From positions 194,477-258,476 of the forward strand of contig NZ_DS989904.1 in NCBI RefSeq assembly GCF_000155595.1: DNA of 64,000 nucleotides. The letters are read 5' to 3'. Both the position numbers and the translations under genes were made by a program. Below are positions 1 to 64,000 of this stretch, one piece after another (positions within the stretch are counted from its first letter, which is position 1; each line of letters opens with the position of its first letter). The notes under the pieces are model-generated. The model saw only the letters and a list, made by a program, of their open reading frames with translations. It ran no database searches and had not been told where the DNA came from. This DNA comes from Synechococcus sp. PCC 7335 (GTDB taxonomy: Bacteria; Cyanobacteriota; Cyanobacteriia; Phormidesmidales; Phormidesmidaceae).

Positions 1-1169
1 CACGCCTCCGCAATAATCTTGATACCGGCTAGGGCCGGATCGGTATTAATCAGCCACAGAATCGGCGGTATTTCTAGAGGTTCGCCCGTTATCCCCCGCG
101 AGAGCACCGATGCAAGATCAAAGCGAAAACCATCCACATGCATCTCCAAGACCCAGTAGCGCAGACAGTCGAGAATCAGATAGCTGCTGATCGTACTGGT
201 CTTGAGCGTGTTGCCACAACCACTGTAGTTCTTGTAATGGGCCTTATCGTCTTCAAGAATGTAGTAAGACTCATTGCTCAGCCCCCGAAATGATAGCGTT
301 GGTCCCTCGTGGTTGCCTTCAGCTGTGTGATTGAACACAACGTCTAGAATCACCTCTATGCCTGCTTTGTGCAAGGCTTTGACCATATCTCGAAACTCAT
401 CCACGGGGCCAAGGCCGGTTTTATTAGCGCTATAGCCCCAGTGCGGAGCGAAAAAGGCAACCGAACTATAGCCCCAATAGTTCTCTTTTCCAGCTGGGGC
501 ATCACTATCGTCAAACTGTTGTACAGGCATCAGTTCTACTGCTGTGATGCCTAGCGACTTTAGATAGGGAATCTTTTCGATCAGACCAGCGTAGGTGCCT
601 CTCTTTTCAACCGATAGTCCTGAATTAGGATGTTGAGTAAATCCGCCAACGTGCAGCTCATAGATAACTGTTTCGGCATAGGGCGTTTGTGGGTGTACGT
701 CGTTCTCCCAATCGTATTGCCCAGTGTCAACGACGACGCTTCTTAGCGCCTGGGGGCAGTTGTCAAAAGGGGTGCTAGCCGCCTGACGAGAGTAGGTCGG
801 CCAGCCAACAACTAAGCGAGCGTAGGGGTCTATCAAGACCTTGTTACGATTGAACCTTAGTCCGCGCTCAGGCGCGTAAGGGCCATCGACCCGATAGGCA
901 TACACCTGATTAGCCGCCAGCCCTTCTACAAAGATGTGCCAGTACTGAAACGTTTTGTTCTTCTCAGGGTCTAGCCAAATCGTTTTGTAGGGCCAAAGCG
1001 ACGCTGGCGAATCAAACAGCAATAGCTCTACAGCGGTAGCATCTTTGGCATAGAGACAAAAGTTCACACCATTCTCTCGAACCGTGGCACCCAAAGGAAA
1101 ACTGTTCCCAGGCTGAACGATCAAATTTATTTTGAGGCGCTGTTTTGAGACTAAGTCGGAATAGAGCAT
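1..1169 (-). CDS. glgX: Glycogen debranching enzyme GlgX (isoamylase type), 3' part outside window
   Basis: An open minus-strand frame runs off the left edge, so the C-terminus is missing. It hydrolyses alpha-1,6 branch points of glycogen in the cytoplasm. Reading inward from the ATG at 1169, an N-terminal CBM48-like part (with NGVNFCLYAKDA) is followed by the GH13 barrel. Visible GH13 signatures are VVFNHTAEG, the nucleophile region DGFRFDLAS and, at the window edge, IIAEAW with the acid/base Glu. The NYSGCGNTL segment is typical of GlgX/isoamylase rather than branching enzyme. The frame stays open upstream of 1169 into the acyl-CoA synthetase gene, but 1169 is the first ATG that fits the family start. 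It lies 46 bp after that gene's stop on the same strand, so co-transcription is plausible. Glycogen breakdown suits the fermentation genes that follow. Confidence 0.9.
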   Translation of the reverse strand, partial: MLYSDLVSKQRLKINLIVQPGNSFPLGATVRENGVNFCLYAKDATAVELLLFDSPASLWPYKTIWLDPEKNKTFQYWHIFVEGLAANQVYAYRVDGPYAPERGLRFNRNKVLIDPYARLVVGWPTYSRQAASTPFDNCPQALRSVVVDTGQYDWENDVHPQTPYAETVIYELHVGGFTQHPNSGLSVEKRGTYAGLIEKIPYLKSLGITAVELMPVQQFDDSDAPAGKENYWGYSSVAFFAPHWGYSANKTGLGPVDEFRDMVKALHKAGIEVILDVVFNHTAEGNHEGPTLSFRGLSNESYYILEDDKAHYKNYSGCGNTLKTSTISSYLILDCLRYWVLEMHVDGFRFDLASVLSRGITGEPLEIPPILWLINTDPALAGIKIIAEA

Positions 1170-1215
1170 TCGGCGCGACTTGAAGAGAGAATTAGCACAG
1201 GTCCAAGGGGTAGAG

Positions 1216-3996
1216 TTAGACAGCAGATTTAGAGGGTAGCTTCAAAGTAGCCGTGACCATATCGCCCAGACGATGGCGCTCAATAGCGAAGCCATGGCGA
1301 CGGCAGAGCTGTTGCATTTGAATGTTTTCAGGCAAAATTTCGGCCACAATCTGATCAATACTTTCTTGTTCAGCTACTGTGATTAACATTTTCATTAGCT
1401 GGCTGCCAATGCCCTGACTCTGGTGGCGATCGCTCACTAGCATCGATAGCTCGACTATTTGCGTTCCGGGTAGCTGGCTGAGCCGACCGACTGCTAAAAT
1501 CTCTCGCCTGTCTCCTGTACCGGCTTCTACCACCAACGCTATCTCGTGGTCGTAGTCTATAAAGCAAATACGCGTTAGCCGCTCATGAGCTGTGCGTCCG
1601 CTCAGCTTAAACATATGGGCATAGCGCATATACACGCTCTCATCAGAAAGTGTTTGGTGAAACGCCACAATCAACGGTTCATCCTCTGGCTGAATCGGGC
1701 GAATCATGACAGATTCTCCTGTTTTAAGCGTCCACTGAGCCTCGTACTGGTGAGGGTAGGGGCGAATAGCCGGCTTGGGTAAGGCTTCTAGCAGGGTATC
1801 GGGAGGGTGCAAGATGATGCGAGCATCAAGGGCGATCGCACAGCGGCGATGTCCCTGACCGGCCAATTCCTCATCAACGGGTGTTATCCGTAAAGGATTG
1901 ATGTCAATTTCTTTGATCCAAGGCTGTTCAATCACCAAACGGCTAAATCTCACCAGCAGTTGCTCTAATTCGCCTAAGTCCACCGCAGCCCGTCCGCGAA
2001 CGCCACGCAGCGCCTTGTATATCTGAGTGCGCTCCATCATTCGGCGAGCTAGCGTCGTGTTTAGAGGCGGTAGACCCAGGGCCCGATCTTGAAAGACTTC
2101 TACCAGCTCACCGCCCAAGCCAAACAACAAGACAGGACCAAACTGGGGATCGATACTGCTGCCTAGAATTAGCTCATAGCCTTCTGTGGGCACCATCGGC
2201 TGCACTGTCACACCTAGGAAAGCACCGGGTTCTGTACTAACTGAGGCTACAGCTTGCTGAATGGATTTAAAGGCCGCCAGTACTGCCTGATCATCTTTCA
2301 AATTTAAGTAGACACCGCCCACGTCTGTTTTGTGAGTGATGGTTTGTGACCACAGCTTCGCTACCACCGGATAGCCGATAAACCGGGCGCAGTCGACTGC
2401 GGCTTGCGCCGTCGTAGCTGTTTGGCTAGTTACAGTAGGAATCCCATAGGCATTGAGCACCATCTGAGATTCCATCTCGGTCATTATTGTTCTGTTGTCC
2501 AGGCGGACGCGCTCAATCAAGGTTTGGGCGACCTCTGCTTGAGCGATCTCTTGAGCAAATGCCGGCGTTTCATACAGGCTGTGCAGATTGCGAGAGTAGC
2601 GCCACATTTGCGTAAAAATGCGAGCCGCCGTGTCCGGATAGGAGAGGGTAAAAATACCCGCTTGGTTGAGTAAATCTTCTCCTGGCTGTACCGTTTCTTG
2701 TCCCATCCAGGTAGCTAGCATCGGACCGCCATCCGCTGGTCGCAGCGACTGAATCTTTTCGGCAGTGCGCTGTGGATCGGTCATGGCCTGAGGAGTCAAA
2801 ATCACCAGCAAGCCGTCGCTATTCGGATCTTTGGCAACAACTTCTAGTGCCTGCTGATAGCGCTCGGGCGTAGCATCCCCTAAGATATCAATCGGATTGT
2901 GATGACTCCACTGAGCGGGCAAACACTCGTCTAAGGCCTGTTGAGTTTCAAGAGAGAGCGCTGCGAGCTCACCGCCGTTGCGAATCAGAGCATCGGTAGC
3001 AAGTACGCCCGGACCGCCAGCATTCGTGACAATCGTGAGGCGGTTGCCCTTCGGCCGAGGCTGCTTGGCTAGAATCTCTGAGAGATTAAACAAATCATCA
3101 ATCGTATCTACTCGAAGCACGCCGCAGCGCCGAAAAGCAGCGTCTAATACTTCATCACTGCCCGTCAGCGCGCCGGTGTGTGAAGCAGCAGCGGCGGCGG
3201 CAGCCTGAGTACGGCCTGCTTTAATGACGATAATTGGCTTCGTAAAAGCGACTTCTCGTGCAGCCGATAAAAACGCCCGGGCGTTACCAATCGATTCCAT
3301 GTAGATTACGATGCTGTCGGTCTTAGGATCGTCACCTAGATAGTTGATCAGATCTCCCCAGCCCACATCGAGCATCGAGCCCACAGATACAAACGCGCTG
3401 AAGCCAACATTCTCTCTAAAGCTCCAGTCTAGTATGGAGGTGCAGAGGGCGCCGCTTTGACTGATAAAACCAACGTTGCCTGGATTTGCGATCGCACTTG
3501 CAAACGTACCATTAAACCCGACATGAGGATTCATCACGCCCAAACAGTTTGGTCCAATCAGTCGCATCCCCGAGGCTCTAACTAAGCTTAAAATCTCTTC
3601 TTCTAAAGCGATCCCCACCGCGCCGACTTCCTTGAACCCGGCCGAAACAACAATCGCACCTCTCACCCCAGCCGCTACACAGTCTCGAATTACACTGGGT
3701 ACAGCGGGCGCTGGAACAGCAATAATCGCTAGATCAACAGATTCTGGCACATCACCTAGGCGATGGTAAGCTTTGATCCCCAATACGCTAGCTCGTTTAG
3801 GATTCACTGGATAAACCGTTCCGCCAAAAGGATTACGAATCAGGTTCCACAGTAGCCGACGACCAACACTAGTAGGTTTATCAGTAGCACCAATTAGCGC
3901 AATCGACTGAGGATTAAAGAAAACATCTAACGGTTGACGGCGCGTGCGCAGAACGTCGTGAGCCGGATCAGAACGCAGGGATAGTACAGAAGTCAT
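1216..3996 (-). CDS. ADP-forming acyl-CoA (acetate-CoA) ligase fused to GNAT acetyltransferase
   Basis: This 926-residue protein has the domain order of the ADP-forming acetyl-CoA synthetase/Pat family: CoA-binding Rossmann domain (about 25-125), succinyl-CoA-ligase-like domain with the phospho-histidine motif SHTGALTG (His273), ATP-grasp domain (about 500-715) and a C-terminal GNAT domain (about 770-915) with the acetyl-CoA loop [10 protein letters not shown]. The catalytic His is present, so a working ligase (acetyl-CoA + ADP + Pi to acetate + CoA + ATP) is possible. In E. coli PatZ and Salmonella Pat the ligase part is inactive and the GNAT domain acetylates protein lysines. Given adhE, pfl and nifJ nearby and no pta/ackA in view, I favour acetate fermentation with ATP gain, with protein acetylation as a second role. 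It is divergent from adhE across a 0.9-kb gap. Confidence 0.88.
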
Positions 3997-4897
3997 TGAG
4001 TCTCGTCCTAATCGGGAGATTTTGCAGTAAAACTCTCTATAAACACGCTAATGTGCTTATTCAAGATCGGATGGTCAATCAATAGAGAAAAGTCAATAAA
4101 TCACTTTGCTTCAATCAACAACTCTACCTTCAGTTCGTAAAGGTATAACGGAACGGGAAATAGCGCTAACCAAAAAGACGTATGCCCCAACGAGCGCTCA
4201 ACTTTCGATTAGCGCTCTATCGAAGGGCCAATATCTCAACAAGGCACCAACAATAATCAGAACCAACAATAATCTAGATGTTTTTTCCAGATATCTTTAG
4301 GCTTTATTTGTAGGCTAGAACTCAGGCTAAGAAAGCAATGAGTAAAGTTGCTGCCTCATACCTAATAATCAATAATATTTGCAAAGCCACTCCCAATACT
4401 AGCGGAAGATTTCAAAAGCAGGACTTGGTTTTGATGACATTGTTGTTTGATGACATTCTTAAGAAGACGGTGCGATCCAAATTCTCTCGTGTAGATTATC
4501 GTTGAACACATTAAAGCCAAAGTAAAGCCAAAGTGCAGGGTTTAAGATCTGCTCAACGACAGAACAAAAGTTTTAAGATACGGTCTATAGAATACGGTCA
4601 GTACGTAGTTTATCTGCCTACAGAAGTCTTTGAAGAATTCGTTCTAGCTCTTTTTGTAGTCTTGTATACACGAACCGATTAATCACAGTTAGTTAATCAC
4701 AGTTAGTGCTCTTTGATTAGGACTTTATTCTCTATCGGTTTTCTCTATAGTGCCTATAGATGGTTATTTCGAAGAAAAAAGTGCTACATAGACAAAGTGA
4801 TATATTCCTGTTGCTTGTGAGTCTTCGATCTAGCTGTTTAAGGTCTAGCCTTTTGCAACCCCTAATGACGCCATACCTGAACCAAAGGCGATGAATT
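3997..4897. promoter_or_regulatory. Divergent intergenic region between acyl-CoA ligase and adhE, with several short tandem duplications
   Basis: About 900 bp without a convincing gene; a 64-codon frame at 4106-4300 has no recognisable protein character. The DNA is AT-rich and should carry both divergent promoters. It holds four two-copy tandem duplications: ACCAACAATAATC in 16-bp units (4246-4277), TTTGATGACATT in 16-bp units (4430-4461), TAAAGCCAAAG in 11-bp units (4512-4533) and TTAATCACAGTTAG in 14-bp units (4679-4706). ATACGGTC also occurs twice 14 bp apart (4578, 4592). No canonical NtcA box (GTA-N8-TAC) was found. The 14-bp pair, about 190 bp before adhE, is the best candidate for a regulator site, but slippage alone could explain the duplications. 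Confidence 0.5.
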
Positions 4898-7636
4898 ATG
4901 ATCAATCCTTCTACAACCCAACCTTCTCAAATAGCATCTTCCCCAGCAAGTCAGGCTAAGGTAAGCCAAGCTAAAGTCAATAGTCTTGATGCCTTAGAGA
5001 TGCTCATCTCATCTGTGAAGGCTGCCCAGATTGAATATGCTAGCTATTCACAAGAGCAGGTCGATCATATTTTTAAGATGGCTGCGCTTGCTGCCAACAC
5101 AGCCCGTCTACCTTTAGCTAAGCAAGCCGTTGCAGAAACAGGTATGGGCGTTGTAGAAGATAAGGTAATTAAGAATCACTTTGCCTCTGAGATTATCTAC
5201 AACAAATACAAGCACGAGAAGACCTGCGGTATTATTGAATCCGATCCTACGTTTGGCATTCAAAAGATCGCTGAGCCAATGGGGATTTTGGCAGGGATTG
5301 TACCGGTTACTAATCCAACCTCTACAGCCATCTTTAAAACCTTAATTGCTCTCAAAACTCGCAACGCAATTATTCTCTCTCCTCACCCTAGAGCAAGAGA
5401 ATGTACTATTGCCGCTGCGCGCACCGTATTGGAAGCAGCCGTTAAAGCTGGCGCACCGGCTTCTATCATTGGCTGGATTGATCAGCCTTCGATAGAACTT
5501 TCTCAAGCACTGATGAGTCATAACGCAGTGAGCTTGGTGCTAGCCACAGGCGGTCCTAGCATGGTAAAAGCGGCTTACTCTTCGGGGCATCCTTCTCTAG
5601 GCGTTGGGGCAGGTAACACACCTGCACTGATCGATGAGAGTGCGGATTTAAGAACAGCAGTATCGTCAATTCTACTGAGCAAAACATTTGATAACGGCAT
5701 GATCTGTGCCAGTGAACAGTCTGTGGTGGCTGAAAGCACAGTTTATGAAAGTATTAAAGAAGAGTTCTTGAGCCGTGGTGCTTACTTTACGACACCAGAA
5801 GAGCAACAGCGACTAGCAGACAAAATCTTATCAAACGGTCGACTGAATCCAGAGATTGTCGGGCAGCCGGTGGCTAATTTAGCGAAGATGGTGGGCATTC
5901 AGGTTCCTAAGGATACTCGCGTTCTAATTGCTGAAGTTGAAGAGATTGGCCCCGATGAGCCGCTGTCCTACGAGAAACTAACACCGATCTTGGCAATGTA
6001 TCGGGCAACAGACTTCGACGATGGTTTAGACAAAGTTCAGAAGCTAGTGACCTTTGCCGGGCGTGGCCATACAGCGGTACTATATACCAAACCAGATAAT
6101 ACTGACCATATTCAACAGTTTGAATCACTGGTAGAAACCAGCCGCGTGCTGATCAATACGCCCGCCTCTCAGGGGGCGATTGGCGACCTTTATAACTTTA
6201 GGCTCGATCCATCTTTGACACTGGGTTGTGGGAGCTGGGGCGGTAACTCGCTGAGTGCAAATGTGGAACCGCGCCACCTGCTGAATGTGAAGACGGTGGC
6301 CGAGCGAAGAGAGAATATGCTGTGGTTCCGGGTGCCGCCGAAGATCTACTTCAAGTCGGGATCGCTACCGGTCGCTTTGAGTGAATTGAGCGATCGCGAA
6401 CGAGCCTTCATCGTCACCGACAAACCGCTATATGACCTAGGTATGACCAACATGGTCGAAGAAACACTAGGCAGCATCGGCATAAAAAGCCAAATTTTCT
6501 ATGACGTAGAACCCGACCCATCATTGGATACAGTCCAGCGCGGGGTGGCGATGATGCAGCAGTTTCAGCCAGATGTGATCATCGCTATCGGCGGCGGTTC
6601 GCCGATGGACGCGGCCAAGATTATGTGGCTAATGTACGAGCATCCCGACATCGCTTTTGACGGCTTAGCAATGCGATTCATGGATATTCGCAAGCGGGTG
6701 TACGAGCTGCCACCGCTGGGTGAAAAAGCAATTCTAGTAGCGGTGCCGACCACATCTGGAACAGGCTCAGAGGTTACGCCGTTTGCCGTAGTCACTGACC
6801 GCAAAACTGGCATCAAATATCCGCTGGCCGACTACGCTCTAACGCCGACCATGGCCATTGTTGATCCAGACCTAGTGTCGAACTTGCCAAAGTCGCTGAC
6901 GGCCTTTGGCGGCGTAGATGCGCTTACCCATGCCCTAGAAGTCTATACCTCTGTGATGGCTTCTGAATTCACTAACGGGCTGGCACTAGAAGCGATTCAG
7001 CTAATCTTCAAATATCTGCCTCGGGCCTATAGCAATGGTGCTAATGACCCCGAAGCCAGAGAGAAAATGCACTACGCCTCTACCATTGCGGGTTTGGCGT
7101 TCGCCAACGGCTTCCTAGGCATTTGTCACTCGATGGCACATCAACTAGGAGCGACTTTCCACATTCCCCATGGACTGGCAAATGCGCTAATGATCTCTCA
7201 TGTCATTCGATACAATGCCACTGATGCGCCCTTCAAACAGGCTACCTTCTCGCAGTACAAGTATCCGAATGCGAAGTGGCGCTACGCCCAAGTTGCCGAT
7301 CATCTGCACCTAGGCGGCACCACCGATGATGAAAAAGTGAATCGACTAATCGGTGCGATCGAGCAGCTCAAGGCGCAGGTAGATATTCCAACTTCAATTT
7401 CAGCCGCACTCACCATTCCGGCTGATGAGTTCTATGCTCAAGTAGATGCCATTGCCGATCATGCTTTCGACGATCAGTGTACGCTAGCAAACCCACGCTA
7501 TCCGCTGATCAGCGACTTGCAACAGCTCATCGTGCAAGCGTACCGAGGAGATTCTCCTTTAGTCGTAGGTGGTTTCACAGAACGCTTTCAAGCAATTGAA
7601 GAAGAAACAGAATCTGAGGCAAAAACCGTTGTTTGA
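4898..7636 (+). CDS. adhE: Bifunctional acetaldehyde-CoA/alcohol dehydrogenase AdhE
   Basis: This 912-residue cytoplasmic enzyme reduces acetyl-CoA to acetaldehyde and then ethanol, reoxidising two NADH. The N-terminal half (about 30-460) is an aldehyde dehydrogenase with the catalytic Cys in FDNGMICASEQS (about residue 270). The C-terminal half (about 480-890) is an iron-dependent alcohol dehydrogenase with the NAD loop GGGSPMDAAK and iron-ligand His segments DALTHALEVYT and GICHSMAHQLGATFHIPHG. Length matches the family (about 870-910). The first 30 residues are a low-complexity extension containing a 15-bp in-frame tandem duplication (SQAKVSQAKV). The ATG at 4898 is the first in frame. AdhE and PFL together are typical of mixed-acid fermentation, and AdhE is usually induced in anoxia. 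Confidence 0.96.
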   Translation: MINPSTTQPSQIASSPASQAKVSQAKVNSLDALEMLISSVKAAQIEYASYSQEQVDHIFKMAALAANTARLPLAKQAVAETGMGVVEDKVIKNHFASEIIYNKYKHEKTCGIIESDPTFGIQKIAEPMGILAGIVPVTNPTSTAIFKTLIALKTRNAIILSPHPRARECTIAAARTVLEAAVKAGAPASIIGWIDQPSIELSQALMSHNAVSLVLATGGPSMVKAAYSSGHPSLGVGAGNTPALIDESADLRTAVSSILLSKTFDNGMICASEQSVVAESTVYESIKEEFLSRGAYFTTPEEQQRLADKILSNGRLNPEIVGQPVANLAKMVGIQVPKDTRVLIAEVEEIGPDEPLSYEKLTPILAMYRATDFDDGLDKVQKLVTFAGRGHTAVLYTKPDNTDHIQQFESLVETSRVLINTPASQGAIGDLYNFRLDPSLTLGCGSWGGNSLSANVEPRHLLNVKTVAERRENMLWFRVPPKIYFKSGSLPVALSELSDRERAFIVTDKPLYDLGMTNMVEETLGSIGIKSQIFYDVEPDPSLDTVQRGVAMMQQFQPDVIIAIGGGSPMDAAKIMWLMYEHPDIAFDGLAMRFMDIRKRVYELPPLGEKAILVAVPTTSGTGSEVTPFAVVTDRKTGIKYPLADYALTPTMAIVDPDLVSNLPKSLTAFGGVDALTHALEVYTSVMASEFTNGLALEAIQLIFKYLPRAYSNGANDPEAREKMHYASTIAGLAFANGFLGICHSMAHQLGATFHIPHGLANALMISHVIRYNATDAPFKQATFSQYKYPNAKWRYAQVADHLHLGGTTDDEKVNRLIGAIEQLKAQVDIPTSISAALTIPADEFYAQVDAIADHAFDDQCTLANPRYPLISDLQQLIVQAYRGDSPLVVGGFTERFQAIEEETESEAKTVV

Positions 7637-7713
7637 ACAATCGTTTTACCAACCGAAGAGATAAGCGTTTTATGGTTACGATCTGACAGAGCGAACGAGA
7701 GCGAACAACGGCT

Positions 7714-7770
7714 AGAGCGTATGAGAGTAGGTCCGACATCATAAAGATGACAGCCACCCTCATACGCTCT
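7714..7770. terminator. Dyad between convergent adhE and DHOD-like gene (candidate bidirectional terminator)
   Basis: A perfect 12-bp inverted repeat (AGAGCGTATGAG at 7714-7725; its complement at 7759-7770) encloses 33 nt in the 212-bp space between the stops of adhE and the DHOD-like gene. There is no strong T-run on either side, so it is not a textbook intrinsic terminator, but position and symmetry fit a shared transcription end. The 10-mer AGAGCGAACG/A is repeated in tandem just before it (7688-7707). Confidence 0.5.
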
Positions 7771-7848
7771 TCCTGATCTATCACAGATAATCGTCTGTTG
7801 AATTATGATCTGTGCAGATTGGGTAAAACAGAACCCGAAAGGGGCTCG

Positions 7849-8901
7849 CTACTCGAATGAGCGGGAAGCCTCGGAGCTTTCCACAGCTTCTTCTCGCAGC
7901 TTCCAATCGGGATGATAAGTCTGTAGGGTTTTCATATATTGGACCCGCTCAAAGGCGCTGGGATTAGGGCAGTTTAGCTGGCTCATAGTACCCTGTAGCT
8001 GGGCCACAGAAGCGTACTCGTACTCCTCCATCCAACAGCTTAGCTCCTGTTCGATGCGGCCTAAATAAGTCACATCACGCCGCAATAGAATGCTTACCAA
8101 TTGAGTGACCTTAGCCCCCGCCATCAATAGGCGAACGACGTCCTGGGCGGTTTGGATGCCGCTAGTGGCCGCTAGATCCACCTCTATTCGGCCATGGAGT
8201 AGAGCGATCCAGTGCATCGGTAGCCGCAGTTCATGAGGAGAACTTAGTAGTAGATTGGGTTTGACATCTAGGTTTTCGATGTCAATGTCGGGCTGGTAAA
8301 ACCGATTAAACAATACCAGACCATTAGCTCCCGCCTCCGTTAGTCGCTTGGCCATATTGGCAGTGCTACTAAAGAAGGGACTGAGTTTGACTGCCACTGG
8401 CAGGTCAACCTGTGCCTTCACCCACCGCACAATCTCCAAATACTGTTCTTCCACCATAGCCCCGGTACAATCAAGGTCGGTGGGGATGTCGTAAATGTTG
8501 AGTTCAATGGCATCAGCCCCTGCCTGCTCCATGTCGCGAGCATAGTCCACCCAGCCTCCTATAGAGGAGCCATTAAGACTGGCGATGACGGGAATGGCCA
8601 AACTTTCCTTGGCCTTGCGAATGTGTTCTAGGTAGTGGTCTGCTTCCACATGAGAGAAATTAGCTTCCGGAAAATAGGTAAGCGACTCGGCAAAGCTATG
8701 GGTGCCATGTTCTAGGTGGTAGTTGAGTTCTAAGGAATCTTGATGGATTTGCTCCTCGAACACAGAATGGAGAACAATGGCGGCCGCCCCAGCATCTTCC
8801 AGCCGTTTGAGAGTCTCTAACTCTTCACTCAAGGGGGCAGCAGCGCCCACTACTAAGGGGGATTTCAAGGTTAAGCCTAAATAGGTTGTTGCTAAGTCCA
8901 T
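7849..8901 (-). CDS. Dihydroorotate dehydrogenase-like flavoprotein (PFOR-associated)
   Basis: This 350-residue protein has the TIM-barrel pattern of the FMN-dependent dihydroorotate/dihydropyrimidine dehydrogenase superfamily: N-terminal MDLATTYLGLTLKSPLVVGA, central VIASLNGSS and AGADAIELNIYD, then LPVAVKLSPFF and a C-terminal half with GIQTAQDVVRLLMAGA. It lies 58 bp downstream of nifJ on the same strand, and to my knowledge this pairing recurs in other bacteria. It is probably not the pyrimidine-biosynthetic enzyme; a flavin-dependent redox role linked to PFOR is inferred, and the substrate is unknown. The ATG at 8901 is preceded by GAGG at suitable spacing. The last 15 residues are acidic and serine-rich. 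Confidence 0.8.
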   Translation of the reverse strand: MDLATTYLGLTLKSPLVVGAAAPLSEELETLKRLEDAGAAAIVLHSVFEEQIHQDSLELNYHLEHGTHSFAESLTYFPEANFSHVEADHYLEHIRKAKESLAIPVIASLNGSSIGGWVDYARDMEQAGADAIELNIYDIPTDLDCTGAMVEEQYLEIVRWVKAQVDLPVAVKLSPFFSSTANMAKRLTEAGANGLVLFNRFYQPDIDIENLDVKPNLLLSSPHELRLPMHWIALLHGRIEVDLAATSGIQTAQDVVRLLMAGAKVTQLVSILLRRDVTYLGRIEQELSCWMEEYEYASVAQLQGTMSQLNCPNPSAFERVQYMKTLQTYHPDWKLREEAVESSEASRSFE

Positions 8902-8959
8902 GAAAAACCTCTAGATGACTGAGCTCGGGGAGTGCCGAACGGGATGACTGAGTATAGAA

Positions 8960-11900
8960 TTACTGCGTTTGGGTAGGCCGAGCTGCTAAGTATTGGTACA
9001 TCTGCCAGCGGTTATCGACATCTACCTGGGCATCTTTGAGTAGTTGTTTAGCTGCATCAGGATTACTGCGGGCCAACATCTTAAAGCGGTTTTCGCTATA
9101 CATGGTGGCTTCCACTGGCAGCGTTGGCGTACGGGAGTCTAGCATTAGAGGACTATCACCTAAATCGCTGCGGCGGGGATCGTAACGATACAACAACCAT
9201 CGCCCGGAATCTACCGCCATTTTCTGTTGCTGCAGGCCCTTTTGCATGTCAATGCCATGAGCAATACAGTGAGAATAGGCAATGATTAAGGAGGGGCCTT
9301 CATAGGATTCCGCCTCCAAAAACGCTCGTAGGGTATGTTCATCCCGCGCACCCATAGCGACGCTGGCCACATAGACATTGCCGTAGGTCATGGCCATCAG
9401 TCCCAAGTCTTTTTTAGGAGCGGGCTTACCGCCAGCGGCAAATTTGGCGACGGCGGCTCGAGGAGTAGCCTTAGACATTTGCCCCCCTGTATTGGAGTAG
9501 ACCTCGGTATCTAGCACTAAGATATTCACGTTACGACCGCTGGCCATAACGTGATCTAGACCGCCATAGCCAATATCATAGGCCCAGCCGTCACCTCCAA
9601 TTAGCCACACGCTTTTCTTCACTAAATAGTCTGCTAGGGACTCAAGACTTTGCAGCTGTCGGCTAACGACGGGAGATATCTCTGCTTGGTTACGCCATTG
9701 GGAGAGATGGGTTTTGAGCTGTTCCACACGCTGCCGCTGTTCTACGATGTCGGCTTCATCCATCTGGGCCGCGCCAATTAGCCCCTGAACCAAATCTGTT
9801 GGTAGCAGGGAGGCTTCAGACGCTGCTAGGTTAGTTAGCAGACCGATGGCCTGATCAATATGTTGATCGATGGCAATGCGAAACCCCAGACCAAACTCGG
9901 CGTTGTCTTCAAACAGAGAGTTAGCCCAAGCAGGCCCTCGTCCATTGGTATTTTTGCTCCAGGGGGTGGTGGGTAAGTTGCCGCCGTAGATGGAGGAACA
10001 ACCGGTGGCATTAGCCACTAACATGCGATCGCCAAACAACTGAGTGGCCAGCTTAATATAGGGGGTTTCGCCACAGCCAGCACAGGCTCCAGAGAACTCG
10101 AATAAGGGCTCCTGCAGCTGCTGCTGGCCAATCTTCTTCAGGTTTAGCTGCTGGCGATCGGGATTGGGCAATTCGAGGAAAAAGTCCCAATTTTTTCGCT
10201 CTTGCTCCCGCAAAGGTAGCTGGGGCTCCATGTTAATCGCTTTGCGTTTGGGTTCCAATTTGTTTTTGGCAGGACACACATCAATGCAGATTGCACAGCC
10301 GGTGCAGTCTTCAGCTGCCACCTGAATCGTAAACTGCAGGTCGGACCAGGCCCGATCTCGAGCAGAGGTGCTTTTGAAGCTGTCCGGAGCGGATGCGAGC
10401 TGTTCGGGTTCATATACCTTGGCTCGAATCACGCTGTGGGGACATACCATCACGCATTTGCCACATTGGACACACACATCCGGATCCCAGACCGGAATCT
10501 CCGCCGCCACATTGCGTTTTTCCCACTGGGTGGTGCCCGTAGGATAGGTGCCATCGCAGGGCAAGGCACTGACGGGCAGATCGTCACCGTGGCGGGCCAT
10601 CATCGGACCCAACACATCCCGCACAAAAGCAGGAGCAGAAGCCATCGCCGTAGAGAATCTAGCAGATAAAGCATCAGAGACACCAGTAGAGCCACTCTCT
10701 TTAGAGATACTCTTTGCTGCCACAACTCCTACGGTCGCTGGTTCTAGCTGAGTTCCAGTAGGCACTTCAAAGAGATTTTCCAAGGTGCGATCCACTGCCT
10801 GCAGGTTCATCTCCACCACAGCTTTTCCTTTTTTGCCGTAGGTCTTGTGAATAGACTTTTTAATCTGCTCAATGGACTCCTCTTGGGGCAGCACGTTCGC
10901 CAAGGCAAAGAAACAAACCTGCATCACCGTATTGATGCGGCCCTTCATACCAGCTTCACGGGCTACTTTGGCACCATCAATGCCGTATACTCGCAGCTGT
11001 TTTGCTTGAATAATCTCCTGGAGCTGAGTCGGTAAGCGCCGCCAGGTTTCCACCGGGCTAAACGGACTGTTAAACAATACCGTTGCCCCCTGTTTGGCCG
11101 CACTGAGCACCTCATACTTATCGACAAATTCCCACTGGTGACAGGCAACAAAATTAGCCTGTTCCACCAGATAGGTAGAGCGAATCGGATCGGGACCAAA
11201 GCGTAGATGGGAAACGGTGACAGAGCCGGACTTTTTAGAATCGTAAACAAAATAGCCCTGAGCGTAATTGTCAGTGTTGCCGCCAATGATTTTGATAGAG
11301 TTTTTGTTGGCCCCGACCGTGCCATCGGAGCCTAAACCATAAAAGATAGCTCTCACGACAGAATCAGGCTCAATGGTGAACTCAGGATCAACCGTCAAAG
11401 AGGTATGAGAGACATCATCGATAATGCCGACCGTAAAGTGATTTTTGGGTTTGGCCTGGGCTAGGTTATCAAAAACTGCTTTGACCATAGCCGGGGTAAA
11501 TTCCTTTGAGGAAAGACCGTAGCGACCTCCAACCACCCGAATGTCCAGCCGACCCTGTTCTACCAGAGTATTAACCACATCCTGGTAGAGAGGTTCTCCT
11601 AAACTACCGGGTTCCTTAGTGCGATCTAGCACTGCTAGTGTCTGAACTGACGCCGGTAGCGAAGCGATGAAAGATTCGGCACTCCAGGGGCGATACAGTC
11701 GTACCTTTATGACACCAACTTTTTCTCCTTTCGCTACCAGATAGTCCACTGTTTCATGGACAGTCTCGCAGCCAGAACCCATCAGTATGACCACCTGTTC
11801 GGCCTGGGGATGGCCATGGTAGTCAAACAATTTATAGCACCGGCTCGTGATTCGGTTAAAGTCATCCATGGCAGCCTGAACCTTGGCTGGACAGTGCGCA

Positions 11901-12610
11901 TAGAAGGGATTGACCGTTTCGCGTGCCTGAAAAAACACGTCTGGGTTTTGAGCGGTCCCTCGCAGTACGGGCCGGTCGGGTGTGAGTGCTCGCTCCCGGT
12001 GAGCCAACATACCAGAGGGATCTAGTAGGGCGCGTAGATCTTCGTCCTTAAGCAGCTCGATCTTTTGCACCTCGTGAGAAGTGCGGAAACCGTCAAAGAA
12101 ATGGAGGAAAGGAATGCGGGTATCAAAAGTGGCGCGGGTGGCGATCGCGGCCAAATCGTGAGCTTCTTGTACCGACGCTGAACACAGCAGCGCACAACCC
12201 GTCATCCGCGTGGCCATCACATCGCTATGATCGCCGAAAATAGACAGGGCCTGGGCTGCCACTGAGCGGGCCGCAATGTGGATGGCTGTAGGAGAGAGTT
12301 CTCCGGCAATCTTGTAGAGATTGGGAAGCATTAACAACAATCCCTGAGACGCTGTAAATGTTGTAGTTACCGCCCCCGCCTGCAATGAACCATGGAGAGC
12401 ACCCGCTACCCCTGCCTCACTTTGCAGTTGCACAATGGTCGGCACACTTCCCCACAAATTAGGTTGTTCCATGGTAGACCAAGCATCAGCCCACTCTGCC
12501 ATGGGAGAAGACGGCGTGATTGGATAAATCGCTACCACCTCATTTAGACGGTAGGCTACCCGAGCTACCGCTTCGTTACCATCTAATGTTGCAAATTGGC
12601 GAGTTTTCAT
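8960..12610 (-). CDS. nifJ: Pyruvate:ferredoxin (flavodoxin) oxidoreductase NifJ
   Basis: This 1216-residue single-chain PFOR converts pyruvate and CoA to acetyl-CoA and CO2 and reduces ferredoxin or flavodoxin. It begins with the pyrimidine-binding domain (YPITPSSPMAEWAD), then the gamma and CoA-binding domains. A two-[4Fe-4S] segment (CVQCGKCVMVCPHS and CTGCAICIDVCPAKN, about 690-770) is followed by the TPP domain with the proximal cluster motif CAGCGETPYIKL (about 845) and GDGWAYDIGYGG. All cluster cysteines expected for the family are present and length is normal (about 1170-1220). It is followed by the DHOD-like gene. In Klebsiella the NifJ-NifF pair feeds nitrogenase; a flavodoxin is encoded in the nif run here. 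The start has a strong GGAGG upstream. The enzyme is usually oxygen-labile. Confidence 0.97.
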   Translation of the reverse strand: MKTRQFATLDGNEAVARVAYRLNEVVAIYPITPSSPMAEWADAWSTMEQPNLWGSVPTIVQLQSEAGVAGALHGSLQAGAVTTTFTASQGLLLMLPNLYKIAGELSPTAIHIAARSVAAQALSIFGDHSDVMATRMTGCALLCSASVQEAHDLAAIATRATFDTRIPFLHFFDGFRTSHEVQKIELLKDEDLRALLDPSGMLAHRERALTPDRPVLRGTAQNPDVFFQARETVNPFYAHCPAKVQAAMDDFNRITSRCYKLFDYHGHPQAEQVVILMGSGCETVHETVDYLVAKGEKVGVIKVRLYRPWSAESFIASLPASVQTLAVLDRTKEPGSLGEPLYQDVVNTLVEQGRLDIRVVGGRYGLSSKEFTPAMVKAVFDNLAQAKPKNHFTVGIIDDVSHTSLTVDPEFTIEPDSVVRAIFYGLGSDGTVGANKNSIKIIGGNTDNYAQGYFVYDSKKSGSVTVSHLRFGPDPIRSTYLVEQANFVACHQWEFVDKYEVLSAAKQGATVLFNSPFSPVETWRRLPTQLQEIIQAKQLRVYGIDGAKVAREAGMKGRINTVMQVCFFALANVLPQEESIEQIKKSIHKTYGKKGKAVVEMNLQAVDRTLENLFEVPTGTQLEPATVGVVAAKSISKESGSTGVSDALSARFSTAMASAPAFVRDVLGPMMARHGDDLPVSALPCDGTYPTGTTQWEKRNVAAEIPVWDPDVCVQCGKCVMVCPHSVIRAKVYEPEQLASAPDSFKSTSARDRAWSDLQFTIQVAAEDCTGCAICIDVCPAKNKLEPKRKAINMEPQLPLREQERKNWDFFLELPNPDRQQLNLKKIGQQQLQEPLFEFSGACAGCGETPYIKLATQLFGDRMLVANATGCSSIYGGNLPTTPWSKNTNGRGPAWANSLFEDNAEFGLGFRIAIDQHIDQAIGLLTNLAASEASLLPTDLVQGLIGAAQMDEADIVEQRQRVEQLKTHLSQWRNQAEISPVVSRQLQSLESLADYLVKKSVWLIGGDGWAYDIGYGGLDHVMASGRNVNILVLDTEVYSNTGGQMSKATPRAAVAKFAAGGKPAPKKDLGLMAMTYGNVYVASVAMGARDEHTLRAFLEAESYEGPSLIIAYSHCIAHGIDMQKGLQQQKMAVDSGRWLLYRYDPRRSDLGDSPLMLDSRTPTLPVEATMYSENRFKMLARSNPDAAKQLLKDAQVDVDNRWQMYQYLAARPTQTQ

Positions 12611-13126
12611 GATGACAGCGCCTCCAATTGAGTGAGTTCTTGTCTTGTTTGCTGAGATTCTGCTTCATTCAAAATGCTGAGGGTAACAACCCATGACAAC
12701 AATCACGAGCACATAGGTTCCAAACACACAGGTTCGAAAAATCACTTTGGCAAGACTTGACCTATCGAATGGTGCTGGCAAGGTGAGCCCTTTCCACTCA
12801 GCGCACCACCGTCACCATAACAACGCTCAGCATACTTTCTGATAATCTCCATATGCTATAAGTAGCTAGCGCGTTTATCTGTCGTTTTAGTAACGGTTTT
12901 AAACATCTGTTGCTCTTTACTTAAAGAGGCTTTTAGAAGCGGCTGACGCGACTCAAATACTTTCGCGCTCAAATATCCTGTTTCTAAACATTCTATTTAT
13001 CAAAGAAAATTCCTAGAAAAGTACAAGCCGCTTAGTGGCTTAGTGCCATGATACAAACACACAACAAACATCAAACAAATACGCAAACATTGATGAGGTT
13101 GTTTCTGTAGCGCTTAGGACTATAGG

Positions 13127-13179
13127 GCTAGGAGCTGTAGAGTTGAGGGTAGAAAACTATCAACTCTACAGCTCTTAGC
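13127..13179. promoter_or_regulatory. 20-bp-stem hairpin/dyad upstream of pflB
   Basis: The arms 13127-13146 and 13160-13179 are inverted copies over 20 bp with a single mismatch, which would be a G-U wobble in plus-strand RNA, around a 13-nt loop (core GAGCTGTAGAGTTGA-like). No gene ends nearby, so it is not an ordinary terminator. It could end a small RNA, form a structured leader, bind a regulator or be a mobile-element remnant. No strong U-tract follows. Confidence 0.55.
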
Positions 13180-13282
13180 AGAAGAATTTCTTTGATAAGT
13201 CAGCGTTACTTAACTTATCTCGGAGGGCTAAACCATTCTGCTCTGCTAGACTGCTGATTGAAATGCATCCAAGTTTCACAGA

Positions 13283-13324
13283 GCCAGTTTTGTAAGGCCA
13301 GCTTTAAAGGGCCAGTTTTATAAA
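13283..13324. repeat. Three tandem 14-bp repeats upstream of pflB
   Basis: Three adjoining 14-bp units share GCCAG(T/C)TTT followed by an A-rich end: 13283-13296, 13297-13310 and 13311-13324. The spacing is exact. They lie about 390 bp before the pflB start and could be iterated binding sites or a slippage product. Confidence 0.5.
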
Positions 13325-13712
13325 ATTTGTTTCTCAGATTCTGAGTTGAGTGTTTGATATTCGAGATCACCAAATTGGGATAAGCAATGAGTTGGTATTT
13401 TCCATTGAGTTTACAATAGATGAAAATCTATTCTGTTTCTAGAAATCGTGAATAACTTCTTAGGATATTTCTGAGAAATGGCTGACATAAAAACAGAAGA
13501 TAATGTTAAGACTAAAGTCAGAAGCAGAAGCTGTTGTTTAAATCACATTTTTTCAAGATAACAGCGCCCTGAATACACAGTTCTTGGAATACAATTGCTT
13601 GATATACAGTTCTCGAATGACGAATTGAGCAGCTTCTGAAGAAAAGTACTGTGTGGCCAGGATTATTGAATATACAAAAGTTTTTAACGATTGTTAATTA
13701 GGCAGGTGTTTT

Positions 13713-15989
13713 ATGGTTGCAACTCCTCTAAGACCCTTAGTTCAAACTCAGGCAACAACTTCACAGCAAGCATGGGATGGGTTTGCCGCAGGCGCCTGGT
13801 GCGAGCAAATTGCTGTGCGCGATTTCATCCAGCTAAATTATCGTCCGTATGAGGGCGATCGCACATTTCTTGCAGAAGCTACCCCCCGGACTCAGCAGCT
13901 CTGGGCACAGGTGTCGGTGCTGATGAAGCAAGAACGCGAGCAAGGTATTTTAGATACCGATACCGCAGTGCCTACAGGTATCACGGCACATGAAGCAGGC
14001 TTCGTCGATGCAGGTTTAGAAGAGATTGTCGGACTGCAAACAGACAAGCCCTTGAAGCGAGCCATCATGCCCTTAGGTGGCATTCGCGTGGTGGAAAAGT
14101 CGCTGGAAGCCTATGGCTATGAGATTGATCCTGCTCTCCACGAGATTTTCACCAAATACCGCAAAACGCACAACGACGGCGTGTTTGATGCCTACACGCC
14201 TGAGATGCGTGCTGCGCGGCACGTTGGGATTATCACTGGCTTGCCCGATGCCTATGGTCGAGGTCGAATCATTGGTGATTATCGGCGCGTTGCCCTCTAT
14301 GGTATTGACCGACTAGTGGCCGACAAGCAGGCAGCGCTAGCTGCAACCAACGCGGCCACCATGTCTGAAGCGGTGATCCGCGATCGCGAAGAAATCAACG
14401 AACAAATTCGTGCTCTTAAAGAGCTGCAGGCGATGGCTGCCAAGTACGGCCAAGACATTAGCCGGCCGGCCACAAACGCCAAAGAAGCGATCCAGTGGAC
14501 ATATTTTGGCTATCTCGGCGCGATTAAAGAACAAAACGGCGCGGCAATGTCGTTTGGTCGCACTTCCACCTTCCTCGATATCTATATCGAGCGCGACTTG
14601 GCCAATGGCATCCTCACAGAATCAGCCGCGCAAGAGCTGATCGATGATCTGGTGATTAAGCTACGCATGGTGAGATTCCTACGTGCCCCAGCTTATAACG
14701 AACTCTTCTCGGGAGATCCGGTATGGGTAACCGAATCCATTGGTGGGGTTGGTGAAGATGGCAGACCACTGGTAAGCAAGTCCAGCTTCCGATTCTTGCA
14801 AACCCTCTACAACCTAGGGCCAGCACCTGAGCCGAACCTGACAGTACTATGGTCGGAGCAAATGCCCAAAGCTTTCAAACAGTTCTGCGCTCAAGTCTCG
14901 ATTGACACTAGCTCCATTCAGTACGAAAACGACGATCTGATGCGCCCGCTATATGGCGACGACTATGGCATTGCCTGCTGCGTGTCGGCCATGCGTATTG
15001 GTAAGCAAATGCAGTTCTTTGGCGCTAGGGTGAATCTTGCCAAGGCACTGCTGTATGCGATTAATGGCGGCAAGGACGAAAAAGCTGGCCAACAGGTCGC
15101 GCCAGTCACTGAGCCGATTACCACAGACACTCTCGACTATGACGAGGTAATGGCGAAGTTTGATCCTACCCTTGACTGGCTGGCCAACCTGTATGTGAAC
15201 ACGCTCAACGTAATTCACTTCATGCACGACAAATACTGCTATGAGCGGCTAGAAATGGCGCTGCACGATCCAGAAGTGTTCCGCACAATGGCTTGCGGTA
15301 TTGCTGGACTTTCTGTAGTGGGCGATGCGCTCTCGGCCATCAAGCACAGCAGCGTGAAAGTGTTGCGTAATGAAGACGGATTAGCCGTCGATTACGAGAT
15401 TGAAGGCGACTATCCGAAGTTTGGCAACAACGATAATCGCGTTGATAGCATTACTGCCGATGTGGTTACTCGCTTTATGAACAAGATTCGTAAGTGCCAA
15501 ACCTATCGAAACGCTACGCCCACTCAGTCGATTTTGACCATTACGTCTAACGTCGTTTATGGCAAGAAAACGGGCAATACGCCCGACGGTCGCAAAGCGG
15601 GTGAGCCCTTTGGACCAGGCGCGAATCCTATGCATGGGCGGGATACGAAGGGTGCGATCGCCGCCTGCGAATCTGTTGCCAAACTCCCTTATGAAGACGC
15701 CCAAGATGGTATCTCTTTTACTTTCTCAATCGTGCCCCAGGCGTTAGGCAAACAAAGCGAAGACCAGGTGAACAACCTAGTTGGCCTACTAGACGGCTAC
15801 TTCCACAACACTGGCCACCACATCAACATCAACGTGCTCAATCGAGACACTTTGCTAGATGCAATGGATCACCCAGAGGAATATCCGCAGCTCACTATTC
15901 GAGTTTCTGGCTACGCAGTAAACTTTATTAAGCTCACCCGCGAACAGCAGCTCGATGTGATCAGCCGGACGTTCCATGAACGGTTCTAA
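13713..15989 (+). CDS. pflB: Pyruvate formate-lyase (formate C-acetyltransferase) PflB
   Basis: This 758-residue glycyl-radical enzyme splits pyruvate with CoA into acetyl-CoA and formate without releasing electrons to NADH or ferredoxin. The adjacent catalytic cysteines are in [10 protein letters not shown] (about residue 421). The glycyl-radical loop RVSGYAVNF is near the C-terminus (Gly about residue 732). Length equals E. coli PflB (760). The ATG at 13713 follows AGGCAGG weakly; the first 25 residues are a variable extension. The activase gene overlaps its 3' end by 14 bp, so the two are translationally coupled. PFL is found in only some cyanobacteria and is destroyed by oxygen when activated, so it must work in anoxia. 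Confidence 0.97.
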
Positions 15990-16761
15990 TCAAGACTCTC
16001 ATTCGGATTCTCACTCAGACTCCCGTTTGGATGGTCAAAGCGGTCGAATTCATTCCGTCGAAACCTGTGGCACCGTAGATGGGCCGGGTATTCGGTTTGT
16101 GATTTTCACTCAAGGCTGTCGTCTGCGATGCCAGTATTGTCACAACCCAGATACCCGTGACCCTCACGGCGGAAAAGCAGTGACAGTGGAGGCGTTAATT
16201 CAAGAGATCAAACAGTATCGTACCTATATGCACTCTTCTGGGGGCGGAGTGACGGTTTCAGGCGGAGAGCCGCTGCTACAGCCTGAGTTTGTTAGAGAAA
16301 TCTTTCAGCAATGTCAAGCCGAGGGAATTCATACCGCGTTAGATACTTCCGGGTATCCTGATTTTGAGCGATCAAAGCCTGTTCTAGACTATACCGATCT
16401 TGTTCTGCTAGATATTAAGTCTTCTGATCCGAAAACATATCACCAAGTGACGCAAGTAGCCCTTGAGCCGACATTACGCTTTGCGAAGCATCTGAGTGAG
16501 ATTCATAAACCTATGTGGATTCGCTTTGTGCTAGTGCCTGGGTTAACCGACGCACCGGCGAATGTGGCAGGCGTCGCACAGTTTGCTAGTAGCCTCAGTT
16601 CCGTTGAAAGAGTAGATATTTTACCCTTTCATCAGATGGCCGCCTACAAGTGGGAAATGATGGGTTACAAGTATCTGCTGAAGGACACGCCTACGCCCAC
16701 CGCCGAGCAGATTCAGCAGGCCATCGATATATTTGCTCAGCATGGCTTGAGCGCGCAATAA
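15976..16761 (+). CDS. pflA: Pyruvate formate-lyase activating enzyme PflA (radical SAM)
   Basis: This 261-residue radical SAM enzyme installs the glycyl radical on PflB using a [4Fe-4S] cluster and S-adenosylmethionine. The cluster motif [13 protein letters not shown] (CxxxCxxC) lies at about 48-56, preceded by the family segment [17 protein letters not shown]. The SAM-binding GGEPLL follows at about 95-100, with [13 protein letters not shown] typical of PflA. The ATG overlaps the end of pflB, and the start region carries a three-copy 12-bp in-frame duplication giving repeated (D/S)SHSDS-type residues absent from the conserved core. Length fits the family (about 245-265). Confidence 0.96.
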
Positions 16762-16904
16762 CGGCGATCGCCTCGTCTACGTGATTAGGAATATCAGGCA
16801 CAAGTACGATTCTCTTAAAGAGTTCTATATTCCTCTATATTCCCCAGTGGCTAGGTGAGGAATAAGGGTAAGAGAAAGCGATAGAGTTTGATCTAGTTTA
16901 GGCA

Positions 16905-17417
16905 TTAGGCTTTCTTGATAAAGGGCACTAGATGCATCATATAATCTCGTTTCCCGATATCTACACCTGCCATACGAAGAATGTCATAGGCCGTAACCAA
17001 GTGGAAATAGAAGTTTGGTACGAGAAACTCATTGATGTAAGCGTTACCTGGTAGCTCAATATAGGCTCCTTGTCCTAACTCAATGCGGGCAAGCTCATCT
17101 AGCTGTGCATCTTCAACTCTGATACCTGAAAGCAACGCTTGGGTGTTTGTGATATGTTCATATGCCTGCACGCAGGAGGGAACATCTGGATTTAGATTAT
17201 CCATTGGCTTACCTTCACACCACAGCGCAAAGTTACGCGGCTGATTGCAGGTAAAGGCAATCTGCGTACCAAAAGGGAGCATATCTGCCGTAATTCGCTT
17301 TTGAAGAAACGATTCATCCCCAAAATGAGTCTGAGCCACCTGTAAGAGATGTTTAAGCGTTGTCAGACGGCTGTCGAAGATAGTTTTAGTTGACTCTATG
17401 ATCTTCCTACTCTGCAT
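16905..17417 (-). CDS. DUF1993 family protein
   Basis: With the ATG at 17417 the product is 170 residues. The frame continues upstream to 17504, but DUF1993 proteins normally begin close to a conserved hydrophobic helix corresponding to TIFDSRLTTLKHLLQVAQTHF, so the shorter form is preferred. Family features are ADMLPFGTQIAFTCNQPRNFA (a conserved pattern after the first helix) and the C-terminal LPGNAYINEFLVPNFYFHLVTAYDILRMAGVDIGKRDYM-like segment with several His/Tyr, resembling DinB-fold four-helix proteins. The function is unknown. It converges with pflA and probably is not part of its operon. Confidence 0.75.
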   Translation of the reverse strand: MQSRKIIESTKTIFDSRLTTLKHLLQVAQTHFGDESFLQKRITADMLPFGTQIAFTCNQPRNFALWCEGKPMDNLNPDVPSCVQAYEHITNTQALLSGIRVEDAQLDELARIELGQGAYIELPGNAYINEFLVPNFYFHLVTAYDILRMAGVDIGKRDYMMHLVPFIKKA

Positions 17418-17667
17418 TCTATAGATCCCCCAAGACTTAGCTGATGTCACTTTACAACCGGACAGCGTAGTTGCTTCTATCAATGCAGCCAGATAATGCA
17501 TCAAACGCTTACGACTATACTGTTGCTATCAAAAGTAGGTTGTGGAGCTTTCTTGAGCTATCGCATGCTATCTTGCTCAACTAAGAAACCCTATAGACAG
17601 CGAAACAAAGTGTTCCCAAACCTATATCCTCCATCGAGGAGATCCCAGCAGAACTGCTTACTGGCTT

Positions 17668-17796
17668 CTATAGCAATGTGCGGATGCATACTCTGCGAGA
17701 AGGCAAAGCCTACGTGCATTGCGAGTCACTTAGCCGGTTGAAACACAAGGGTTATAGCCAATGACTATGCCGTAAGCTAAGTGACCAAAGCTATAA
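17668..17796 (-). mobile_element. MITE-like dispersed repeat, copy 1
   Basis: This roughly 129-bp segment, read on the minus strand, matches 63083-63189 over most of its length. Both copies begin CTATAGC or TATAGCTTTGG and contain a GTCACTTAGC / GCTAAGTGAC inverted pair and a second dyad in the CGGATGCAT part. This copy has about 20 bp more in the second hairpin. Short related ends, internal dyads and no coding capacity fit a miniature inverted-repeat element. It ends 14 bp before the ATG of the DUF6492 gene and so supplies that gene's immediate upstream DNA. Confidence 0.6.
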
Positions 17797-17810
17797 GTAG
17801 AGACTTCATC

Positions 17811-18836
17811 ATGGCACAAGAGATATTTGACGTTGTTATGCCTCTTTTCAAAGTCAGGTGGAATACCTGTGTAGTGCTAGAGGGACTAACGCATCACTAT
17901 TCTCCTCGAACCATCCACGTCATTACCCCCGCAAAGGAGGTAGAAATCCTAGCAGAAACAGCTAAAGATAGAGCCATTGCTCCTCTAGAAATCCATGCGG
18001 AGGAAGACTTTTTTCAACCGTTGGGGTTAACTAAGGAATCCATCTGCGGGGAGCTTGATCTAGGAAAATCGCTCTATACTCCCGGTTGGTTTTACCAGCA
18101 GCTGCTCAAGTTAGGAGCGTTTGAGGGAATTGCTGGCTTAAGTGAGTGGTATCTTGTTTGGGATAGCGATCTGCTGCCAGTAGCTACCTGGCCTATCTTG
18201 ACCACAGCCGCAGGCAGATTAAAGCATACCTTTGCCCTGCTTCAGCACAACGGCTGGGGCAATGCCAGCATTGTCTCTAAATGGAAAACTTGGATTAATG
18301 AAGTACTAGGCGTCCCGGCTGTGACGGATCCGGTGGCCACCTTTACCGCTCACCATATGTGGTTTAAGCAGGAGCATCTAAAGTCTTTTGGCCAGCGCAT
18401 CAATCAGTATTTTGATGCTAAAGATCATTGGCTCTGCCTGATGATGCGATCGGCTAATCAGTTTGGCACTTTTGGCGAATACTGGTGCTATTCCTCTTGG
18501 GTCGCTAATCAGGCTTCTGAGGATCTGTCCTTTCATCCTTATGAGCTGTACGGCGCTACCACGGAACGCTTTTTTGATGATGGGACGGGACTCTTTTTCA
18601 CTGCTCTGCGAGATTATCTGATAGAGCAAGCCAGACCCATCGACGATGATCTGTTTCCCTCGTATCGCGAAGTCGATGATTTTATTCGGGTGGCTTATGG
18701 TGCTGATGCGCTGCCTTCTTCATTATCTTTTGAAAGCAGTCCTCGCCACCTGAAGAAAAATGAGAAGACGATGCACATTGAAGAATCGCGATCACGATGG
18801 AATCCACGCAGAGTAGAACCATCCTCCATCACCTAA
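17811..18836 (+). CDS. DUF6492 family protein (possible glycosyltransferase-like)
   Basis: This 341-residue protein starts at the ATG 17811. A GTG at 17781 is in frame but lies inside the MITE-like repeat, so it is rejected. The N-terminus FDVVMPLFKVRWNTCVVLEGLTHHY and the segment EWYLVWDSDLLPVATWPIL are typical of DUF6492 proteins and resemble the first strand and DxD region of GT-A glycosyltransferases (DSD near residue 115). Middle and C-terminal parts are rich in Trp, Phe and His. No signal peptide or membrane helix is seen, so a cytoplasmic sugar-transfer role is possible but unproven. The C-terminal 40 residues are basic and polar and may be variable. Confidence 0.65.
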   Translation: MAQEIFDVVMPLFKVRWNTCVVLEGLTHHYSPRTIHVITPAKEVEILAETAKDRAIAPLEIHAEEDFFQPLGLTKESICGELDLGKSLYTPGWFYQQLLKLGAFEGIAGLSEWYLVWDSDLLPVATWPILTTAAGRLKHTFALLQHNGWGNASIVSKWKTWINEVLGVPAVTDPVATFTAHHMWFKQEHLKSFGQRINQYFDAKDHWLCLMMRSANQFGTFGEYWCYSSWVANQASEDLSFHPYELYGATTERFFDDGTGLFFTALRDYLIEQARPIDDDLFPSYREVDDFIRVAYGADALPSSLSFESSPRHLKKNEKTMHIEESRSRWNPRRVEPSSIT

Positions 18837-18872
18837 ACGATACGAGCAAGGACGTGAGTTCGATGCTAGAAG

Positions 18873-19046
18873 ATGGCAGCGGGCAACGCGTCTAAGTCTT
18901 TTGGAGCCAAGGTTTCGGTAGAGAATTTGAATAACTCAAACGCCTGGTTTGAGCGCATTGATGCCCGCCCTGCGAGCCAAAAAGCGCTCACTACTCCCAA
19001 GCCTTTTCCGGCATTCTTTGGCAGAGGTAACGAAGCAATCTCGTAA
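18873..19046 (+). pseudogene. Remnant of a glutathione S-transferase C-terminus
   Basis: A 57-codon frame ends with NSNAWFERIDARPASQKAL followed by PKPFPAFFGRG, which resembles the C-terminal helix of bacterial glutathione S-transferases (WF..I.ARPA.QKA...PKPF). No N-terminal thioredoxin-like domain exists upstream, and a stop lies two codons before the ATG, so this is a decayed tail. The rest of 18837-19259 has no recognisable gene and holds the upstream region of the ABC transporter. Confidence 0.45.
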
Positions 19047-19259
19047 GCTGAAGATGCTGCTCGTTTTTGGCTGCTCGTTTTTGAAAGAGGAAACTGCTAT
19101 TGCTTCCGCCCGGTTAGTCAGGACAATCAATTCTTGAGCGAACAGCGATAGATTGTGATTGTATGAGCTACTTTTAATCTAATTTGGCAAGGATTGTGCT
19201 TAAGATGATGCATCCAATTTGAAAATTTCATTCAAGTTTGTTGCCGTTATCTGAAATCT

Positions 19260-21281
19260 ATGTCAACACCTTCTGTCTCTAGCGCCAAGCGTGAATCTCG
19301 TTTTCGATTTGATCGCCAGCTGTGGCAACGCTTTATTACCATTGCCCAGCCCTATTTTTTCCCAATTAGTCACCGCCTTACAAGGGTGTATTTGGGCTTA
19401 TTGCTGCTGCTGCTAGTCGCCGTCGTTGCCGTCGCCTTTTGGCTGACAGTGGGGCTTACTTTTGCCGGGAGAGCCATATTTCCCGCTTTTTTCTCTAATG
19501 TAGCTGGGCAGCTGGTTGAGCGTGTGAATGGGCTGCTAGCATCTTGGGCGCCCTATGGAGCGATCGCCGCTCTAGCTATCGTGGGTCTCGTTGTTTACAG
19601 GCTGCGAAGGCTGCTTAGAGAACGAGCGATTCAATGGGCCATGCTGGGGTTACTGCTGTTACTTTCCTTCACTGTAAATGGCATCAACGTCTCGATTAGC
19701 TATGTCTTTCGGTTTGTTGATACCGCGCTGAATCAGCGAGAGACCGATACCTTTTGGCAATTTTTGTTTGTCTACGCCGGGATTATCATCGGTGCCATTC
19801 CGCTATTGGTGCTCTACCGCTACGTCAGACTTAAACTGGCGCTGCGGTGGCGCAAATGGTTGACCGAGCACTTTTTAGAGCGTTACTTTGCAAATCGTTC
19901 TTATTATGAGCTGGACTCCAACTCTGCAAATACAGAAATTGACAATCCCGACCAGCGGATTACTCAAGACATCAAATCTTTTACAGAAGTGACGCTGTCG
20001 TTTTTGCTCGATATTTTAGATTCTGTATTGACGCTCATTTCATTTACCGCCATCCTTTACACCATTTCTAAAACGCTGACCGTTGGACTCCTTATTTATG
20101 CAACGGTTGGTACGCTGGTGGCTGCGATCGCCGGACGAAAGCTGATCAAAATCAACTATGATCAGCTCCGGTTGGAGGCCGATTTTCGCTACGGTATGGT
20201 GCATGTGAGAGACAATGCCGAATCGATTGCCTTTTATCGCGGTGAAGGGCCAGAGCGTCAACAGGTTAGTCAGCGTTTACTCACCGCCATTCGTAATTTT
20301 GATTTGTTGATTATTTGGCGATCGCTGATTGATCTGTTCCAGTATGGCTATAACTACTTCACCCGCATTGTTCCTTACGTGATTGTTGCGCCGCTATACT
20401 TTGCAGGCGATACCGATTTTGGCACCTTTACGCAGGCTTCAATCGCGTTCTCACAGGTTCTAAGCGCGCTATCACTCATTACGAACCGCATTGAACAAAT
20501 TGCTGAATTCGCCGCCAGCATTAACCGACTCGGGGATTTTTATGAGCGCATGGATGATCCAGCCTTGCCCCAAAAGCGTAAGCATCAACATGAGATCAAG
20601 ACAGAAGTGTCACCTCAGTTTTCATTAAATGAGCTGACTATTCTCACGCCTAATTCAGAACAAACGCTGGTGAAGGATTTATCTTTACAGATTGAGCCTC
20701 GTGATCGCCTGCTAATTGTAGGGGCAAGTGGTTGCGGTAAAAGTTCCTTGCTAAGAGCGATCGCGGGCCTATGGACCAATGGCAAAGGCCAGATTACACG
20801 GCCTGAGGCTAAAGAGATGTTGTTTTTGCCCCAGCGCCCTTACATGCTGCTAGGAACCCTGCGAGAGCAGCTCATATATCCCTACAATTACAAACATTCC
20901 GATAAAACGTTGGCCAATACCTTGAACCAGGTGAACCTGAGCGATTTACCTAAGCGCTTTGGCGGCTGGGATACCATCTATGACTGGTCTAGCGTCTTGT
21001 CTTTGGGGCAACAACAGCGACTAGCGTTCGCGCGGATACTGCTATCGCAGCCTGCCTACGCCATGATGGACGAGGCGACTAGCGCCCTGGATATCGATAA
21101 TGAGCGATATCTCTACGACTTGCTAGCAGAAATGCAGTCTGTCTATGTAAGCGTCGGTCACCGGCCCTCACTTCTGGACTACCACCATAAGGTACTAGAA
21201 CTAGATTCCAATTCAGCCTGGAAAATATACTCGGCAGCTGGCTATCGTCAAAAGGCAACATCGGTGTCTAATAGCGCTTAA
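19260..21281 (+). CDS. SbmA/BacA-like ABC transporter, fused permease and ATPase
   Basis: This 673-residue protein has an N-terminal membrane domain (several helices between about 40 and 420) of the SbmA/BacA type, with ERYFANRSYYELDSNSANTEIDNPDQRITQDI, a hallmark of that family. A C-terminal ATPase follows (about 455-660) with Walker A GASGCGKSS, signature LSLGQQQR and Walker B AYAMMDEATSALD. Relatives import peptides or cobalamin, or move very-long-chain fatty acids; the substrate here is unknown. It should sit in the inner or thylakoid membrane as a homodimer. It stands alone on the plus strand, about 290 bp before hcp. Confidence 0.87.
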   Translation: MSTPSVSSAKRESRFRFDRQLWQRFITIAQPYFFPISHRLTRVYLGLLLLLLVAVVAVAFWLTVGLTFAGRAIFPAFFSNVAGQLVERVNGLLASWAPYGAIAALAIVGLVVYRLRRLLRERAIQWAMLGLLLLLSFTVNGINVSISYVFRFVDTALNQRETDTFWQFLFVYAGIIIGAIPLLVLYRYVRLKLALRWRKWLTEHFLERYFANRSYYELDSNSANTEIDNPDQRITQDIKSFTEVTLSFLLDILDSVLTLISFTAILYTISKTLTVGLLIYATVGTLVAAIAGRKLIKINYDQLRLEADFRYGMVHVRDNAESIAFYRGEGPERQQVSQRLLTAIRNFDLLIIWRSLIDLFQYGYNYFTRIVPYVIVAPLYFAGDTDFGTFTQASIAFSQVLSALSLITNRIEQIAEFAASINRLGDFYERMDDPALPQKRKHQHEIKTEVSPQFSLNELTILTPNSEQTLVKDLSLQIEPRDRLLIVGASGCGKSSLLRAIAGLWTNGKGQITRPEAKEMLFLPQRPYMLLGTLREQLIYPYNYKHSDKTLANTLNQVNLSDLPKRFGGWDTIYDWSSVLSLGQQQRLAFARILLSQPAYAMMDEATSALDIDNERYLYDLLAEMQSVYVSVGHRPSLLDYHHKVLELDSNSAWKIYSAAGYRQKATSVSNSA

Positions 21282-21569
21282 AAATAATGAAAGCACGCTA
21301 ATTTCCCTCCCATGTGACACGTTGGCAGCGCCTTCGTCTCGACTCAAGGTGGCGTCAATAATCCATTGAGAAATGTGAATGCCCAAAAACAAGGGCGTAG
21401 CGCGAGCATGCACTAAGGCCGAACCTTCAAATGCAATCCGGTAGGAAAAGCGTGAGAAAAGCATGACATAAGTCAAAAGAGTACTTTTTCCTGTTTACTA
21501 TGACGTGTTATGAGATAAAGCGTGTTCTCTTAAACAGTCCCTCACTAACATAGAAAGAGGAAAAGTCCC

Positions 21570-23237
21570 ATGTTTTGTGAACAATGCGAACAAACCGCCA
21601 GTGGCGATGGCTGTCATCAGTTCGGAGCCTGTGGTAAAAGCCCGGAAGTAAATTCCATTCATGATTTACTGATTCACTGTCTGCGAAGTCTCGCCCCTGT
21701 AGCCCTACAAGCCAAAGCGATGGGCATAGATACGCACGAGGCAGATGTGTTTACCTGTGAAGCGATGTTTGCCACTATGACAAACGTAAACTTCAGTCCG
21801 AGCAGTCTAAAGACTTATGTAGAAAGCGCGATCGCGCACAGAGAACTCCTCAAAGAAACGATACAGACGCAGTCTCCAGAATCCATCCTTTTGCCCATCA
21901 TTGTAGACTTCGTGCCCGATTTAGACGGCAATCTCAGTGAGCAAGGTGAAAAGATTGCGCTGAAGTTTATCAGTCAGGTAGGCAAAGACGCGGTCGATAT
22001 TTTCTCGCTGAAGCTCACTACCTTATACGGACTTAAAGGCGCAGCTTCCTATGCTTTCCACGCTTACGAAGTCGGCCAAGAAGATGAAGCCATCTATCAT
22101 TTTGTTCATCGAGCGCTTGATGCCCTCCGTGATCAAAGCATGAGCGTAGAAGATTGGGTCGCTTTAACTCTTGAAGTCGGGGCGATAAACTTCCGCGCAA
22201 TGGAACTCCTAGATACTGGACATACCACTAGCTTTGGTCATCCGGTACCGACCAAAGTGTCGCTAGCGCCTGTTCCGGGTAAAGCCATTTTGGTTTCTGG
22301 TCATGACATTCGGCAGCTAGAAGCTATTTTGAAACAGTCCGCAGACAAAGGAATTACCGTTTACACCCACGGTGAACTGCTGCCTGCCCACGGCTATCCG
22401 AAGCTTAAGCAAACCTACCCTCATCTGTATGGGCACTATGGCACTGCATGGCAAAACCAAACTAAGGAATTTGCGAAGTTTCCAGGTGCGGTAGTGATTA
22501 CGACAAACTGCCTGATGCCACCACACGAAAACTACAACGACAAACTGTTTAGCATAGGGCCGGTGAGCTATCCGTATCTCACCCATCTACCCCCTGCCGA
22601 GCAGGGCATTCCAGATTTCACACCCGTGATTAACAAGGCACTCTCGCTGCCTGGTTTTAGTGAGGATGTTGCTGCCGCCACGCCGCCAAAGTCAGTAACT
22701 GTCGGCTTTGCCCACAACGCGGTGCTCAGCGTCGCCGATACGGTGATTGACGCGGTAAAGCAAGGACACATTCGCCACTTCTTTCTGGTGGGTGGCTGTG
22801 ATGGGGCTAAGCCAGGACGCACTTACTACACAGAGTTTGTAGAACAAGTGCCTGATGATTGTATTGTCCTAACGCTGGCCTGTGGTAAGTTCCGTTTCTT
22901 TGATCAAGATTTGGGTGAGATTGGCGGATTGCCTCGGTTAATGGATGTGGGGCAATGCAACGATGCTTACTCTGCCATTCAAATTGCGATCGCCCTTGCC
23001 GATGCTTTTGAAATGGATGTGAACGAATTGCCGCTGTCGATGATTCTCTCTTGGTATGAGCAAAAAGCAGTGGCAGTTCTGCTCACCTTGCTGCACTTGG
23101 GCATTAAAGATATCCGCTTGGGCCCAACTGTTCCAGCCTTTCTCTCGCCCAATGTTCTTCAGCTACTATCCGATACCTATCAGCTCAAAGCCATCACCGT
23201 CCCTGAACAGGATTTAGCCGCTTGTTTAGCAGATTAA
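21570..23237 (+). CDS. hcp: Hydroxylamine reductase / hybrid-cluster protein Hcp
   Basis: This 555-residue protein begins MFCEQCEQTASGDGCHQFGACGKS, the N-terminal four-cysteine cluster site of hybrid-cluster proteins. Hybrid-cluster ligand regions follow: VVITTNCLMPP, FLVGGCDGAKPGRTYYTEF and LACGKFRFFDQDLGEIGGLPRLMDVGQCND. Family members reduce nitric oxide and hydroxylamine and are expressed in anoxia or nitrosative stress. The length is normal (about 540-555). A GGAAAAG-type Shine-Dalgarno lies before the ATG. No hcr reductase gene is adjacent. The 288-bp gap before it has a minus-strand frame (21213-21476) I do not regard as real. Confidence 0.96.
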   Translation: MFCEQCEQTASGDGCHQFGACGKSPEVNSIHDLLIHCLRSLAPVALQAKAMGIDTHEADVFTCEAMFATMTNVNFSPSSLKTYVESAIAHRELLKETIQTQSPESILLPIIVDFVPDLDGNLSEQGEKIALKFISQVGKDAVDIFSLKLTTLYGLKGAASYAFHAYEVGQEDEAIYHFVHRALDALRDQSMSVEDWVALTLEVGAINFRAMELLDTGHTTSFGHPVPTKVSLAPVPGKAILVSGHDIRQLEAILKQSADKGITVYTHGELLPAHGYPKLKQTYPHLYGHYGTAWQNQTKEFAKFPGAVVITTNCLMPPHENYNDKLFSIGPVSYPYLTHLPPAEQGIPDFTPVINKALSLPGFSEDVAAATPPKSVTVGFAHNAVLSVADTVIDAVKQGHIRHFFLVGGCDGAKPGRTYYTEFVEQVPDDCIVLTLACGKFRFFDQDLGEIGGLPRLMDVGQCNDAYSAIQIAIALADAFEMDVNELPLSMILSWYEQKAVAVLLTLLHLGIKDIRLGPTVPAFLSPNVLQLLSDTYQLKAITVPEQDLAACLAD

Positions 23238-23332
23238 CTGAGGTAGCAGTGACAGTTTGGCTTTTCAATCAGGGACGCTGCTAGTCGATTAAGTGCGATG
23301 GCGGCTAACAATCCACCGCCCAAGGCACCTTC

Positions 23333-23359
23333 TGTTGTGAGATAAATGTTGTGAGATAA
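23333..23359. repeat. Tandem 14-bp duplication in hcp-ATPase intergenic region
   Basis: TGTTGTGAGATAA occurs twice in direct tandem at 14-bp spacing (23333-23345 and 23347-23359). It lies in the 235-bp gap between hcp and the metal ATPase, and a degenerate AAGGCAC(C)TTC(C) flanks both sides. Its function is unknown. Confidence 0.5.
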
Positions 23360-23439
23360 GGCACTTCCAGTTGTTTCAGTCGTCTCTTGGCCGTCGGGGC
23401 ATGGTCAAGACCAAAACGTTTAGCATGAGCGCACAAATT

Positions 23440-23455
23440 GCGTAGTTAACTACGC
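23440..23455. promoter_or_regulatory. Perfect 16-bp palindrome, candidate metalloregulator operator
   Basis: GCGTAGTTAACTACGC is a perfect palindrome ending 23 bp before the ATPase ATG, followed at once by a further half site (GCGTAGTTAG, overlapping at 23454-23463). A symmetric site at this position is what an ArsR- or MerR-like metal sensor would bind, but no regulator gene is adjacent. The assignment is inference from symmetry and position. Confidence 0.5.
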
Positions 23456-23478
23456 GTAGTTAGCCAGGGTCAGTGAGT

Positions 23479-25464
23479 ATGAATATCTGGGCTTCAATGC
23501 CGTTGCAAAAACAGATTCGAGGCTGGATTATCCATTACCCAGTGGCGATCGCAGCACTGTTTTGTGCTCTACTCACGCTTTCCGGCTGGCTGGCTTTAAC
23601 TCACAACTGGTTGGGGAGCGGCGTCGGTATCTTGTTTGCCGCCTATGTGATTGGGGGCTATGACAGCACCCGTGAGGGCCTAAACACGCTGTGGACTGAG
23701 CATGAGCTAGATGTCGATCTATTAATGATAGTGGCGGCGCTGGGTGCAGCGGTGCTGGGCCTGTGGCAACAACAGTATTATCTGCTGGTCGACGGGGCGG
23801 TCTTGATTTTGATCTTTGCGATCAGCGGTGCCCTCGAAGATATTGCCATGCAGCGCACAGAGCGGAATATTCATGGGTTGATGCAGTTGACACCAGAAAC
23901 GGCTAGACGCATACAGACCAACCAAACACAGGGCGAGCAAATACAAATCGTCGGGGTGCAAAAGCTGCGGATAGGTGATCGGATTTTGGTCAAACCGGGA
24001 GATCTAGTTCCTGCAGATGGCCTGCTGCAATCAGGCAAAAGCAGCCTCAATCAGGCTTCGATTACAGGAGAGTCTGTGCCAATAGATAAAACAATAGGTG
24101 ATGAGGTGTTTGCAGGGACACTTAACGGCAGCGGTGCCATTGTTTTAAAACTGCACAAGTTGCCTGAAAACAATCTCATTCAGCGGGTTATTCGATTGGT
24201 AGAAACCGCTAAGACAACCCGGCCCCCTTCTCAGCAGTTTTTAGAGCGTTTTGAGCGTGGCTATGCCAGAGTCATTGTTTTCATAACGCTGCTACTGCTA
24301 CTGCTGCCCCCTTTGTTATTGAACTGGGGATGGGAAAATACAATTTATCGGGCGCTGGTGTTTTTAGTAGTGGCCTCGCCCTGCGCTGTTATGGCTGCAA
24401 TTATGCCCACTTTGCTTTCTGGAATTGCACAGGGTGCAAGGCAGGGGATCTTGTTTAAAGATGGCGCTCAGCTAGAAATGATGGGAAAGGTCAATGCGAT
24501 CGCTGCTGATAAAACAGGCACGCTCACAATCGGAAAACTTCAAGTGTGCGACATTATTCCGGCGAGTGGCAGCACAGTCGCAGAGCTTCTCCAAACAGCG
24601 GCTTCCCTAGAAGCGTACTCCGAGCACCCGATTGCTCAAGCTATTGTAAGTGAGGCGCAGCATCAATCTCTCCCACTATTGCCTGTGGCAAATGTGCAAG
24701 CCAGAGCTGGCTTAGGGATTACCGGTACGCTAGAGGGAGCCATACTCAGAATTGGTAAGCAGCCCTTCGTCCAGGAAAATTTAATAACTTCAAACTCAAC
24801 AACTTCAAACTTGACGACTTCAACAGAAAACACCCTGGTTCAGGTTGGTCAACAAACCGAATCTGAGGGCAAAACCGTCATTTGGATTAGCCGACAAGAT
24901 CGGGTGATGGGACTGTTGATTGTCGCCGATCAAATTCGCCCAGAAGCGCCTGCGTTAATCAGGGCGCTGAAGCGCCTTGGCATTAAAACGACGATCATGC
25001 TAACAGGTGATAATGCTGCAACCGCTCAAAGCATTGCCCAAGTAGCAGGGATAGATCAGGTCTATTCAAATTTGTTACCTGAAGACAAAGTAGAGATTAT
25101 TCGTACATTACAACAGCAACATCATACGGTGGCAATGATTGGGGATGGTATTAATGATGCCCCAGCGTTAGCCCAAGCATCAGTGGGCATTGCCATGGGC
25201 GGCACTGGCTCAGATATAGCCTTAGAGACGGCTGATGTAGTGCTGATGGCAGATCGAATAGAGAAACTAACCCAAGCAATTCAACTGGGAGTAAAGTCAC
25301 AGCAAATTATTAAACAAAATCTGACGCTAGCAATGGTTTCGATTGTGTTTTTAATGGTGGCGAATTTCTTGGGCAGGCTGACCCTACCAGCGGGTGTATT
25401 AGGCCATGAGGGCTCTACCCTTTTGGTCACCTTAAACGGCATGAGATTGCTGAGAAATAAATAG
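23479..25464 (+). CDS. P1B-4-type heavy-metal translocating P-type ATPase (CoaT-like)
   Basis: This 661-residue membrane pump starts at ATG 23479; a GTG at 23473 is too close to the weak AGGGT ribosome site. It lacks an N-terminal HMA domain. P-type signatures are ITGESVP, DKTGTLT (phosphorylated Asp), SEHPIA, MLTGDNAATA and GDGINDAPALA. The transmembrane metal site is SPC (VVASPCAVMAA) rather than CPC. The last helices contain HEGSTLLVTLN. SPC plus HEG(G/S)T is the P1B-4 signature, whose members export Co2+, and in some species Zn2+, Fe2+ or Ni2+. Synechocystis CoaT is the closest well-known relative I recall. A 15-bp in-frame duplication (about 24787-24816) gives a Thr/Ser-rich insert in the nucleotide-binding domain. 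Confidence 0.9.
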   Translation: MNIWASMPLQKQIRGWIIHYPVAIAALFCALLTLSGWLALTHNWLGSGVGILFAAYVIGGYDSTREGLNTLWTEHELDVDLLMIVAALGAAVLGLWQQQYYLLVDGAVLILIFAISGALEDIAMQRTERNIHGLMQLTPETARRIQTNQTQGEQIQIVGVQKLRIGDRILVKPGDLVPADGLLQSGKSSLNQASITGESVPIDKTIGDEVFAGTLNGSGAIVLKLHKLPENNLIQRVIRLVETAKTTRPPSQQFLERFERGYARVIVFITLLLLLLPPLLLNWGWENTIYRALVFLVVASPCAVMAAIMPTLLSGIAQGARQGILFKDGAQLEMMGKVNAIAADKTGTLTIGKLQVCDIIPASGSTVAELLQTAASLEAYSEHPIAQAIVSEAQHQSLPLLPVANVQARAGLGITGTLEGAILRIGKQPFVQENLITSNSTTSNLTTSTENTLVQVGQQTESEGKTVIWISRQDRVMGLLIVADQIRPEAPALIRALKRLGIKTTIMLTGDNAATAQSIAQVAGIDQVYSNLLPEDKVEIIRTLQQQHHTVAMIGDGINDAPALAQASVGIAMGGTGSDIALETADVVLMADRIEKLTQAIQLGVKSQQIIKQNLTLAMVSIVFLMVANFLGRLTLPAGVLGHEGSTLLVTLNGMRLLRNK

Positions 25465-25476
25465 AACTTCATAGCG

Positions 25477-25497
25477 AATTCACTATCTCAGTGAATT
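25477..25497 (+). terminator. Weak hairpin after the P1B-4 ATPase gene
   Basis: AATTCACT (25477-25484) and AGTGAATT (25490-25497) form an 8-bp stem with a 5-nt loop, 12 bp after the stop codon. Outer GCGA/TCGC can extend it with a bulge. The following sequence is only moderately T-rich (CTTCTTACTTTTCTT), so termination is possible but not certain. The rest of 25498-25774 is AT-rich with no gene seen. Confidence 0.4.
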
Positions 25498-25774
25498 TAT
25501 CGCTTCTTACTTTTCTTCTAGTTAGGGACTAGGTTTGAATGGATTATTAAGAAAAAACAAAACTAAAATTAAATCCGTGATGCAGGCAATTGAAATAAGT
25601 TCTCAGACTATTATGGCTTGAGTGCGTGCCACAGTGGCGGCGATTGGATCATACGTCATCTTATCAAATCCTCTTCGACTGGCTATTAGGAAAATCTTCT
25701 AGTATTGATTTAATCGCTCTTAAACAAGTCTTTATGGTTCGATTTAATGGCCTAAAATAGTGATTAAGCAAATA

Positions 25775-25822
25775 TTTAATCGAACGGTGGTTCAATTGAG
25801 CGGTAGTTTAATCGAGCGGTAG
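25775..25822. repeat. Three 16-bp tandem iterons before the DUF5132/HMA2 cassette
   Basis: Three contiguous 16-bp units of pattern TT(T/C)AAT(C/T)GA(A/G)CGGT(A/G)G occupy 25775-25790, 25791-25806 and 25807-25822. The array ends 14 bp before the DUF5132 start codon, so it overlaps the region where promoter and ribosome-binding site must lie. Isolated TTTAATCG/TTTAATGG matches occur further upstream (about 25709 and 25743). This is consistent with cooperative binding of a regulator; slippage is the alternative. Confidence 0.6.
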
Positions 25823-25836
25823 GGAGAGCAATCATC

Positions 25837-26169
25837 ATGAGACATCTACGAGAGGGTGCTGGCTTAAGAGCGCGAGTCGAAGAGATGACAGGTTTGCGAG
25901 CAGAGCATGTTGTGATGATGGGTGCGGCGACGGTTGTGTTGACGCCAGTTGTCTTGCCTTTGATGCGCCCTGTCCTAAAGGCCACCATTAAAACTGGCGT
26001 AATGGCTTTTGAGAGAACTAAGCATGCGATCGCCGAAACCGGTGAGATTCTGGCAGATATTGCGGCAGAGGCAAAGGCAGAGGCTCAACTAGAATCCTTG
26101 CTAGCCCCAGAACAGTTAGGAACAAACTCCGTATCTGCAGCAGTCGTAGACAGTGAAGAGGCTAGCTAG
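25837..26169 (+). CDS. DUF5132-type small membrane-associated protein
   Basis: This 110-residue protein has a single hydrophobic segment (about residues 25-50, HVVMMGAATVVLTPVVLPL) followed by a conserved RPVLKATIKTGV motif, an amphipathic helix and an acidic Ala/Glu-rich tail. The segment matches the DUF5132 pattern seen beside cyanobacterial metal P-type ATPases. The function is unknown. It is first of a plus-strand group with the HMA2 protein (53-bp gap) and a P-type ATPase. The start has GGGAG about 10 bp upstream, right after the 16-bp iterons. Confidence 0.6.
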   Translation: MRHLREGAGLRARVEEMTGLRAEHVVMMGAATVVLTPVVLPLMRPVLKATIKTGVMAFERTKHAIAETGEILADIAAEAKAEAQLESLLAPEQLGTNSVSAAVVDSEEAS

Positions 26170-26221
26170 GGAAAGGTTAGGAGCCAGCGAATAGCGAGTT
26201 GATCATTCGGAGGGTTGGATC

Positions 26222-26818
26222 ATGACGTTTATAAATAGTGATTCCCAAGGCCTAGTATCCGGTCAGCTAATATCCACTAAGACGACAGCTCAGTTGGGTA
26301 AGTTACTGGATGAATATAATGAGGTGGCCGTCATTTTACCGGTACTGGCAGGTTTGTTGGTAACCAATCGGCTGCAATTGCGAGGAGCCAATGCACTAAT
26401 AGCTAACTTAGTGATCGCGGCAATCTCTCGCCAAATTATTCATCAGCTAACGCAAGAGGCTGCCGTGATATCGGCTGGGGCGAACGGTGTGAGCGCAGTG
26501 GAGAAACCTAGCCCACTTGCAACTGAACCTGTCTATCAGGTAGATGAAGATTACAAAATTATGCATTCTGTAGCCGGGCGCATTCGGCTGCAGGTGAGAC
26601 AGTTGCAGGCGGATCGCAATTTTGCCAAGCGCTTGGAAAGACTGCTGTTAGAAGATCCGATTGTGTCTGGCGTGCGGATTAATCGGGCGGCAGCTTCTAT
26701 TGTGATTCAATATACGGCAGGTGAATTGTCAGAAGCTGAACTAGGTCTGCGTTTATTGCAAATTTTAGACGAGGCTGCTGCACCAGCGGTAACGACGACG
26801 GCAGCAGCAACTGCTTAA
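26222..26818 (+). CDS. HMA2-domain protein with N-terminal hydrophobic segment
   Basis: This 198-residue protein has a hydrophobic region at about 38-75 (VAVILPVLAGLLV and ANLVIAAIS). A C-terminal ferredoxin-like HMA2 domain (about 112-182) begins HSVAGRIRLQVRQL and has VSGVRINRAAASIVIQY. The classical CxxC metal site is absent; the same HSxxGRxRL motif occurs at the N-terminus of the next gene's ATPase. It may be a membrane-anchored accessory domain for that pump, perhaps metal delivery or protein docking (inference). GGAGG lies 8 bp before the ATG. A 36-bp gap to the ATPase supports an operon. Confidence 0.65.
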   Translation: MTFINSDSQGLVSGQLISTKTTAQLGKLLDEYNEVAVILPVLAGLLVTNRLQLRGANALIANLVIAAISRQIIHQLTQEAAVISAGANGVSAVEKPSPLATEPVYQVDEDYKIMHSVAGRIRLQVRQLQADRNFAKRLERLLLEDPIVSGVRINRAAASIVIQYTAGELSEAELGLRLLQILDEAAAPAVTTTAAATA

Positions 26819-26854
26819 AAGCGACGGCTCGAAATCTACTGTTTAGAATACGTT

Positions 26855-29200
26855 ATGAGCGATCAACCCGCGCAGCTTGTTCAAACGGGTGTCTTAGTAG
26901 GCCAACCCCGTGAACTTTTTGCCTGGCGAGTAGTCCATTCATTGCCTGGTCGAGTGAGATTGCGCGTACCTGCACTCCTAATCGCTACAGCTTGGCAGCA
27001 TAAAGTAAAAACGACATTGAATAAGACGGTGGGCGTCCGTTCGGTACGAATTAACCAGGCCGCCTGTTCAATGACCATTCAATATGATCCTGAGATTGAA
27101 TCTGCCCTCAAATTGCTACTACTCAAGCTAGAAGAGCGTTGTGGCTGCCAGTGTGATGAGAGCTTAGTGCAGTTTGCCTCTCTTCATTCTTCTTCAGCAC
27201 GTTCCTCAAAGAAGACGCTACCACCGATATCTCTTAAGGGGCAGACTCCTAAAAGCCAGACTCCTAAAAGTCAGACTTCTGAAGCTCACGCTGATCAAAC
27301 TTGGGCCGGGCTGAAGTTACCTGTGCTGGCTGCTGGACTGGCGGTTCTAAGTCGCTACAGCTGGCCATTGGAACTCAGATCGGGATTACGATCACTCTCG
27401 GCATTAGCACTGCTGGGGGCTGTTTTGCCGGTAGGCCAGCGCGCTTTTCGGAGTCTATCGGTCCATCGAAAATTCAACATTGACTGTTTGGATTTGCTTG
27501 CCCTTAGTCTTAGCGCCTGGCAGGGCAAGTTGCTCACACCTGCTTTGGTGCTGACCCTACATGAGCTAGGAGATACCATTCGAGAGCAAACCGCGCGCAC
27601 AACAGCGGTGCAATCTTCTAGCTTAGAAGATACGATTGGTCATTTTGCTTGGGTAAAGCTAGAGGCCGACGCGCCACCGCAGCAAATTCCGAGCGATCAA
27701 GTACAAATTGGGCAAACCGTCGTGGTTTATCCAGGAGAACAAATTCCAGTCGATGGTTCGGTACTGGTGGGTAAGGCCATTATTGACCAGCAAAGTCTCA
27801 CCGGAGAGGCGATGCCAATTGCAGGTCGTAGTGGCACGCAGGTGTATGCTTCTACCTTAGTGCGATCAGGTCAAATTCAGATTCGGGCCGAACGGGTGGG
27901 TCGCAATACTCGAGCAGCAGTGGGCTTGGAACTATTGCGGCAAGCGCCTGTTTACGATACCCGGATGGCGAACTACGCTGAGCAAGTGGCTGATCGTCTG
28001 ATTGTGCCGTCATTGTTGCTAGCCGGTGTGGTGCTGCTGACAACGGGTGATACGGCTCGAACAGCGGCGATTTTGACCCTAGACTTTGTCACTGGCATTC
28101 GCGTTTCTATTCCAATGGCTTTCTTGGGGGCGTTGAATCATACCACTCGGCATGGTGTGCTGATTCGAAGTGGTCGCACGTTGGAGAAGATAGCAGAGGT
28201 CGATACGATTGTCTTTGACAAAACTGGAACACTGACCCAGGGCCAAATTACGGTTGTTGATATTCAGCCTTTCAATGATGAAGCGGCCAGTGAGCACCAT
28301 CGTCAGTCGCTCAATGCAGCCGAAATTTTGCAGGTAGCGGCTTCTGCTGAACAGCGAATCAATCATCCTGTAGCGGCTGCGATCGCTCAGTACGCGCAGG
28401 CTCAAAATCTGCCAATGCTCTCGCGGGAGCACTGGTCTTATGAAGTAGGATTGGGCATTAAAGCACAAATCGAAGGTCGTAGCGTTTTGGTGGGCAGCGA
28501 GCGATTCCTACGCCAGTATGGAGTTGACTGGGCCGCTGATTGGACGGCGAATGTAATCACGCCAGAGACAGCAGTTGATTCTTTGATTTACGTTGCCTGT
28601 GAGGGACAGTTTTGGGGCACCATTCGCTATAGTGACCCGCTTCGATCAGAAAGTACGGAGCTGATCAAACGACTGCACAAAGAGTACGGCATCAAGGTCT
28701 ATCTGCTGACAGGAGACAATCCTCAACGGGCAATGCAAGTGGCTAATACGCTGGGGATTTCACAGCCACAAGTCTATGCCGAGGCTTTTCCAGAACAAAA
28801 GGCCCAGATCATTCAAGAATTGCATCGGGCGGGGCGTACCGTGGCCTTTGTCGGCGATGGACTAAATGATTCTATTGCTTTGGCCTACGCCGATGTCTCG
28901 GTTTCTTTCGCCAGAGGGGCTGAGGTTGCCCGAGAAACGGCTGATGTAGTGCTGATGGAAAACAATTTGCTGGACTTTTTAGAAATCATTGCGATCTCTA
29001 GGCAAACTCAACACCTAATTGAGCAGAATATTGGTCTGGTGGTGCTCCCTAACCTAATAGCGTTGGGTATCGCAACAACGCAAGGACTGCGGCCACTTAT
29101 TGCAACTGGCATTCATAATGGATCAGCGATCGCAGCTGGGCTAAATAGCCTTCGTCCTTTGTTGCAACATCGGCTAAATCCAAAGCGGATGGCAAGTTAA
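26855..29200 (+). CDS. P-type metal ATPase with N-terminal HMA2 domain, atypical TM metal site
   Basis: This 781-residue pump has an N-terminal HMA2 domain (about 23-100, HSLPGRVRLRVP) without CxxC, then a Lys/Thr-rich linker, membrane domain and catalytic domains with SLTGEAMP, FDKTGTLTQG, NHPVAAAI, LLTGDNPQRA and GDGLNDSIALA. The helix before the phosphorylation domain reads TLDFVTGIRVSIPMAF, so the CPC/SPC cysteine that normally binds metal is missing. This places it outside the Cu, Zn/Cd and Co groups; Mn2+ or Fe2+ transport, or a different substrate, is possible. The linker carries a 15-bp unit in three tandem copies (27242-27286). It is third in the DUF5132-HMA2-ATPase group and next to feo. 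Confidence 0.8.
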   Translation: MSDQPAQLVQTGVLVGQPRELFAWRVVHSLPGRVRLRVPALLIATAWQHKVKTTLNKTVGVRSVRINQAACSMTIQYDPEIESALKLLLLKLEERCGCQCDESLVQFASLHSSSARSSKKTLPPISLKGQTPKSQTPKSQTSEAHADQTWAGLKLPVLAAGLAVLSRYSWPLELRSGLRSLSALALLGAVLPVGQRAFRSLSVHRKFNIDCLDLLALSLSAWQGKLLTPALVLTLHELGDTIREQTARTTAVQSSSLEDTIGHFAWVKLEADAPPQQIPSDQVQIGQTVVVYPGEQIPVDGSVLVGKAIIDQQSLTGEAMPIAGRSGTQVYASTLVRSGQIQIRAERVGRNTRAAVGLELLRQAPVYDTRMANYAEQVADRLIVPSLLLAGVVLLTTGDTARTAAILTLDFVTGIRVSIPMAFLGALNHTTRHGVLIRSGRTLEKIAEVDTIVFDKTGTLTQGQITVVDIQPFNDEAASEHHRQSLNAAEILQVAASAEQRINHPVAAAIAQYAQAQNLPMLSREHWSYEVGLGIKAQIEGRSVLVGSERFLRQYGVDWAADWTANVITPETAVDSLIYVACEGQFWGTIRYSDPLRSESTELIKRLHKEYGIKVYLLTGDNPQRAMQVANTLGISQPQVYAEAFPEQKAQIIQELHRAGRTVAFVGDGLNDSIALAYADVSVSFARGAEVARETADVVLMENNLLDFLEIIAISRQTQHLIEQNIGLVVLPNLIALGIATTQGLRPLIATGIHNGSAIAAGLNSLRPLLQHRLNPKRMAS

Positions 29201-29355
29201 GCCAGCTCTATATAAGAAAAATAGAGAAAAAGCATATCTATAATTGCGCTAGTCTAATCAGAGCCGTGGTACTAATATGGTAGTTGGGAATCAAAGCCAT
29301 TAGTTAATTTTCAGCTTAGCCCGATATTATCTTGCAGCACGAGCGAGGCAAATCC

Positions 29356-29616
29356 ATGTCCCTCATTCATCTAGATAAGTCTGTTTTGCGTTTCCATATT
29401 CTTGAGCTTATGGAAGATGGTCACGCTGGCAATCAGCTAGCGTTGCTCGGGCTTAGCGCGGTATTACTAGGACCGAAGTTGCTGCCTACGCTGGCGAGAG
29501 CTTCTCGTCCTGTTGCCAAGCAACTAGTGAAAAGCGGTCATTCTTATCGCCCTCGAATGACACTAACAGAATGGATAAAGCAATCGCAGGGAAATAACTT
29601 AGACGCGGGCCGATGA
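29356..29616 (+). CDS. Small DUF5132-like protein, paralogue of the cassette's first gene
   Basis: From the ATG at 29356 (GAGG about 10 bp upstream) the product is 86 residues. Its segment NQLALLGLSAVLLGPKLLPTLARASRPVAKQLVKSG parallels the hydrophobic-plus-RPVLKATIKTG motif of the protein at 25837-26169. A TTG at 29332 is in frame but unlikely. It lies 155 bp after the ATPase and closes the cassette. The C-terminal part is basic. The function is unknown; the paired flanking of the ATPase by two related small proteins suggests subunits or regulators of the pump. Confidence 0.55.
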   Translation: MSLIHLDKSVLRFHILELMEDGHAGNQLALLGLSAVLLGPKLLPTLARASRPVAKQLVKSGHSYRPRMTLTEWIKQSQGNNLDAGR

Positions 29617-29721
29617 TTCTTCGTGATGAATGAGTTTAGCAGTGTTGACTAGCTGAATTTGCGCTGGTCGAGCCCAGGGCTTGCCTTCAAAATAGTCAGT
29701 CAGGTCATACTTACACTCCAT
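29599..29721 (-). other. Possible 40-codon minus-strand gene or gene remnant
   Basis: A 40-codon frame with ATG at 29721 reads with protein-like character (YDLTDYFEGKPWARPAQIQ then LVNTAKLIHHEESS). It overlaps the end of the plus-strand DUF5132-like gene by 18 bp. An in-frame stop just upstream rules out a longer product. I do not recognise the family. It could be the tail of a decayed gene. Confidence 0.25.
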
Positions 29722-30237
29722 ACTTACATTGGGAAATACTGCCAACCATTAGCCTTGGTAAGGCTAGCAAAAGAGATACAAGAGACAAAAGGGTGCGCGC
29801 AACTTTTTGGCCCTTTCTCTATTTTTCCGTTGTTTGTATTTTCCCTTGCTTTCTACAACGTAATAATCAGATGAATCTACCAATATCAACCATTGATAAT
29901 GGCTATTGATACTATTCAAAATACCTAGTGAAGAACCTTCTTTGTTTGAAAAGATTTAACAATATCCTATTCACTATTGATAGTCAGCACTGACAGATTT
30001 GTCTCACTTTTTGTTAAGCAATAGGGAACAAGGCAGAAGAGTCGCTGTAGAAAGGTAGAAGTAATGTAGAGTCATTCTTAATAAGCCATAACAAATTTAG
30101 CTACAGGTTGAAAGGAGATCGCTGTGGGTCCAATGACAACCAGCCAACACAGCCAGCCAGCACAGTAATCGCTATGCCTGATGATTAACAATGGTATCTA
30201 TTGTCATTAGTCACTGAGAATAACGGGTAAATAGTAG
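29722..30237. promoter_or_regulatory. Upstream region of the feo operon, no gene seen
   Basis: About 500 bp of AT-rich DNA without a credible gene. It has a perfect dyad TATCAA-CCA-TTGATA at 29884-29898 and several related ATTGATA/CTATTG words (about 29904, 29970, 30198). An imperfect dyad around ACAATGG/CTATTGT lies about 40-50 bp before the feoA ATG. Such A/T-rich dyads are compatible with Fur-type iron boxes, but they do not match the GATAATGATAATCATTATC consensus closely, so the assignment is weak. Confidence 0.35.
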
Positions 30238-31026
30238 ATGGACGAAGCAGAATATGATAGGCGCATTGACGCTTTAGAGCGCTTTCCCGATCAGGATGAT
30301 GGCTATTTAGCCGCTCGTTCTTCGATTGTTTGTTCTTTAGCAATGACTTCAGTGGGTGACATTGTTCAAGTCGTCTCACTACGGGGCGACTCACAAACCA
30401 ACCGTCGCCTGATTGATATGGGCATTTCGGTGAACGTTCAAGGCACCATTATTAGCCGAGCAGAGGGTGGATTGGTGGTATTCGCTCGAGATGGCTGTCG
30501 GCTGGGCCTTGGTGCCACGATGGCACAGAAGATTTTTGTCAAGGTTCTTAACAGCCCTAGTCTCAATAAATCTTCTGCTAATGAATCTGCTTTTGGCAAA
30601 TCTACTTTTGGCCAAATTCCTAGGAGTCTAGAACCCTCTATGAATCAAACAACATCTGCGGAGCGAGATACTCAACCGCTTGAGGCTAAACCTTCTAGTA
30701 AACCCCTTAGTGAGCTGAGCGTAGGTGACTCGGGCAGCGTGGTGGGCTACGAAAAAGGCAGCCGGGCCTATCGCAAAAAACTGTTGGCTATGGGCCTTAC
30801 ACCTGGCACTGCTTTCACCATCACTCATCAAGCACCGATGGGCGATCCGATTGAACTACAAGTGCGTGGCTTTAAGCTGAGTCTGCGAAAGGGAGAGGCG
30901 GCCACGTTGCAGGTCGTGTCTAACTCATCTACCCATTCGGCTTCAGCAACAGCACTTGCTGATGAAGTGACGAATCTTGAACCTACTAGCGTCCCTCTCA
31001 ACCATAAGGAGAACCGCGATGAGTAA
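30238..31026 (+). CDS. feoA: FeoA-like protein with two FeoA domains
   Basis: This 262-residue protein carries two SH3-like FeoA domains. Domain 1 (about 36-103) has SVGDIVQVVSLRGDSQTNRR then LIDMGI. Domain 2 (about 158-228) has LSVGDSGSVVGYEKGSRAYRK then LLAMGLTPG and ends in LRKGEAATLQV. Single-domain FeoA (about 75-85 aa) is the norm. The linker contains a 15-bp tandem duplication (30586-30615). The ATG at 30238 gives a 35-residue leader before domain 1; an ATG at 30343 is the alternative, and neither has a clear ribosome site. It overlaps feoB by 8 bp. The protein is cytoplasmic and supports FeoB-mediated ferrous iron uptake. Confidence 0.88.
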   Translation: MDEAEYDRRIDALERFPDQDDGYLAARSSIVCSLAMTSVGDIVQVVSLRGDSQTNRRLIDMGISVNVQGTIISRAEGGLVVFARDGCRLGLGATMAQKIFVKVLNSPSLNKSSANESAFGKSTFGQIPRSLEPSMNQTTSAERDTQPLEAKPSSKPLSELSVGDSGSVVGYEKGSRAYRKKLLAMGLTPGTAFTITHQAPMGDPIELQVRGFKLSLRKGEAATLQVVSNSSTHSASATALADEVTNLEPTSVPLNHKENRDE

Positions 31027-33388
31027 TGATATTAGAAGTAACGATATTAGAAATGGAACAATTGCCCTAGTAGGTAATCCTAACTGCGGGAAAACTACTC
31101 TTTTTAATGCGCTAACCGGAGCAAATCAGCGGGTTGGTAACTGGCCAGGGGTGACGGTAGAGCGCAAAGAAGGCCGCTATCAATATGGCAACACAACCGT
31201 GACCGTTGTGGATTTGCCAGGGGTTTATTCCTTAGATGCAGATGAGCACGAAGGTGGATTGGATGAGGCGATCGCCTGTAAGTATCTCATGTCGAACCAG
31301 GCTCAGGTCATTGTCAACATTGTGGATGCGGCCAATCTGGAGCGCAATCTCTATCTCACCAGCCAAATACTAGACATGGAGCGCCCGCTGATTGTGGCAC
31401 TCAACATGATGGATGTGGCCAAAGAACACAATGTCTGCATCGACACTGAGCAGCTAGCGGCTCGGTTAGGCTGCCCTGTGATCCCGCTGGTGGCCTCTCG
31501 TGGCTGGGGCGTGGATCTATTACAGCGTAACCTAGACGAGTTTTTGGTTGCACCTCAGCTCGCCTGCGCGCAAGTTACGTATCCAGCGGTCATTGAAGAA
31601 GCGCTAAGCGCTCTAGCCCCTAGCCGCTGGGCATCGCTCCATCTGTTGGAATATGGTGAGCGTGCACTGACTGGCTCATTCGTCTGTCCTTCTATTACAC
31701 CTTCTATGGCAGAGTGTCAAACGCTGCAACAACCCTTGATTCAGCAGCGCGATCGCATCCACCAAACCCTAGGGGAAGATGTTGACATTACCCTAGCCGA
31801 TAGCCGCTATCGCTATGCTCATCAGCTCGCGCAGTCGGTTGCCAGTCGTCCCCAGGAAATTAGCTTTAGCACCTCCGATAAAATCGATCGGATTGTCTTA
31901 AATCGCTGGTTAGGCATTCCTATCTTCTTAGGTGTGATGTATCTGCTGTTCATGTTTTCTATCAACGTGGGCAGCGCTTTTATCGATTTCTTTGATATCT
32001 TTTTTGGCACTATCTTTGTAGATGGCTTGGGCACTCTGCTCGCGGCTATAAACGCCCCTGAGTGGATACAAGTTCTCCTCGCCGATGGATTCGGTAGCGG
32101 CATCCAGACGGTGGCCACCTTTATTCCGGTGATTGGCTGTTTGTTCTTGTTCATGGCCTTTCTAGAAGACAGTGGCTATATGGCCCGCGCCGCCTTTGTG
32201 ATGGATCGCTTTATGCGGTTTGTGGGTTTGCCCGGAAAATCTTTTGTGCCTATGATGGTGGGCTTTGGCTGTAATGTGCCAGCGATTATGGCGACTCGCA
32301 CCTTAGAGAGTCGGCGAGAGCGTATTCTCACAATTTTGATGAATCCTTTCATGTCTTGCGGCGCGCGCCTTCCAGTGTATGCCCTATTTGCCGCTGCCTT
32401 TTTCCCCGCAACGGGCCAAAATATTGTGTTTGCGCTCTATCTCATCGGTATGGGTATGGCGGTTTTAACTGGGCTGATCATGAAGCACACCTTACTTCAG
32501 GGCAAGGCGGTCCCTTTTGTGATGGAGCTACCCACCTATCACCTGCCAACACTCAAAGGCGTTTTGATTCGGACGTGGGAGCGACTAAAAAGCTTCATTC
32601 TCAGAGCAGGCCGTGTGATTGTGCTGATGGTGATGGTCTTGAGTTTGTTGAATGCCATCGGCACCGATGGATCTTTTGGACACGAGAACAGAGACAGTTC
32701 TGTTTTGAGTGCGGCCAGTAGAAACCTTACTCCAGCTTTTGCGCCAATGGGATTGCGACAGGAGAACTGGCCCGCGACGGTAGGACTCTTTACGGGCGTT
32801 TTTGCGAAAGAAGCGGTAGTGGGAACGTTGGATTCTCTCTATACGCAGCTAGGGGAGAGTGAGGCGATCGCAGCGGGCGTAGAGATTGAAGAGACTGCTT
32901 TTAGCTTTTTTGGCAATCTAGGTGAAGCCTTTGCCACGATCCCAGCCAATTTGGCAGAACTCTCTGGCACTGTTTTAGATCCGTTGGGCCTTTCGGTTGG
33001 TGATGTCAGCAGTCCAGAAGTGGCAGCCTCTGAGCAAGAAGTAGCCTTCACTACCTTTGGCCAGATGGCACGGCGGTTTGACGGACAGGCGGGTGCGTTT
33101 GCCTATCTGTTGTTTGTGCTAATGTACTTTCCCTGTGTGGCCGCAATGGGCGCGGTGTATCGAGAAACGAATGCCGGCTGGACGGTTTTTGTAGGTTTGT
33201 GGACAACGGGGCTCGCATATTGGAGCGCGGTCTGCTACTACCAAATTGCCACTATTGGTCGGCATCCGATGGGTTCACTGATGTGGATAGCCGGTCTGAC
33301 AGGAATTCTAGTCACCGCTTTTGTCGTTATGCGCGTTTGGCCTTCTCGCACCTTCTCGCAGGGTCTCCAAAACCCATCGGTCCGCTAG
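31019..33388 (+). CDS. feoB: Ferrous iron transporter FeoB
   Basis: This 789-residue protein starts at ATG 31019, within the end of feoA and behind AAGGAGAA. The N-terminal G domain has GNPNCGKTTLFNALTG (G1), NWPGVTVERKEG (G2), DLPGVYSL (G3) and NMMD (G4). A helical regulatory domain follows, then the membrane part (about 290-775) with FeoB hallmarks GFGCNVPAIMATRTLESRRER and MNPFMSCGARLPVYA, including the conserved cysteine. It imports Fe2+ across the inner membrane. Codons 2-11 contain a 15-bp tandem duplication (SNDIRSNDIR). Ferrous iron dominates in anoxia, in line with the neighbouring nif and fermentation genes. Confidence 0.97.
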   Translation: MSNDIRSNDIRNGTIALVGNPNCGKTTLFNALTGANQRVGNWPGVTVERKEGRYQYGNTTVTVVDLPGVYSLDADEHEGGLDEAIACKYLMSNQAQVIVNIVDAANLERNLYLTSQILDMERPLIVALNMMDVAKEHNVCIDTEQLAARLGCPVIPLVASRGWGVDLLQRNLDEFLVAPQLACAQVTYPAVIEEALSALAPSRWASLHLLEYGERALTGSFVCPSITPSMAECQTLQQPLIQQRDRIHQTLGEDVDITLADSRYRYAHQLAQSVASRPQEISFSTSDKIDRIVLNRWLGIPIFLGVMYLLFMFSINVGSAFIDFFDIFFGTIFVDGLGTLLAAINAPEWIQVLLADGFGSGIQTVATFIPVIGCLFLFMAFLEDSGYMARAAFVMDRFMRFVGLPGKSFVPMMVGFGCNVPAIMATRTLESRRERILTILMNPFMSCGARLPVYALFAAAFFPATGQNIVFALYLIGMGMAVLTGLIMKHTLLQGKAVPFVMELPTYHLPTLKGVLIRTWERLKSFILRAGRVIVLMVMVLSLLNAIGTDGSFGHENRDSSVLSAASRNLTPAFAPMGLRQENWPATVGLFTGVFAKEAVVGTLDSLYTQLGESEAIAAGVEIEETAFSFFGNLGEAFATIPANLAELSGTVLDPLGLSVGDVSSPEVAASEQEVAFTTFGQMARRFDGQAGAFAYLLFVLMYFPCVAAMGAVYRETNAGWTVFVGLWTTGLAYWSAVCYYQIATIGRHPMGSLMWIAGLTGILVTAFVVMRVWPSRTFSQGLQNPSVR

Positions 33389-33425
33389 CAGCCCCATACA
33401 ATAGCAACAAAAGGCAATTCAAACG

Positions 33426-33650
33426 ATGCTCATCGATGTCCAAAACTACATAGCTACCCACGGAACGGTTTCTGTTATAGATCTCTCTTATCGCTTTCAT
33501 ACAGATGCGAGTACTCTTAAACCGATGCTTAGCAAGCTTAGCCGTAAGGGTCGCATTCAGGCCGTACCCATAGCGACAAAATGTAAAGGCTGCACTGTCT
33601 GTGATTCGCTTCAACTAGAATGTTACCGGTGGCTCGAAGCATCAAAGTAG
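33426..33650 (+). CDS. feoC: FeoC-like winged-helix protein with cysteine cluster
   Basis: This 74-residue protein has a winged-helix pattern (MLIDVQNYIATHGTVSVIDL then LSYRFHTDASTLKPMLSKLSRKGRI), followed by CKGCTVCDSLQLEC. The spacing CxxCxxC-x6-C matches the Fe-S (oxygen-sensitive) loop of FeoC. FeoC members regulate FeoB stability or activity in enterobacteria. It lies 37 bp after feoB, completing a feoABC operon. FeoC is less common outside gammaproteobacteria, so this assignment rests on size, context and the four cysteines. Confidence 0.78.
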   Translation: MLIDVQNYIATHGTVSVIDLSYRFHTDASTLKPMLSKLSRKGRIQAVPIATKCKGCTVCDSLQLECYRWLEASK

Positions 33651-33842
33651 ATGCTAGCGAGACTGCCGTGGTTGAATACACGTATAGCTAGCGTCGGCTG
33701 CGTGCTCAAAGCGTAGGCTAAACCCACGCTACCTATCTACTTAGCTTTGTATGTATCAATGGTTTTACCGACTAGAGGTGTACAGAGCTAGGTACCGCAG
33801 CTATATTTGACCTATGTTCTCTAATGTCTAGGAGTAAGCGCT

Positions 33843-34379
33843 ATGTTGTCTGAACCGATGATCAATCGGCTAAACGAGCAGATCAATCTAGAAATGTTAT
33901 CGTCTCATCTTTATTTACAGATGAGTTCTTGGTGCGCTTATAAGGCATTGGACGGGTGCGCAGCTTTACTCAGACAGCATGCGGATGAAGAAATGGGGCA
34001 CATGCGTCGCCTGATCGATTATCTACAAGAAACGGGCGGACTAGCGCTAGTCGGCGGTATGCAGGCGCCACCCAAAGAGTTCAACTCCCTACAAGAGATG
34101 TTTGAAAAGGTCTACGCCCACGAACAATTCATTACAAGCAAGATCAATGATCTCGTGCATCTTGCTAACATAGAACCCGACTATGCCACGCTACAATTTC
34201 TGCAGTGGTATGTTGCAGAACAGCATCAGGAAGAGTTCTTTTTCAAAAGTATTCTAGATAAGATCACCCTGATTGGCACAGAAGATCGAGGTCTCTTTTG
34301 GATCGATCGTGAAATTGCTGCGCTAGCGGCGTCTGGGAGTAAGGAAGTAACTGCGATCGAGTCCACACCTCAAATCTAG
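33843..34379 (+). CDS. ftnA: Ferritin (non-heme, FtnA type)
   Basis: This 178-residue four-helix iron-storage protein forms 24-mer shells in the cytoplasm. Ferroxidase residues are visible in INLEMLSSHLYLQMSSWC, ADEEMGHMRRLIDYLQETGG and VAEQHQEEFFF. No heme-binding Met typical of bacterioferritin is apparent, so ferritin is preferred. A good AGGAG site precedes the ATG. It lies about 190 bp after feoC and converges with modBC. Ferrous import followed by storage would buffer iron for nitrogenase and the Fe-S enzymes. Confidence 0.93.
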   Translation: MLSEPMINRLNEQINLEMLSSHLYLQMSSWCAYKALDGCAALLRQHADEEMGHMRRLIDYLQETGGLALVGGMQAPPKEFNSLQEMFEKVYAHEQFITSKINDLVHLANIEPDYATLQFLQWYVAEQHQEEFFFKSILDKITLIGTEDRGLFWIDREIAALAASGSKEVTAIESTPQI

Positions 34380-34436
34380 CGACCTCCCAAATCTAGGAAC
34401 CCCAAACTGAAGAGTCGAGTCCTCATTCACTTTCAG

Positions 34437-36356
34437 CTAGCTGTCATCTTCAGTTAGTAAAAGTAGCCGTAGCGGATCTAAGCGGACTTGCCAGGGAAAG
34501 GGCTGATCTTTTAGCCAGCGCCACTTTTCTTTGAACACTTCTGCTTGCAAATGGTAGTCTTGTTCTCCCTTAGAAGGATGATGCAGCTTCAGGTAGAGCG
34601 TCATCCGGTGGGGGGTTTCACTGGTGGCAGCTAGCCAACAGTCAAAGGTGTTTGGGAAGCTGTTTGGCAAAGACGAGGACTCCGATTCTCTTAAGAACGT
34701 AATTTGATGGGCGCGGATGCCCACTTGAGTCAGATTAGCGGCAACAGGCTCAACGGTTTCAAGCCGGCACTGCCAGCGCCGAGCTTCGATGGTTTTCTCG
34801 TTGATGGCAACAGCGGGAGAGAAGTTTTTGCAGCCAGTGAGCTGGGCAACTCGAACCGTTCGAGGCTGTTCAAAAATGTCATGCTTAGGACTATGAGCGA
34901 TCAGGTTGCCCTGGTTGAGGATTAATAGCTGGTGGCAAATTCGATAGGCTTCTTCTAGATTATGAGTCACTAACAAGGTGATGCCGTGATAGCGCCGTAG
35001 ACGAAGGCTGAGCTGCTGTTCGATTTGGCTACGTAGATGGGTATCTAGCGCAGAGAAGGGTTCGTCTAGTAGCAGCGCTTCGGGCTCATTGGCTAAAGCT
35101 CTAGCAAGGGCGACGCGCTGTTGTTGCCCGCCAGAAAGCTCGTGAGGGTAGCGTTGAGCTAGAGATTCTAGCTGAACGGCGGCGAGCTGTTGGCCAACGG
35201 CAGCTCTGATCTGAGTGGGGGATAGCTTTTGTGGTAGACCAAAGGCGACGTTTTGAGCGATGGTGAGATGGGGAAAGAGCGCGTAGTTTTGGAAGAGAAT
35301 GCCAACTTTGCGATCGCAGCTTGGTAGATTTATCCCTTGCTTAGAATCAAATAGCACCCGACCATTCAGCACAATTCGACCCGAATCCGGTGTCTCAATT
35401 CCAGCAATGCATCGCAAGATCAGGCTTTTCCCCGCCCCAGATGCGCCCAAAAAACCCAATGGCTCTTGCTCGTTAGCCACGAAGTTAACAGTGAGCTTGT
35501 AGCTGGATAAGTGCTTGCAGATATTGACTTCTAAATGGGGCTGGGAGTGCGGCGTCGGAGATATAGCGGTGATTTGTCCTTCGCTGCTCGGTGCTTGTTC
35601 AATCGGTGCTTGTTCAAGTCGACGCGAAGATTGGTTGAGTCTTTGGTTAAATCGCCGATCGAATAACTGCTCAAATAGTTTCTTAAAGAAACTATGCTGG
35701 TATAGCCGACGGTTGGCCGAGCTATTGACCACCAAAATTCCACCTAATGATATTCCTAGAACCAGCGCTGACCAAAAGGCGGCTTCACGAAAGTTCCCGC
35801 TCTCCACGGCAAAATAAATCGCCATCGGCAGCGTTTGGGTGCGGCCCGGAATGTTGCCAGCTAGCATAAGCGTAGCGCCGAATTCTCCTAACGCCCGGGC
35901 AAATGCTAGGGTGAGACCTGCGAGCAGTCCGGGAAGAGAGAGCGGCAGCGTAATCCGAAAGAAAACGGTCTGTTCTGAAGCGCCAAGGGTGCTGGCGGCT
36001 TGCTGTAGGCGGCTATCGATCTGCTCAAAGGCGCTCAGCGTGGTTTTGTACATCAAGGGGAAGGCAACCACTGTTGCGGTCAGCACCGCCGCGTACCAGG
36101 TAAAAACAATATTGATACCGGTGTAAGACAATAGAGTGCCAAGTGGCCCATTTCTACCCAATAGCAGCAGCAGCAGAAAGCCCAATACCGTCGGTGGCAG
36201 CACCATCGGCGCGAGGAAAAGACCTTCTAAGAGCGATCGCCATCTTCCCCGATACCGCTGCATGAAGTGAGCCGCCACGATGCCTAATATTCCAGTGATC
36301 AGTGTGGCGATCGCTGCAATTCGCAAAGATATCCACAGCGGAGAGAAATCAATCAT
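34437..36356 (-). CDS. modBC: Fused molybdate ABC transporter permease/ATPase ModBC
   Basis: This 639-residue fusion joins ModB (about 1-215, five or six helices, EFGATLMLAGNIPGRTQTLP) to ModC. The ATPase part (about 275-490) has Walker A GASGAGKS, signature LSGGQQQRVALARAL and Walker B LLLDEPFSALD. The last 130 residues are a TOBE/Mop-like region. The linker holds a 15-bp tandem duplication (35589-35618; EQAPIEQAPS). Fused ModBC is common in cyanobacteria. It starts 9 bp after modA and is last of the minus-strand nif run. Molybdate is needed for FeMo-cofactor. It converges with ferritin. Confidence 0.94.
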   Translation of the reverse strand: MIDFSPLWISLRIAAIATLITGILGIVAAHFMQRYRGRWRSLLEGLFLAPMVLPPTVLGFLLLLLLGRNGPLGTLLSYTGINIVFTWYAAVLTATVVAFPLMYKTTLSAFEQIDSRLQQAASTLGASEQTVFFRITLPLSLPGLLAGLTLAFARALGEFGATLMLAGNIPGRTQTLPMAIYFAVESGNFREAAFWSALVLGISLGGILVVNSSANRRLYQHSFFKKLFEQLFDRRFNQRLNQSSRRLEQAPIEQAPSSEGQITAISPTPHSQPHLEVNICKHLSSYKLTVNFVANEQEPLGFLGASGAGKSLILRCIAGIETPDSGRIVLNGRVLFDSKQGINLPSCDRKVGILFQNYALFPHLTIAQNVAFGLPQKLSPTQIRAAVGQQLAAVQLESLAQRYPHELSGGQQQRVALARALANEPEALLLDEPFSALDTHLRSQIEQQLSLRLRRYHGITLLVTHNLEEAYRICHQLLILNQGNLIAHSPKHDIFEQPRTVRVAQLTGCKNFSPAVAINEKTIEARRWQCRLETVEPVAANLTQVGIRAHQITFLRESESSSLPNSFPNTFDCWLAATSETPHRMTLYLKLHHPSKGEQDYHLQAEVFKEKWRWLKDQPFPWQVRLDPLRLLLLTEDDS

Positions 36357-36365
36357 CTTTGAAGG

Positions 36366-37193
36366 TTAAAGCCTATCGAAGCCAAATTCTACAAACGTCG
36401 ACTGGATCTGTTCACTCAGCAGAAAGTCAATAAAAGTTTGAGCGGCTTCAGGCTCGGCAGTGTCTTCTACCGCTGCGACCGGATAGACAATCGGTGAGTG
36501 GCTGTCTTTTGGCACAGTACTGAGCACTTTCACTTTCTCAGAAAGCGCCGCATCGGTAGCGTAGACGATCCCTAGCTCGGCGTTACCGCTTTCGACAGCG
36601 CCAAGCACATTTCGTACGGTATTTCCAAAGACAAACTTAGACTGTAACGGTTCTAACAACTGGAAATTCTTTAGGGCCTGTTGTGCATACTGTCCAGCCG
36701 GTACACTGCGAAATTCTCCTACCGCCAAGCGATTGACCAGAGGGTCGATTTTGTCACTATCTAGTTGAGATATCTCAGTGATAGCTAGCTGAGAGTCAAC
36801 AGGTGCAATCAGCACCAGACTGTTGGCCAGTACATCCTGGCGAGAGGATGAGTCAATCAGACTTTTTGCTGCTAACTTATCCATTTTCTCCGTGGCCGCT
36901 GAAAAGAAAACATCAGCAGGCGCACCTTGTGCAATTTGCTGTTGAAGTGCGCCAGAAGAGCCAAAGTTGTACTCAATAGCGATGTTGGGATATGCCTGGC
37001 TAAACTGCGGGATGATCGCGTCTAGCGCATCTTGTAGGCTAGCTGCTGCTGAAACTGTAATTGTTGTAACGCTTGGGTGAGCAGTAGACGAGACATTTGA
37101 GGTAGTGGCCAAGGGCAGCCCCGTACAGGCACTCAATATGAAGGAGGCGATCAGTCCGACTAAAAAGGGTGGAACAAATTGGCGACGCTTCAT
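36366..37193 (-). CDS. modA: Molybdate-binding lipoprotein ModA
   Basis: From the ATG at 37193 (MKRRQFVPPFLVG) the product is 275 residues. An in-frame start 14 codons earlier would put charged residues before the signal and is rejected. A signal peptide with lipobox LSAC (Cys about 23) indicates a lipid-anchored periplasmic protein. Binding-protein features are VSAAASLQDALDAI, FNFGSSGALQQQI-like GSSGALQQQIAQGAPADVFF and AELGIVYATDA, typical of ModA. It lies directly before modBC. Confidence 0.94.
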   Translation of the reverse strand: MKRRQFVPPFLVGLIASFILSACTGLPLATTSNVSSTAHPSVTTITVSAAASLQDALDAIIPQFSQAYPNIAIEYNFGSSGALQQQIAQGAPADVFFSAATEKMDKLAAKSLIDSSSRQDVLANSLVLIAPVDSQLAITEISQLDSDKIDPLVNRLAVGEFRSVPAGQYAQQALKNFQLLEPLQSKFVFGNTVRNVLGAVESGNAELGIVYATDAALSEKVKVLSTVPKDSHSPIVYPVAAVEDTAEPEAAQTFIDFLLSEQIQSTFVEFGFDRL

Positions 37194-37290
37194 AGTTTTG
37201 TGGGTGTACGGGAACTGTATTAGACCAAAAAACATTAGACAAAAAACGTGATCGCATTCTGTTTAAACAGATGGCTCCAACGCCATTGTC

Positions 37291-37320
37291 AAATCTGGGC
37301 TAAATCTGGGCTAAATCTGG
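37291..37320. repeat. 11-bp tandem repeat, nearly three copies, at a stop codon
   Basis: AAATCTGGGCT is repeated at 37291, 37302 and 37313 (last unit 8 bp). On the minus strand this spans the last codons and stop of the 115-aa protein. It is one of many short tandem duplications in the window. Confidence 0.7.
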
Positions 37321-37647
37321 CGATGCATTAGCGATCACCTCTTCTGTTTCTGGTGAATCTACTGCTGCGCTTGGAGCCGAGGCTTGATCTGCTGGGTAGA
37401 GCCCAAGTTGGTGACTTAGCTCGCGGGCGATAAACACGAGAAATTTAGCCGAGTCAGGATTGTCGTGATGGGCAAAATAGCTGGCGGCTCTCATAAGTGC
37501 TTGAACAAACTCTCCATTGAGCAGGTCAGGTTCGCTATTAAGGATCTCAGGTTCTTTTCCATTAGGGCACTGCAGCAGCCGATCAATCAATCTCAAATGG
37601 CGAAATTGAAGCGAGTCTTTTTCGGACGTATTCGATGAGTCTGTCAT
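37300..37647 (-). CDS. Small helical protein of unknown function at the end of the nif run
   Basis: With the ATG at 37647 the product is 115 residues (a TTG at 37683 is less likely). The core FRHLRLIDRLLQCPNGKEPE and ILNSEPDLLNGEFVQALMRAA resembles a helical module found at the start of many cyanobacterial proteins (CP.G.E..IL...P.LL). Its role is unknown. The C-terminus is Ala/Ser/Asp-rich, and the stop falls inside an 11-bp repeat in three copies (37291-37320), so the stop itself lies in a duplicated unit. It sits between cysK and modA on the same strand. Confidence 0.6.
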   Translation of the reverse strand: MTDSSNTSEKDSLQFRHLRLIDRLLQCPNGKEPEILNSEPDLLNGEFVQALMRAASYFAHHDNPDSAKFLVFIARELSHQLGLYPADQASAPSAAVDSPETEEVIANASPDLAQI

Positions 37648-37726
37648 AGGAATTCTAGGAGGGATAGGGTCCAAGCTAAACAACGTTAAATAACCGAGCT
37701 AAATGGCTAAACGCTAAATGACTAAA

Positions 37727-38731
37727 CTAAACAGCAGAATTAGTCGCTAAATATTCGAGCGGTAAGCTATCGGGGATTAAAGAAGGAGAAGCAGGTTCTA
37801 AGTCCTTGAATAAGACAGTACTGAGGTAGCGCTCTCCAAAGCTAGGCTGTACCATCACAATTAGCTTGTCAGCGTTTTCAGCTCGCTTACCGACTTGAAT
37901 CGCAGCAGCCAGAGCGGCTCCGGTAGAAATTCCAGAAAGAAGACCTTCTTCTCGGGCCAGTCGACGGCTAAAAGAAATGGCCGCTTCGTCAGTAACGCTC
38001 ACAACTTCATCAATGAGATCAACGCGCAGAATATCTGGAACAAAGCCAGCGCCGATCCCCTGAATTTTGTGCGGGCCTGAGCTGCCCCCTGAGAGCACAG
38101 GGCTGTTCTCTGGTTCTACCGCGATCGCCTGAAAACTCTCCTTTAGAGTCTTTAGCCGCTCAGCTACGCCGGTGATTGTTCCACCTGTGCCCACACCGGC
38201 TACAACAATATCGACTTGACCGTCGGTATCAGACCAAATCTCTTCAGCGGTTGTCTCCTGGTGAATTTGAGGATTAGCAGGGTTCTTAAACTGTTGAGGA
38301 ACAAAGGCATTGGAAAGCTGAGTAGCAATCTCTTCAGCTGCGGCGATCGCTCCACCCATCCCTTGATTTCCCGGCGTCAACACCAGCTCTGCGCCGTAAG
38401 CTTTTAGCATCGCGCGCCGCTCTGTGCTCATAGTCTCAGGCATCGTTAGGATCAGTCGATAGCCCCTTGCCGCCGCCACCATCGCTAGACCAATACCCGT
38501 ATTGCCAGAAGTCGGCTCTACTAGAACTGTTTCCCCAGGCGTGATCGTACCTGCGCGTTCGGCCGCCTCGATCATATTGGCTCCGACCCTATCCTTGACA
38601 GAGGCCGCAGGATTCATTCCTTCTAGCTTGACTAAGATTTGAGCTAAGCAGCCTTCCGACTGAGGAATGCGGTTGAGCTGTACTAGCGGGGTACGGCCAA
38701 TCAGCCCAGTCACATCTTTGGCAACTCTCAT
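37727..38731 (-). CDS. cysK: Cysteine synthase (O-acetylserine sulfhydrylase) CysK
   Basis: From the ATG at 38731 ([20 protein letters not shown]) the product is 334 residues; an earlier in-frame start adds 15 residues of no family match. The PLP lysine is in [15 protein letters not shown], the substrate loop is [20 protein letters not shown] and the phosphate loop is [15 protein letters not shown]. It makes cysteine from O-acetylserine and sulfide. In the nif run it could supply cysteine for NifS. No cysE/nifP is visible in the window. Confidence 0.93.
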
Positions 38732-38841
38732 TGGATATCTCCTATTTATAAGTTCTACGTACTTGATAGAACACAATCAGCGATTGATGCTGTTAATTCA
38801 AAATTAAGCGGTGAAAGGTGATATAAGCGCGGCTAATCTAG

Positions 38842-39528
38842 CTAAGTGGGTAGCTGTCGCCTGGCAACAATGTTGAAAAGATGCCAGTACTTTTCTTCTG
38901 CAAGTGCGGTTTTACCTGGATGTTCCTCTTCATCTAATAGCTCTATGTCGAAGGGGAGCAGCAGCTGTTCTACTTGCGATCGCGTATGGTGGCTGCGGTT
39001 GGGATAGGTTCTCCAATCATCGCGATCACCAAACAAATGACCGCAGAATCGTCCGCCCGGTCGCAGCGCCGTTACGATCTTCTCCCATAGCGTAGGAAAA
39101 TAGTCTGGTGGACAGAACGGTAGACAAAAACTAGCGTTGATCAAATCGACGTTATTAGGGAGATCTAGCGTTTCAAATCTCTGTATCTGTGTAGTTAGAA
39201 GCGTAAGATCGGCATCCTGACGCTGTCGTAGCTGACCGATTGCCTCCGGCTCACCGTCAATTCCCAAAACCGACCAGTTTCTTTGCAGTAGCTCTACCGT
39301 GTCGCGCCCATTGCCACAGCCCAAATCGACTGCAAACCCAATGGGTTCGTCCGATCGCGGTTTATCTGCTATCGGCGGTGATAATTCAGCTGCGAAGGCA
39401 TCTAACGCCATCACCAGCGTTTCTCTGGGTGGACGAGCTGCTACCGCCTGGTAGTAATCATTCCACGAGTGATGAGGTGATAGCTGCGGTGATCGCACAG
39501 CCTCACTCAGGTCGGTTTTGGGTTCCAT
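38842..39528 (-). CDS. SAM-dependent methyltransferase (class I, TehB-like)
   Basis: The ATG at 39528 has GGAG upstream and gives 228 residues; a longer frame to 39630 would overlap the flavodoxin gene. The SAM-binding motif I is FAVDLGCGNGRDTVELLQRN (about 75-95), with later motifs VLGIDGEPEAI and NNVDLINASFCLPFCP. The fold is class I; it resembles TehB/thiopurine-type enzymes, and the substrate is unknown. The gene is 56 bp after flavodoxin in the nif run. A link to metal or sulfur chemistry is conceivable but not shown. Confidence 0.75.
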   Translation of the reverse strand: MEPKTDLSEAVRSPQLSPHHSWNDYYQAVAARPPRETLVMALDAFAAELSPPIADKPRSDEPIGFAVDLGCGNGRDTVELLQRNWSVLGIDGEPEAIGQLRQRQDADLTLLTTQIQRFETLDLPNNVDLINASFCLPFCPPDYFPTLWEKIVTALRPGGRFCGHLFGDRDDWRTYPNRSHHTRSQVEQLLLPFDIELLDEEEHPGKTALAEEKYWHLFNIVARRQLPT

Positions 39529-39584
39529 GCCGTTCTCCTCCAAGCCACTCAGCATCAAGATCCTAGAACAATGAGATCCTATAA

Positions 39585-40115
39585 CTAGGTTGCCAGAGCT
39601 GGAATATCGTTGCTCAACAGCGCCAGCCAATCTGTGATCCGCTGATCTGTTTTGTCGCTTTCATTCACTTCATCAAGCGGCAGACCAACAAACTTCCCAT
39701 CTCGAATGGACGAGGAGTGTTCGAAGGAATAGTCTTCAGCAGAAACAGCACCGACTAGCTTGGCGCCAAGAGCTTTGAACTGGTCATAGAGCGTGCCCAA
39801 AGCACCCACAAAATGCTTGCCATGCCCAGTACAGTCACCTGCACCAAATATAGCAATTGTTTTGCCAGAGAAATCAGGCTTGTCAATCTCCATATCAAAT
39901 AGCGGTTCACGCCAATCGTTTTGGACTTCGCCAGCGCCCCAGGTAGAGCAGCCTAGCAGTAGATAATCGTATTTCAGCAGATCATCTACATCGTCAAAGT
40001 CCTCTTCCATACTGTACAAATCACAGAGATCTTCACCAATTTCAGCCTGAATCTTCTCTGCGATTTCTTCTGTCACACCAGAGGTGCTGCCATAAAAAAT
40101 TCCAATGTTTGCCAT
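39585..40115 (-). CDS. Long-chain flavodoxin (NifF/IsiB type)
   Basis: This 176-residue FMN protein has the phosphate loop GSTSGVTEEIAEKI and FMN-contacting segments CSTWGAGEVQNDW and GAGDCTGHGKHF. The 20-residue loop in the last strand marks the long-chain type. It carries low-potential electrons; its position in the nif run suggests donation to NifH, with PFOR (8960-12610) as a possible reductant. The name nifF is by role and context; IsiB is the usual cyanobacterial name under iron limitation. Confidence 0.92.
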   Translation of the reverse strand: MANIGIFYGSTSGVTEEIAEKIQAEIGEDLCDLYSMEEDFDDVDDLLKYDYLLLGCSTWGAGEVQNDWREPLFDMEIDKPDFSGKTIAIFGAGDCTGHGKHFVGALGTLYDQFKALGAKLVGAVSAEDYSFEHSSSIRDGKFVGLPLDEVNESDKTDQRITDWLALLSNDIPALAT

Positions 40116-40196
40116 TTTTAGTGACTCCTATTATTACAAACTTTTCATTACAAACTTTTGACACAACTCGCGATATAGCTATTCCAAAGGCCCCGC

Positions 40197-40451
40197 TCAG
40201 TAAGCGCGAGTACGAACATAAATAGCCTGAATCATAGCTTGAGTAAGCGCTACCGAATCTGAATGAGTCCGAACAACAAATCGAGGGAATCGCTGCTCTA
40301 AGGTAATAGGCGTACCTGGCGACAATCCTAGTCGTCTGATCTGGTCAGCAACTGTTGGGTCAGTATTGTCACGGACTCTAGCTATCACCCCCCGTTCGCC
40401 CACATGTAGCAAGCTCAAAGCAGCGCCTGAAACAGTAAAACCAGTAAACAT
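40197..40451 (-). CDS. Single-domain FeoA-like protein
   Basis: This 84-residue protein is one SH3-like FeoA domain (LLHVGERGVIARVRDNTDPT then QIRRLGLSPGTPITLEQ). It sits between fdxH and flavodoxin in the nif run, as in other cyanobacterial nif clusters. It is distinct from the two-domain FeoA at 30238. It may assist iron delivery; no FeoB is adjacent. A short leader (about 15 residues) precedes the domain. Confidence 0.82.
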   Translation of the reverse strand: MFTGFTVSGAALSLLHVGERGVIARVRDNTDPTVADQIRRLGLSPGTPITLEQRFPRFVVRTHSDSVALTQAMIQAIYVRTRAY

Positions 40452-40502
40452 AGATAGTCTCTAACCTGATGAGATGGACTCAGAAAAACTAGCTGGTAAG
40501 AC

Positions 40503-40805
40503 CTAAATCAAGTAGGCTTCCATATGAGTTTTGATTGTTAAATCTGAGCGGGGATAGCTGGTACATAGCAGCGCAAATCCCTTCTCAATTTGCTCGTCTT
40601 CTAGAAAAGACTGATCTTCTTGATCGACTTCACCTTCAACAATTTTGCCAACGCAGCTAGAACAGGCTCCGGCCCGGCAAGTGTAGGGCAAATCGATATC
40701 ATTCTCTTCTGCGGCATCAAGAATATAGGCGTCATCTTCTACGGGGATGGTGACGTCGATCTTCCGCTTCTTATTGATCAAACGAACTTGATACGTAGTC
40801 ATCAT
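40503..40805 (-). CDS. fdxH: [2Fe-2S] ferredoxin FdxH
   Basis: From ATG 40805 (AGGAG upstream; a second ATG at 40802) the product is 100 residues. The plant-type cluster motif is [20 protein letters not shown] followed by LLCTSYP. FdxH is the nitrogenase-associated ferredoxin and an electron donor to NifH. It follows hesB by 64 bp. An open frame runs further upstream, but the extra residues do not match the family. Confidence 0.95.
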
Positions 40806-40869
40806 TAAGTCTCCTAATAGATTCGAGTTACAGTATTCAATTGATAGATTGCGCTCAAATGTAAAGGCT

Positions 40870-41235
40870 TTAAGTACAGGGCACGCCTTCTGGGCCACAG
40901 TCACCAGCTTGGAAAGACTTCCCGCAGCCGCAAGTATCCGTAGCATTAGGATTAGTAAACTTAAAGCCGCTTTCTAGCAAACTGTCGATGTAGTCAACAA
41001 CCACGCCATCTAGCAAAGGCGAACTTTTTGGATCAACAAAGACTTTCAGACTGCCTACTTCCGTTATCTCATCTTCGGGATTAGGAGCATTAGCAATCTT
41101 GATATCGTATTCGTAGCCGTTGCAGCCACCATCCTTAACAGCAAATCGAACGCCTCTAGTTGAGGCAGAGCCAGCAGTACTACGAACAAAGGTACGTAGC
41201 CTCAGCTCGGCTAGTTCAGTGAGTGTAACGGTCAT
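40870..41235 (-). CDS. hesB: HesB/IscA-type Fe-S assembly protein
   Basis: With the ATG at 41235 the product is 121 residues. It has the A-type carrier pattern: [12 protein letters not shown] (first Cys ligand) and TCGCGKSF (CGC pair). The protein carries or transfers Fe-S clusters during nitrogenase maturation. The start overlaps the end of the 120-aa membrane protein gene by 20 bp, so the two are probably coupled. Extra cysteines at the C-terminus ([10 protein letters not shown]) are common in HesB of nif clusters. Confidence 0.93.
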
Positions 41236-41578
41236 AAGATTTTCCTCGAGGGTATGTTTGTAGATAAGATCGTGAGTACTTTGGTAAGTATCGAGGGCAA
41301 GCAGAATATTGAGGACAGGCAGAATATTGGGCACAAGACTGCCGAGAACAGGCGTCGCGCTCTCTAAGGAGCCTATGCTTTTCAACAATCACTGGATAGA
41401 GCATGACGGTTAATAAGATAAGACTTTTGACTAAAGCAGAAGCCGTTATGAGTCCTACAATTAGACAAGTCACACTCGCCAGACCTGCTAGAACGCGACT
41501 AACCTCATTGGGATGCACTTGGGCCCATCGTAAAGAAACACCTGCAAAGCAGAGAAAGGCAAAGGTTAGTAAAGACAT
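41216..41578 (-). CDS. Small membrane protein of unknown function between hesA and hesB
   Basis: This 120-residue protein starts with ATG 41578, 30 bp after hesA, and overlaps hesB by 20 bp. Two hydrophobic helices lie at about 1-20 (MSLLTFAFLCFAGVSLRWA) and 28-62 (VLAGLASVTCLIVGLITAS). The C-terminal 55 residues are polar, Cys/Tyr/Arg-rich and include a repeat QYSACPQYSACPRY encoded by an 18-bp tandem duplication (41301-41336). I do not recognise a family. Tight packing in the operon and an ATG support it as a real gene; the repeat-rich tail may be poorly conserved. Thylakoid or plasma membrane localisation is inferred. Confidence 0.55.
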   Translation of the reverse strand: MSLLTFAFLCFAGVSLRWAQVHPNEVSRVLAGLASVTCLIVGLITASALVKSLILLTVMLYPVIVEKHRLLRERDACSRQSCAQYSACPQYSACPRYLPKYSRSYLQTYPRGKSYDRYTH

Positions 41579-41608
41579 AGGTCATAAGGGAAAATCGACA
41601 ACAGAATG

Positions 41609-42379
41609 TCAAAGAGCGCCGCAAACAGCACAGTCTGGGTCGTGGTAGGCATGGCGCTTGTTAAAGTCAGCGCGGGCTAAATCCATCGTTAGAAGCTGGC
41701 CCAATAAGGGTTCACCCAGTCCCGTGATAAGTTTGATAGCCTCTAGCGCAGCAAGGCAGGCAAGCGTACCAGAAACAGCACCGAGGACGCCAAATCCCCA
41801 ACGATCCCAAGTGGGTTTTTCAGGAAAAAGACAGGTGAGACAGGGCGTTTTGCCCGGTACGATAGTGGTTAGGTAGGCTTCCATACTGTTCATAGCAGCC
41901 TCTATCATCGGTTTGCGTTGGCGTACGCAAGCGCCATTTAATAAGTCTCTTTCTGTAAAGTCAAAAGCACAGTCAAGGGCAATATCCGCATGCTGCAAGA
42001 GGCTCTCAATGTTGTTGTCTGTCACATATTCACAGACTGCCTCAATCTCAATGTCAGGATTGAGCTTTGAAAGAGTTTCTTTTGCTTTGAATACCCGAGG
42101 GGAGCCTACCCAGTCATCGGTCATGAGTACTTGACGGTTGAGATCGTCTCGTTGAAGATCGCCGCCTCTAACTAAGATGAGCTTGCCGACACCTGCTACT
42201 GCTAAATACAGCGCTGCTGTTCCGCCTAGTCCGCCAACGCCTGTGACTAGCGCCGTTGTGTTCTTCAGTTGGCGCTGCCCGGCTTCACCGAGTCCTGGCA
42301 GCATCATCTGGCGGCGATAGCGTTCAAGCTCGGTCGATGTGAACGTAGTGGATTCTAGCAAGGTAGGTGTCGGCAACAT
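41609..42379 (-). CDS. hesA: HesA, ThiF/MoeB-like adenylyltransferase of the nif cluster
   Basis: This 256-residue E1-like protein has the nucleotide-binding GVGGLGGTAALYLAVAGVGK and RDDLNRQVLM segment. A cysteine pair PCLTC and C-terminal DPDCAVC form the usual zinc site. HesA is conserved in cyanobacterial nif clusters and thought to help FeMo-cofactor or cluster assembly. It starts 2 bp after nifW and precedes the small membrane protein and hesB. Confidence 0.93.
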   Translation of the reverse strand: MLPTPTLLESTTFTSTELERYRRQMMLPGLGEAGQRQLKNTTALVTGVGGLGGTAALYLAVAGVGKLILVRGGDLQRDDLNRQVLMTDDWVGSPRVFKAKETLSKLNPDIEIEAVCEYVTDNNIESLLQHADIALDCAFDFTERDLLNGACVRQRKPMIEAAMNSMEAYLTTIVPGKTPCLTCLFPEKPTWDRWGFGVLGAVSGTLACLAALEAIKLITGLGEPLLGQLLTMDLARADFNKRHAYHDPDCAVCGAL

Positions 42380-42381
42380 GA

Positions 42382-42702
42382 TTATGACTCCACTTCGATA
42401 TCTGAGAGCATAACAACGTTTTTGGGCGTGTCTTTAAACACTTTGAACAGCTTTTGCTCTACTGAGGAAGAGGTGAGAAATAGGTCGTAAGCGGTTTGCA
42501 GCGATCGCCTGTAGTCAGTCAAGATCTGCTCGTCGCTTTGACCTTTGTCAACTGCTTGCACAAGTTCTGAAAACTTTCGCAGAATATGCAAACGATTGAT
42601 GTTCAACATTTGAGGATCATAGGATAGACCAAAAAAGTCAAAGTACTCTTCTGCATCTTTTAGACGGTTGAATTGGGAGAGTGTTTTTGTCAAAGTTCTC
42701 AC
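42382..42702 (-). CDS. nifW: Nitrogenase-stabilising protein NifW
   Basis: This 106-residue protein has the NifW pattern FNRLKDAEEYFDFFGLSYDP then VNRLHILRKF-like NRLHILRKFSEL. NifW helps protect or mature the MoFe protein. Its ATG overlaps the stop of the preceding gene by 4 bp (ATGA type). Confidence 0.94.
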   Translation of the reverse strand: MRTLTKTLSQFNRLKDAEEYFDFFGLSYDPQMLNINRLHILRKFSELVQAVDKGQSDEQILTDYRRSLQTAYDLFLTSSSVEQKLFKVFKDTPKNVVMLSDIEVES

Positions 42703-42920
42703 GAGGTCGCCTCCAAAGTAGTGAGCTGTTGTCTTAAATCAAGAAGCTGGCAGTAGATATCGTAAGTACGAGCGGCCGCTTCAGGAAGCTGGTCAAGATC
42801 GGCGGGTAGCCCTTCAGCAATATCGTGCAGATCCATCTTCATTTGGCCTGCTTTGCTATTGAGCTTGCGAATCTTTTTTTTGAGCGCTTCGAGTTCGGTA
42901 GGAGCAATTGTCTCAGGCAT
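42699..42920 (-). CDS. CCE_0567-family small helical metalloprotein
   Basis: From the ATG at 42920 (MPETIAPTELEALKKKIRKL) the product is 73 residues, a helical hairpin with LNSKAGQMKMDLHDIAEGLP. This matches small proteins found beside nifX-nifW in diazotrophs (CCE_0567/DUF683 type), which bind iron in some reports. An in-frame start at 42980 would overlap the DUF269 gene. The role is unknown; the 4-bp overlap with nifW implies coupling. Confidence 0.85.
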   Translation of the reverse strand: MPETIAPTELEALKKKIRKLNSKAGQMKMDLHDIAEGLPADLDQLPEAAARTYDIYCQLLDLRQQLTTLEATS

Positions 42921-42967
42921 GGGAAGGAACGATGAATGATGAACAAGATGTGAATAGGTTGATCGAT

Positions 42968-43444
42968 TTAGACATCGCAAACTTCGGGAAAGCGCTGGGC
43001 TAGTTCAACCCCTTTCTTGACAAGCTTTTCGCCTTCAGCGCTAAGTTTTTCGAGAGAATCGAAGCCAAAGCGATGCGCATCTCTTAGCGTTTTGGAAACT
43101 AGAATCAATCGGCCTGAGAAAACTAGTGCCCAGCCAAACCCTTCATGACTCATGTCAAGCACAACTTGAGAGAGCTGTCCAGTTTCAGTTTCGATCAAGA
43201 TGGCGACCGCTCGGTAGAAGGCATTGATTCGTGAAAGTGTAAGCGGATCGACCTCTCCTTCAACCGGGATAGCTCGCTTCTCTTTTTTAGAGAGAATATA
43301 GGGCTTGAGTAATAGCTCATCTGCCCAGTGCCGATAAGTGCCATAGGCATCGTTAGCTCGAATCTGCTGCACGATGGCCTTGATGAAAGTTGATTCACTG
43401 GCCACAAAGGCCGGATTCAAATCAGTTGCTACAACAGAACTCAT
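42968..43444 (-). CDS. NifX-associated nitrogen fixation protein (DUF269)
   Basis: This 158-residue protein has the DUF269 pattern: FIKAIVQQIRANDAYGTYRHW, then INAFYRAVAILIE and LDMSHEGFGWALVFSGRLI. It always accompanies nifX in diazotrophs and may bind a FeS precursor or assist cofactor trafficking. It overlaps the end of nifX by 4 bp. Confidence 0.93.
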   Translation of the reverse strand: MSSVVATDLNPAFVASESTFIKAIVQQIRANDAYGTYRHWADELLLKPYILSKKEKRAIPVEGEVDPLTLSRINAFYRAVAILIETETGQLSQVVLDMSHEGFGWALVFSGRLILVSKTLRDAHRFGFDSLEKLSAEGEKLVKKGVELAQRFPEVCDV

Positions 43445-43896
43445 ACCAAAACTTCCTCCACAGTGTTGTCAGCGGTGTTGTCCAAATCATCTTCAAACTT
43501 ATCTGGGGGCGCGGCTTGAGATAGCCGATTCTTAAGCAGCGCTTTTCTGAGCCAAGGCGGCGGACTGCCGTTGAGTGTTTGTACCAAACGGGTAAGCACA
43601 TCTTGAATCTCTGCATCATCAGACTGCGCCTTGATCGGCGTGATATTGCGCCCAATTAGCCGTGCTGCCGCGCCACCGCCGATAGCAACCACATAGATAA
43701 TGGTGCAATCTGCCAGGGCTTTTATTTTGGGCTCTAGCTTATCTTCGTTACCATCTTGGTTGAGATTACCGCCGAAGGTCAGCGACTCTACGAAGACTGA
43801 ACCAGTAGGATCAACCTCATAAACGTCAATCTGTTTGGCTGAGCCAAAATGGGCATTGATATGAACAGAGTCGTTGGTCGTAAATGCAATTTTCAT
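43441..43896 (-). CDS. nifX: FeMo-cofactor carrier protein NifX
   Basis: With the ATG at 43896 (GGAG upstream) the product is 151 residues; an open frame runs on into the nifEN gene but is not family sequence. The dinitrogenase-iron-molybdenum-cofactor fold is visible (MKIAFTTNDSVHINAHFGSA; LADCTIIYVVAIGGGAAARL). NifX holds NifB-co or a FeMo-co precursor between NifB and NifEN. It lies 64 bp after nifEN. Confidence 0.94.
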   Translation of the reverse strand: MKIAFTTNDSVHINAHFGSAKQIDVYEVDPTGSVFVESLTFGGNLNQDGNEDKLEPKIKALADCTIIYVVAIGGGAAARLIGRNITPIKAQSDDAEIQDVLTRLVQTLNGSPPPWLRKALLKNRLSQAAPPDKFEDDLDNTADNTVEEVLV

Positions 43897-43960
43897 AGGA
43901 TTGTCTCCTTTCAAAAAACCTTTTGCATGTTCTCTATTGAAGCTCTTCGTCCATAGGCGG

Positions 43961-46774
43961 CTATAGACCTTCTCGCCAAGCATGAACTTGGGCATGAGTG
44001 TGGGCTTCATCAGCTTCCATAAAAATGTTGCCGATATCGAACAAAAGCTGCGTCGTACCGTCATAGCCAACGCTACAGCGGCGTCCATTCCCTAGGCGAT
44101 CAAACACCGGAAATCCCATCCGATAAAGCGGAATCTCTAGCCGCTGGGCAAGTGATTTAGCACTCGAATTAGCAATCAACAAATCTGCACCCTGAGCTAA
44201 TTCTTCAAAGTCTTCTAAATCACCAATTGTCACTGTATCCACAGGCAAATCTTTCAACAAAACAGACTTGGTAGTGGTAACAGCGGCGTGAACCTCAGCC
44301 CCCACAGAAGTCAGCCACCAGGCGATGCTGTGCAACAAATCAGGCTCCAAGGCTAGCGCTACTCGCTTACGATTGAAGAAGAAATGAGCATCGAGGATAG
44401 CATCTTGAAGCTGACAGCGTTGCTGACGAAACGTTTCGGGAACCGGGCGGCTGCTAATGTCGCTCAGAGTTCGCAAAAAGCTATCGACCGTATCTAGGCC
44501 AGTGAGACCATCGAACAGTTTGAATTCGGTGCCGAACCGCTGCTGTAGGATCTCTGCAGAGAGCTTCATGCTATGGCCTACTGCCAGAGTAAAGGCAGAT
44601 GTGCTTAGTGCCTTGATTTGATTTAACGGTGTACCGCCGCTGGTATTACCTGAATAGTTTCTATCAATGAGATGGCCATCTAGAGAAGTTGATAGATCGG
44701 GAAGCACCACAGGATTTAGACCAAAGGCTTTTACCATATCTTTGAGCGCCTGCACGTCGCCAGGTGCAAGAGAAGGGCCTGCTAGCACAGTGACCTGAGA
44801 CGGTAACCCCGGTACTGCGTAACTCAGCGCTTCTGAGCCATCGAACTGATTGTCGCTATCGCTGTTTGGAATATCTCGAACAATCGCTTCGACAGCAGCA
44901 GCATAGCCATCTTGCAAAGCACCCTTAAAGTCAGGGGTGGAAGCGTAAGCAAGAGGAAGTGCGGCGATTTTAGGATTGCGATCACGCAATTCTTTCAAAA
45001 TTCCCCGCATATCATCGCCCCGAGTTTCGGTTAGACCAGTGCTACAAAGTCCAACAATCACTGGGTTCGACTTTTCTAGCAGGGTGAGTAGCGCCGTCTC
45101 GATATTGTCTTCACCGCCCAAGATAGTGGTCACTTCTGACATGGCTGTGGTTGACATGGGAATTGCTTCGCGGAAGTGCCGTACCAGCATCACCTTCGCA
45201 AAAGCCGTACAGCCTTGGGATCCATGCATCAATGGCATCATGTCTTTGATACCTAGATAGGCAAGGGTAGCACCAAGCGGTTGGCTTTGCTTTAGCGGAT
45301 TGACGGTGACAGCTTTGCGCCGGGCAACCACTTTGGTGGGCTCTGCGCGTGGTTTTTCTGTTGATTCTTCTGTTGGTTCCTCACTTGGGCTCAAAGAAGC
45401 AACGCTAGGCTGCCAGGGGGCAGGCGATCGCACCTGCTTCCAAATTGGGCTATGCAGCGCCCCATCTAGCTCTTTGGCCATCTCGATCATGCCGACATAT
45501 CCAGCATAGGGATGGTGTCGTTCTTGGTTGATATCTAGAAAAGGAATTCTTGCTTTTAGCGCTGTGTATTGATTGCGTCCGCCAGCAATCAGCATATCGG
45601 CATTGGTTTTTGCAATCACCTCCAACAGTTTCTTAGCATTGCCCTTATCCATCATGATGCCGTCTTTACCCAAGAGCTTTTTGATCCGGGCCTTATCTTC
45701 TTCGGTACTCTTTTTAGAGCTAGTCGCTACAACGTCGATGCCCAAATCATTAGCCGCAGAGATAATCGACCAGCTTTTGACACCGCCGGTATACAGCACA
45801 ATCCGCTTACTTTTGAGCCGCTGACGATAAGGTGCTAATGCTTGATCAAGCTTGGCAGTTTCAGCTTTAATCAAATCATCTGCTCTAGCTTGCAAGTCGG
45901 CATCACCTAGCCTAGCTGCGACATTGCGTAGCAGATGGTTGACATCCTCTACTCCGTAAATCGACTCTTCAATATAGGGAATGCCATAGCGCGTTTCCAT
46001 CTTATGCGCCATGTTAATCAGCGCCTTAGAACAGATCATCACGTTGAGCTTGGCTCGATGCGCACAGGCAACTTCGTGATAGCGAGCATCTCCAGTAATC
46101 TTAGAGAGCACACGAACGCCTAGCTTTTCCAGCAGCGGCAGTACGCCCCACATTTCACCAGCGATGTTGTATTCACCGATGAGATTAATGTCGTAAGGTG
46201 TCGTGTACTCAGGCTCCCGGGTACCTAAGACATACTCTAGCAAGGCCTCTCCACCAATGCGGTTACCCAAGTTCTTACTGCCGACAAATCCTGGCGAGGT
46301 AACCGGCACAACTGGAATGTCAAACTTCTCACTTGCGGCCTGGCAAACTGCCTCTAGGTCATCTCCAATCAGTGCTGTGACACAAGTAAGATAGACAAAC
46401 ACCGCCGCCGGACTGTAGCGAGATTTGACTTCCTGAATCGCCTTATAGAGCTTCTTTTCGCCCCCGAAGATAATATCGTTCTCACTCAAGTCGGTCGTAA
46501 AACCCATCTTGTAGATCATCGGGCCAGAAGATAGGCTGCCTCGGCTTCCCCAAGAGTTGCCTGAACAGGCGATCGGGCCATGTACAAGGTGAGCTACGTC
46601 GGTGATTGGCACAAGTGCAATACTGGCGCCATCGAAAGCACATCCGCCTTGCGCTGCGCCGGGCTGGGCCGTTTGTTGACAAGCTTTGTTCTTTCCTTTC
46701 TCTCCTTTCTTATGGTTATGCTCACAGCCCGGCTGGGTAAGGAGTTCGTTAATTTTGCCAGCGCTCATTTTCAT
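43961..46774 (-). CDS. nifEN: NifE-NifN fusion, FeMo-cofactor scaffold NifEN
   Basis: One 937-residue chain holds NifE (about 1-453) and NifN (about 488-937), normally two genes. NifE cluster cysteines are seen as GGCAFDGAS (Cys45), GPIACSGNSWGS (Cys70) and VYLTCVTALIGDD (Cys131). The NifN half begins VNPLKQSQPLGATLAYLGI and keeps its cysteine in SQGCTAF. A Pro/Glu/Thr/Ser-rich linker (about 454-487) joins them; part comes from a 12-bp tandem duplication (45356-45379). NifEN converts NifB-co to FeMo-co precursor. Fusion enforces 1:1 stoichiometry. The frame is intact with no internal stop. It starts 2 bp after the Mo-nitrogenase C-terminal-domain gene. Confidence 0.97.
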   Translation of the reverse strand: MKMSAGKINELLTQPGCEHNHKKGEKGKNKACQQTAQPGAAQGGCAFDGASIALVPITDVAHLVHGPIACSGNSWGSRGSLSSGPMIYKMGFTTDLSENDIIFGGEKKLYKAIQEVKSRYSPAAVFVYLTCVTALIGDDLEAVCQAASEKFDIPVVPVTSPGFVGSKNLGNRIGGEALLEYVLGTREPEYTTPYDINLIGEYNIAGEMWGVLPLLEKLGVRVLSKITGDARYHEVACAHRAKLNVMICSKALINMAHKMETRYGIPYIEESIYGVEDVNHLLRNVAARLGDADLQARADDLIKAETAKLDQALAPYRQRLKSKRIVLYTGGVKSWSIISAANDLGIDVVATSSKKSTEEDKARIKKLLGKDGIMMDKGNAKKLLEVIAKTNADMLIAGGRNQYTALKARIPFLDINQERHHPYAGYVGMIEMAKELDGALHSPIWKQVRSPAPWQPSVASLSPSEEPTEESTEKPRAEPTKVVARRKAVTVNPLKQSQPLGATLAYLGIKDMMPLMHGSQGCTAFAKVMLVRHFREAIPMSTTAMSEVTTILGGEDNIETALLTLLEKSNPVIVGLCSTGLTETRGDDMRGILKELRDRNPKIAALPLAYASTPDFKGALQDGYAAAVEAIVRDIPNSDSDNQFDGSEALSYAVPGLPSQVTVLAGPSLAPGDVQALKDMVKAFGLNPVVLPDLSTSLDGHLIDRNYSGNTSGGTPLNQIKALSTSAFTLAVGHSMKLSAEILQQRFGTEFKLFDGLTGLDTVDSFLRTLSDISSRPVPETFRQQRCQLQDAILDAHFFFNRKRVALALEPDLLHSIAWWLTSVGAEVHAAVTTTKSVLLKDLPVDTVTIGDLEDFEELAQGADLLIANSSAKSLAQRLEIPLYRMGFPVFDRLGNGRRCSVGYDGTTQLLFDIGNIFMEADEAHTHAQVHAWREGL

Positions 46775-46776
46775 GG

Positions 46777-47052
46777 TTATACACCCTGTTCATACAAGAA
46801 ATCAGCCGCACGAAAGCGAAGGTCGACGAGTTCATCCGCTAGCGGATTGATCTCGCACAAAGACGGTAAGTGCAGAGTACGACCAAACAAGATCAAGTCA
46901 TGTCCGTTAGAGCAAGTGTTGGGCACAAGCCGACAAACCCACTTGGCAATGCGAACGTTATGAACTTCGAAGGCATTTAGCCACGCTCGCACTGGCGCTA
47001 GTGGATGAACTGATAGAGTGGGCGGTTTGAAAGGGGAGGGTAGAAAGTTCAT
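46777..47052 (-). CDS. Mo-dependent nitrogenase C-terminal-domain protein
   Basis: This 91-residue protein has the Mo-nitro_C pattern: VRAWLNAFEVHNVRIAKWVC, RLVPNTCSNGHDL (conserved Cys), FGRTLHLPSLCEINPLADEL and a C-terminal FRAADFLYEQG. Such proteins are a cyanobacterial nif-cluster hallmark of unknown function. GGAG lies about 9 bp before the ATG. It sits between nifZ and nifEN. Confidence 0.9.
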   Translation of the reverse strand: MNFLPSPFKPPTLSVHPLAPVRAWLNAFEVHNVRIAKWVCRLVPNTCSNGHDLILFGRTLHLPSLCEINPLADELVDLRFRAADFLYEQGV

Positions 47053-47109
47053 GAGACTAACTCCGAGTGCGAGAAAACATGTGAGAAAAGATAAACAAGA
47101 TGACAGCGT

Positions 47110-47403
47110 TTACCAGTCTTCTTGTTCGATCAGCGGTGGCCGATCTTCGGCTAGCTCCAATTCTCGGCCTAGACAGCCGACCACTTGGTTAGATTCGAGA
47201 AAATGAACAGAGTAGATGTAGGCCCTTTGCAGGTAGGTGCCGATGCTGACAATAAAACCGATATCGCCTGGTTTAGCGAGTAGTGCTCCTTTGTCTTTGC
47301 CAGGGAAGGTACCGTCGTTACGGATCTTTTTGAGAATCTTCACGCGGCTGCCCAAGTCAAAGATAGGTGCGGAATCAATTTCGATTTCTTCACTAAGACG
47401 CAT
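47110..47403 (-). CDS. nifZ: NifZ, P-cluster maturation protein
   Basis: This 97-residue protein shows the NifZ pattern FDLGSRVKILKKIRNDGTFPG, KPGDIGFIVSIGTYLQRAYI and VHFLESNQVVGCLGREL. NifZ helps form the second P-cluster in the MoFe protein. It lies 127 bp downstream of nifK, after the hairpin at 47471-47517. No nifT follows. Confidence 0.93.
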   Translation of the reverse strand: MRLSEEIEIDSAPIFDLGSRVKILKKIRNDGTFPGKDKGALLAKPGDIGFIVSIGTYLQRAYIYSVHFLESNQVVGCLGRELELAEDRPPLIEQEDW

Positions 47404-47470
47404 GGGAATGGGGAAGAGAGAGTAGAGCAGAGGTAAGAAATTAGGGACTTTGGGTTAGAGACTTAGGGAC

Positions 47471-47517
47471 GGGGAGAAGTAGGGGTTTCGCCTGAAGGCT
47501 AGTTTCCTATTCTCCCC
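47471..47517 (-). promoter_or_regulatory. Stem-loop just after nifK
   Basis: GGGGAGAAGTAGG (47471-47483) pairs with CCTATTCTCCCC (47506-47517) apart from one bulge, and an inner GCCT-GA-AGGC can extend it. It lies 14 bp after the nifK stop on the transcribed strand. It is a candidate attenuator or RNA-stabilising end for nifHDK. No U-tract follows, so full termination is unlikely. Confidence 0.5.
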
Positions 47518-47530
47518 ATCCTTTATCTTC

Positions 47531-49138
47531 CTAGCGAATCAGGTCAAAGGAGATGTCAGTCTTCGCCGGGACGATGGTCTGACGATCTAGCTCATCGAGA
47601 ATGGTGTTGATGATCCAGTTGAACTGGTTGATCGCGCCTTGGTAGCCTAAGGTGGCATAGCGGTGCATGTGGTGCCGATCGAAGATCGGGTAGCCAATGC
47701 GGACGAGCGGTGTGCCTGTATCGCGCCATAGGTACTTGCCGTAGGAGTTGCCAATCAGCAGATCTACCGGCTCAGTAAACATAAGCGATCGCAGGTGCCA
47801 CAGATCTTTTTTGCCCCAGATAGTGGCATCTTGGCCGTAAGGACTGTTGGTGAGCACCTCACGCAATTCGGCCTCAAAGTCTGTGTTCGAGTTAGTAACC
47901 ACAATATGTACTGGCTCAGCGCCCATCTCTAATAGGAACTGAGTGACGTTGAACACGTGGTCAGGATCGCCGTAGAGCGCAATTCGCTTGCCGTGAATCC
48001 AGGCTTGTGAGTCAGTCAAAGCATCAACAGCGCGGCCTCGCTCCTGCTGTAGCTCTTGGGGAATTGGCTTACCGGTAATCGCAGAGAGATTCATCAAGAA
48101 CTCGTCTGTTCCCTTGATGCCAAAGGGACGGAAGTTGTAGGTTTTTTGTCCCCAAGCTGTAGTGATAGTCTCTTGCGTTTTCGGCGTGGTGTACTTCTGG
48201 AAGAAGAATGACCCTTCAGCATTGATCGAATCAGCAGCATCTTCCAACGTTGTTAGCCCGTTGTACATTTTGAATTCGCCAGTATTTGGAGAATCAAAGG
48301 TATCTGAGTTATCAGAGAGGATGGTGTAGTCGATACCGAACAAACCTAGAATTCGCTTCAGCTCGCGGATGTTGCCGATGTATGGATCAAAGCCCAGATT
48401 GAAATTAAACTTGCCGTTAGTCGTTTCAGCTTTTTTGTCTTTGGTCAAGTTAACCAAGATGCTTTTCAGCATATTGTCGTACCCAGTAATGTGGGAACCG
48501 ACAAAGCTAGGCGTATGAGCGAAGGGCACTGGCAGCTCTTCTGGAATGTGACCTTCTTGCTTAGAAGTTGTCACAAATGCGCCTAGGTCATCTCCGATGA
48601 CTTCCGCCATGCAGGTTGTACACAGCGCAATCATCTTAGGCTTGTACAGCTCATAGGCGTTCTCCAAGCCTAGCTTCATGTTCGCTAGGCCACCAAACAC
48701 GGCTGCATCTTCTGTCATCGAAGACGATACCGCCTGGAAAGGCTCTTTGTAGTTGCGAGTGAGGTGGGTGCGAAAATAAGCCACACAGCCCTGAGAGCCA
48801 TGGCTGTAAGGCAATGTGCCTTCAAAGCCAGAAGCAACAAACAAAGCGCCCAAAGGCTGGCAGGCTTTCGCCGGATTCACAGTGAGTGAAGTTCGCTCAA
48901 AGTTCTTTTCGCGGTACTCCCAAGATTTTGTCCATTCGGCGACTTCAGCCACTTTCTCATGAGAGTGCGCCCCTTCATACTGGCGCTTGTCAGCAAATAG
49001 ATCTTGGTATTCGTTATTGACGAAGAGATCAAAATGGTCTTGGATTTTTCCAGGTTCAACCGGTGGATTGCCAGCCCCATTGCCATTAGATTCTGGGGTG
49101 GGGGTCGAGTTTTGAGTATTGTCAAGGTTGTCAGTCAT
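47531..49138 (-). CDS. nifK: Nitrogenase MoFe protein beta subunit NifK
   Basis: This 535-residue subunit keeps the P-cluster cysteines in KACQPLGALF, SQGCVAYFRT and CTTCMAEVIGDD. A Gln/Asn/Thr/Pro/Gly-rich tail of about 30 residues precedes the conserved start, making it slightly longer than usual (about 510-520). It forms the alpha2beta2 MoFe protein with NifD. A 123-bp gap with two CCCTAAGTCCC-type words separates it from nifD. Confidence 0.98.
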   Translation of the reverse strand: MTDNLDNTQNSTPTPESNGNGAGNPPVEPGKIQDHFDLFVNNEYQDLFADKRQYEGAHSHEKVAEVAEWTKSWEYREKNFERTSLTVNPAKACQPLGALFVASGFEGTLPYSHGSQGCVAYFRTHLTRNYKEPFQAVSSSMTEDAAVFGGLANMKLGLENAYELYKPKMIALCTTCMAEVIGDDLGAFVTTSKQEGHIPEELPVPFAHTPSFVGSHITGYDNMLKSILVNLTKDKKAETTNGKFNFNLGFDPYIGNIRELKRILGLFGIDYTILSDNSDTFDSPNTGEFKMYNGLTTLEDAADSINAEGSFFFQKYTTPKTQETITTAWGQKTYNFRPFGIKGTDEFLMNLSAITGKPIPQELQQERGRAVDALTDSQAWIHGKRIALYGDPDHVFNVTQFLLEMGAEPVHIVVTNSNTDFEAELREVLTNSPYGQDATIWGKKDLWHLRSLMFTEPVDLLIGNSYGKYLWRDTGTPLVRIGYPIFDRHHMHRYATLGYQGAINQFNWIINTILDELDRQTIVPAKTDISFDLIR

Positions 49139-49261
49139 GGTGCTCTCCTTTGTGAGAGAAAAATCTGAACAGAGAAAGATGCTAACAAGGGAGATGGGAA
49201 ACCGAGAAAGTGGAAAACGATGGATAGCTTTATCTCCCTAAGTCCCCACTCCCCTAAGTCC

Positions 49262-50710
49262 CTACGCCGCCTCCCAAGGGGTCTTAATCAGTGACCAAGT
49301 AGGATTGTTGATTGCCAAGTCCATATCGCGGGCGAAGACTTCAAAGCCTTCATAGCCGTGGTAAGGGCCGGAATAATCCCAGGAGTGCATCTGGCGGAAA
49401 GGCAATGCCATCTTCTGGAAGACGTACTTCTCTTTAATACCAGCCGCGATTAGGTCAGGGTTGAGCTTTTTAGCAAACTCTTCAAACTCGAAGCCACTGA
49501 CATCGTCATAGATCAAGGTGCCTTCTTCAACATAGTCAGCCGTCCGCTTGTAGTCATCCGCATGGCCAAATTCATAGCCTGTGCCAATTACTTTCATCCC
49601 TAAGTCTTTGAAGGCTGGAATGATGTGACGAGGGCGCAAGCCACCGACCATCATCATCACGGTCTTCCCTTCTAGGCGAGGGCGGTACTTGGCGATGATG
49701 CTATCCATCCGGGCTTGGTTAGCCGCGATCGCTTCTTCTGCTTTTGCTTGAATCGTCTCATCAAACTGAGCCGCAATCTTGCGCATGGAATTAGCAATCT
49801 GCGTGGGGCCAAAGAAGTTGTACTCTAGCCAGCCAATGCCATACTTCTCTTCCATGAAGCGGCAAATATAGTTCATGGAGCGATAGCAGTGGATCAGGTT
49901 TAGCTTGGCTAAAGGTGCCATCACCACTTCATTGAAAGAGCCATCTCCAGAGAACTGAGAGATTACCCTTAAGCCCATAGATTCCATCAGCTTGCGACTA
50001 GGCCAAGCGTCTCCACCAATGTTGTAGTCACCCACAATGTTGACGTCGTAAGGACCCGGCTCAAAGCCTTCGGGTAGCTTGCGGTATTCGTCGGCCTTGG
50101 GCAGCACCCAGTCACGCACGGTGTCGTTGGCAATGTGGTGACCTAGCGACTGCGAAACGCCTCGGAAGCCTTCACAGCGAACAGGCACGACTGGCTTTCC
50201 AGTTTCTTTCGCCTTCGCTCTAGCGACTGCTTCGATGTCATCTCCAATTAAGCCTACCGGACATTCCGATTCAATCGTGGTGCCTTGGCTGAGTGGAAAG
50301 AGTTCTTCGAGTTCGTCAATGATTTTAGCGAGCTTTTTATCCCCGCCAAAAACGATGTCTCGCTCTTGAAAGTCAGAGGTGAACTGCATGGTACCGAAGG
50401 TATCTACCCCGGTTGTCCCCACGTAGTAGTTCCGCCGACCTGACCAGGAATAGTAGCCGCAGCCTACCGGGCCGTGGCTGATGTGAATCATGTCTTTGAC
50501 AGGGCCCCAAACTACCCCTTTCGCACCTGCGTAGGCGCAGCCACGGGTCGTCATCACACCGGGAACAGATTTTTTATTAGACTTAACGCCGCAGTCAGAG
50601 GCTTCGGCTTCTTTAACGCCGAGGTGCTTGGAGCGTCTCTTTTTACCTTTCTCGGGGTACGCTTCTAGTACCTCGTCAATGAGATCTTTTCTATCTTCTA
50701 CAGTAGTCAT
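49262..50710 (-). CDS. nifD: Nitrogenase MoFe protein alpha subunit NifD
   Basis: This 482-residue subunit holds FeMo-cofactor through Cys in [18 protein letters not shown] and His in [16 protein letters not shown]-cluster cysteines are in [23 protein letters not shown] and [12 protein letters not shown]. The gene is uninterrupted; in heterocystous Anabaena it often carries an excision element. Length is typical (about 480). This is a Mo-type, not V- or Fe-only, nitrogenase. Confidence 0.98.
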
Positions 50711-50753
50711 AATGCCCTCTCAGTAAGTGTAGGGAATAGTGAATGGATTGGTC

Positions 50754-50808
50754 TTGAGATGTGGCGGCTTCAATGAAGGAAAGCGCCAAAGAGATCGCCA
50801 CATCTCAA
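50754..50808 (-). promoter_or_regulatory. nifH-nifD intergenic stem-loop
   Basis: A perfect 13-bp inverted repeat (TTGAGATGTGGCG at 50754-50766; complement at 50796-50808) with a 29-nt loop that can itself fold lies 47 bp after nifH. Such a hairpin between nifH and nifD is known in other diazotrophs to raise nifH over nifDK transcript levels; that role is inferred here. Confidence 0.65.
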
Positions 50809-50854
50809 TCCAAGTCAGTTAAGCAGCTAAGAAAGCTAGTTTTTTGCAACAGCT

Positions 50855-51733
<879 letters not shown>

Positions 51734-51802
51734 TCAAAAGTCTCCTAGTTTTCGTCGAAGGGAATGATTAAGCTTATTGCGTGAATCGAGCGTTTCGTGC
51801 AA

Positions 51803-51850
51803 GTTGAGCGTCGGCAACTATTCAACAGAATTCGGAGGGGAACGCTCAAC
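51803..51850 (-). promoter_or_regulatory. Inverted repeat in the nifH leader
   Basis: GTTGAGCGT (51803-51811) and ACGCTCAAC (51842-51850) form a 9-bp stem in the nifU-nifH gap, about 75 bp before the nifH start. A stem-loop 5' of nifH that marks a transcript-processing site has been reported in Anabaena; the same role is possible. It could equally be an operator. Confidence 0.5.
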
Positions 51851-51962
51851 GGTCGGCGTGGGATGGATAATATTCATGACATAGAATAGAAAGCTGGGAG
51901 GAATCTTGAGTTTGAAGAAATTCTGGAGGAAGTCTGGCCGCTTGACCTAAATGTCACTCTTT

Positions 51963-52847
51963 CTAAGCGGGAACAACAACAATTGTAGAAGAGACTTTTG
52001 CTTGCAAACTGGTCTCAATAGAATTTTTCAAGGTTTCGCTACTGCTCGCACAGCCACCGCAGGCACCTGTGAGTAGAACTCTTACAACATCGCCATCAAC
52101 GTCGTAAAGTTCAATATCACCCCCATCTGCTAATAGAATAGGTCGAACATCTTCGGCAATGACTTGTTGAATGAGATTGATCTTTTGCATGGGCGTGAGC
52201 GGCTTGTTCGTCGCCTGGGAGGCTACTTCTGAAGCGACTCGCGCTGATAGAGCTGTTCTCTCTTGCTGTACCTCAATCAGCAAATCTTCAATGCCGGCTT
52301 GACAGGTGCCGCAGCCACCGCCTGCTTTCACATAGTTTGTAACCTGTTCAACAGTAGTTAGATCATTCTCGATGATTACTCGGCGAATGCGCGGCTCGGA
52401 GATACCATAGCAAGAACAAATCAGTTTGCCATCATCATCTTCATGCTGCTCAACCTCGATGCCACGGTATTTGTAGATTGCAGCTTCTAGAGCTTCTTGT
52501 CCCATGACCGAACAGTGCATCTTAGCTTCAGGCAAACCACCTAGGTAGTCGGCAATATCTTTGTTGGTAATTTCTAAAGCTTCGTCAAGTGTCTTTTGCT
52601 TGATGATCTCTGTTAACGCAGAGGAAGAGGCGATCGCACTGGTGCAGCCAAAGGTTTGAAAGCTTGCGTCTTGAATAGTCTCGGTAGATTCTTGAATCTT
52701 CAGATGCAGCCGCAGCGCGTCACCACAGGCAATGCTGCCTACTTCACCGTAGACCACTGCCACGTCGGGCTCTTGAGGATCGGTGATCGCCCCCTGGTTG
52801 ATTGGGTTGTAAAACAAGTCAAGTACTTTTTCAGAATAGTCCCACAT
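51963..52847 (-). CDS. nifU: Fe-S cluster scaffold protein NifU
   Basis: This 294-residue protein has three domains: IscU-like (about 1-125; CGDALRLHL, TFGCTSAIASSSA and MHCSVMG), a central [2Fe-2S] domain (CSCYGISEPR, then CGTCQAGIEDLL) and a C-terminal Nfu-like domain (about 215-294) with CGGC. It builds clusters for nitrogenase with NifS. It starts 31 bp after nifS. Confidence 0.97.
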   Translation of the reverse strand: MWDYSEKVLDLFYNPINQGAITDPQEPDVAVVYGEVGSIACGDALRLHLKIQESTETIQDASFQTFGCTSAIASSSALTEIIKQKTLDEALEITNKDIADYLGGLPEAKMHCSVMGQEALEAAIYKYRGIEVEQHEDDDGKLICSCYGISEPRIRRVIIENDLTTVEQVTNYVKAGGGCGTCQAGIEDLLIEVQQERTALSARVASEVASQATNKPLTPMQKINLIQQVIAEDVRPILLADGGDIELYDVDGDVVRVLLTGACGGCASSSETLKNSIETSLQAKVSSTIVVVPA

Positions 52848-52878
52848 GGCAGTTTCTAGGTAATGATGAACGACAAGA

Positions 52879-54075
52879 TTAAGAGGGGGTTTGAACTAGG
52901 TCTCGGCTCTGTAGCCAACCAGATTCGTCGCTGTTAAAAGGAGACATCGCTCGCAGTTTTTCAACAATGGTGGGCATGACGCTAATCACCTGTTGAATCT
53001 CAGCTTCGGTAGTGAAGCGAGAAAGGCTAAAGCGAATAGAGCCATGAAGAATGGTATAGGGCAACCCCATCGCCGTCAGTACATGAGAGGGATCCAGCGA
53101 GCCAGACGTGCAGGCAGAGCCAGAAGACGCGCAAATACCATGCTTGTCGAGCATGAACAAAATGGCCTCGCCTTCAATGTATTTAAAGCCAATGTTGGTG
53201 GTATTTGGTAAACGAGTCGTGCCGCCGCCGTTTACTTCGCAGTTAGGGATAGTTGCCAGGAGCTGCTGCTCTAGCAAATCCCGCAGCTGGGCCTCTCTAT
53301 CGACGGTTTGCAAATGCTGTTGGGCTATTTCTGCAGCTTTGCCCAAAGCAACAATACTAGCCACATTCGGCGTTCCAGCCCGGCGTCCACGCTCTTGATG
53401 TCCGCCTAGTAAAAAAGGACGAAAACGGAATCCGCGACGTGTGTACAAAGCTCCAATACCTTTGGGTGCGTGGAGTTTGTGGCCTGAGAGCGTGAGCAAA
53501 TCGATAGTGCTATTCTTGAGATCAATTGGAATCTTGCCAACGGCCTGAACAGCATCAACGTGAAAGGTTGCACCACATTCTTTGGCGATCGCCCCAATCT
53601 GTTCTACCGGAAACACCACTCCAGTCTCATTGTTGGCATACATGGTTGTCACCAGGGCTGTTCCCCCAGTTACCGCCGCTTCTACCTCCATTAGATCGAG
53701 CTGACCGCGCCCATCTACTGATAGATAAGTGACGGTATAGCCCTTCTTCTCTAAGTGCTTACACACGTTGAGAACTGCTGGATGCTCTACCGCTGTGGTA
53801 ACAATGTGGCGCTTCTCAGGCTGGGCAGCGAGGGCCGCATGAATAGCGGTGTTGTTGCCTTCGCTACCGCAGCTATTAAAAACAATTTCTGTACTCTCTG
53901 CGCCTAGAAGCTCAGCCACTTGGGCTCTAGCATCCTGAATAGCTGCGCCCACTTGACCACCAAAGCTGTGCATGGATGAAGGATTGCCGTAGAAGTCACT
54001 TAAATAGGGCAACATCGTCTGTAAAACAGCAGGGTCAATTTGAGTAGTGGCGTTGTTGTCTAGGTAAGTGACCAT
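52879..54075 (-). CDS. nifS: Cysteine desulfurase NifS
   Basis: This 398-residue PLP enzyme releases sulfur from cysteine for Fe-S assembly on NifU. The PLP lysine is in LSGHKLHAPKGIGAL, the substrate-activating Cys in CASSGSACTSGSLDPS. N-terminal YLDNNATTQIDPAV is typical. Length fits (about 400). Confidence 0.97.
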   Translation of the reverse strand: MVTYLDNNATTQIDPAVLQTMLPYLSDFYGNPSSMHSFGGQVGAAIQDARAQVAELLGAESTEIVFNSCGSEGNNTAIHAALAAQPEKRHIVTTAVEHPAVLNVCKHLEKKGYTVTYLSVDGRGQLDLMEVEAAVTGGTALVTTMYANNETGVVFPVEQIGAIAKECGATFHVDAVQAVGKIPIDLKNSTIDLLTLSGHKLHAPKGIGALYTRRGFRFRPFLLGGHQERGRRAGTPNVASIVALGKAAEIAQQHLQTVDREAQLRDLLEQQLLATIPNCEVNGGGTTRLPNTTNIGFKYIEGEAILFMLDKHGICASSGSACTSGSLDPSHVLTAMGLPYTILHGSIRFSLSRFTTEAEIQQVISVMPTIVEKLRAMSPFNSDESGWLQSRDLVQTPS

Positions 54076-54148
54076 AGGAGTGACTCCAGTGAGAATTGTA
54101 AGATTGGCTTGGGCTATGCTCAGTCGCCGGACTAAGAGAATTAAGAAG

Positions 54149-54553
54149 TTAGGGGGTTAGGGGAGCGTTTGTGCCTGTTTTAGCTTGGGCTTGAAGCTTT
54201 TCGAGGCTTTGAGAGTAACTGTCAAACCAGTCGTTCCAGTACTCTGATTGAGGTGACTGTTTTAAACGAGAGACCCTTTGTTTATAGGCAGCCTGCCAAG
54301 CTTTCCAGTAGTCTGCTGTAGTTTCTATCGCGCTGCCCAGTGTGAAGGCGCTGCTCCTGCCAGAGAGAGATACACATCCTCCCTCGGTAGGGCAAACGGC
54401 CCAGCATTGAGGAACGCTGTAGAAGCCTTTGCAGTTGTTGCACAAGTCAGCATTGATTTTAAAGGTCGCGCCGTTACGCTCAATTGCGTTAGTCGGACAG
54501 GTGGGGATACAGCGTTGACAGCTAATGCATTTGTCGGTGATAGCGTAGGTCAT
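54149..54553 (-). CDS. fdxN: 2[4Fe-4S] ferredoxin FdxN
   Basis: This 134-residue protein has two cluster motifs: CISCQRCIPTCPTNAI and CNNCKGFYSVPQCWAVCP, with the long insert in the second typical of nif ferredoxins. The C-terminal half is a hydrophilic extension. It lies between nifB and nifS and may supply electrons to NifB. The gene is uninterrupted. Confidence 0.94.
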   Translation of the reverse strand: MTYAITDKCISCQRCIPTCPTNAIERNGATFKINADLCNNCKGFYSVPQCWAVCPTEGGCVSLSGRSSAFTLGSAIETTADYWKAWQAAYKQRVSRLKQSPQSEYWNDWFDSYSQSLEKLQAQAKTGTNAPLTP

Positions 54554-54592
54554 GGCTCAACTGCTCTATGAAATAGAGCGATGAAGGGTTTT

Positions 54593-56035
54593 CTACACAT
54601 AAACTGTTTGCAGAATGTGCTCGTTGTAATACTCCCTAGCAACGGCTTCAATCACGTCGTAGGCTTCAACTACAAACAATCCTGCTTTTTGCAGCTCCTT
54701 GGCGGGGCAGGGGCCTACTTTAGAGGCCAATACAGCTCTGCAATCAGCAATCGTTTCAATAATGTTGGTTAAAGTAGCCTCTTCTCCATAGCCGCCCTGG
54801 CAGTAATCGGCGACTTTGCGGTGACCGACAAATTTCGCTTCAGCGGCGTCTACTTCATAGATCATGAACTCTTTGGCATGCCCAAAGTGTTGGTTAACTA
54901 AACCACCGCCTTTAGTAGCCACGGCAACCAACACTTTAGGAGACTCGGCTGATGTTTGATCTGTGTTAGCAACAACTTTTTGAGCAGCGGCTTTCTTCTG
55001 AGCGATCGCAGCCTCTGTTTGTTTGATATCTTGACGAACGGCTTCACGCTTCTCAGCGTTGTAGCCGACTGGCATCGTCATAAACTTCTCTTTGGTGAAT
55101 TCCTGGCTGCGGTCTTCGCCCAACAAACCCACAGCGTCAGCGCGACATTGACGGCAGTGCCGCATGATTTTCATGTTGCCAGCACAGGCATCTTGAACTG
55201 TTTTAAGTTCTTTCGGGGTAGGGCCACGCTGTCCATTAAGACCAAAGTAGGTGCCATGCTCAGGCTTAGAGATCAGCGGCATAATATTGTGTAAAAATGC
55301 GCCGCGATCACGCACAGCCTGATTCACTTCTGGCATATGTTCATCATTGATGCCGGGAATCAAGACCGAATTGACTTTGCACAAAATGTCAGCATCTCTA
55401 AGGGCTTCTAAGCCCTCCATCTGCCGCTGGTGCAAAATCTTGACTCCTTCGATGCCGCGATAGCGCTTACGGCGATAGTGCACCCAAGGATAAATCTTTT
55501 CACCAATAGCCGGATCGACCATATTGATGGTGATAGTCACATGATCCACATTGAGCGCTTTGATACGATCCACGTAGTCGGGCAACATCAGACCGTTGGT
55601 AGAAAGGCAGAGCTTGATATCAGGTGCCTGCTCAGCAACTAGTTCAAAAGTACGAAAAGTCTTTTCAGGGTTTGCTAGCGGATCGCCAGGGCCAGCAATG
55701 CCTAGAACAGACATTTGAGGAATCTTGCCTGCCACAACCAGCGCTTTATGAGCGGCTTCTTCAGGTGTTAGCAGTTCGCTAACCACACCTGGGCGACTCT
55801 CATTAGCACAGTCGTATTTGCGATTGCAAAAGTTACACTGAATGTTGCACGCTGGCGCAACAGCAACATGCATCCTGGCATAGTGATGATGAGCTGATTC
55901 GCTATAGCAGGGGTGATTTTCAATCCGGGCTTTGAGCGATTCACTAACAGCAGGTTCACTGGTGGATGTACAGCCGCAACCGCCAGACTTTTTAGGCGGC
56001 GTGGCTGTAAGAGCGGTTTGGTGCTGCGGCGTCAT
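54593..56035 (-). CDS. nifB: FeMo-cofactor biosynthesis protein NifB
   Basis: From the ATG at 56035 the product is 480 residues. The open frame extends to a TTG at 56107, but those 24 residues lack family sequence. The radical SAM motif is [14 protein letters not shown], with a [10 protein letters not shown] segment before it and [14 protein letters not shown] after. A C-terminal NifX-like domain (about 365-475) is present, as in many NifB proteins. It makes NifB-co, an 8-iron precursor. It is the first gene of the run. Confidence 0.97.
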
Positions 56036-56773
56036 TGCTTTGTGGGTGGTAAGGGTGGGAGGTTGAGAAGGGTGGGTTAGGTCTTCTAGGCCACGGAGTA
56101 GTTCCAATCGCGAATGAGATGGGGGTGCGCTACTTGACTAGCTCCTGGATAAGGAGAGTAAGAATTATGAGGGCGGCCCAGCAAGGTTGAGTTCGCGTGA
56201 AATTACAGTGGCCTGACATTGAGTGCTCTACTATCGTTGAGTCGTTGAAACCATTAAGCCAATCGTCAAAAGAGAAAGAAGCTCTAACCGAGCGAAGGCT
56301 GACAATTGTCTCTTTATGGACTTCACCGAGTACAACAAATGGGTTAAAGACCAATGTTTGAAGACCTAGGTGTTCGTCGATGAAAGAGTTATAGCAAGGG
56401 TTAAAAGCGCTTCTCTCTAGATTCACTCGATAGGATTTATTGAATGATTAACGCTGCACTCAATCCCTACAGCCTTTGAGAATGAAGGGGATCTTTTTTT
56501 TGGTAGATCAAGGTACTAGTATTTATGCACGGATAGGCTGGTATTTATTTACCCTGGGTCGAGCATTGCTGCACTCAGCTAGATTGTCGATACAGCAAGG
56601 GATTGGGGCTGCTCCATCTAGTTATAGACACACTTTTCGAAGAGTACTCAAACGTCCTTTTTTGTAAAATCAGATACTGGGAAACGCAATAGGCTAAAGA
56701 CTAGAATTTGCTGTCTGTATCATACTCGACAGTTTCCTATCTTTTCTAGTAACAAAATATACTTTTTTTGTAT
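56036..56773. promoter_or_regulatory. Upstream region of nifB, no gene supported
   Basis: This should hold the promoter of the long nif run. A 98-codon minus frame (56130-56426) and a 63-codon plus frame (56476-56667) show no family features and are not called. No GTA-N8-TAC NtcA box is seen. A T8 run at 56491-56498 follows a weak CCTT/AAGG hairpin on the plus strand. Confidence 0.4.
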
Positions 56774-56930
56774 GGCTTTGTTGCATAAATCAGCCATGAG
56801 TCAGCCATTAGATAGAGAGAGACAACTGCAGTCATTCTCTTAGACTCAAGAAGGTAACTAGCTAGCATGTCTAGCCGCGTCATACGGACCTTTGAAAACG
56901 AGCGAATTCTTTTAGTCGGTAGGCCCCTAT
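56774..56930 (+). mobile_element. Left-end remnant of an IS5/IS903-type element
   Basis: GGCTTTGTTGCATAAATC (56774-56791) matches the 18-bp IS903-type terminal repeat as I remember it, with one difference. Some 140 bp follow before the IS982 end, with no intact transposase frame. A transposase C-terminus of the same type lies just beyond the IS982 element, so an older insertion appears disrupted and partly deleted. Confidence 0.4.
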
Positions 56931-57909
56931 TAACGTCAGTTCGGGTTAAGCAGCAGGGGGAAGTTCCCATTCCATATGGAGAGAAGGCTTCTTCGGTTGG
57001 TGGCAATAAGCAATCAGTCCACAGAGGATGTTGACCCAGCAGTTGACCGGACTACGGTGACGAGAATGCTCTATCTGCGAAATGTTCTTCAGTTGGTCGA
57101 TAATCGTTTCGATGATGGAACGTTTGCGCGAGAGTAGCTTGTCAGTTAGCCGCACTAGCTGGTTCTTCATGTTGCACCGAGGCTTAGCAAAGAACTCGAT
57201 GTTGAACGCGTCGAGTAGTTGCTTGGCCAGCTGCTTCGATACATAGCCTTTGTCTGCGCAGACTTTTCCCCATAGTCCAGTAAGTAAGTCAAAGGCGGGC
57301 TCACGGTCGTCCGTATTGCCCGGGGTCAGGGTGAGGTTGAGTAGTTCACCGCACTCGTTCACCACGAGGTGTAGCTTGAAGCCATAGAACCAGCCGACAG
57401 AGGTTTTGCCCCTAGCTGCCGTATCTTTGCAGACCTTATGCTGCCAGATCCGACGGTTGTGGCAGACCGATAGACTGGTCGCATCGATAAAACTAATGCC
57501 TGTACAACGGCCGAAGCAGCGCTTCAGATAACAACACAAGGGAAACAAACAAGAGGGCGTCCATTCGACAAAGCGGTTATAGCTGACTAGCGTTGGAAAC
57601 GCTTGCTTCCAGTACTGGCATACATGATGAACGTAGTAGTGTTTGAAGGTGCGGTAGTGGCTTTGGTGAAAGCCGATGAGTATCGTCATCACTTCGCTTA
57701 GGCTCAGCGAACGAGCGCGTTGTCGCGTCTTTAGATGGTGGCTTAGCAGTTGACGCTGCCAGAGGGGTTCAAACACTTGGCAGAAGTCATCGACGTGGCA
57801 GAACAGTTCTTCTAAGCTGAACATAGTGGAGGATAGGGCTGATGGGTTTTACAACTTCAGCTTACCTATCCTCCTTTCTTCGAGCTTTCCTTATCCCGAA
57901 CTGACGTTA
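56931..57909 (-). mobile_element. IS982-family insertion sequence
   Basis: This 979-bp element is bounded by inverted repeats 56931-56950 (TAACGTCAGTTCGGGTTAAG) and 57890-57909, identical over 20 bp but for one position. It contains one full-length transposase gene whose stop lies inside the left repeat. No clear target duplication was found in the flanks. It appears intact and possibly active. It lies upstream of nifB, marking the edge of the nif run. Confidence 0.85.
56946..57824 (-). CDS. IS982-family transposase
   Basis: This 292-residue protein has the IS982 pattern: N-terminal helical part ([21 protein letters not shown]), then the DDE domain with [15 protein letters not shown] (first Asp), [25 protein letters not shown], then [17 protein letters not shown] (second Asp) and a C-terminal [27 protein letters not shown]-like segment with the Glu. 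It is complete, with no frameshift. Confidence 0.93.
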
Positions 57910-57919
57910 TTAGGAACGG

Positions 57920-58087
57920 TTGATTAGCTATCGCCGTCTTTCGGTGGCTGAGACTTCGATGCTCTTTCTCAATACTGCTTTTTGTAAAAACTTTGGTGAA
58001 AAGGTCGCATCGAGCTATCTAAACCGGCATATGAACAAGCTGAAGGTGAACTGCTGTGTATCTAATCGCATGAGTCAGGTTAAATGA
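57920..58087 (+). pseudogene. C-terminal remnant of an IS5-family transposase
   Basis: A 55-codon frame to TGA at 58085-58087 reads YRRLSVAETSMLFLNTAF, then SSYLNRHMNKLKVNCCVSNRM. This matches the C-terminus of IS5/IS903-type transposases ((H/Y)RRS..E..M.R.K..FG..L..R.....Q..E.......LN.M). The N-terminal part is missing; the sequence begins at the IS982 right end. Confidence 0.55.
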
Positions 58088-58522
58088 TCAGATACAGCTG
58101 GTAGTGTCCTAGACGTTCAGACCTAGACACCTATGTCTAGACGTTCAGTCTTGGATTTTGCAGGAGGTAGCCTATAACCATGATTGAATGCTTAGCGCGA
58201 CCATTCATGTTGTTCCTCATCATCTACCAGCAGAAGTAATCGCAGCAGATCTAAAGGGATATAGCCTGACGACGACGTTCTATGAACTTGCAGGTGAAGA
58301 GATCTAAGAATAGAGTTTTAGCTGATTCCTTAGCCCGCGAGTCAAAAAACGAGAAGCTTGAAGTAGCGCCTGGGATAGAAATGATTTTGATTCGGCGGCG
58401 CACTGTGTATCGGTTACCGAACAATATTTCAGAGCTTGGAGATACTAATGTCTATTATCTAGTGTCCATTAGATAGATACGTGAAGAATTCTCCGTAGAA
58501 TGTCTTGTAGCGTTTATGGGTA
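58088..58522. repeat. 435-bp gap with direct and inverted repeat, no gene supported
   Basis: CTAGACGTTCAG occurs twice (58109-58120, 58137-58148), and CTAGACA/TGTCTAG forms a dyad between them (58123-58140). A 64-codon frame at 58282-58476 has no ribosome site and no recognisable family. The region separates the mobile-element remains from the secreted hydrolase genes. Confidence 0.4.
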
Positions 58523-58528
58523 GTGGCA

Positions 58529-60262
58529 ATGGGCTGGCGATATCTACTTCGGGTTTTGTCCCCTTGTTTGATTTTACTTACAGCTACGCTGACTGAGACC
58601 ATCAGGTCCCGGTCAGCGTATGCGGCTGAAGAAATTCGTCTTTTGGTGGGCGGCCCCTTAATCTTTTCAGTCTCGGTGGACTCGTTAGAAGCGTTTGCAC
58701 AAACGAGCGAGATTGCTAATGATCTGCGGCTGTTTACACGCTTCGCTGATGAGCAAGCACTTATCGGATTGCGTCAGGCCTTGCAAGCTAGTATCCCACT
58801 TAGCGCTCAGCAGATAGATAACTTAGGCTATTCCGTTCTTGGTCAAGATATCTTATTTAATCTGGGTAAGGTGATTCGCCCGCATCCTAGCTTGAATGGC
58901 GATCGCGCCTTACGCGGAGCTATTATCAGCGCAGCAGCCCATGCCAGAACGCAGTCAGACACTAGTAAGGCAGATGAACCCGTCGAATGGACTGCTATAG
59001 ACGTGATGAGGCAATATCCTAGCCAAAGCATTGATGTTCGATGGCAAGACTTGCGGGCACTGCGTCAATCTGCGAGTTCGGCGTTGAGTGATAATCAGCA
59101 GGCGATCGCCACCATCCGAGCACAAGCCACCACCGACAGCGCCCAAAACGGCACAAGTCAACCACTGCTCGCACAAGATCTAGCCGCACTGGGCTCCTAT
59201 GCTTTTGAAACCAACACCTTTACGCTTACGAGAGATGCTATAAGGCAAACTCAATTAGGCATCCAATCTCGCTACAGCTTTGATGTCGATACATATATGC
59301 CACAAGAGTTAGACCATCCTGCCCCTGTCATCATCGTCTCCCACGGCTATAGCGACACTAAAGAAAACTTTGGGTACATCGGCCGACATCTCGCGTCACA
59401 CGGATTTGTTGTTCTCATTCCTGAGCATGTCGGTAGTGACTTAAGATTCCGGTTAAGCTACACCGAAGGCCGTCTTAATACGGGTATGAATCCAACAGAA
59501 TATATCAGCCGACCTCAAGAAATCTCCTATTTAATCGATCACCTCGAGACGCTAGTAGCCACGTCATCTACTTGGGCTACGCAAATTGACTTAGAGCGAA
59601 TTGGTATGGTTGGTCATTCTCTGGGTGCGGCTACAGCTTATGCGCTAGCAGGTGCTGAGATCGACTCTGACCGCTTGGTTGCTAGCTGTGAGAGTACGTC
59701 TGTCAACATTAGTCCTGCGCTGTATCTACAGTGTCTTGCACGGTTCTTGCCCGCTCAGGAAAACAATTTGAAAGATCCTCGTATCAAAGCTGTTATTGCA
59801 GCTAATGGTATTGGGTCTGCCCTGTATGGTCCTGAAGGCTTTGGAGAGATTGATCTACCCATATTGATAGCATCGGCAGCGAATGACGTCATTGCTCCGG
59901 CTGTTCCAGAACAGATCTGGCCGTTTTCTTGGGTAGAGTCTGACTCAAAATATCTAGCAGTGATGTCGGATGCGAGTCACTTCTCATTAACATCAGGAGG
60001 AGATACTGGTGTAGTTTCTCCCCTGACGCAGCCAGGGGCAGAAGCGCTGATTAATATCGTGTTAGGACAATACCGCGATATCGGGTCTAGATACCTCAAC
60101 GCGCTGAATCTAGCTTTTTGGCAGGTATATCTTCAGAAGGACTCAACGTACTTACCCTATCTAAGCGATCGCTATGCACAACAACTCAGTGCTGATTACA
60201 TCCCTTCACTAAACATAGTCGAAGCGAGTCAGCCTGAGCAGTTAAATACATCGAACAACTAG
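58529..60262 (+). CDS. Secreted DUF1400 / alpha-beta hydrolase (dienelactone/PAF-hydrolase-like)
   Basis: From ATG 58529 (an in-frame GTG lies at 58523; neither has a clear ribosome site) the product is 577 residues. A signal-like hydrophobic stretch is followed by SRSAYAAEEIRL, a likely cleavage zone. An N-terminal DUF1400 domain (about 35-190, LRLFTRFADEQAL) precedes the hydrolase domain. The nucleophile is in GMVGHSLGAATAYALAG; a late SHFSLTSGG supplies a candidate His, and VIVSHGY gives the oxyanion region. DUF1400 hydrolases are typical of cyanobacteria; the substrate is unknown. It is a paralogue of the next gene (same domain layout, many shared segments). Confidence 0.82.
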   Translation: MGWRYLLRVLSPCLILLTATLTETIRSRSAYAAEEIRLLVGGPLIFSVSVDSLEAFAQTSEIANDLRLFTRFADEQALIGLRQALQASIPLSAQQIDNLGYSVLGQDILFNLGKVIRPHPSLNGDRALRGAIISAAAHARTQSDTSKADEPVEWTAIDVMRQYPSQSIDVRWQDLRALRQSASSALSDNQQAIATIRAQATTDSAQNGTSQPLLAQDLAALGSYAFETNTFTLTRDAIRQTQLGIQSRYSFDVDTYMPQELDHPAPVIIVSHGYSDTKENFGYIGRHLASHGFVVLIPEHVGSDLRFRLSYTEGRLNTGMNPTEYISRPQEISYLIDHLETLVATSSTWATQIDLERIGMVGHSLGAATAYALAGAEIDSDRLVASCESTSVNISPALYLQCLARFLPAQENNLKDPRIKAVIAANGIGSALYGPEGFGEIDLPILIASAANDVIAPAVPEQIWPFSWVESDSKYLAVMSDASHFSLTSGGDTGVVSPLTQPGAEALINIVLGQYRDIGSRYLNALNLAFWQVYLQKDSTYLPYLSDRYAQQLSADYIPSLNIVEASQPEQLNTSNN

Positions 60263-60474
60263 TAGAGAAAGCTCAGGGCGAGCAAATCACATGACTTAAT
60301 TTTCCCACTCTCACAACTAGACATCTATCTCAATGAAATCTTTTGGCTCAGTTGGCGCTAGCTGATCTTATTTTTGGCTATAGGCGACGCTGAGGTTGAG
60401 GATCACTCACTTTTTGCTGATTTTCCGTACGGTAGTCTGTACATTACTATAGTTCTAAGTTGCTCTTACAGATT

Positions 60475-63006
60475 ATGAAATACAGCTTCGAGTCTTTTCT
60501 TAGAATTGCATCTAGTAGCTTTGCTATTGCAAGTCTCTTCGCAGCTACAGGCACGCTGGTTGATTTCGCTTTACCAAAGACAGCCAGTGCTGCTGAAGAA
60601 ATTCGACTCAACGTCGGCGGCCCTATCTTAGTCTCTGTCTCGATAGATTCGCTAGAGACCTTTGCCGAAAGTGGTGAGATTGGATCAGATCTTCGTCTAA
60701 TCACGCGGTTCCTAAACGAAAATGAATTGCAGCGAATTCGCCAAGCCTTGCAGAGACCTGTTGCACTAAGTGTTGTCCAGACAGATAACTTAGTTTACTC
60801 AAAGCTAGGGGGTGATTTTCTGCAGAACCTTGGGAAAGTCTTTAAGGTGCATCGTGATATTAATGGTGGTCAGGCCTTACGAGGCGCTTTACTCACAGCG
60901 GCTGCTCAAGCAGGTCCAGAAGGCTGGACTGCAATAGACGTTTTACGACAGTTCCCGACCCACTCGATTGATATTGAAATAGGTGACTTGCTGACTTTGC
61001 GCCGGAGTCTGTCAGTATATTTAGGATATAACGAGGCGGTTGTAGAAGCCATTCAGCGTCAGTCTGCTGCTGAAGCCGCCCAACAGTCTGCACTCAACCC
61101 GTCTCAAGACTTCTCTCAGCTAGGCCCCTATCAATACGAGCGTGGCAGCTTCACTCTTTCCCCATCCGCAATCCGCCAAACCAGAGATGGACTTCAGGTC
61201 AATTACGATTTCTCTGTTGAAACTTATGTACCCCAAGGGTTGACTCAACCTGCCCCCGTTATTTTGATTTCGCACGGGTTTGGCGATGTACAAGAAAGCT
61301 TTGACTTTATTGCTTCTCACCTGGCTTCCTACGGCTATGTGGTGATGTTGCCTGACCATGTGGGCAGTGACCTTAGCGTACGACAGAGCTTTCTCCGGGG
61401 CTCTGTCGACACTATTTTGAGCCCTTCAGAGTTTGTCAGTCGTCCTCAAGAAGTATCCCTGGTGATCAATGAGCTAGAACGGTTAGCTGAAACCTCTACG
61501 GACTGGGCCGCTACGCTAGACCTAGATCGCATTGGCATGGTAGGCGACTCGCTAGGTGGCTCAACCGTCTTAGCGCTAGCAGGGGCAGATATTGACTACG
61601 ATCGCATATCAGCTCTTTGTACGGACGAGCAGGTCATTCTAAATTTATCTATGTATTTGCAGTGTCAGGCCCGGTTTTTGCCACCGCAAAATCTACGGTT
61701 AGTAGATGATCGAATCAAAGCCGTCATTGCCTCTCATCCGCTAGGAGGTGGACTCTACGGCCCGGAAGGAATGGGCCAGATAAACATTCCGACAATGACG
61801 TTTTCAGGATCAAACGATATTGTTGCAACAATGGTGACAGAACAGGTCCATCCCTTTATCTGGACAGGTTCACAAGATAAATATTTAGCGCTCCTGACAA
61901 GAGGCACCCACTTTACGGTCAAGCCGGGACGCGAAGGCGTAGAAGGGTTTATTACCGCGTTAGTAGGAGAGAACCGCGATATTGGATCTCGCTATTTTAA
62001 GGAACTCAACATTGTATTTTGGAATACTTATCTCAAAGAACAAACAGAGTTTCTGCCATACCTCAGCGCCCGCTATGGCAAACAAATCAGTGAAGGTGAA
62101 CCGCTACTGCTAGATATTATCGGCTCGCTTAGCCCAGAGGCCTTAACCACTGCCTATGGGCAAGCGCCACCTACTGCGATCATTCCCGAACCGAGCGATA
62201 GCGTTCTGCGGCGTCCTAGAGAAGAATCTGTTCTTGCTGAGATTGAGCGTACGGGAGTGCTGAAGGTGGCGCTGAGAAAAGATGCTTCACCTTTCGGCTA
62301 CATTGATAGCGATGATAACTGGGTAGGCTACTGTCACCGTTTTGCTACCGACTTGCAGGCTCATGTAGACCAGACAGTCGGTTCGCAAGTTGAGGTAGAG
62401 TTGGTGAGAATCTCTTCGACTTTAGATAGTCGCTTTTCACTAGTGCAAGATGAGACTGCCCATGTCGAGTGTGGTCCTAATACTATTCGAGAAGATATTG
62501 AAGGTGTTAATTTTTCGTCTCCTTTAGCTGTATCGGGTACACAGTTTCTAGTCCCGAGAGGAACAATCGATAGTGAAGATGCTAATCCTCGCTTAGATGG
62601 TCTGCGCGTAGCGGTTTTGTCCAACACCACTACAGCGCAGTTCGTTGAAGAGACATTTCCACAGGCGAATGTCGTTTCTTTCCCAGGCCCTATTGGGAGA
62701 AGTGAAGCTATCAGTGCTCTTGGGATGGGTGAGGTCGATGTTGTTGCTAGTGACGGTATTCTCTCTATAAGCGAACTTCTCCGCCAAAATTTATCTTTGG
62801 CGGACTATGCTGTTGTTCCCGAACGTCCTTTGACCTGTGAATTCTACGGTTTGGCGCTGCCAAATAACGATCAAGAGTGGCAAACCATGATCAACAATTT
62901 TCTAAGAGATACTCATATAGAACGACTAGAGCAAGAAGTTCCTACGCCTCTGCTAGCAGGACAGATTGAAACGTTAGATTATTGTCTAAATCGAGCTCCA
63001 GACTAG
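60475..63006 (+). CDS. Secreted DUF1400 / alpha-beta hydrolase fused to a solute-binding (SBP_bac_3) domain
   Basis: From ATG 60475 the product is 843 residues. Signal peptide (about 1-38, ending PKTASAAEE), DUF1400 (about 40-195) and hydrolase (about 215-555) follow the preceding gene's plan. The nucleophile motif is GMVGDSLGGSTVLALAG (Asp in place of the usual His before Ser) and the late His is THFTVKPG. The extra C-terminal domain (about 590-835) has the type-3 solute-binding pattern: TGVLKVALRKDASPFGYIDS, DNWVGYCHRFATDL and AHVECGPNTIREDIEGVNFS. This joins an esterase-like enzyme with an amino-acid-binding-type domain in one periplasmic chain. The frame is open throughout, with no stop between parts. 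Confidence 0.85.
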   Translation: MKYSFESFLRIASSSFAIASLFAATGTLVDFALPKTASAAEEIRLNVGGPILVSVSIDSLETFAESGEIGSDLRLITRFLNENELQRIRQALQRPVALSVVQTDNLVYSKLGGDFLQNLGKVFKVHRDINGGQALRGALLTAAAQAGPEGWTAIDVLRQFPTHSIDIEIGDLLTLRRSLSVYLGYNEAVVEAIQRQSAAEAAQQSALNPSQDFSQLGPYQYERGSFTLSPSAIRQTRDGLQVNYDFSVETYVPQGLTQPAPVILISHGFGDVQESFDFIASHLASYGYVVMLPDHVGSDLSVRQSFLRGSVDTILSPSEFVSRPQEVSLVINELERLAETSTDWAATLDLDRIGMVGDSLGGSTVLALAGADIDYDRISALCTDEQVILNLSMYLQCQARFLPPQNLRLVDDRIKAVIASHPLGGGLYGPEGMGQINIPTMTFSGSNDIVATMVTEQVHPFIWTGSQDKYLALLTRGTHFTVKPGREGVEGFITALVGENRDIGSRYFKELNIVFWNTYLKEQTEFLPYLSARYGKQISEGEPLLLDIIGSLSPEALTTAYGQAPPTAIIPEPSDSVLRRPREESVLAEIERTGVLKVALRKDASPFGYIDSDDNWVGYCHRFATDLQAHVDQTVGSQVEVELVRISSTLDSRFSLVQDETAHVECGPNTIREDIEGVNFSSPLAVSGTQFLVPRGTIDSEDANPRLDGLRVAVLSNTTTAQFVEETFPQANVVSFPGPIGRSEAISALGMGEVDVVASDGILSISELLRQNLSLADYAVVPERPLTCEFYGLALPNNDQEWQTMINNFLRDTHIERLEQEVPTPLLAGQIETLDYCLNRAPD

Positions 63007-63082
63007 AGTAATCATAGGACTATAGAACGGTCCATCTACTATCGCTAATTCTCTCGCCTAGGTTGAGAAGTATGAATTTGAT

Positions 63083-63189
63083 CTATAGCTTTGGTCACTT
63101 AGCTTACGGTATAGTCATCGGCTACGACCCTTATATTTCAATAGGCTAAGTGACTCGCAAAGTGCGAATGCATCCGCACTTTGCTATAG
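63083..63189 (+). mobile_element. MITE-like dispersed repeat, copy 2
   Basis: This 107-bp segment matches 17668-17796 in inverse orientation. It has ends CTATAGC(T) and GCTATAG, the GTCACTTAGC/GCTAAGTGAC pair and a clean hairpin GCAAAGTGCG/CGCACTTTGC around 63156-63184. No coding capacity. It sits in the convergent gap between the hydrolase fusion and the small membrane protein. Confidence 0.6.
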
Positions 63190-63215
63190 CTGGGATACCT
63201 TTAGCATCATGGACT

Positions 63216-63449
63216 TCAATAGTCCTGGTCTTCTTCGCGATCACGCTGTGCTTGCATCTGTCTCAATGCCTCTTGCGTGGTGCCTACCACAAAACCACCC
63301 GTACCACATACCAGCATGTAGATCCGTCCTAGTCGCTGATAGTTTGCACTGGTATAGGGTGTCTCTACGATTCTAGATAACACTAAGCCAATGAAGACTC
63401 CAATGGCGCTCGTAACAATGCCAGCAAACCAGATTTTTCGTTGATTCAT
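63216..63449 (-). CDS. Small membrane protein of unknown function
   Basis: This 77-residue protein has two hydrophobic helices: WFAGIVTSAIGVFIGLVLS (about 7-25) and YMLVCGTGGFVVGTTQEAL (about 44-62), then a charged tail. It starts 29 bp after the stop of the RND efflux gene on the same strand. I do not recognise a characterised family; similar small proteins are seen in cyanobacteria. An accessory role for the efflux pump is possible from context only. Confidence 0.65.
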   Translation of the reverse strand: MNQRKIWFAGIVTSAIGVFIGLVLSRIVETPYTSANYQRLGRIYMLVCGTGGFVVGTTQEALRQMQAQRDREEDQDY

Positions 63450-63478
63450 GGCATTTCTTCCTCTGTTCTAGAGATCTC

Positions 63479-64000
63479 CTAAATCAAGTCTTCACCTTCA
63501 ATCTTGACAGGTGGGAACACAACTTCAGGGCTTCCTACATTGCCAGTACCTGCCGCCGCGAGTTCTATACCGCCACCTTTACTACCCCCATCAAGAGTAT
63601 CAGACCCACCTGAAGAAGATTCATCCTTCAAGAAGTTTGCTTCTAAACTTTTGATCACCACGTACAGTACCGGCACAACCAAAAAGCTAAGCACTGTTGA
63701 GACCAGTAGTCCGCCAAAGAGTGCAGTTCCAATGACCCGGCGTGAGGCTGAGCCTGCACCGGTCGAAATCACCAATGGGAAGAAGCCTACTAAAGACGAT
63801 ACGGCAGTCATCAAAATAGCTCTGAATCTAGCCTCGCCAGCTCTCTTAGCAGCCTCTACAATTGTTGCACCGGCTTCCTTTTCCTGGTTTGCGAATTCAA
63901 CAATCAGAATGGCGTTTTTACTAGCTAGTCCGATCAGCATCACCAAAGCTACCTGCACATACACATCGTTTTGCATGTCTCGCACAGCGACAAAGCTCAG
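63479..64000 (-). CDS. RND efflux transporter (HAE1/AcrB type), C-terminal part only
   Basis: The frame is open to the right window edge; the 5' part is outside. The visible 174 residues include the family segments NDVYVQVALVMLIGLASKNAI, ILIVEFA, GEARFRAILMTAVSSLVGF and IGTALFGGLLVSTVLSFLVVPVLYV. These are the last four or five helices of AcrB/MexF-like pumps. The C-terminal tail is Gly/Ser-rich and acidic. The pump would span the inner membrane and export hydrophobic compounds together with membrane-fusion and outer-membrane partners, not seen here. Confidence 0.92.
   Translation of the reverse strand: MSFVAVRDMQNDVYVQVALVMLIGLASKNAILIVEFANQEKEAGATIVEAAKRAGEARFRAILMTAVSSLVGFFPLVISTGAGSASRRVIGTALFGGLLVSTVLSFLVVPVLYVVIKSLEANFLKDESSSGGSDTLDGGSKGGGIELAAAGTGNVGSPEVVFPPVKIEGEDLI

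Follow-up and report, generated by a model that had tools for sequence, protein, structure and literature searches.

A putative Fe(II)-pump cassette with a P1B-6-like ATPase lacking cysteine in its membrane site in Synechococcus sp. PCC 7335

The four co-directional genes at positions 25837-29616 of the window (the whole stretch of 64,000 nucleotides analysed here) probably encode an Fe(II) pump, from a P1B-6-like lineage devoid of cysteine in its membrane metal site, together with a membrane platform. The pump would move Fe2+ out of the cytosol, either for export or into a ferrosome-like store. We infer the substrate Fe(II), the metal ligands, the scaffold role, the direction of transport and its destination. 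The recurrence of the ATPase beside genes for ferrous-iron uptake makes a dedicated iron(II) pump the most likely reading, akin to the pumps by which bacterial iron-storage organelles are filled. Beyond what a previous sequence-only reading of this DNA had offered, the ATPase lineage can be placed as P1B-6-like, and the layout of its partners is similar to that of scaffold proteins from the PacL and fez systems.

The cassette and its P-type ATPase

All four open reading frames listed by the sequence-only reading were found, on the + strand and in the same order. Gene 1 (25837..26169, 110 aa) encodes a DUF5132 protein (Pfam PF17195, E 2e-12) and is followed by gene 2 (26222..26818, 198 aa) for a membrane-anchored HMA_2 protein (Pfam PF19991, E 8e-9), gene 3 (26855..29200, 781 aa) for the P1B-type ATPase, and gene 4 (29356..29616, 86 aa) for a small membrane protein, recognised by alignment, distribution and its relation to gene 1. 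The start of gene 4 is most likely the ATG at 29356 (MSLIH..., a conserved start) rather than the TTG at 29332. A scan of the genome contigs detected one locus only.

The identity of gene 3 follows from its Pfam matches (N-terminal HMA_2, E 1e-8, E1-E2_ATPase and Hydrolase), from the heavy-metal P-type ATPase model TIGR01525 (491 bits vs a cutoff of 346), from trees, and from a predicted structure that has the eight transmembrane (TM) helices expected of the type and matches P1B pumps in its fold. The motifs of a P1B-type pump are present (TGE 316, DKTGT 455, HP 504 and GDGxND 667). Residues 410-420 in TM4 (28082..28114, + strand, located by codons) read DFVTGIRVSIP in place of CPC/SPC, and the HMA_2 domains lack CxxC, both as noticed before. 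The description of the ATPase as Cys-less is valid for this TM4 site but not for the whole protein, which contains Cys at 71, 96, 98, 100, 211 and 582. A CGCQC stretch (96-100) follows the HMA_2 domain of the ATPase and is absent from the relatives checked.

In trees, the cassette ATPase forms a clade of its own outside P1B-1, P1B-2 and P1B-4, so that the clustering with a known Cu or Zn group, regarded beforehand as fatal to the idea of an unusual pump, was not observed. Together with the DFVTG sequence at the place of CPC/SPC, this separate position sets it apart from all three groups, and the identities of a Cu, Zn/Cd or Co pump are ruled out by the trees. Its sisters are FezB-like pumps (support 94/98, just under the star threshold, with long outgroup branches), which were taken from plasmid clusters outside cyanobacteria and called fez-like by gene content. 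In the alignment, both groups keep an Asp in TM4 without exception, together with Arg/Lys in the same helix and (H/N)N in the final one. Asp at 410 was found in 42/42 members of the family, in 5/5 FezB-like pumps and in 0/17 other sequences; R/K at 416 (Arg here) in 41/42, 5/5 and 0/17, respectively. T413, which occupies the position of the last CPC cysteine, is present in 19/19 members of the subgroup, while all five FezB-like pumps have Cys there. In the last TM helix (TM6), HN occurs in 19/19 of the subgroup and NN in most other family members; here the pair is H754-N755 (29114..29119, + strand). An HN motif in the last TM is a feature of P1B-6 pumps (PMC9374683), whereas the Cys-containing TM4 motif of that group is missing. 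Judging from sequence, the ATPase probably belongs to a Cys-less, P1B-6-like lineage, sister to FezB-like pumps.

Partner proteins and the iron neighbourhood

The neighbours of the ATPase are conserved in cyanobacteria, contrary to what would have spoken against the sequence-only reading. The ATPase and DUF5132 occur together in 46 of the 52 ATPase-bearing genomes (Fisher 9e-44), and full-length gene 4 is confined to ATPase-bearing genomes, where it mostly lies no more than about 6 kb from the ATPase. Relatives of gene 2 also adjoin the ATPase in other genomes. The gene 1 product has one TM helix (hydropathy peak at residues 25-43), followed by a Lys-rich and Ala/Glu-rich cytoplasmic tail, and is proposed here, by analogy, to be a PacL/FezA-like scaffold. 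Gene 2 encodes a hydrophobic N-terminal part and a C-terminal HMA_2 domain, with no Cys at all. The gene 4 product gave no Pfam match. Its previous description as a DUF5132-like flanking protein stands as far as relatedness to gene 1 is concerned (BLASTP 2e-5, profile-profile E 4e-7); it is no simple duplicate, having an N-terminus of its own and no Ala/Glu-rich tail. Ahead of the TM helix, H5, H14 and E17 are invariant and E20 near-invariant in the alignment, and this H-H-E-E element beside the membrane makes the protein a candidate metal-binding partner with a candidate Fe(II) site.

Downstream, on the + strand, lie genes for FeoA with two FeoA domains (30238..31026, Pfam PF04023), FeoB (31019..33388, start inferred, the longest ORF running from TTG 30977; FeoB_C at G000:C1:226902-227060), FeoC (33426..33650, Pfam PF09012, E 7e-16) and a non-heme ferritin (33843..34379, PF00210; NF007638, 213 bits vs a cutoff of 178). 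Of the 24 genomes with the DFVTG-type ATPase, 14 (in 10 of 17 genera) have a feoB gene at most 8 kb away from it, with 0.1 expected in a binomial test that ignores shared ancestry; in the other 10 genomes, a few of them with the ATPase on short contigs, no feoB was nearby. Three feoB architectures occur near the ATPase (full-length, short and split), and in one locus (L048), a DUF2202 ferritin-like gene lies directly behind it. The adjacency to feo had originally led to the suggestion of Fe2+ or Mn2+ as substrate. This suggestion has gained ground, the feo link recurring in other genomes; as it extends well beyond the window, Fe2+ is clearly favoured, with Mn2+ retained as the alternative.

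The cassette sits inside an anaerobic and nitrogen-fixation island, in which the distance between nifK and the ATPase is about 18 kb; it is about 15 kb in another genome (G008). A general nif linkage was rejected, since many cassette genomes are without nifK and the association is local. Conserved fermentation neighbours were likewise discarded, as a single acyl-CoA-synthetase-like match (in L053) was obtained. The gene at 23473-25464, a neighbour of the cassette, is of the P1B-4 type, to which the cassette ATPase does not belong. A search for a Fur box found none, promoter and terminator scans performed no better than shuffles, and PADLOC returned no matches.

Proposed function and alternative readings

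According to the proposed model, the intramembrane site of the ATPase would use the hard ligands D410, T413 and H754/N755 in place of the Cys-Pro-Cys thiolates. Gene 1 would serve as a scaffold in the manner of PacL, keeping the pump stable and clustered, probably via contacts with HMA_2 domains. Gene 2 would add an HMA_2 domain anchored in the membrane, as a subunit for docking or for handing over iron, and gene 4 might contribute its H-H-E-E element as an Fe(II) site beside the membrane. The pump would work with FeoABC and ferritin, clearing cytosolic Fe2+ when ferrous iron enters at low oxygen, and the metal would leave through the plasma membrane or enter an internal store. More tentatively, the Cys-less sister of FezB and the DUF5132 proteins might be parts of a cyanobacterial iron compartment of the ferrosome kind, or of an iron platform similar to that of PacL.

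A stronger version of this idea, nested within the model, is that the four genes give rise to vesicles for iron storage that resemble ferrosomes. The ATPase would fill their lumen with Fe2+, genes 1 and 4 would provide vesicle membrane proteins and gene 2 an HMA_2 partner. The sister position of FezB-like pumps is consistent with it, as is the same company of HMA_2 proteins, small acidic-tailed TM proteins, feo and ferritin-like genes, and the anaerobic setting matches the use of ferrosomes proposed for anaerobiosis (PMC12016538). Nevertheless, the ATPase falls outside the FezB clade itself and no FezC-like DUF4405 protein was detected among the cassette proteins by Pfam and profile matches, and we regard such vesicles as rather unlikely.

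Transport of Mn2+ or another hard divalent metal (e.g. Mg2+ or Co2+) seems less likely still. Asp, Thr, His and Asn ligands would presumably suit Mn2+ as well as Fe2+, and the FeoB-type neighbours might carry Mn2+ too, above all the short and split variants, which are just 24-46% identical to the FeoB of the window. However, full FeoABC and ferritin accompany the cassette both here and in L039, canonical FeoB is found in L043 and L044, and P1B-6 is listed as an Fe(II) group (PMC7558416). As for an ordinary Zn/Cd/Cu/Co exporter whose motif has drifted and whose neighbours are there by chance, generic models do match (TIGR01525, and marginally the 'cadmium family' TIGR01512 with 316 vs 313.5 bits), but the separate clade, a motif that is fixed rather than drifting (D410 in every family member), the dedicated partners DUF5132 and gene 4, and the non-random proximity of feo make this explanation highly improbable.

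P1B pumps have been classified and understood via cysteine or histidine metal sites, and a conserved branch with fixed Asp, Thr and Asn(His) offers a direct handle on the origin of hard-metal selectivity. If the pump is specific for Fe(II), it would name a missing iron-handling module of cyanobacteria, of whose genomes only about 12% carry an FtnA homologue (PMC7762939). Should the compartment or platform reading hold, Fe2+ would be stored or vented for nitrogenase and fermentation enzymes at low oxygen, and P1B pumps would prove able to evolve a thiol-free (Asp/Thr/His/Asn) metal site. Pairing of P1B-6-like pumps with a small TM and Ala/Glu protein (DUF1490 and DUF6110 in the literature, YtxH-like and DUF5132 here) is possibly a rule, and DUF5132 and HMA_2 proteins are therefore testable as platform or organelle proteins.

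Comparison with known systems

Fe(II) exporters of the P1B-4 group possess SPC in TM4, and their last TM helix carries HEGxT. Among them, PfeT, FrvA and CtpD are P1B pumps known for Fe2+ export (PMC7762939), which may also be the task of the cassette ATPase.

In the mycobacterial PacL-CtpC effluxosome, small TM and Glu/Ala proteins (PacL) cluster P1B6-like pumps (PMC9374683, PMC13043812). The cassette resembles it in combining a one-TM protein that has an Ala/Glu-rich tail with a P1B6-like ATPase; the N-terminal domain of this ATPase, like that of CtpC, has no CxxC. Unlike the cassette ATPase, CtpC keeps CPC and handles Zn; unlike PacL (DUF1490, or the related DUF6110), the gene 1 protein is DUF5132 only by Pfam and lacks the C-terminal His metal motif. 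True homology of DUF5132 to PacL found no support (hhalign to a DUF1490 protein, probability 10%), and the comparison with PacL is confined to a similar layout.

Ferrosome fez clusters with FezB/P1B-6 ATPases (Grant 2022 and Pi 2023, as cited in PMC10979944 and PMC12574912) resemble the cassette in their HMA_2 proteins, their small acidic-tailed TM proteins, and their feo and ferritin-like neighbours, and FezB-like pumps form the clade sister to its ATPase. HN in the last TM, the TM4 Asp and the TM4 Lys/Arg are likewise common to both; FezB-like pumps differ by a TM4 Cys in place of Thr. DUF5132, for which homology to YtxH-like proteins from fez-like clusters has only moderate support (hhalign probability 80% and 61%), here replaces these or other small proteins, and an extra H-H-E-E small protein is present. 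Full membership in the fez clusters was rejected, given the sister-clade position and the lack of any FezC-like DUF4405 match among the cassette proteins.

The cassette and its surroundings

The four-gene metal cassette proposed by the sequence-only reading is real and conserved. All four ORFs were found, co-directional on the forward strand: a DUF5132 protein (gene 1, 25837-26169, Pfam), an HMA_2 protein (gene 2, 26222-26818, Pfam), a P1B ATPase (gene 3, 26855-29200, Pfam ATPase domains and TIGR01525, cutoff passed with 491 bits) and a small protein related to gene 1 (gene 4, 29356-29616), separated by 52, 36 and 155 bp. The kinship claimed for the two small flanking proteins holds for a TM and KP region common to both (hhalign E 4e-7), but in alignment gene 4 is a distinct protein, with a different N-terminus (H5, H14 and E17 invariant, E20 near-invariant) and without the Ala/Glu tail of gene 1. 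The ATPase carries a CGCQC stretch (residues 96-100, 27140-27154) following its HMA_2 domain, found in none of the relatives checked; the ATPase of locus L043 has its own His-rich stretch in the N-terminal linker.

The window as a whole forms an island of genes for anaerobic metabolism and nitrogen fixation: the cassette, feoABC and ferritin are placed between PFOR, AdhE, PFL with its activase, HCP and an SPC-type P1B ATPase on one side and modABC, nifEN and nifK on the other. Its fermentation and anaerobic block (1216-23237) includes an acyl-CoA-synthetase-like gene (1216-3996), AdhE (4898-7636), PFOR (8960-12610), PFL (13713-15989), PFL activase (15976-16761) and the hybrid cluster protein HCP (21570-23237). 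Directly upstream of the conserved cassette, but not belonging to it, is the second P1B ATPase (23473-25464, SPC and HEGST motifs). It clusters with CoaT (P1B-4); some pumps of this class are known to export Fe2+. Fused modBC, modA, cysK, a MoeB/HesA-like gene, fused nifEN and nifK occupy 34437-49138, so feo and the iron cassette lie on the fringe of a nif cluster. In one other genome (G008), nifK lies about 15 kb from the cassette.

Conservation and linkage to feo

A close ATPase relative (E below 1e-100) was present in 52 of 386 cyanobacterial genomes and DUF5132 in 54 of 373, with 46 genomes shared (Fisher 9e-44). The same genes recur in the retrieved ATPase neighbourhoods, sometimes with altered order and strand. 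Each of the 19 genomes with a full-length gene 4 match also has the ATPase, and in every one but G109 the two are no more than about 6.5 kb apart; one further genome (G131) retains only a broken trace.

The adjacency to feo extends well beyond the window: DFVTG-type ATPases have feoB within 8 kb in 14/24 genomes and 10/17 genera, against 0.1 genomes expected (binomial p 2e-27, shared ancestry ignored). Neighbouring feoB is full-length in the window, L039, L043 and L044, short in L051 and L052, and split in L045, L047, L049 and L056; therefore the link spans different feoB types. The split FeoB (L045 87-2136, and likewise in the other three loci) consists of an FeoB_N GTPase of 198 aa and a membrane part of 487 aa, encoded by separate adjacent genes next to the cassette. 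The cassette has ferritin as a neighbour in the window and L039; in L048 the neighbour is a DUF2202 ferritin-like gene.

Nostocaceae harbour a paralogous set, in which an ATPase with DFATG or DLCTG occurs with HMA_2 proteins and DUF5132. This set does not lie near feo, and several of these genomes gave no FeoB_C match anywhere. This feo-unlinked cassette possibly serves another substrate. At eight loci from Nostocaceae and others (L055, L057-L061, L063, L064), it comprises two or three HMA_2 proteins, and its ATPase has NN in the last TM. A distant ATPase member (38-41% identity, DLGTGLRVSVP) occurs in small-genome cyanobacteria of family f20 (L070-L072), where DUF5132-like proteins flank it on one side and a second P-type ATPase on the other; a DUF454-like protein is also close by.

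Lineage and metal site of the ATPase

In a tree of 61 P1B sequences, the window ATPase fell into a 39-member clade lacking the TM4 CPC/SPC cysteines, which also includes plasmid-borne ATPases of Gloeothece, Deinococcus and Methylobacterium. In a second tree, constructed carefully from 36 sequences with P2-type pumps as the root, this clade was separate from CopA, ZntA and CoaT, placing the ATPase outside the Cu, Zn/Cd and Co groups, and was sister to FezB-like pumps (support 94/98) from Cereibacter, Azospirillum, Arcobacter, Vibrio and one cyanobacterium. Clusters of the latter pumps encode HMA_2 proteins and small TM proteins with acidic tails; some also contain feo genes, ferritin-like proteins of the DUF2202 type or a protein with a weak match to DUF4405. 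By gene content, this fits published descriptions of fez clusters: R. palustris has six fez genes, and FezC is related to DUF4405 (PMC12016538, PMC10979944). The cyanobacterial cluster (L075, genome G370 of f20) is fez-like, with FeoB, flavodoxin, HMA_2, a DUF2202 ferritin-like protein, a small acidic-tail TM protein and a FezB-like ATPase (DYCCALKL).

The TM4 motif DFVTGIRVSIP occupies residues 410-420. In the alignment, D410 is invariant (42/42 family members) and R/K416 nearly so (41/42); both occur in 5/5 FezB-like pumps and 0/17 other P1B pumps. At the position of the last CPC cysteine, 19/19 members of the DFVTG subgroup have Thr, but FezB-like pumps retain Cys. In the last helix, the window ATPase and FezB-like pumps have HN, and most other family members have NN. 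HN is described as a P1B-6 feature and CtpC is called P1B6-like (both PMC9374683), and P1B-6 is listed as Fe(II) (PMC7558416). The predicted structure (mean pLDDT 78, pTM 0.64) shows the helices usual for P1B pumps, and D410 falls at the break separating two TM4 segments; in fold it best matches P1B pumps for Cu and Zn. These conserved TM4 and last-helix residues may bind the metal.

A putative pump platform and known systems

Mycobacterial P1B6-like pumps are stabilised and clustered by PacL, which has one TM helix with GxxG and Glu/Ala repeats and touches the pump N-terminus (PMC9374683, PMC13043812); in other systems, DUF6110 proteins occur with P1B-6 pumps (PMC9374683). DUF5132 resembles PacL in layout and company, although homology is unsupported; to YtxH-like proteins of fez-like clusters its similarity is moderate (probability 80% and 61%). 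From the PacL-like layout and company, we propose that DUF5132 might organise an Fe(II) pump platform, which would move Fe2+ out of the cell or into a vesicle.

The term DUF5132 was absent from all papers searchable, subscription papers being mostly missing from that coverage; within this literature, the cassette is previously undescribed. P1B-6/FezB pumps have a similar mode of action, but their defining TM4 Cys is absent from the cassette ATPase. Likewise, the cassette was tested for DUF4405, which defines fez clusters, and for DUF1490, which defines the PacL-type system that works alike, and has neither. Because these three features are missing, we set the cassette apart rather than file it as a member of P1B-6/FezB or PacL.
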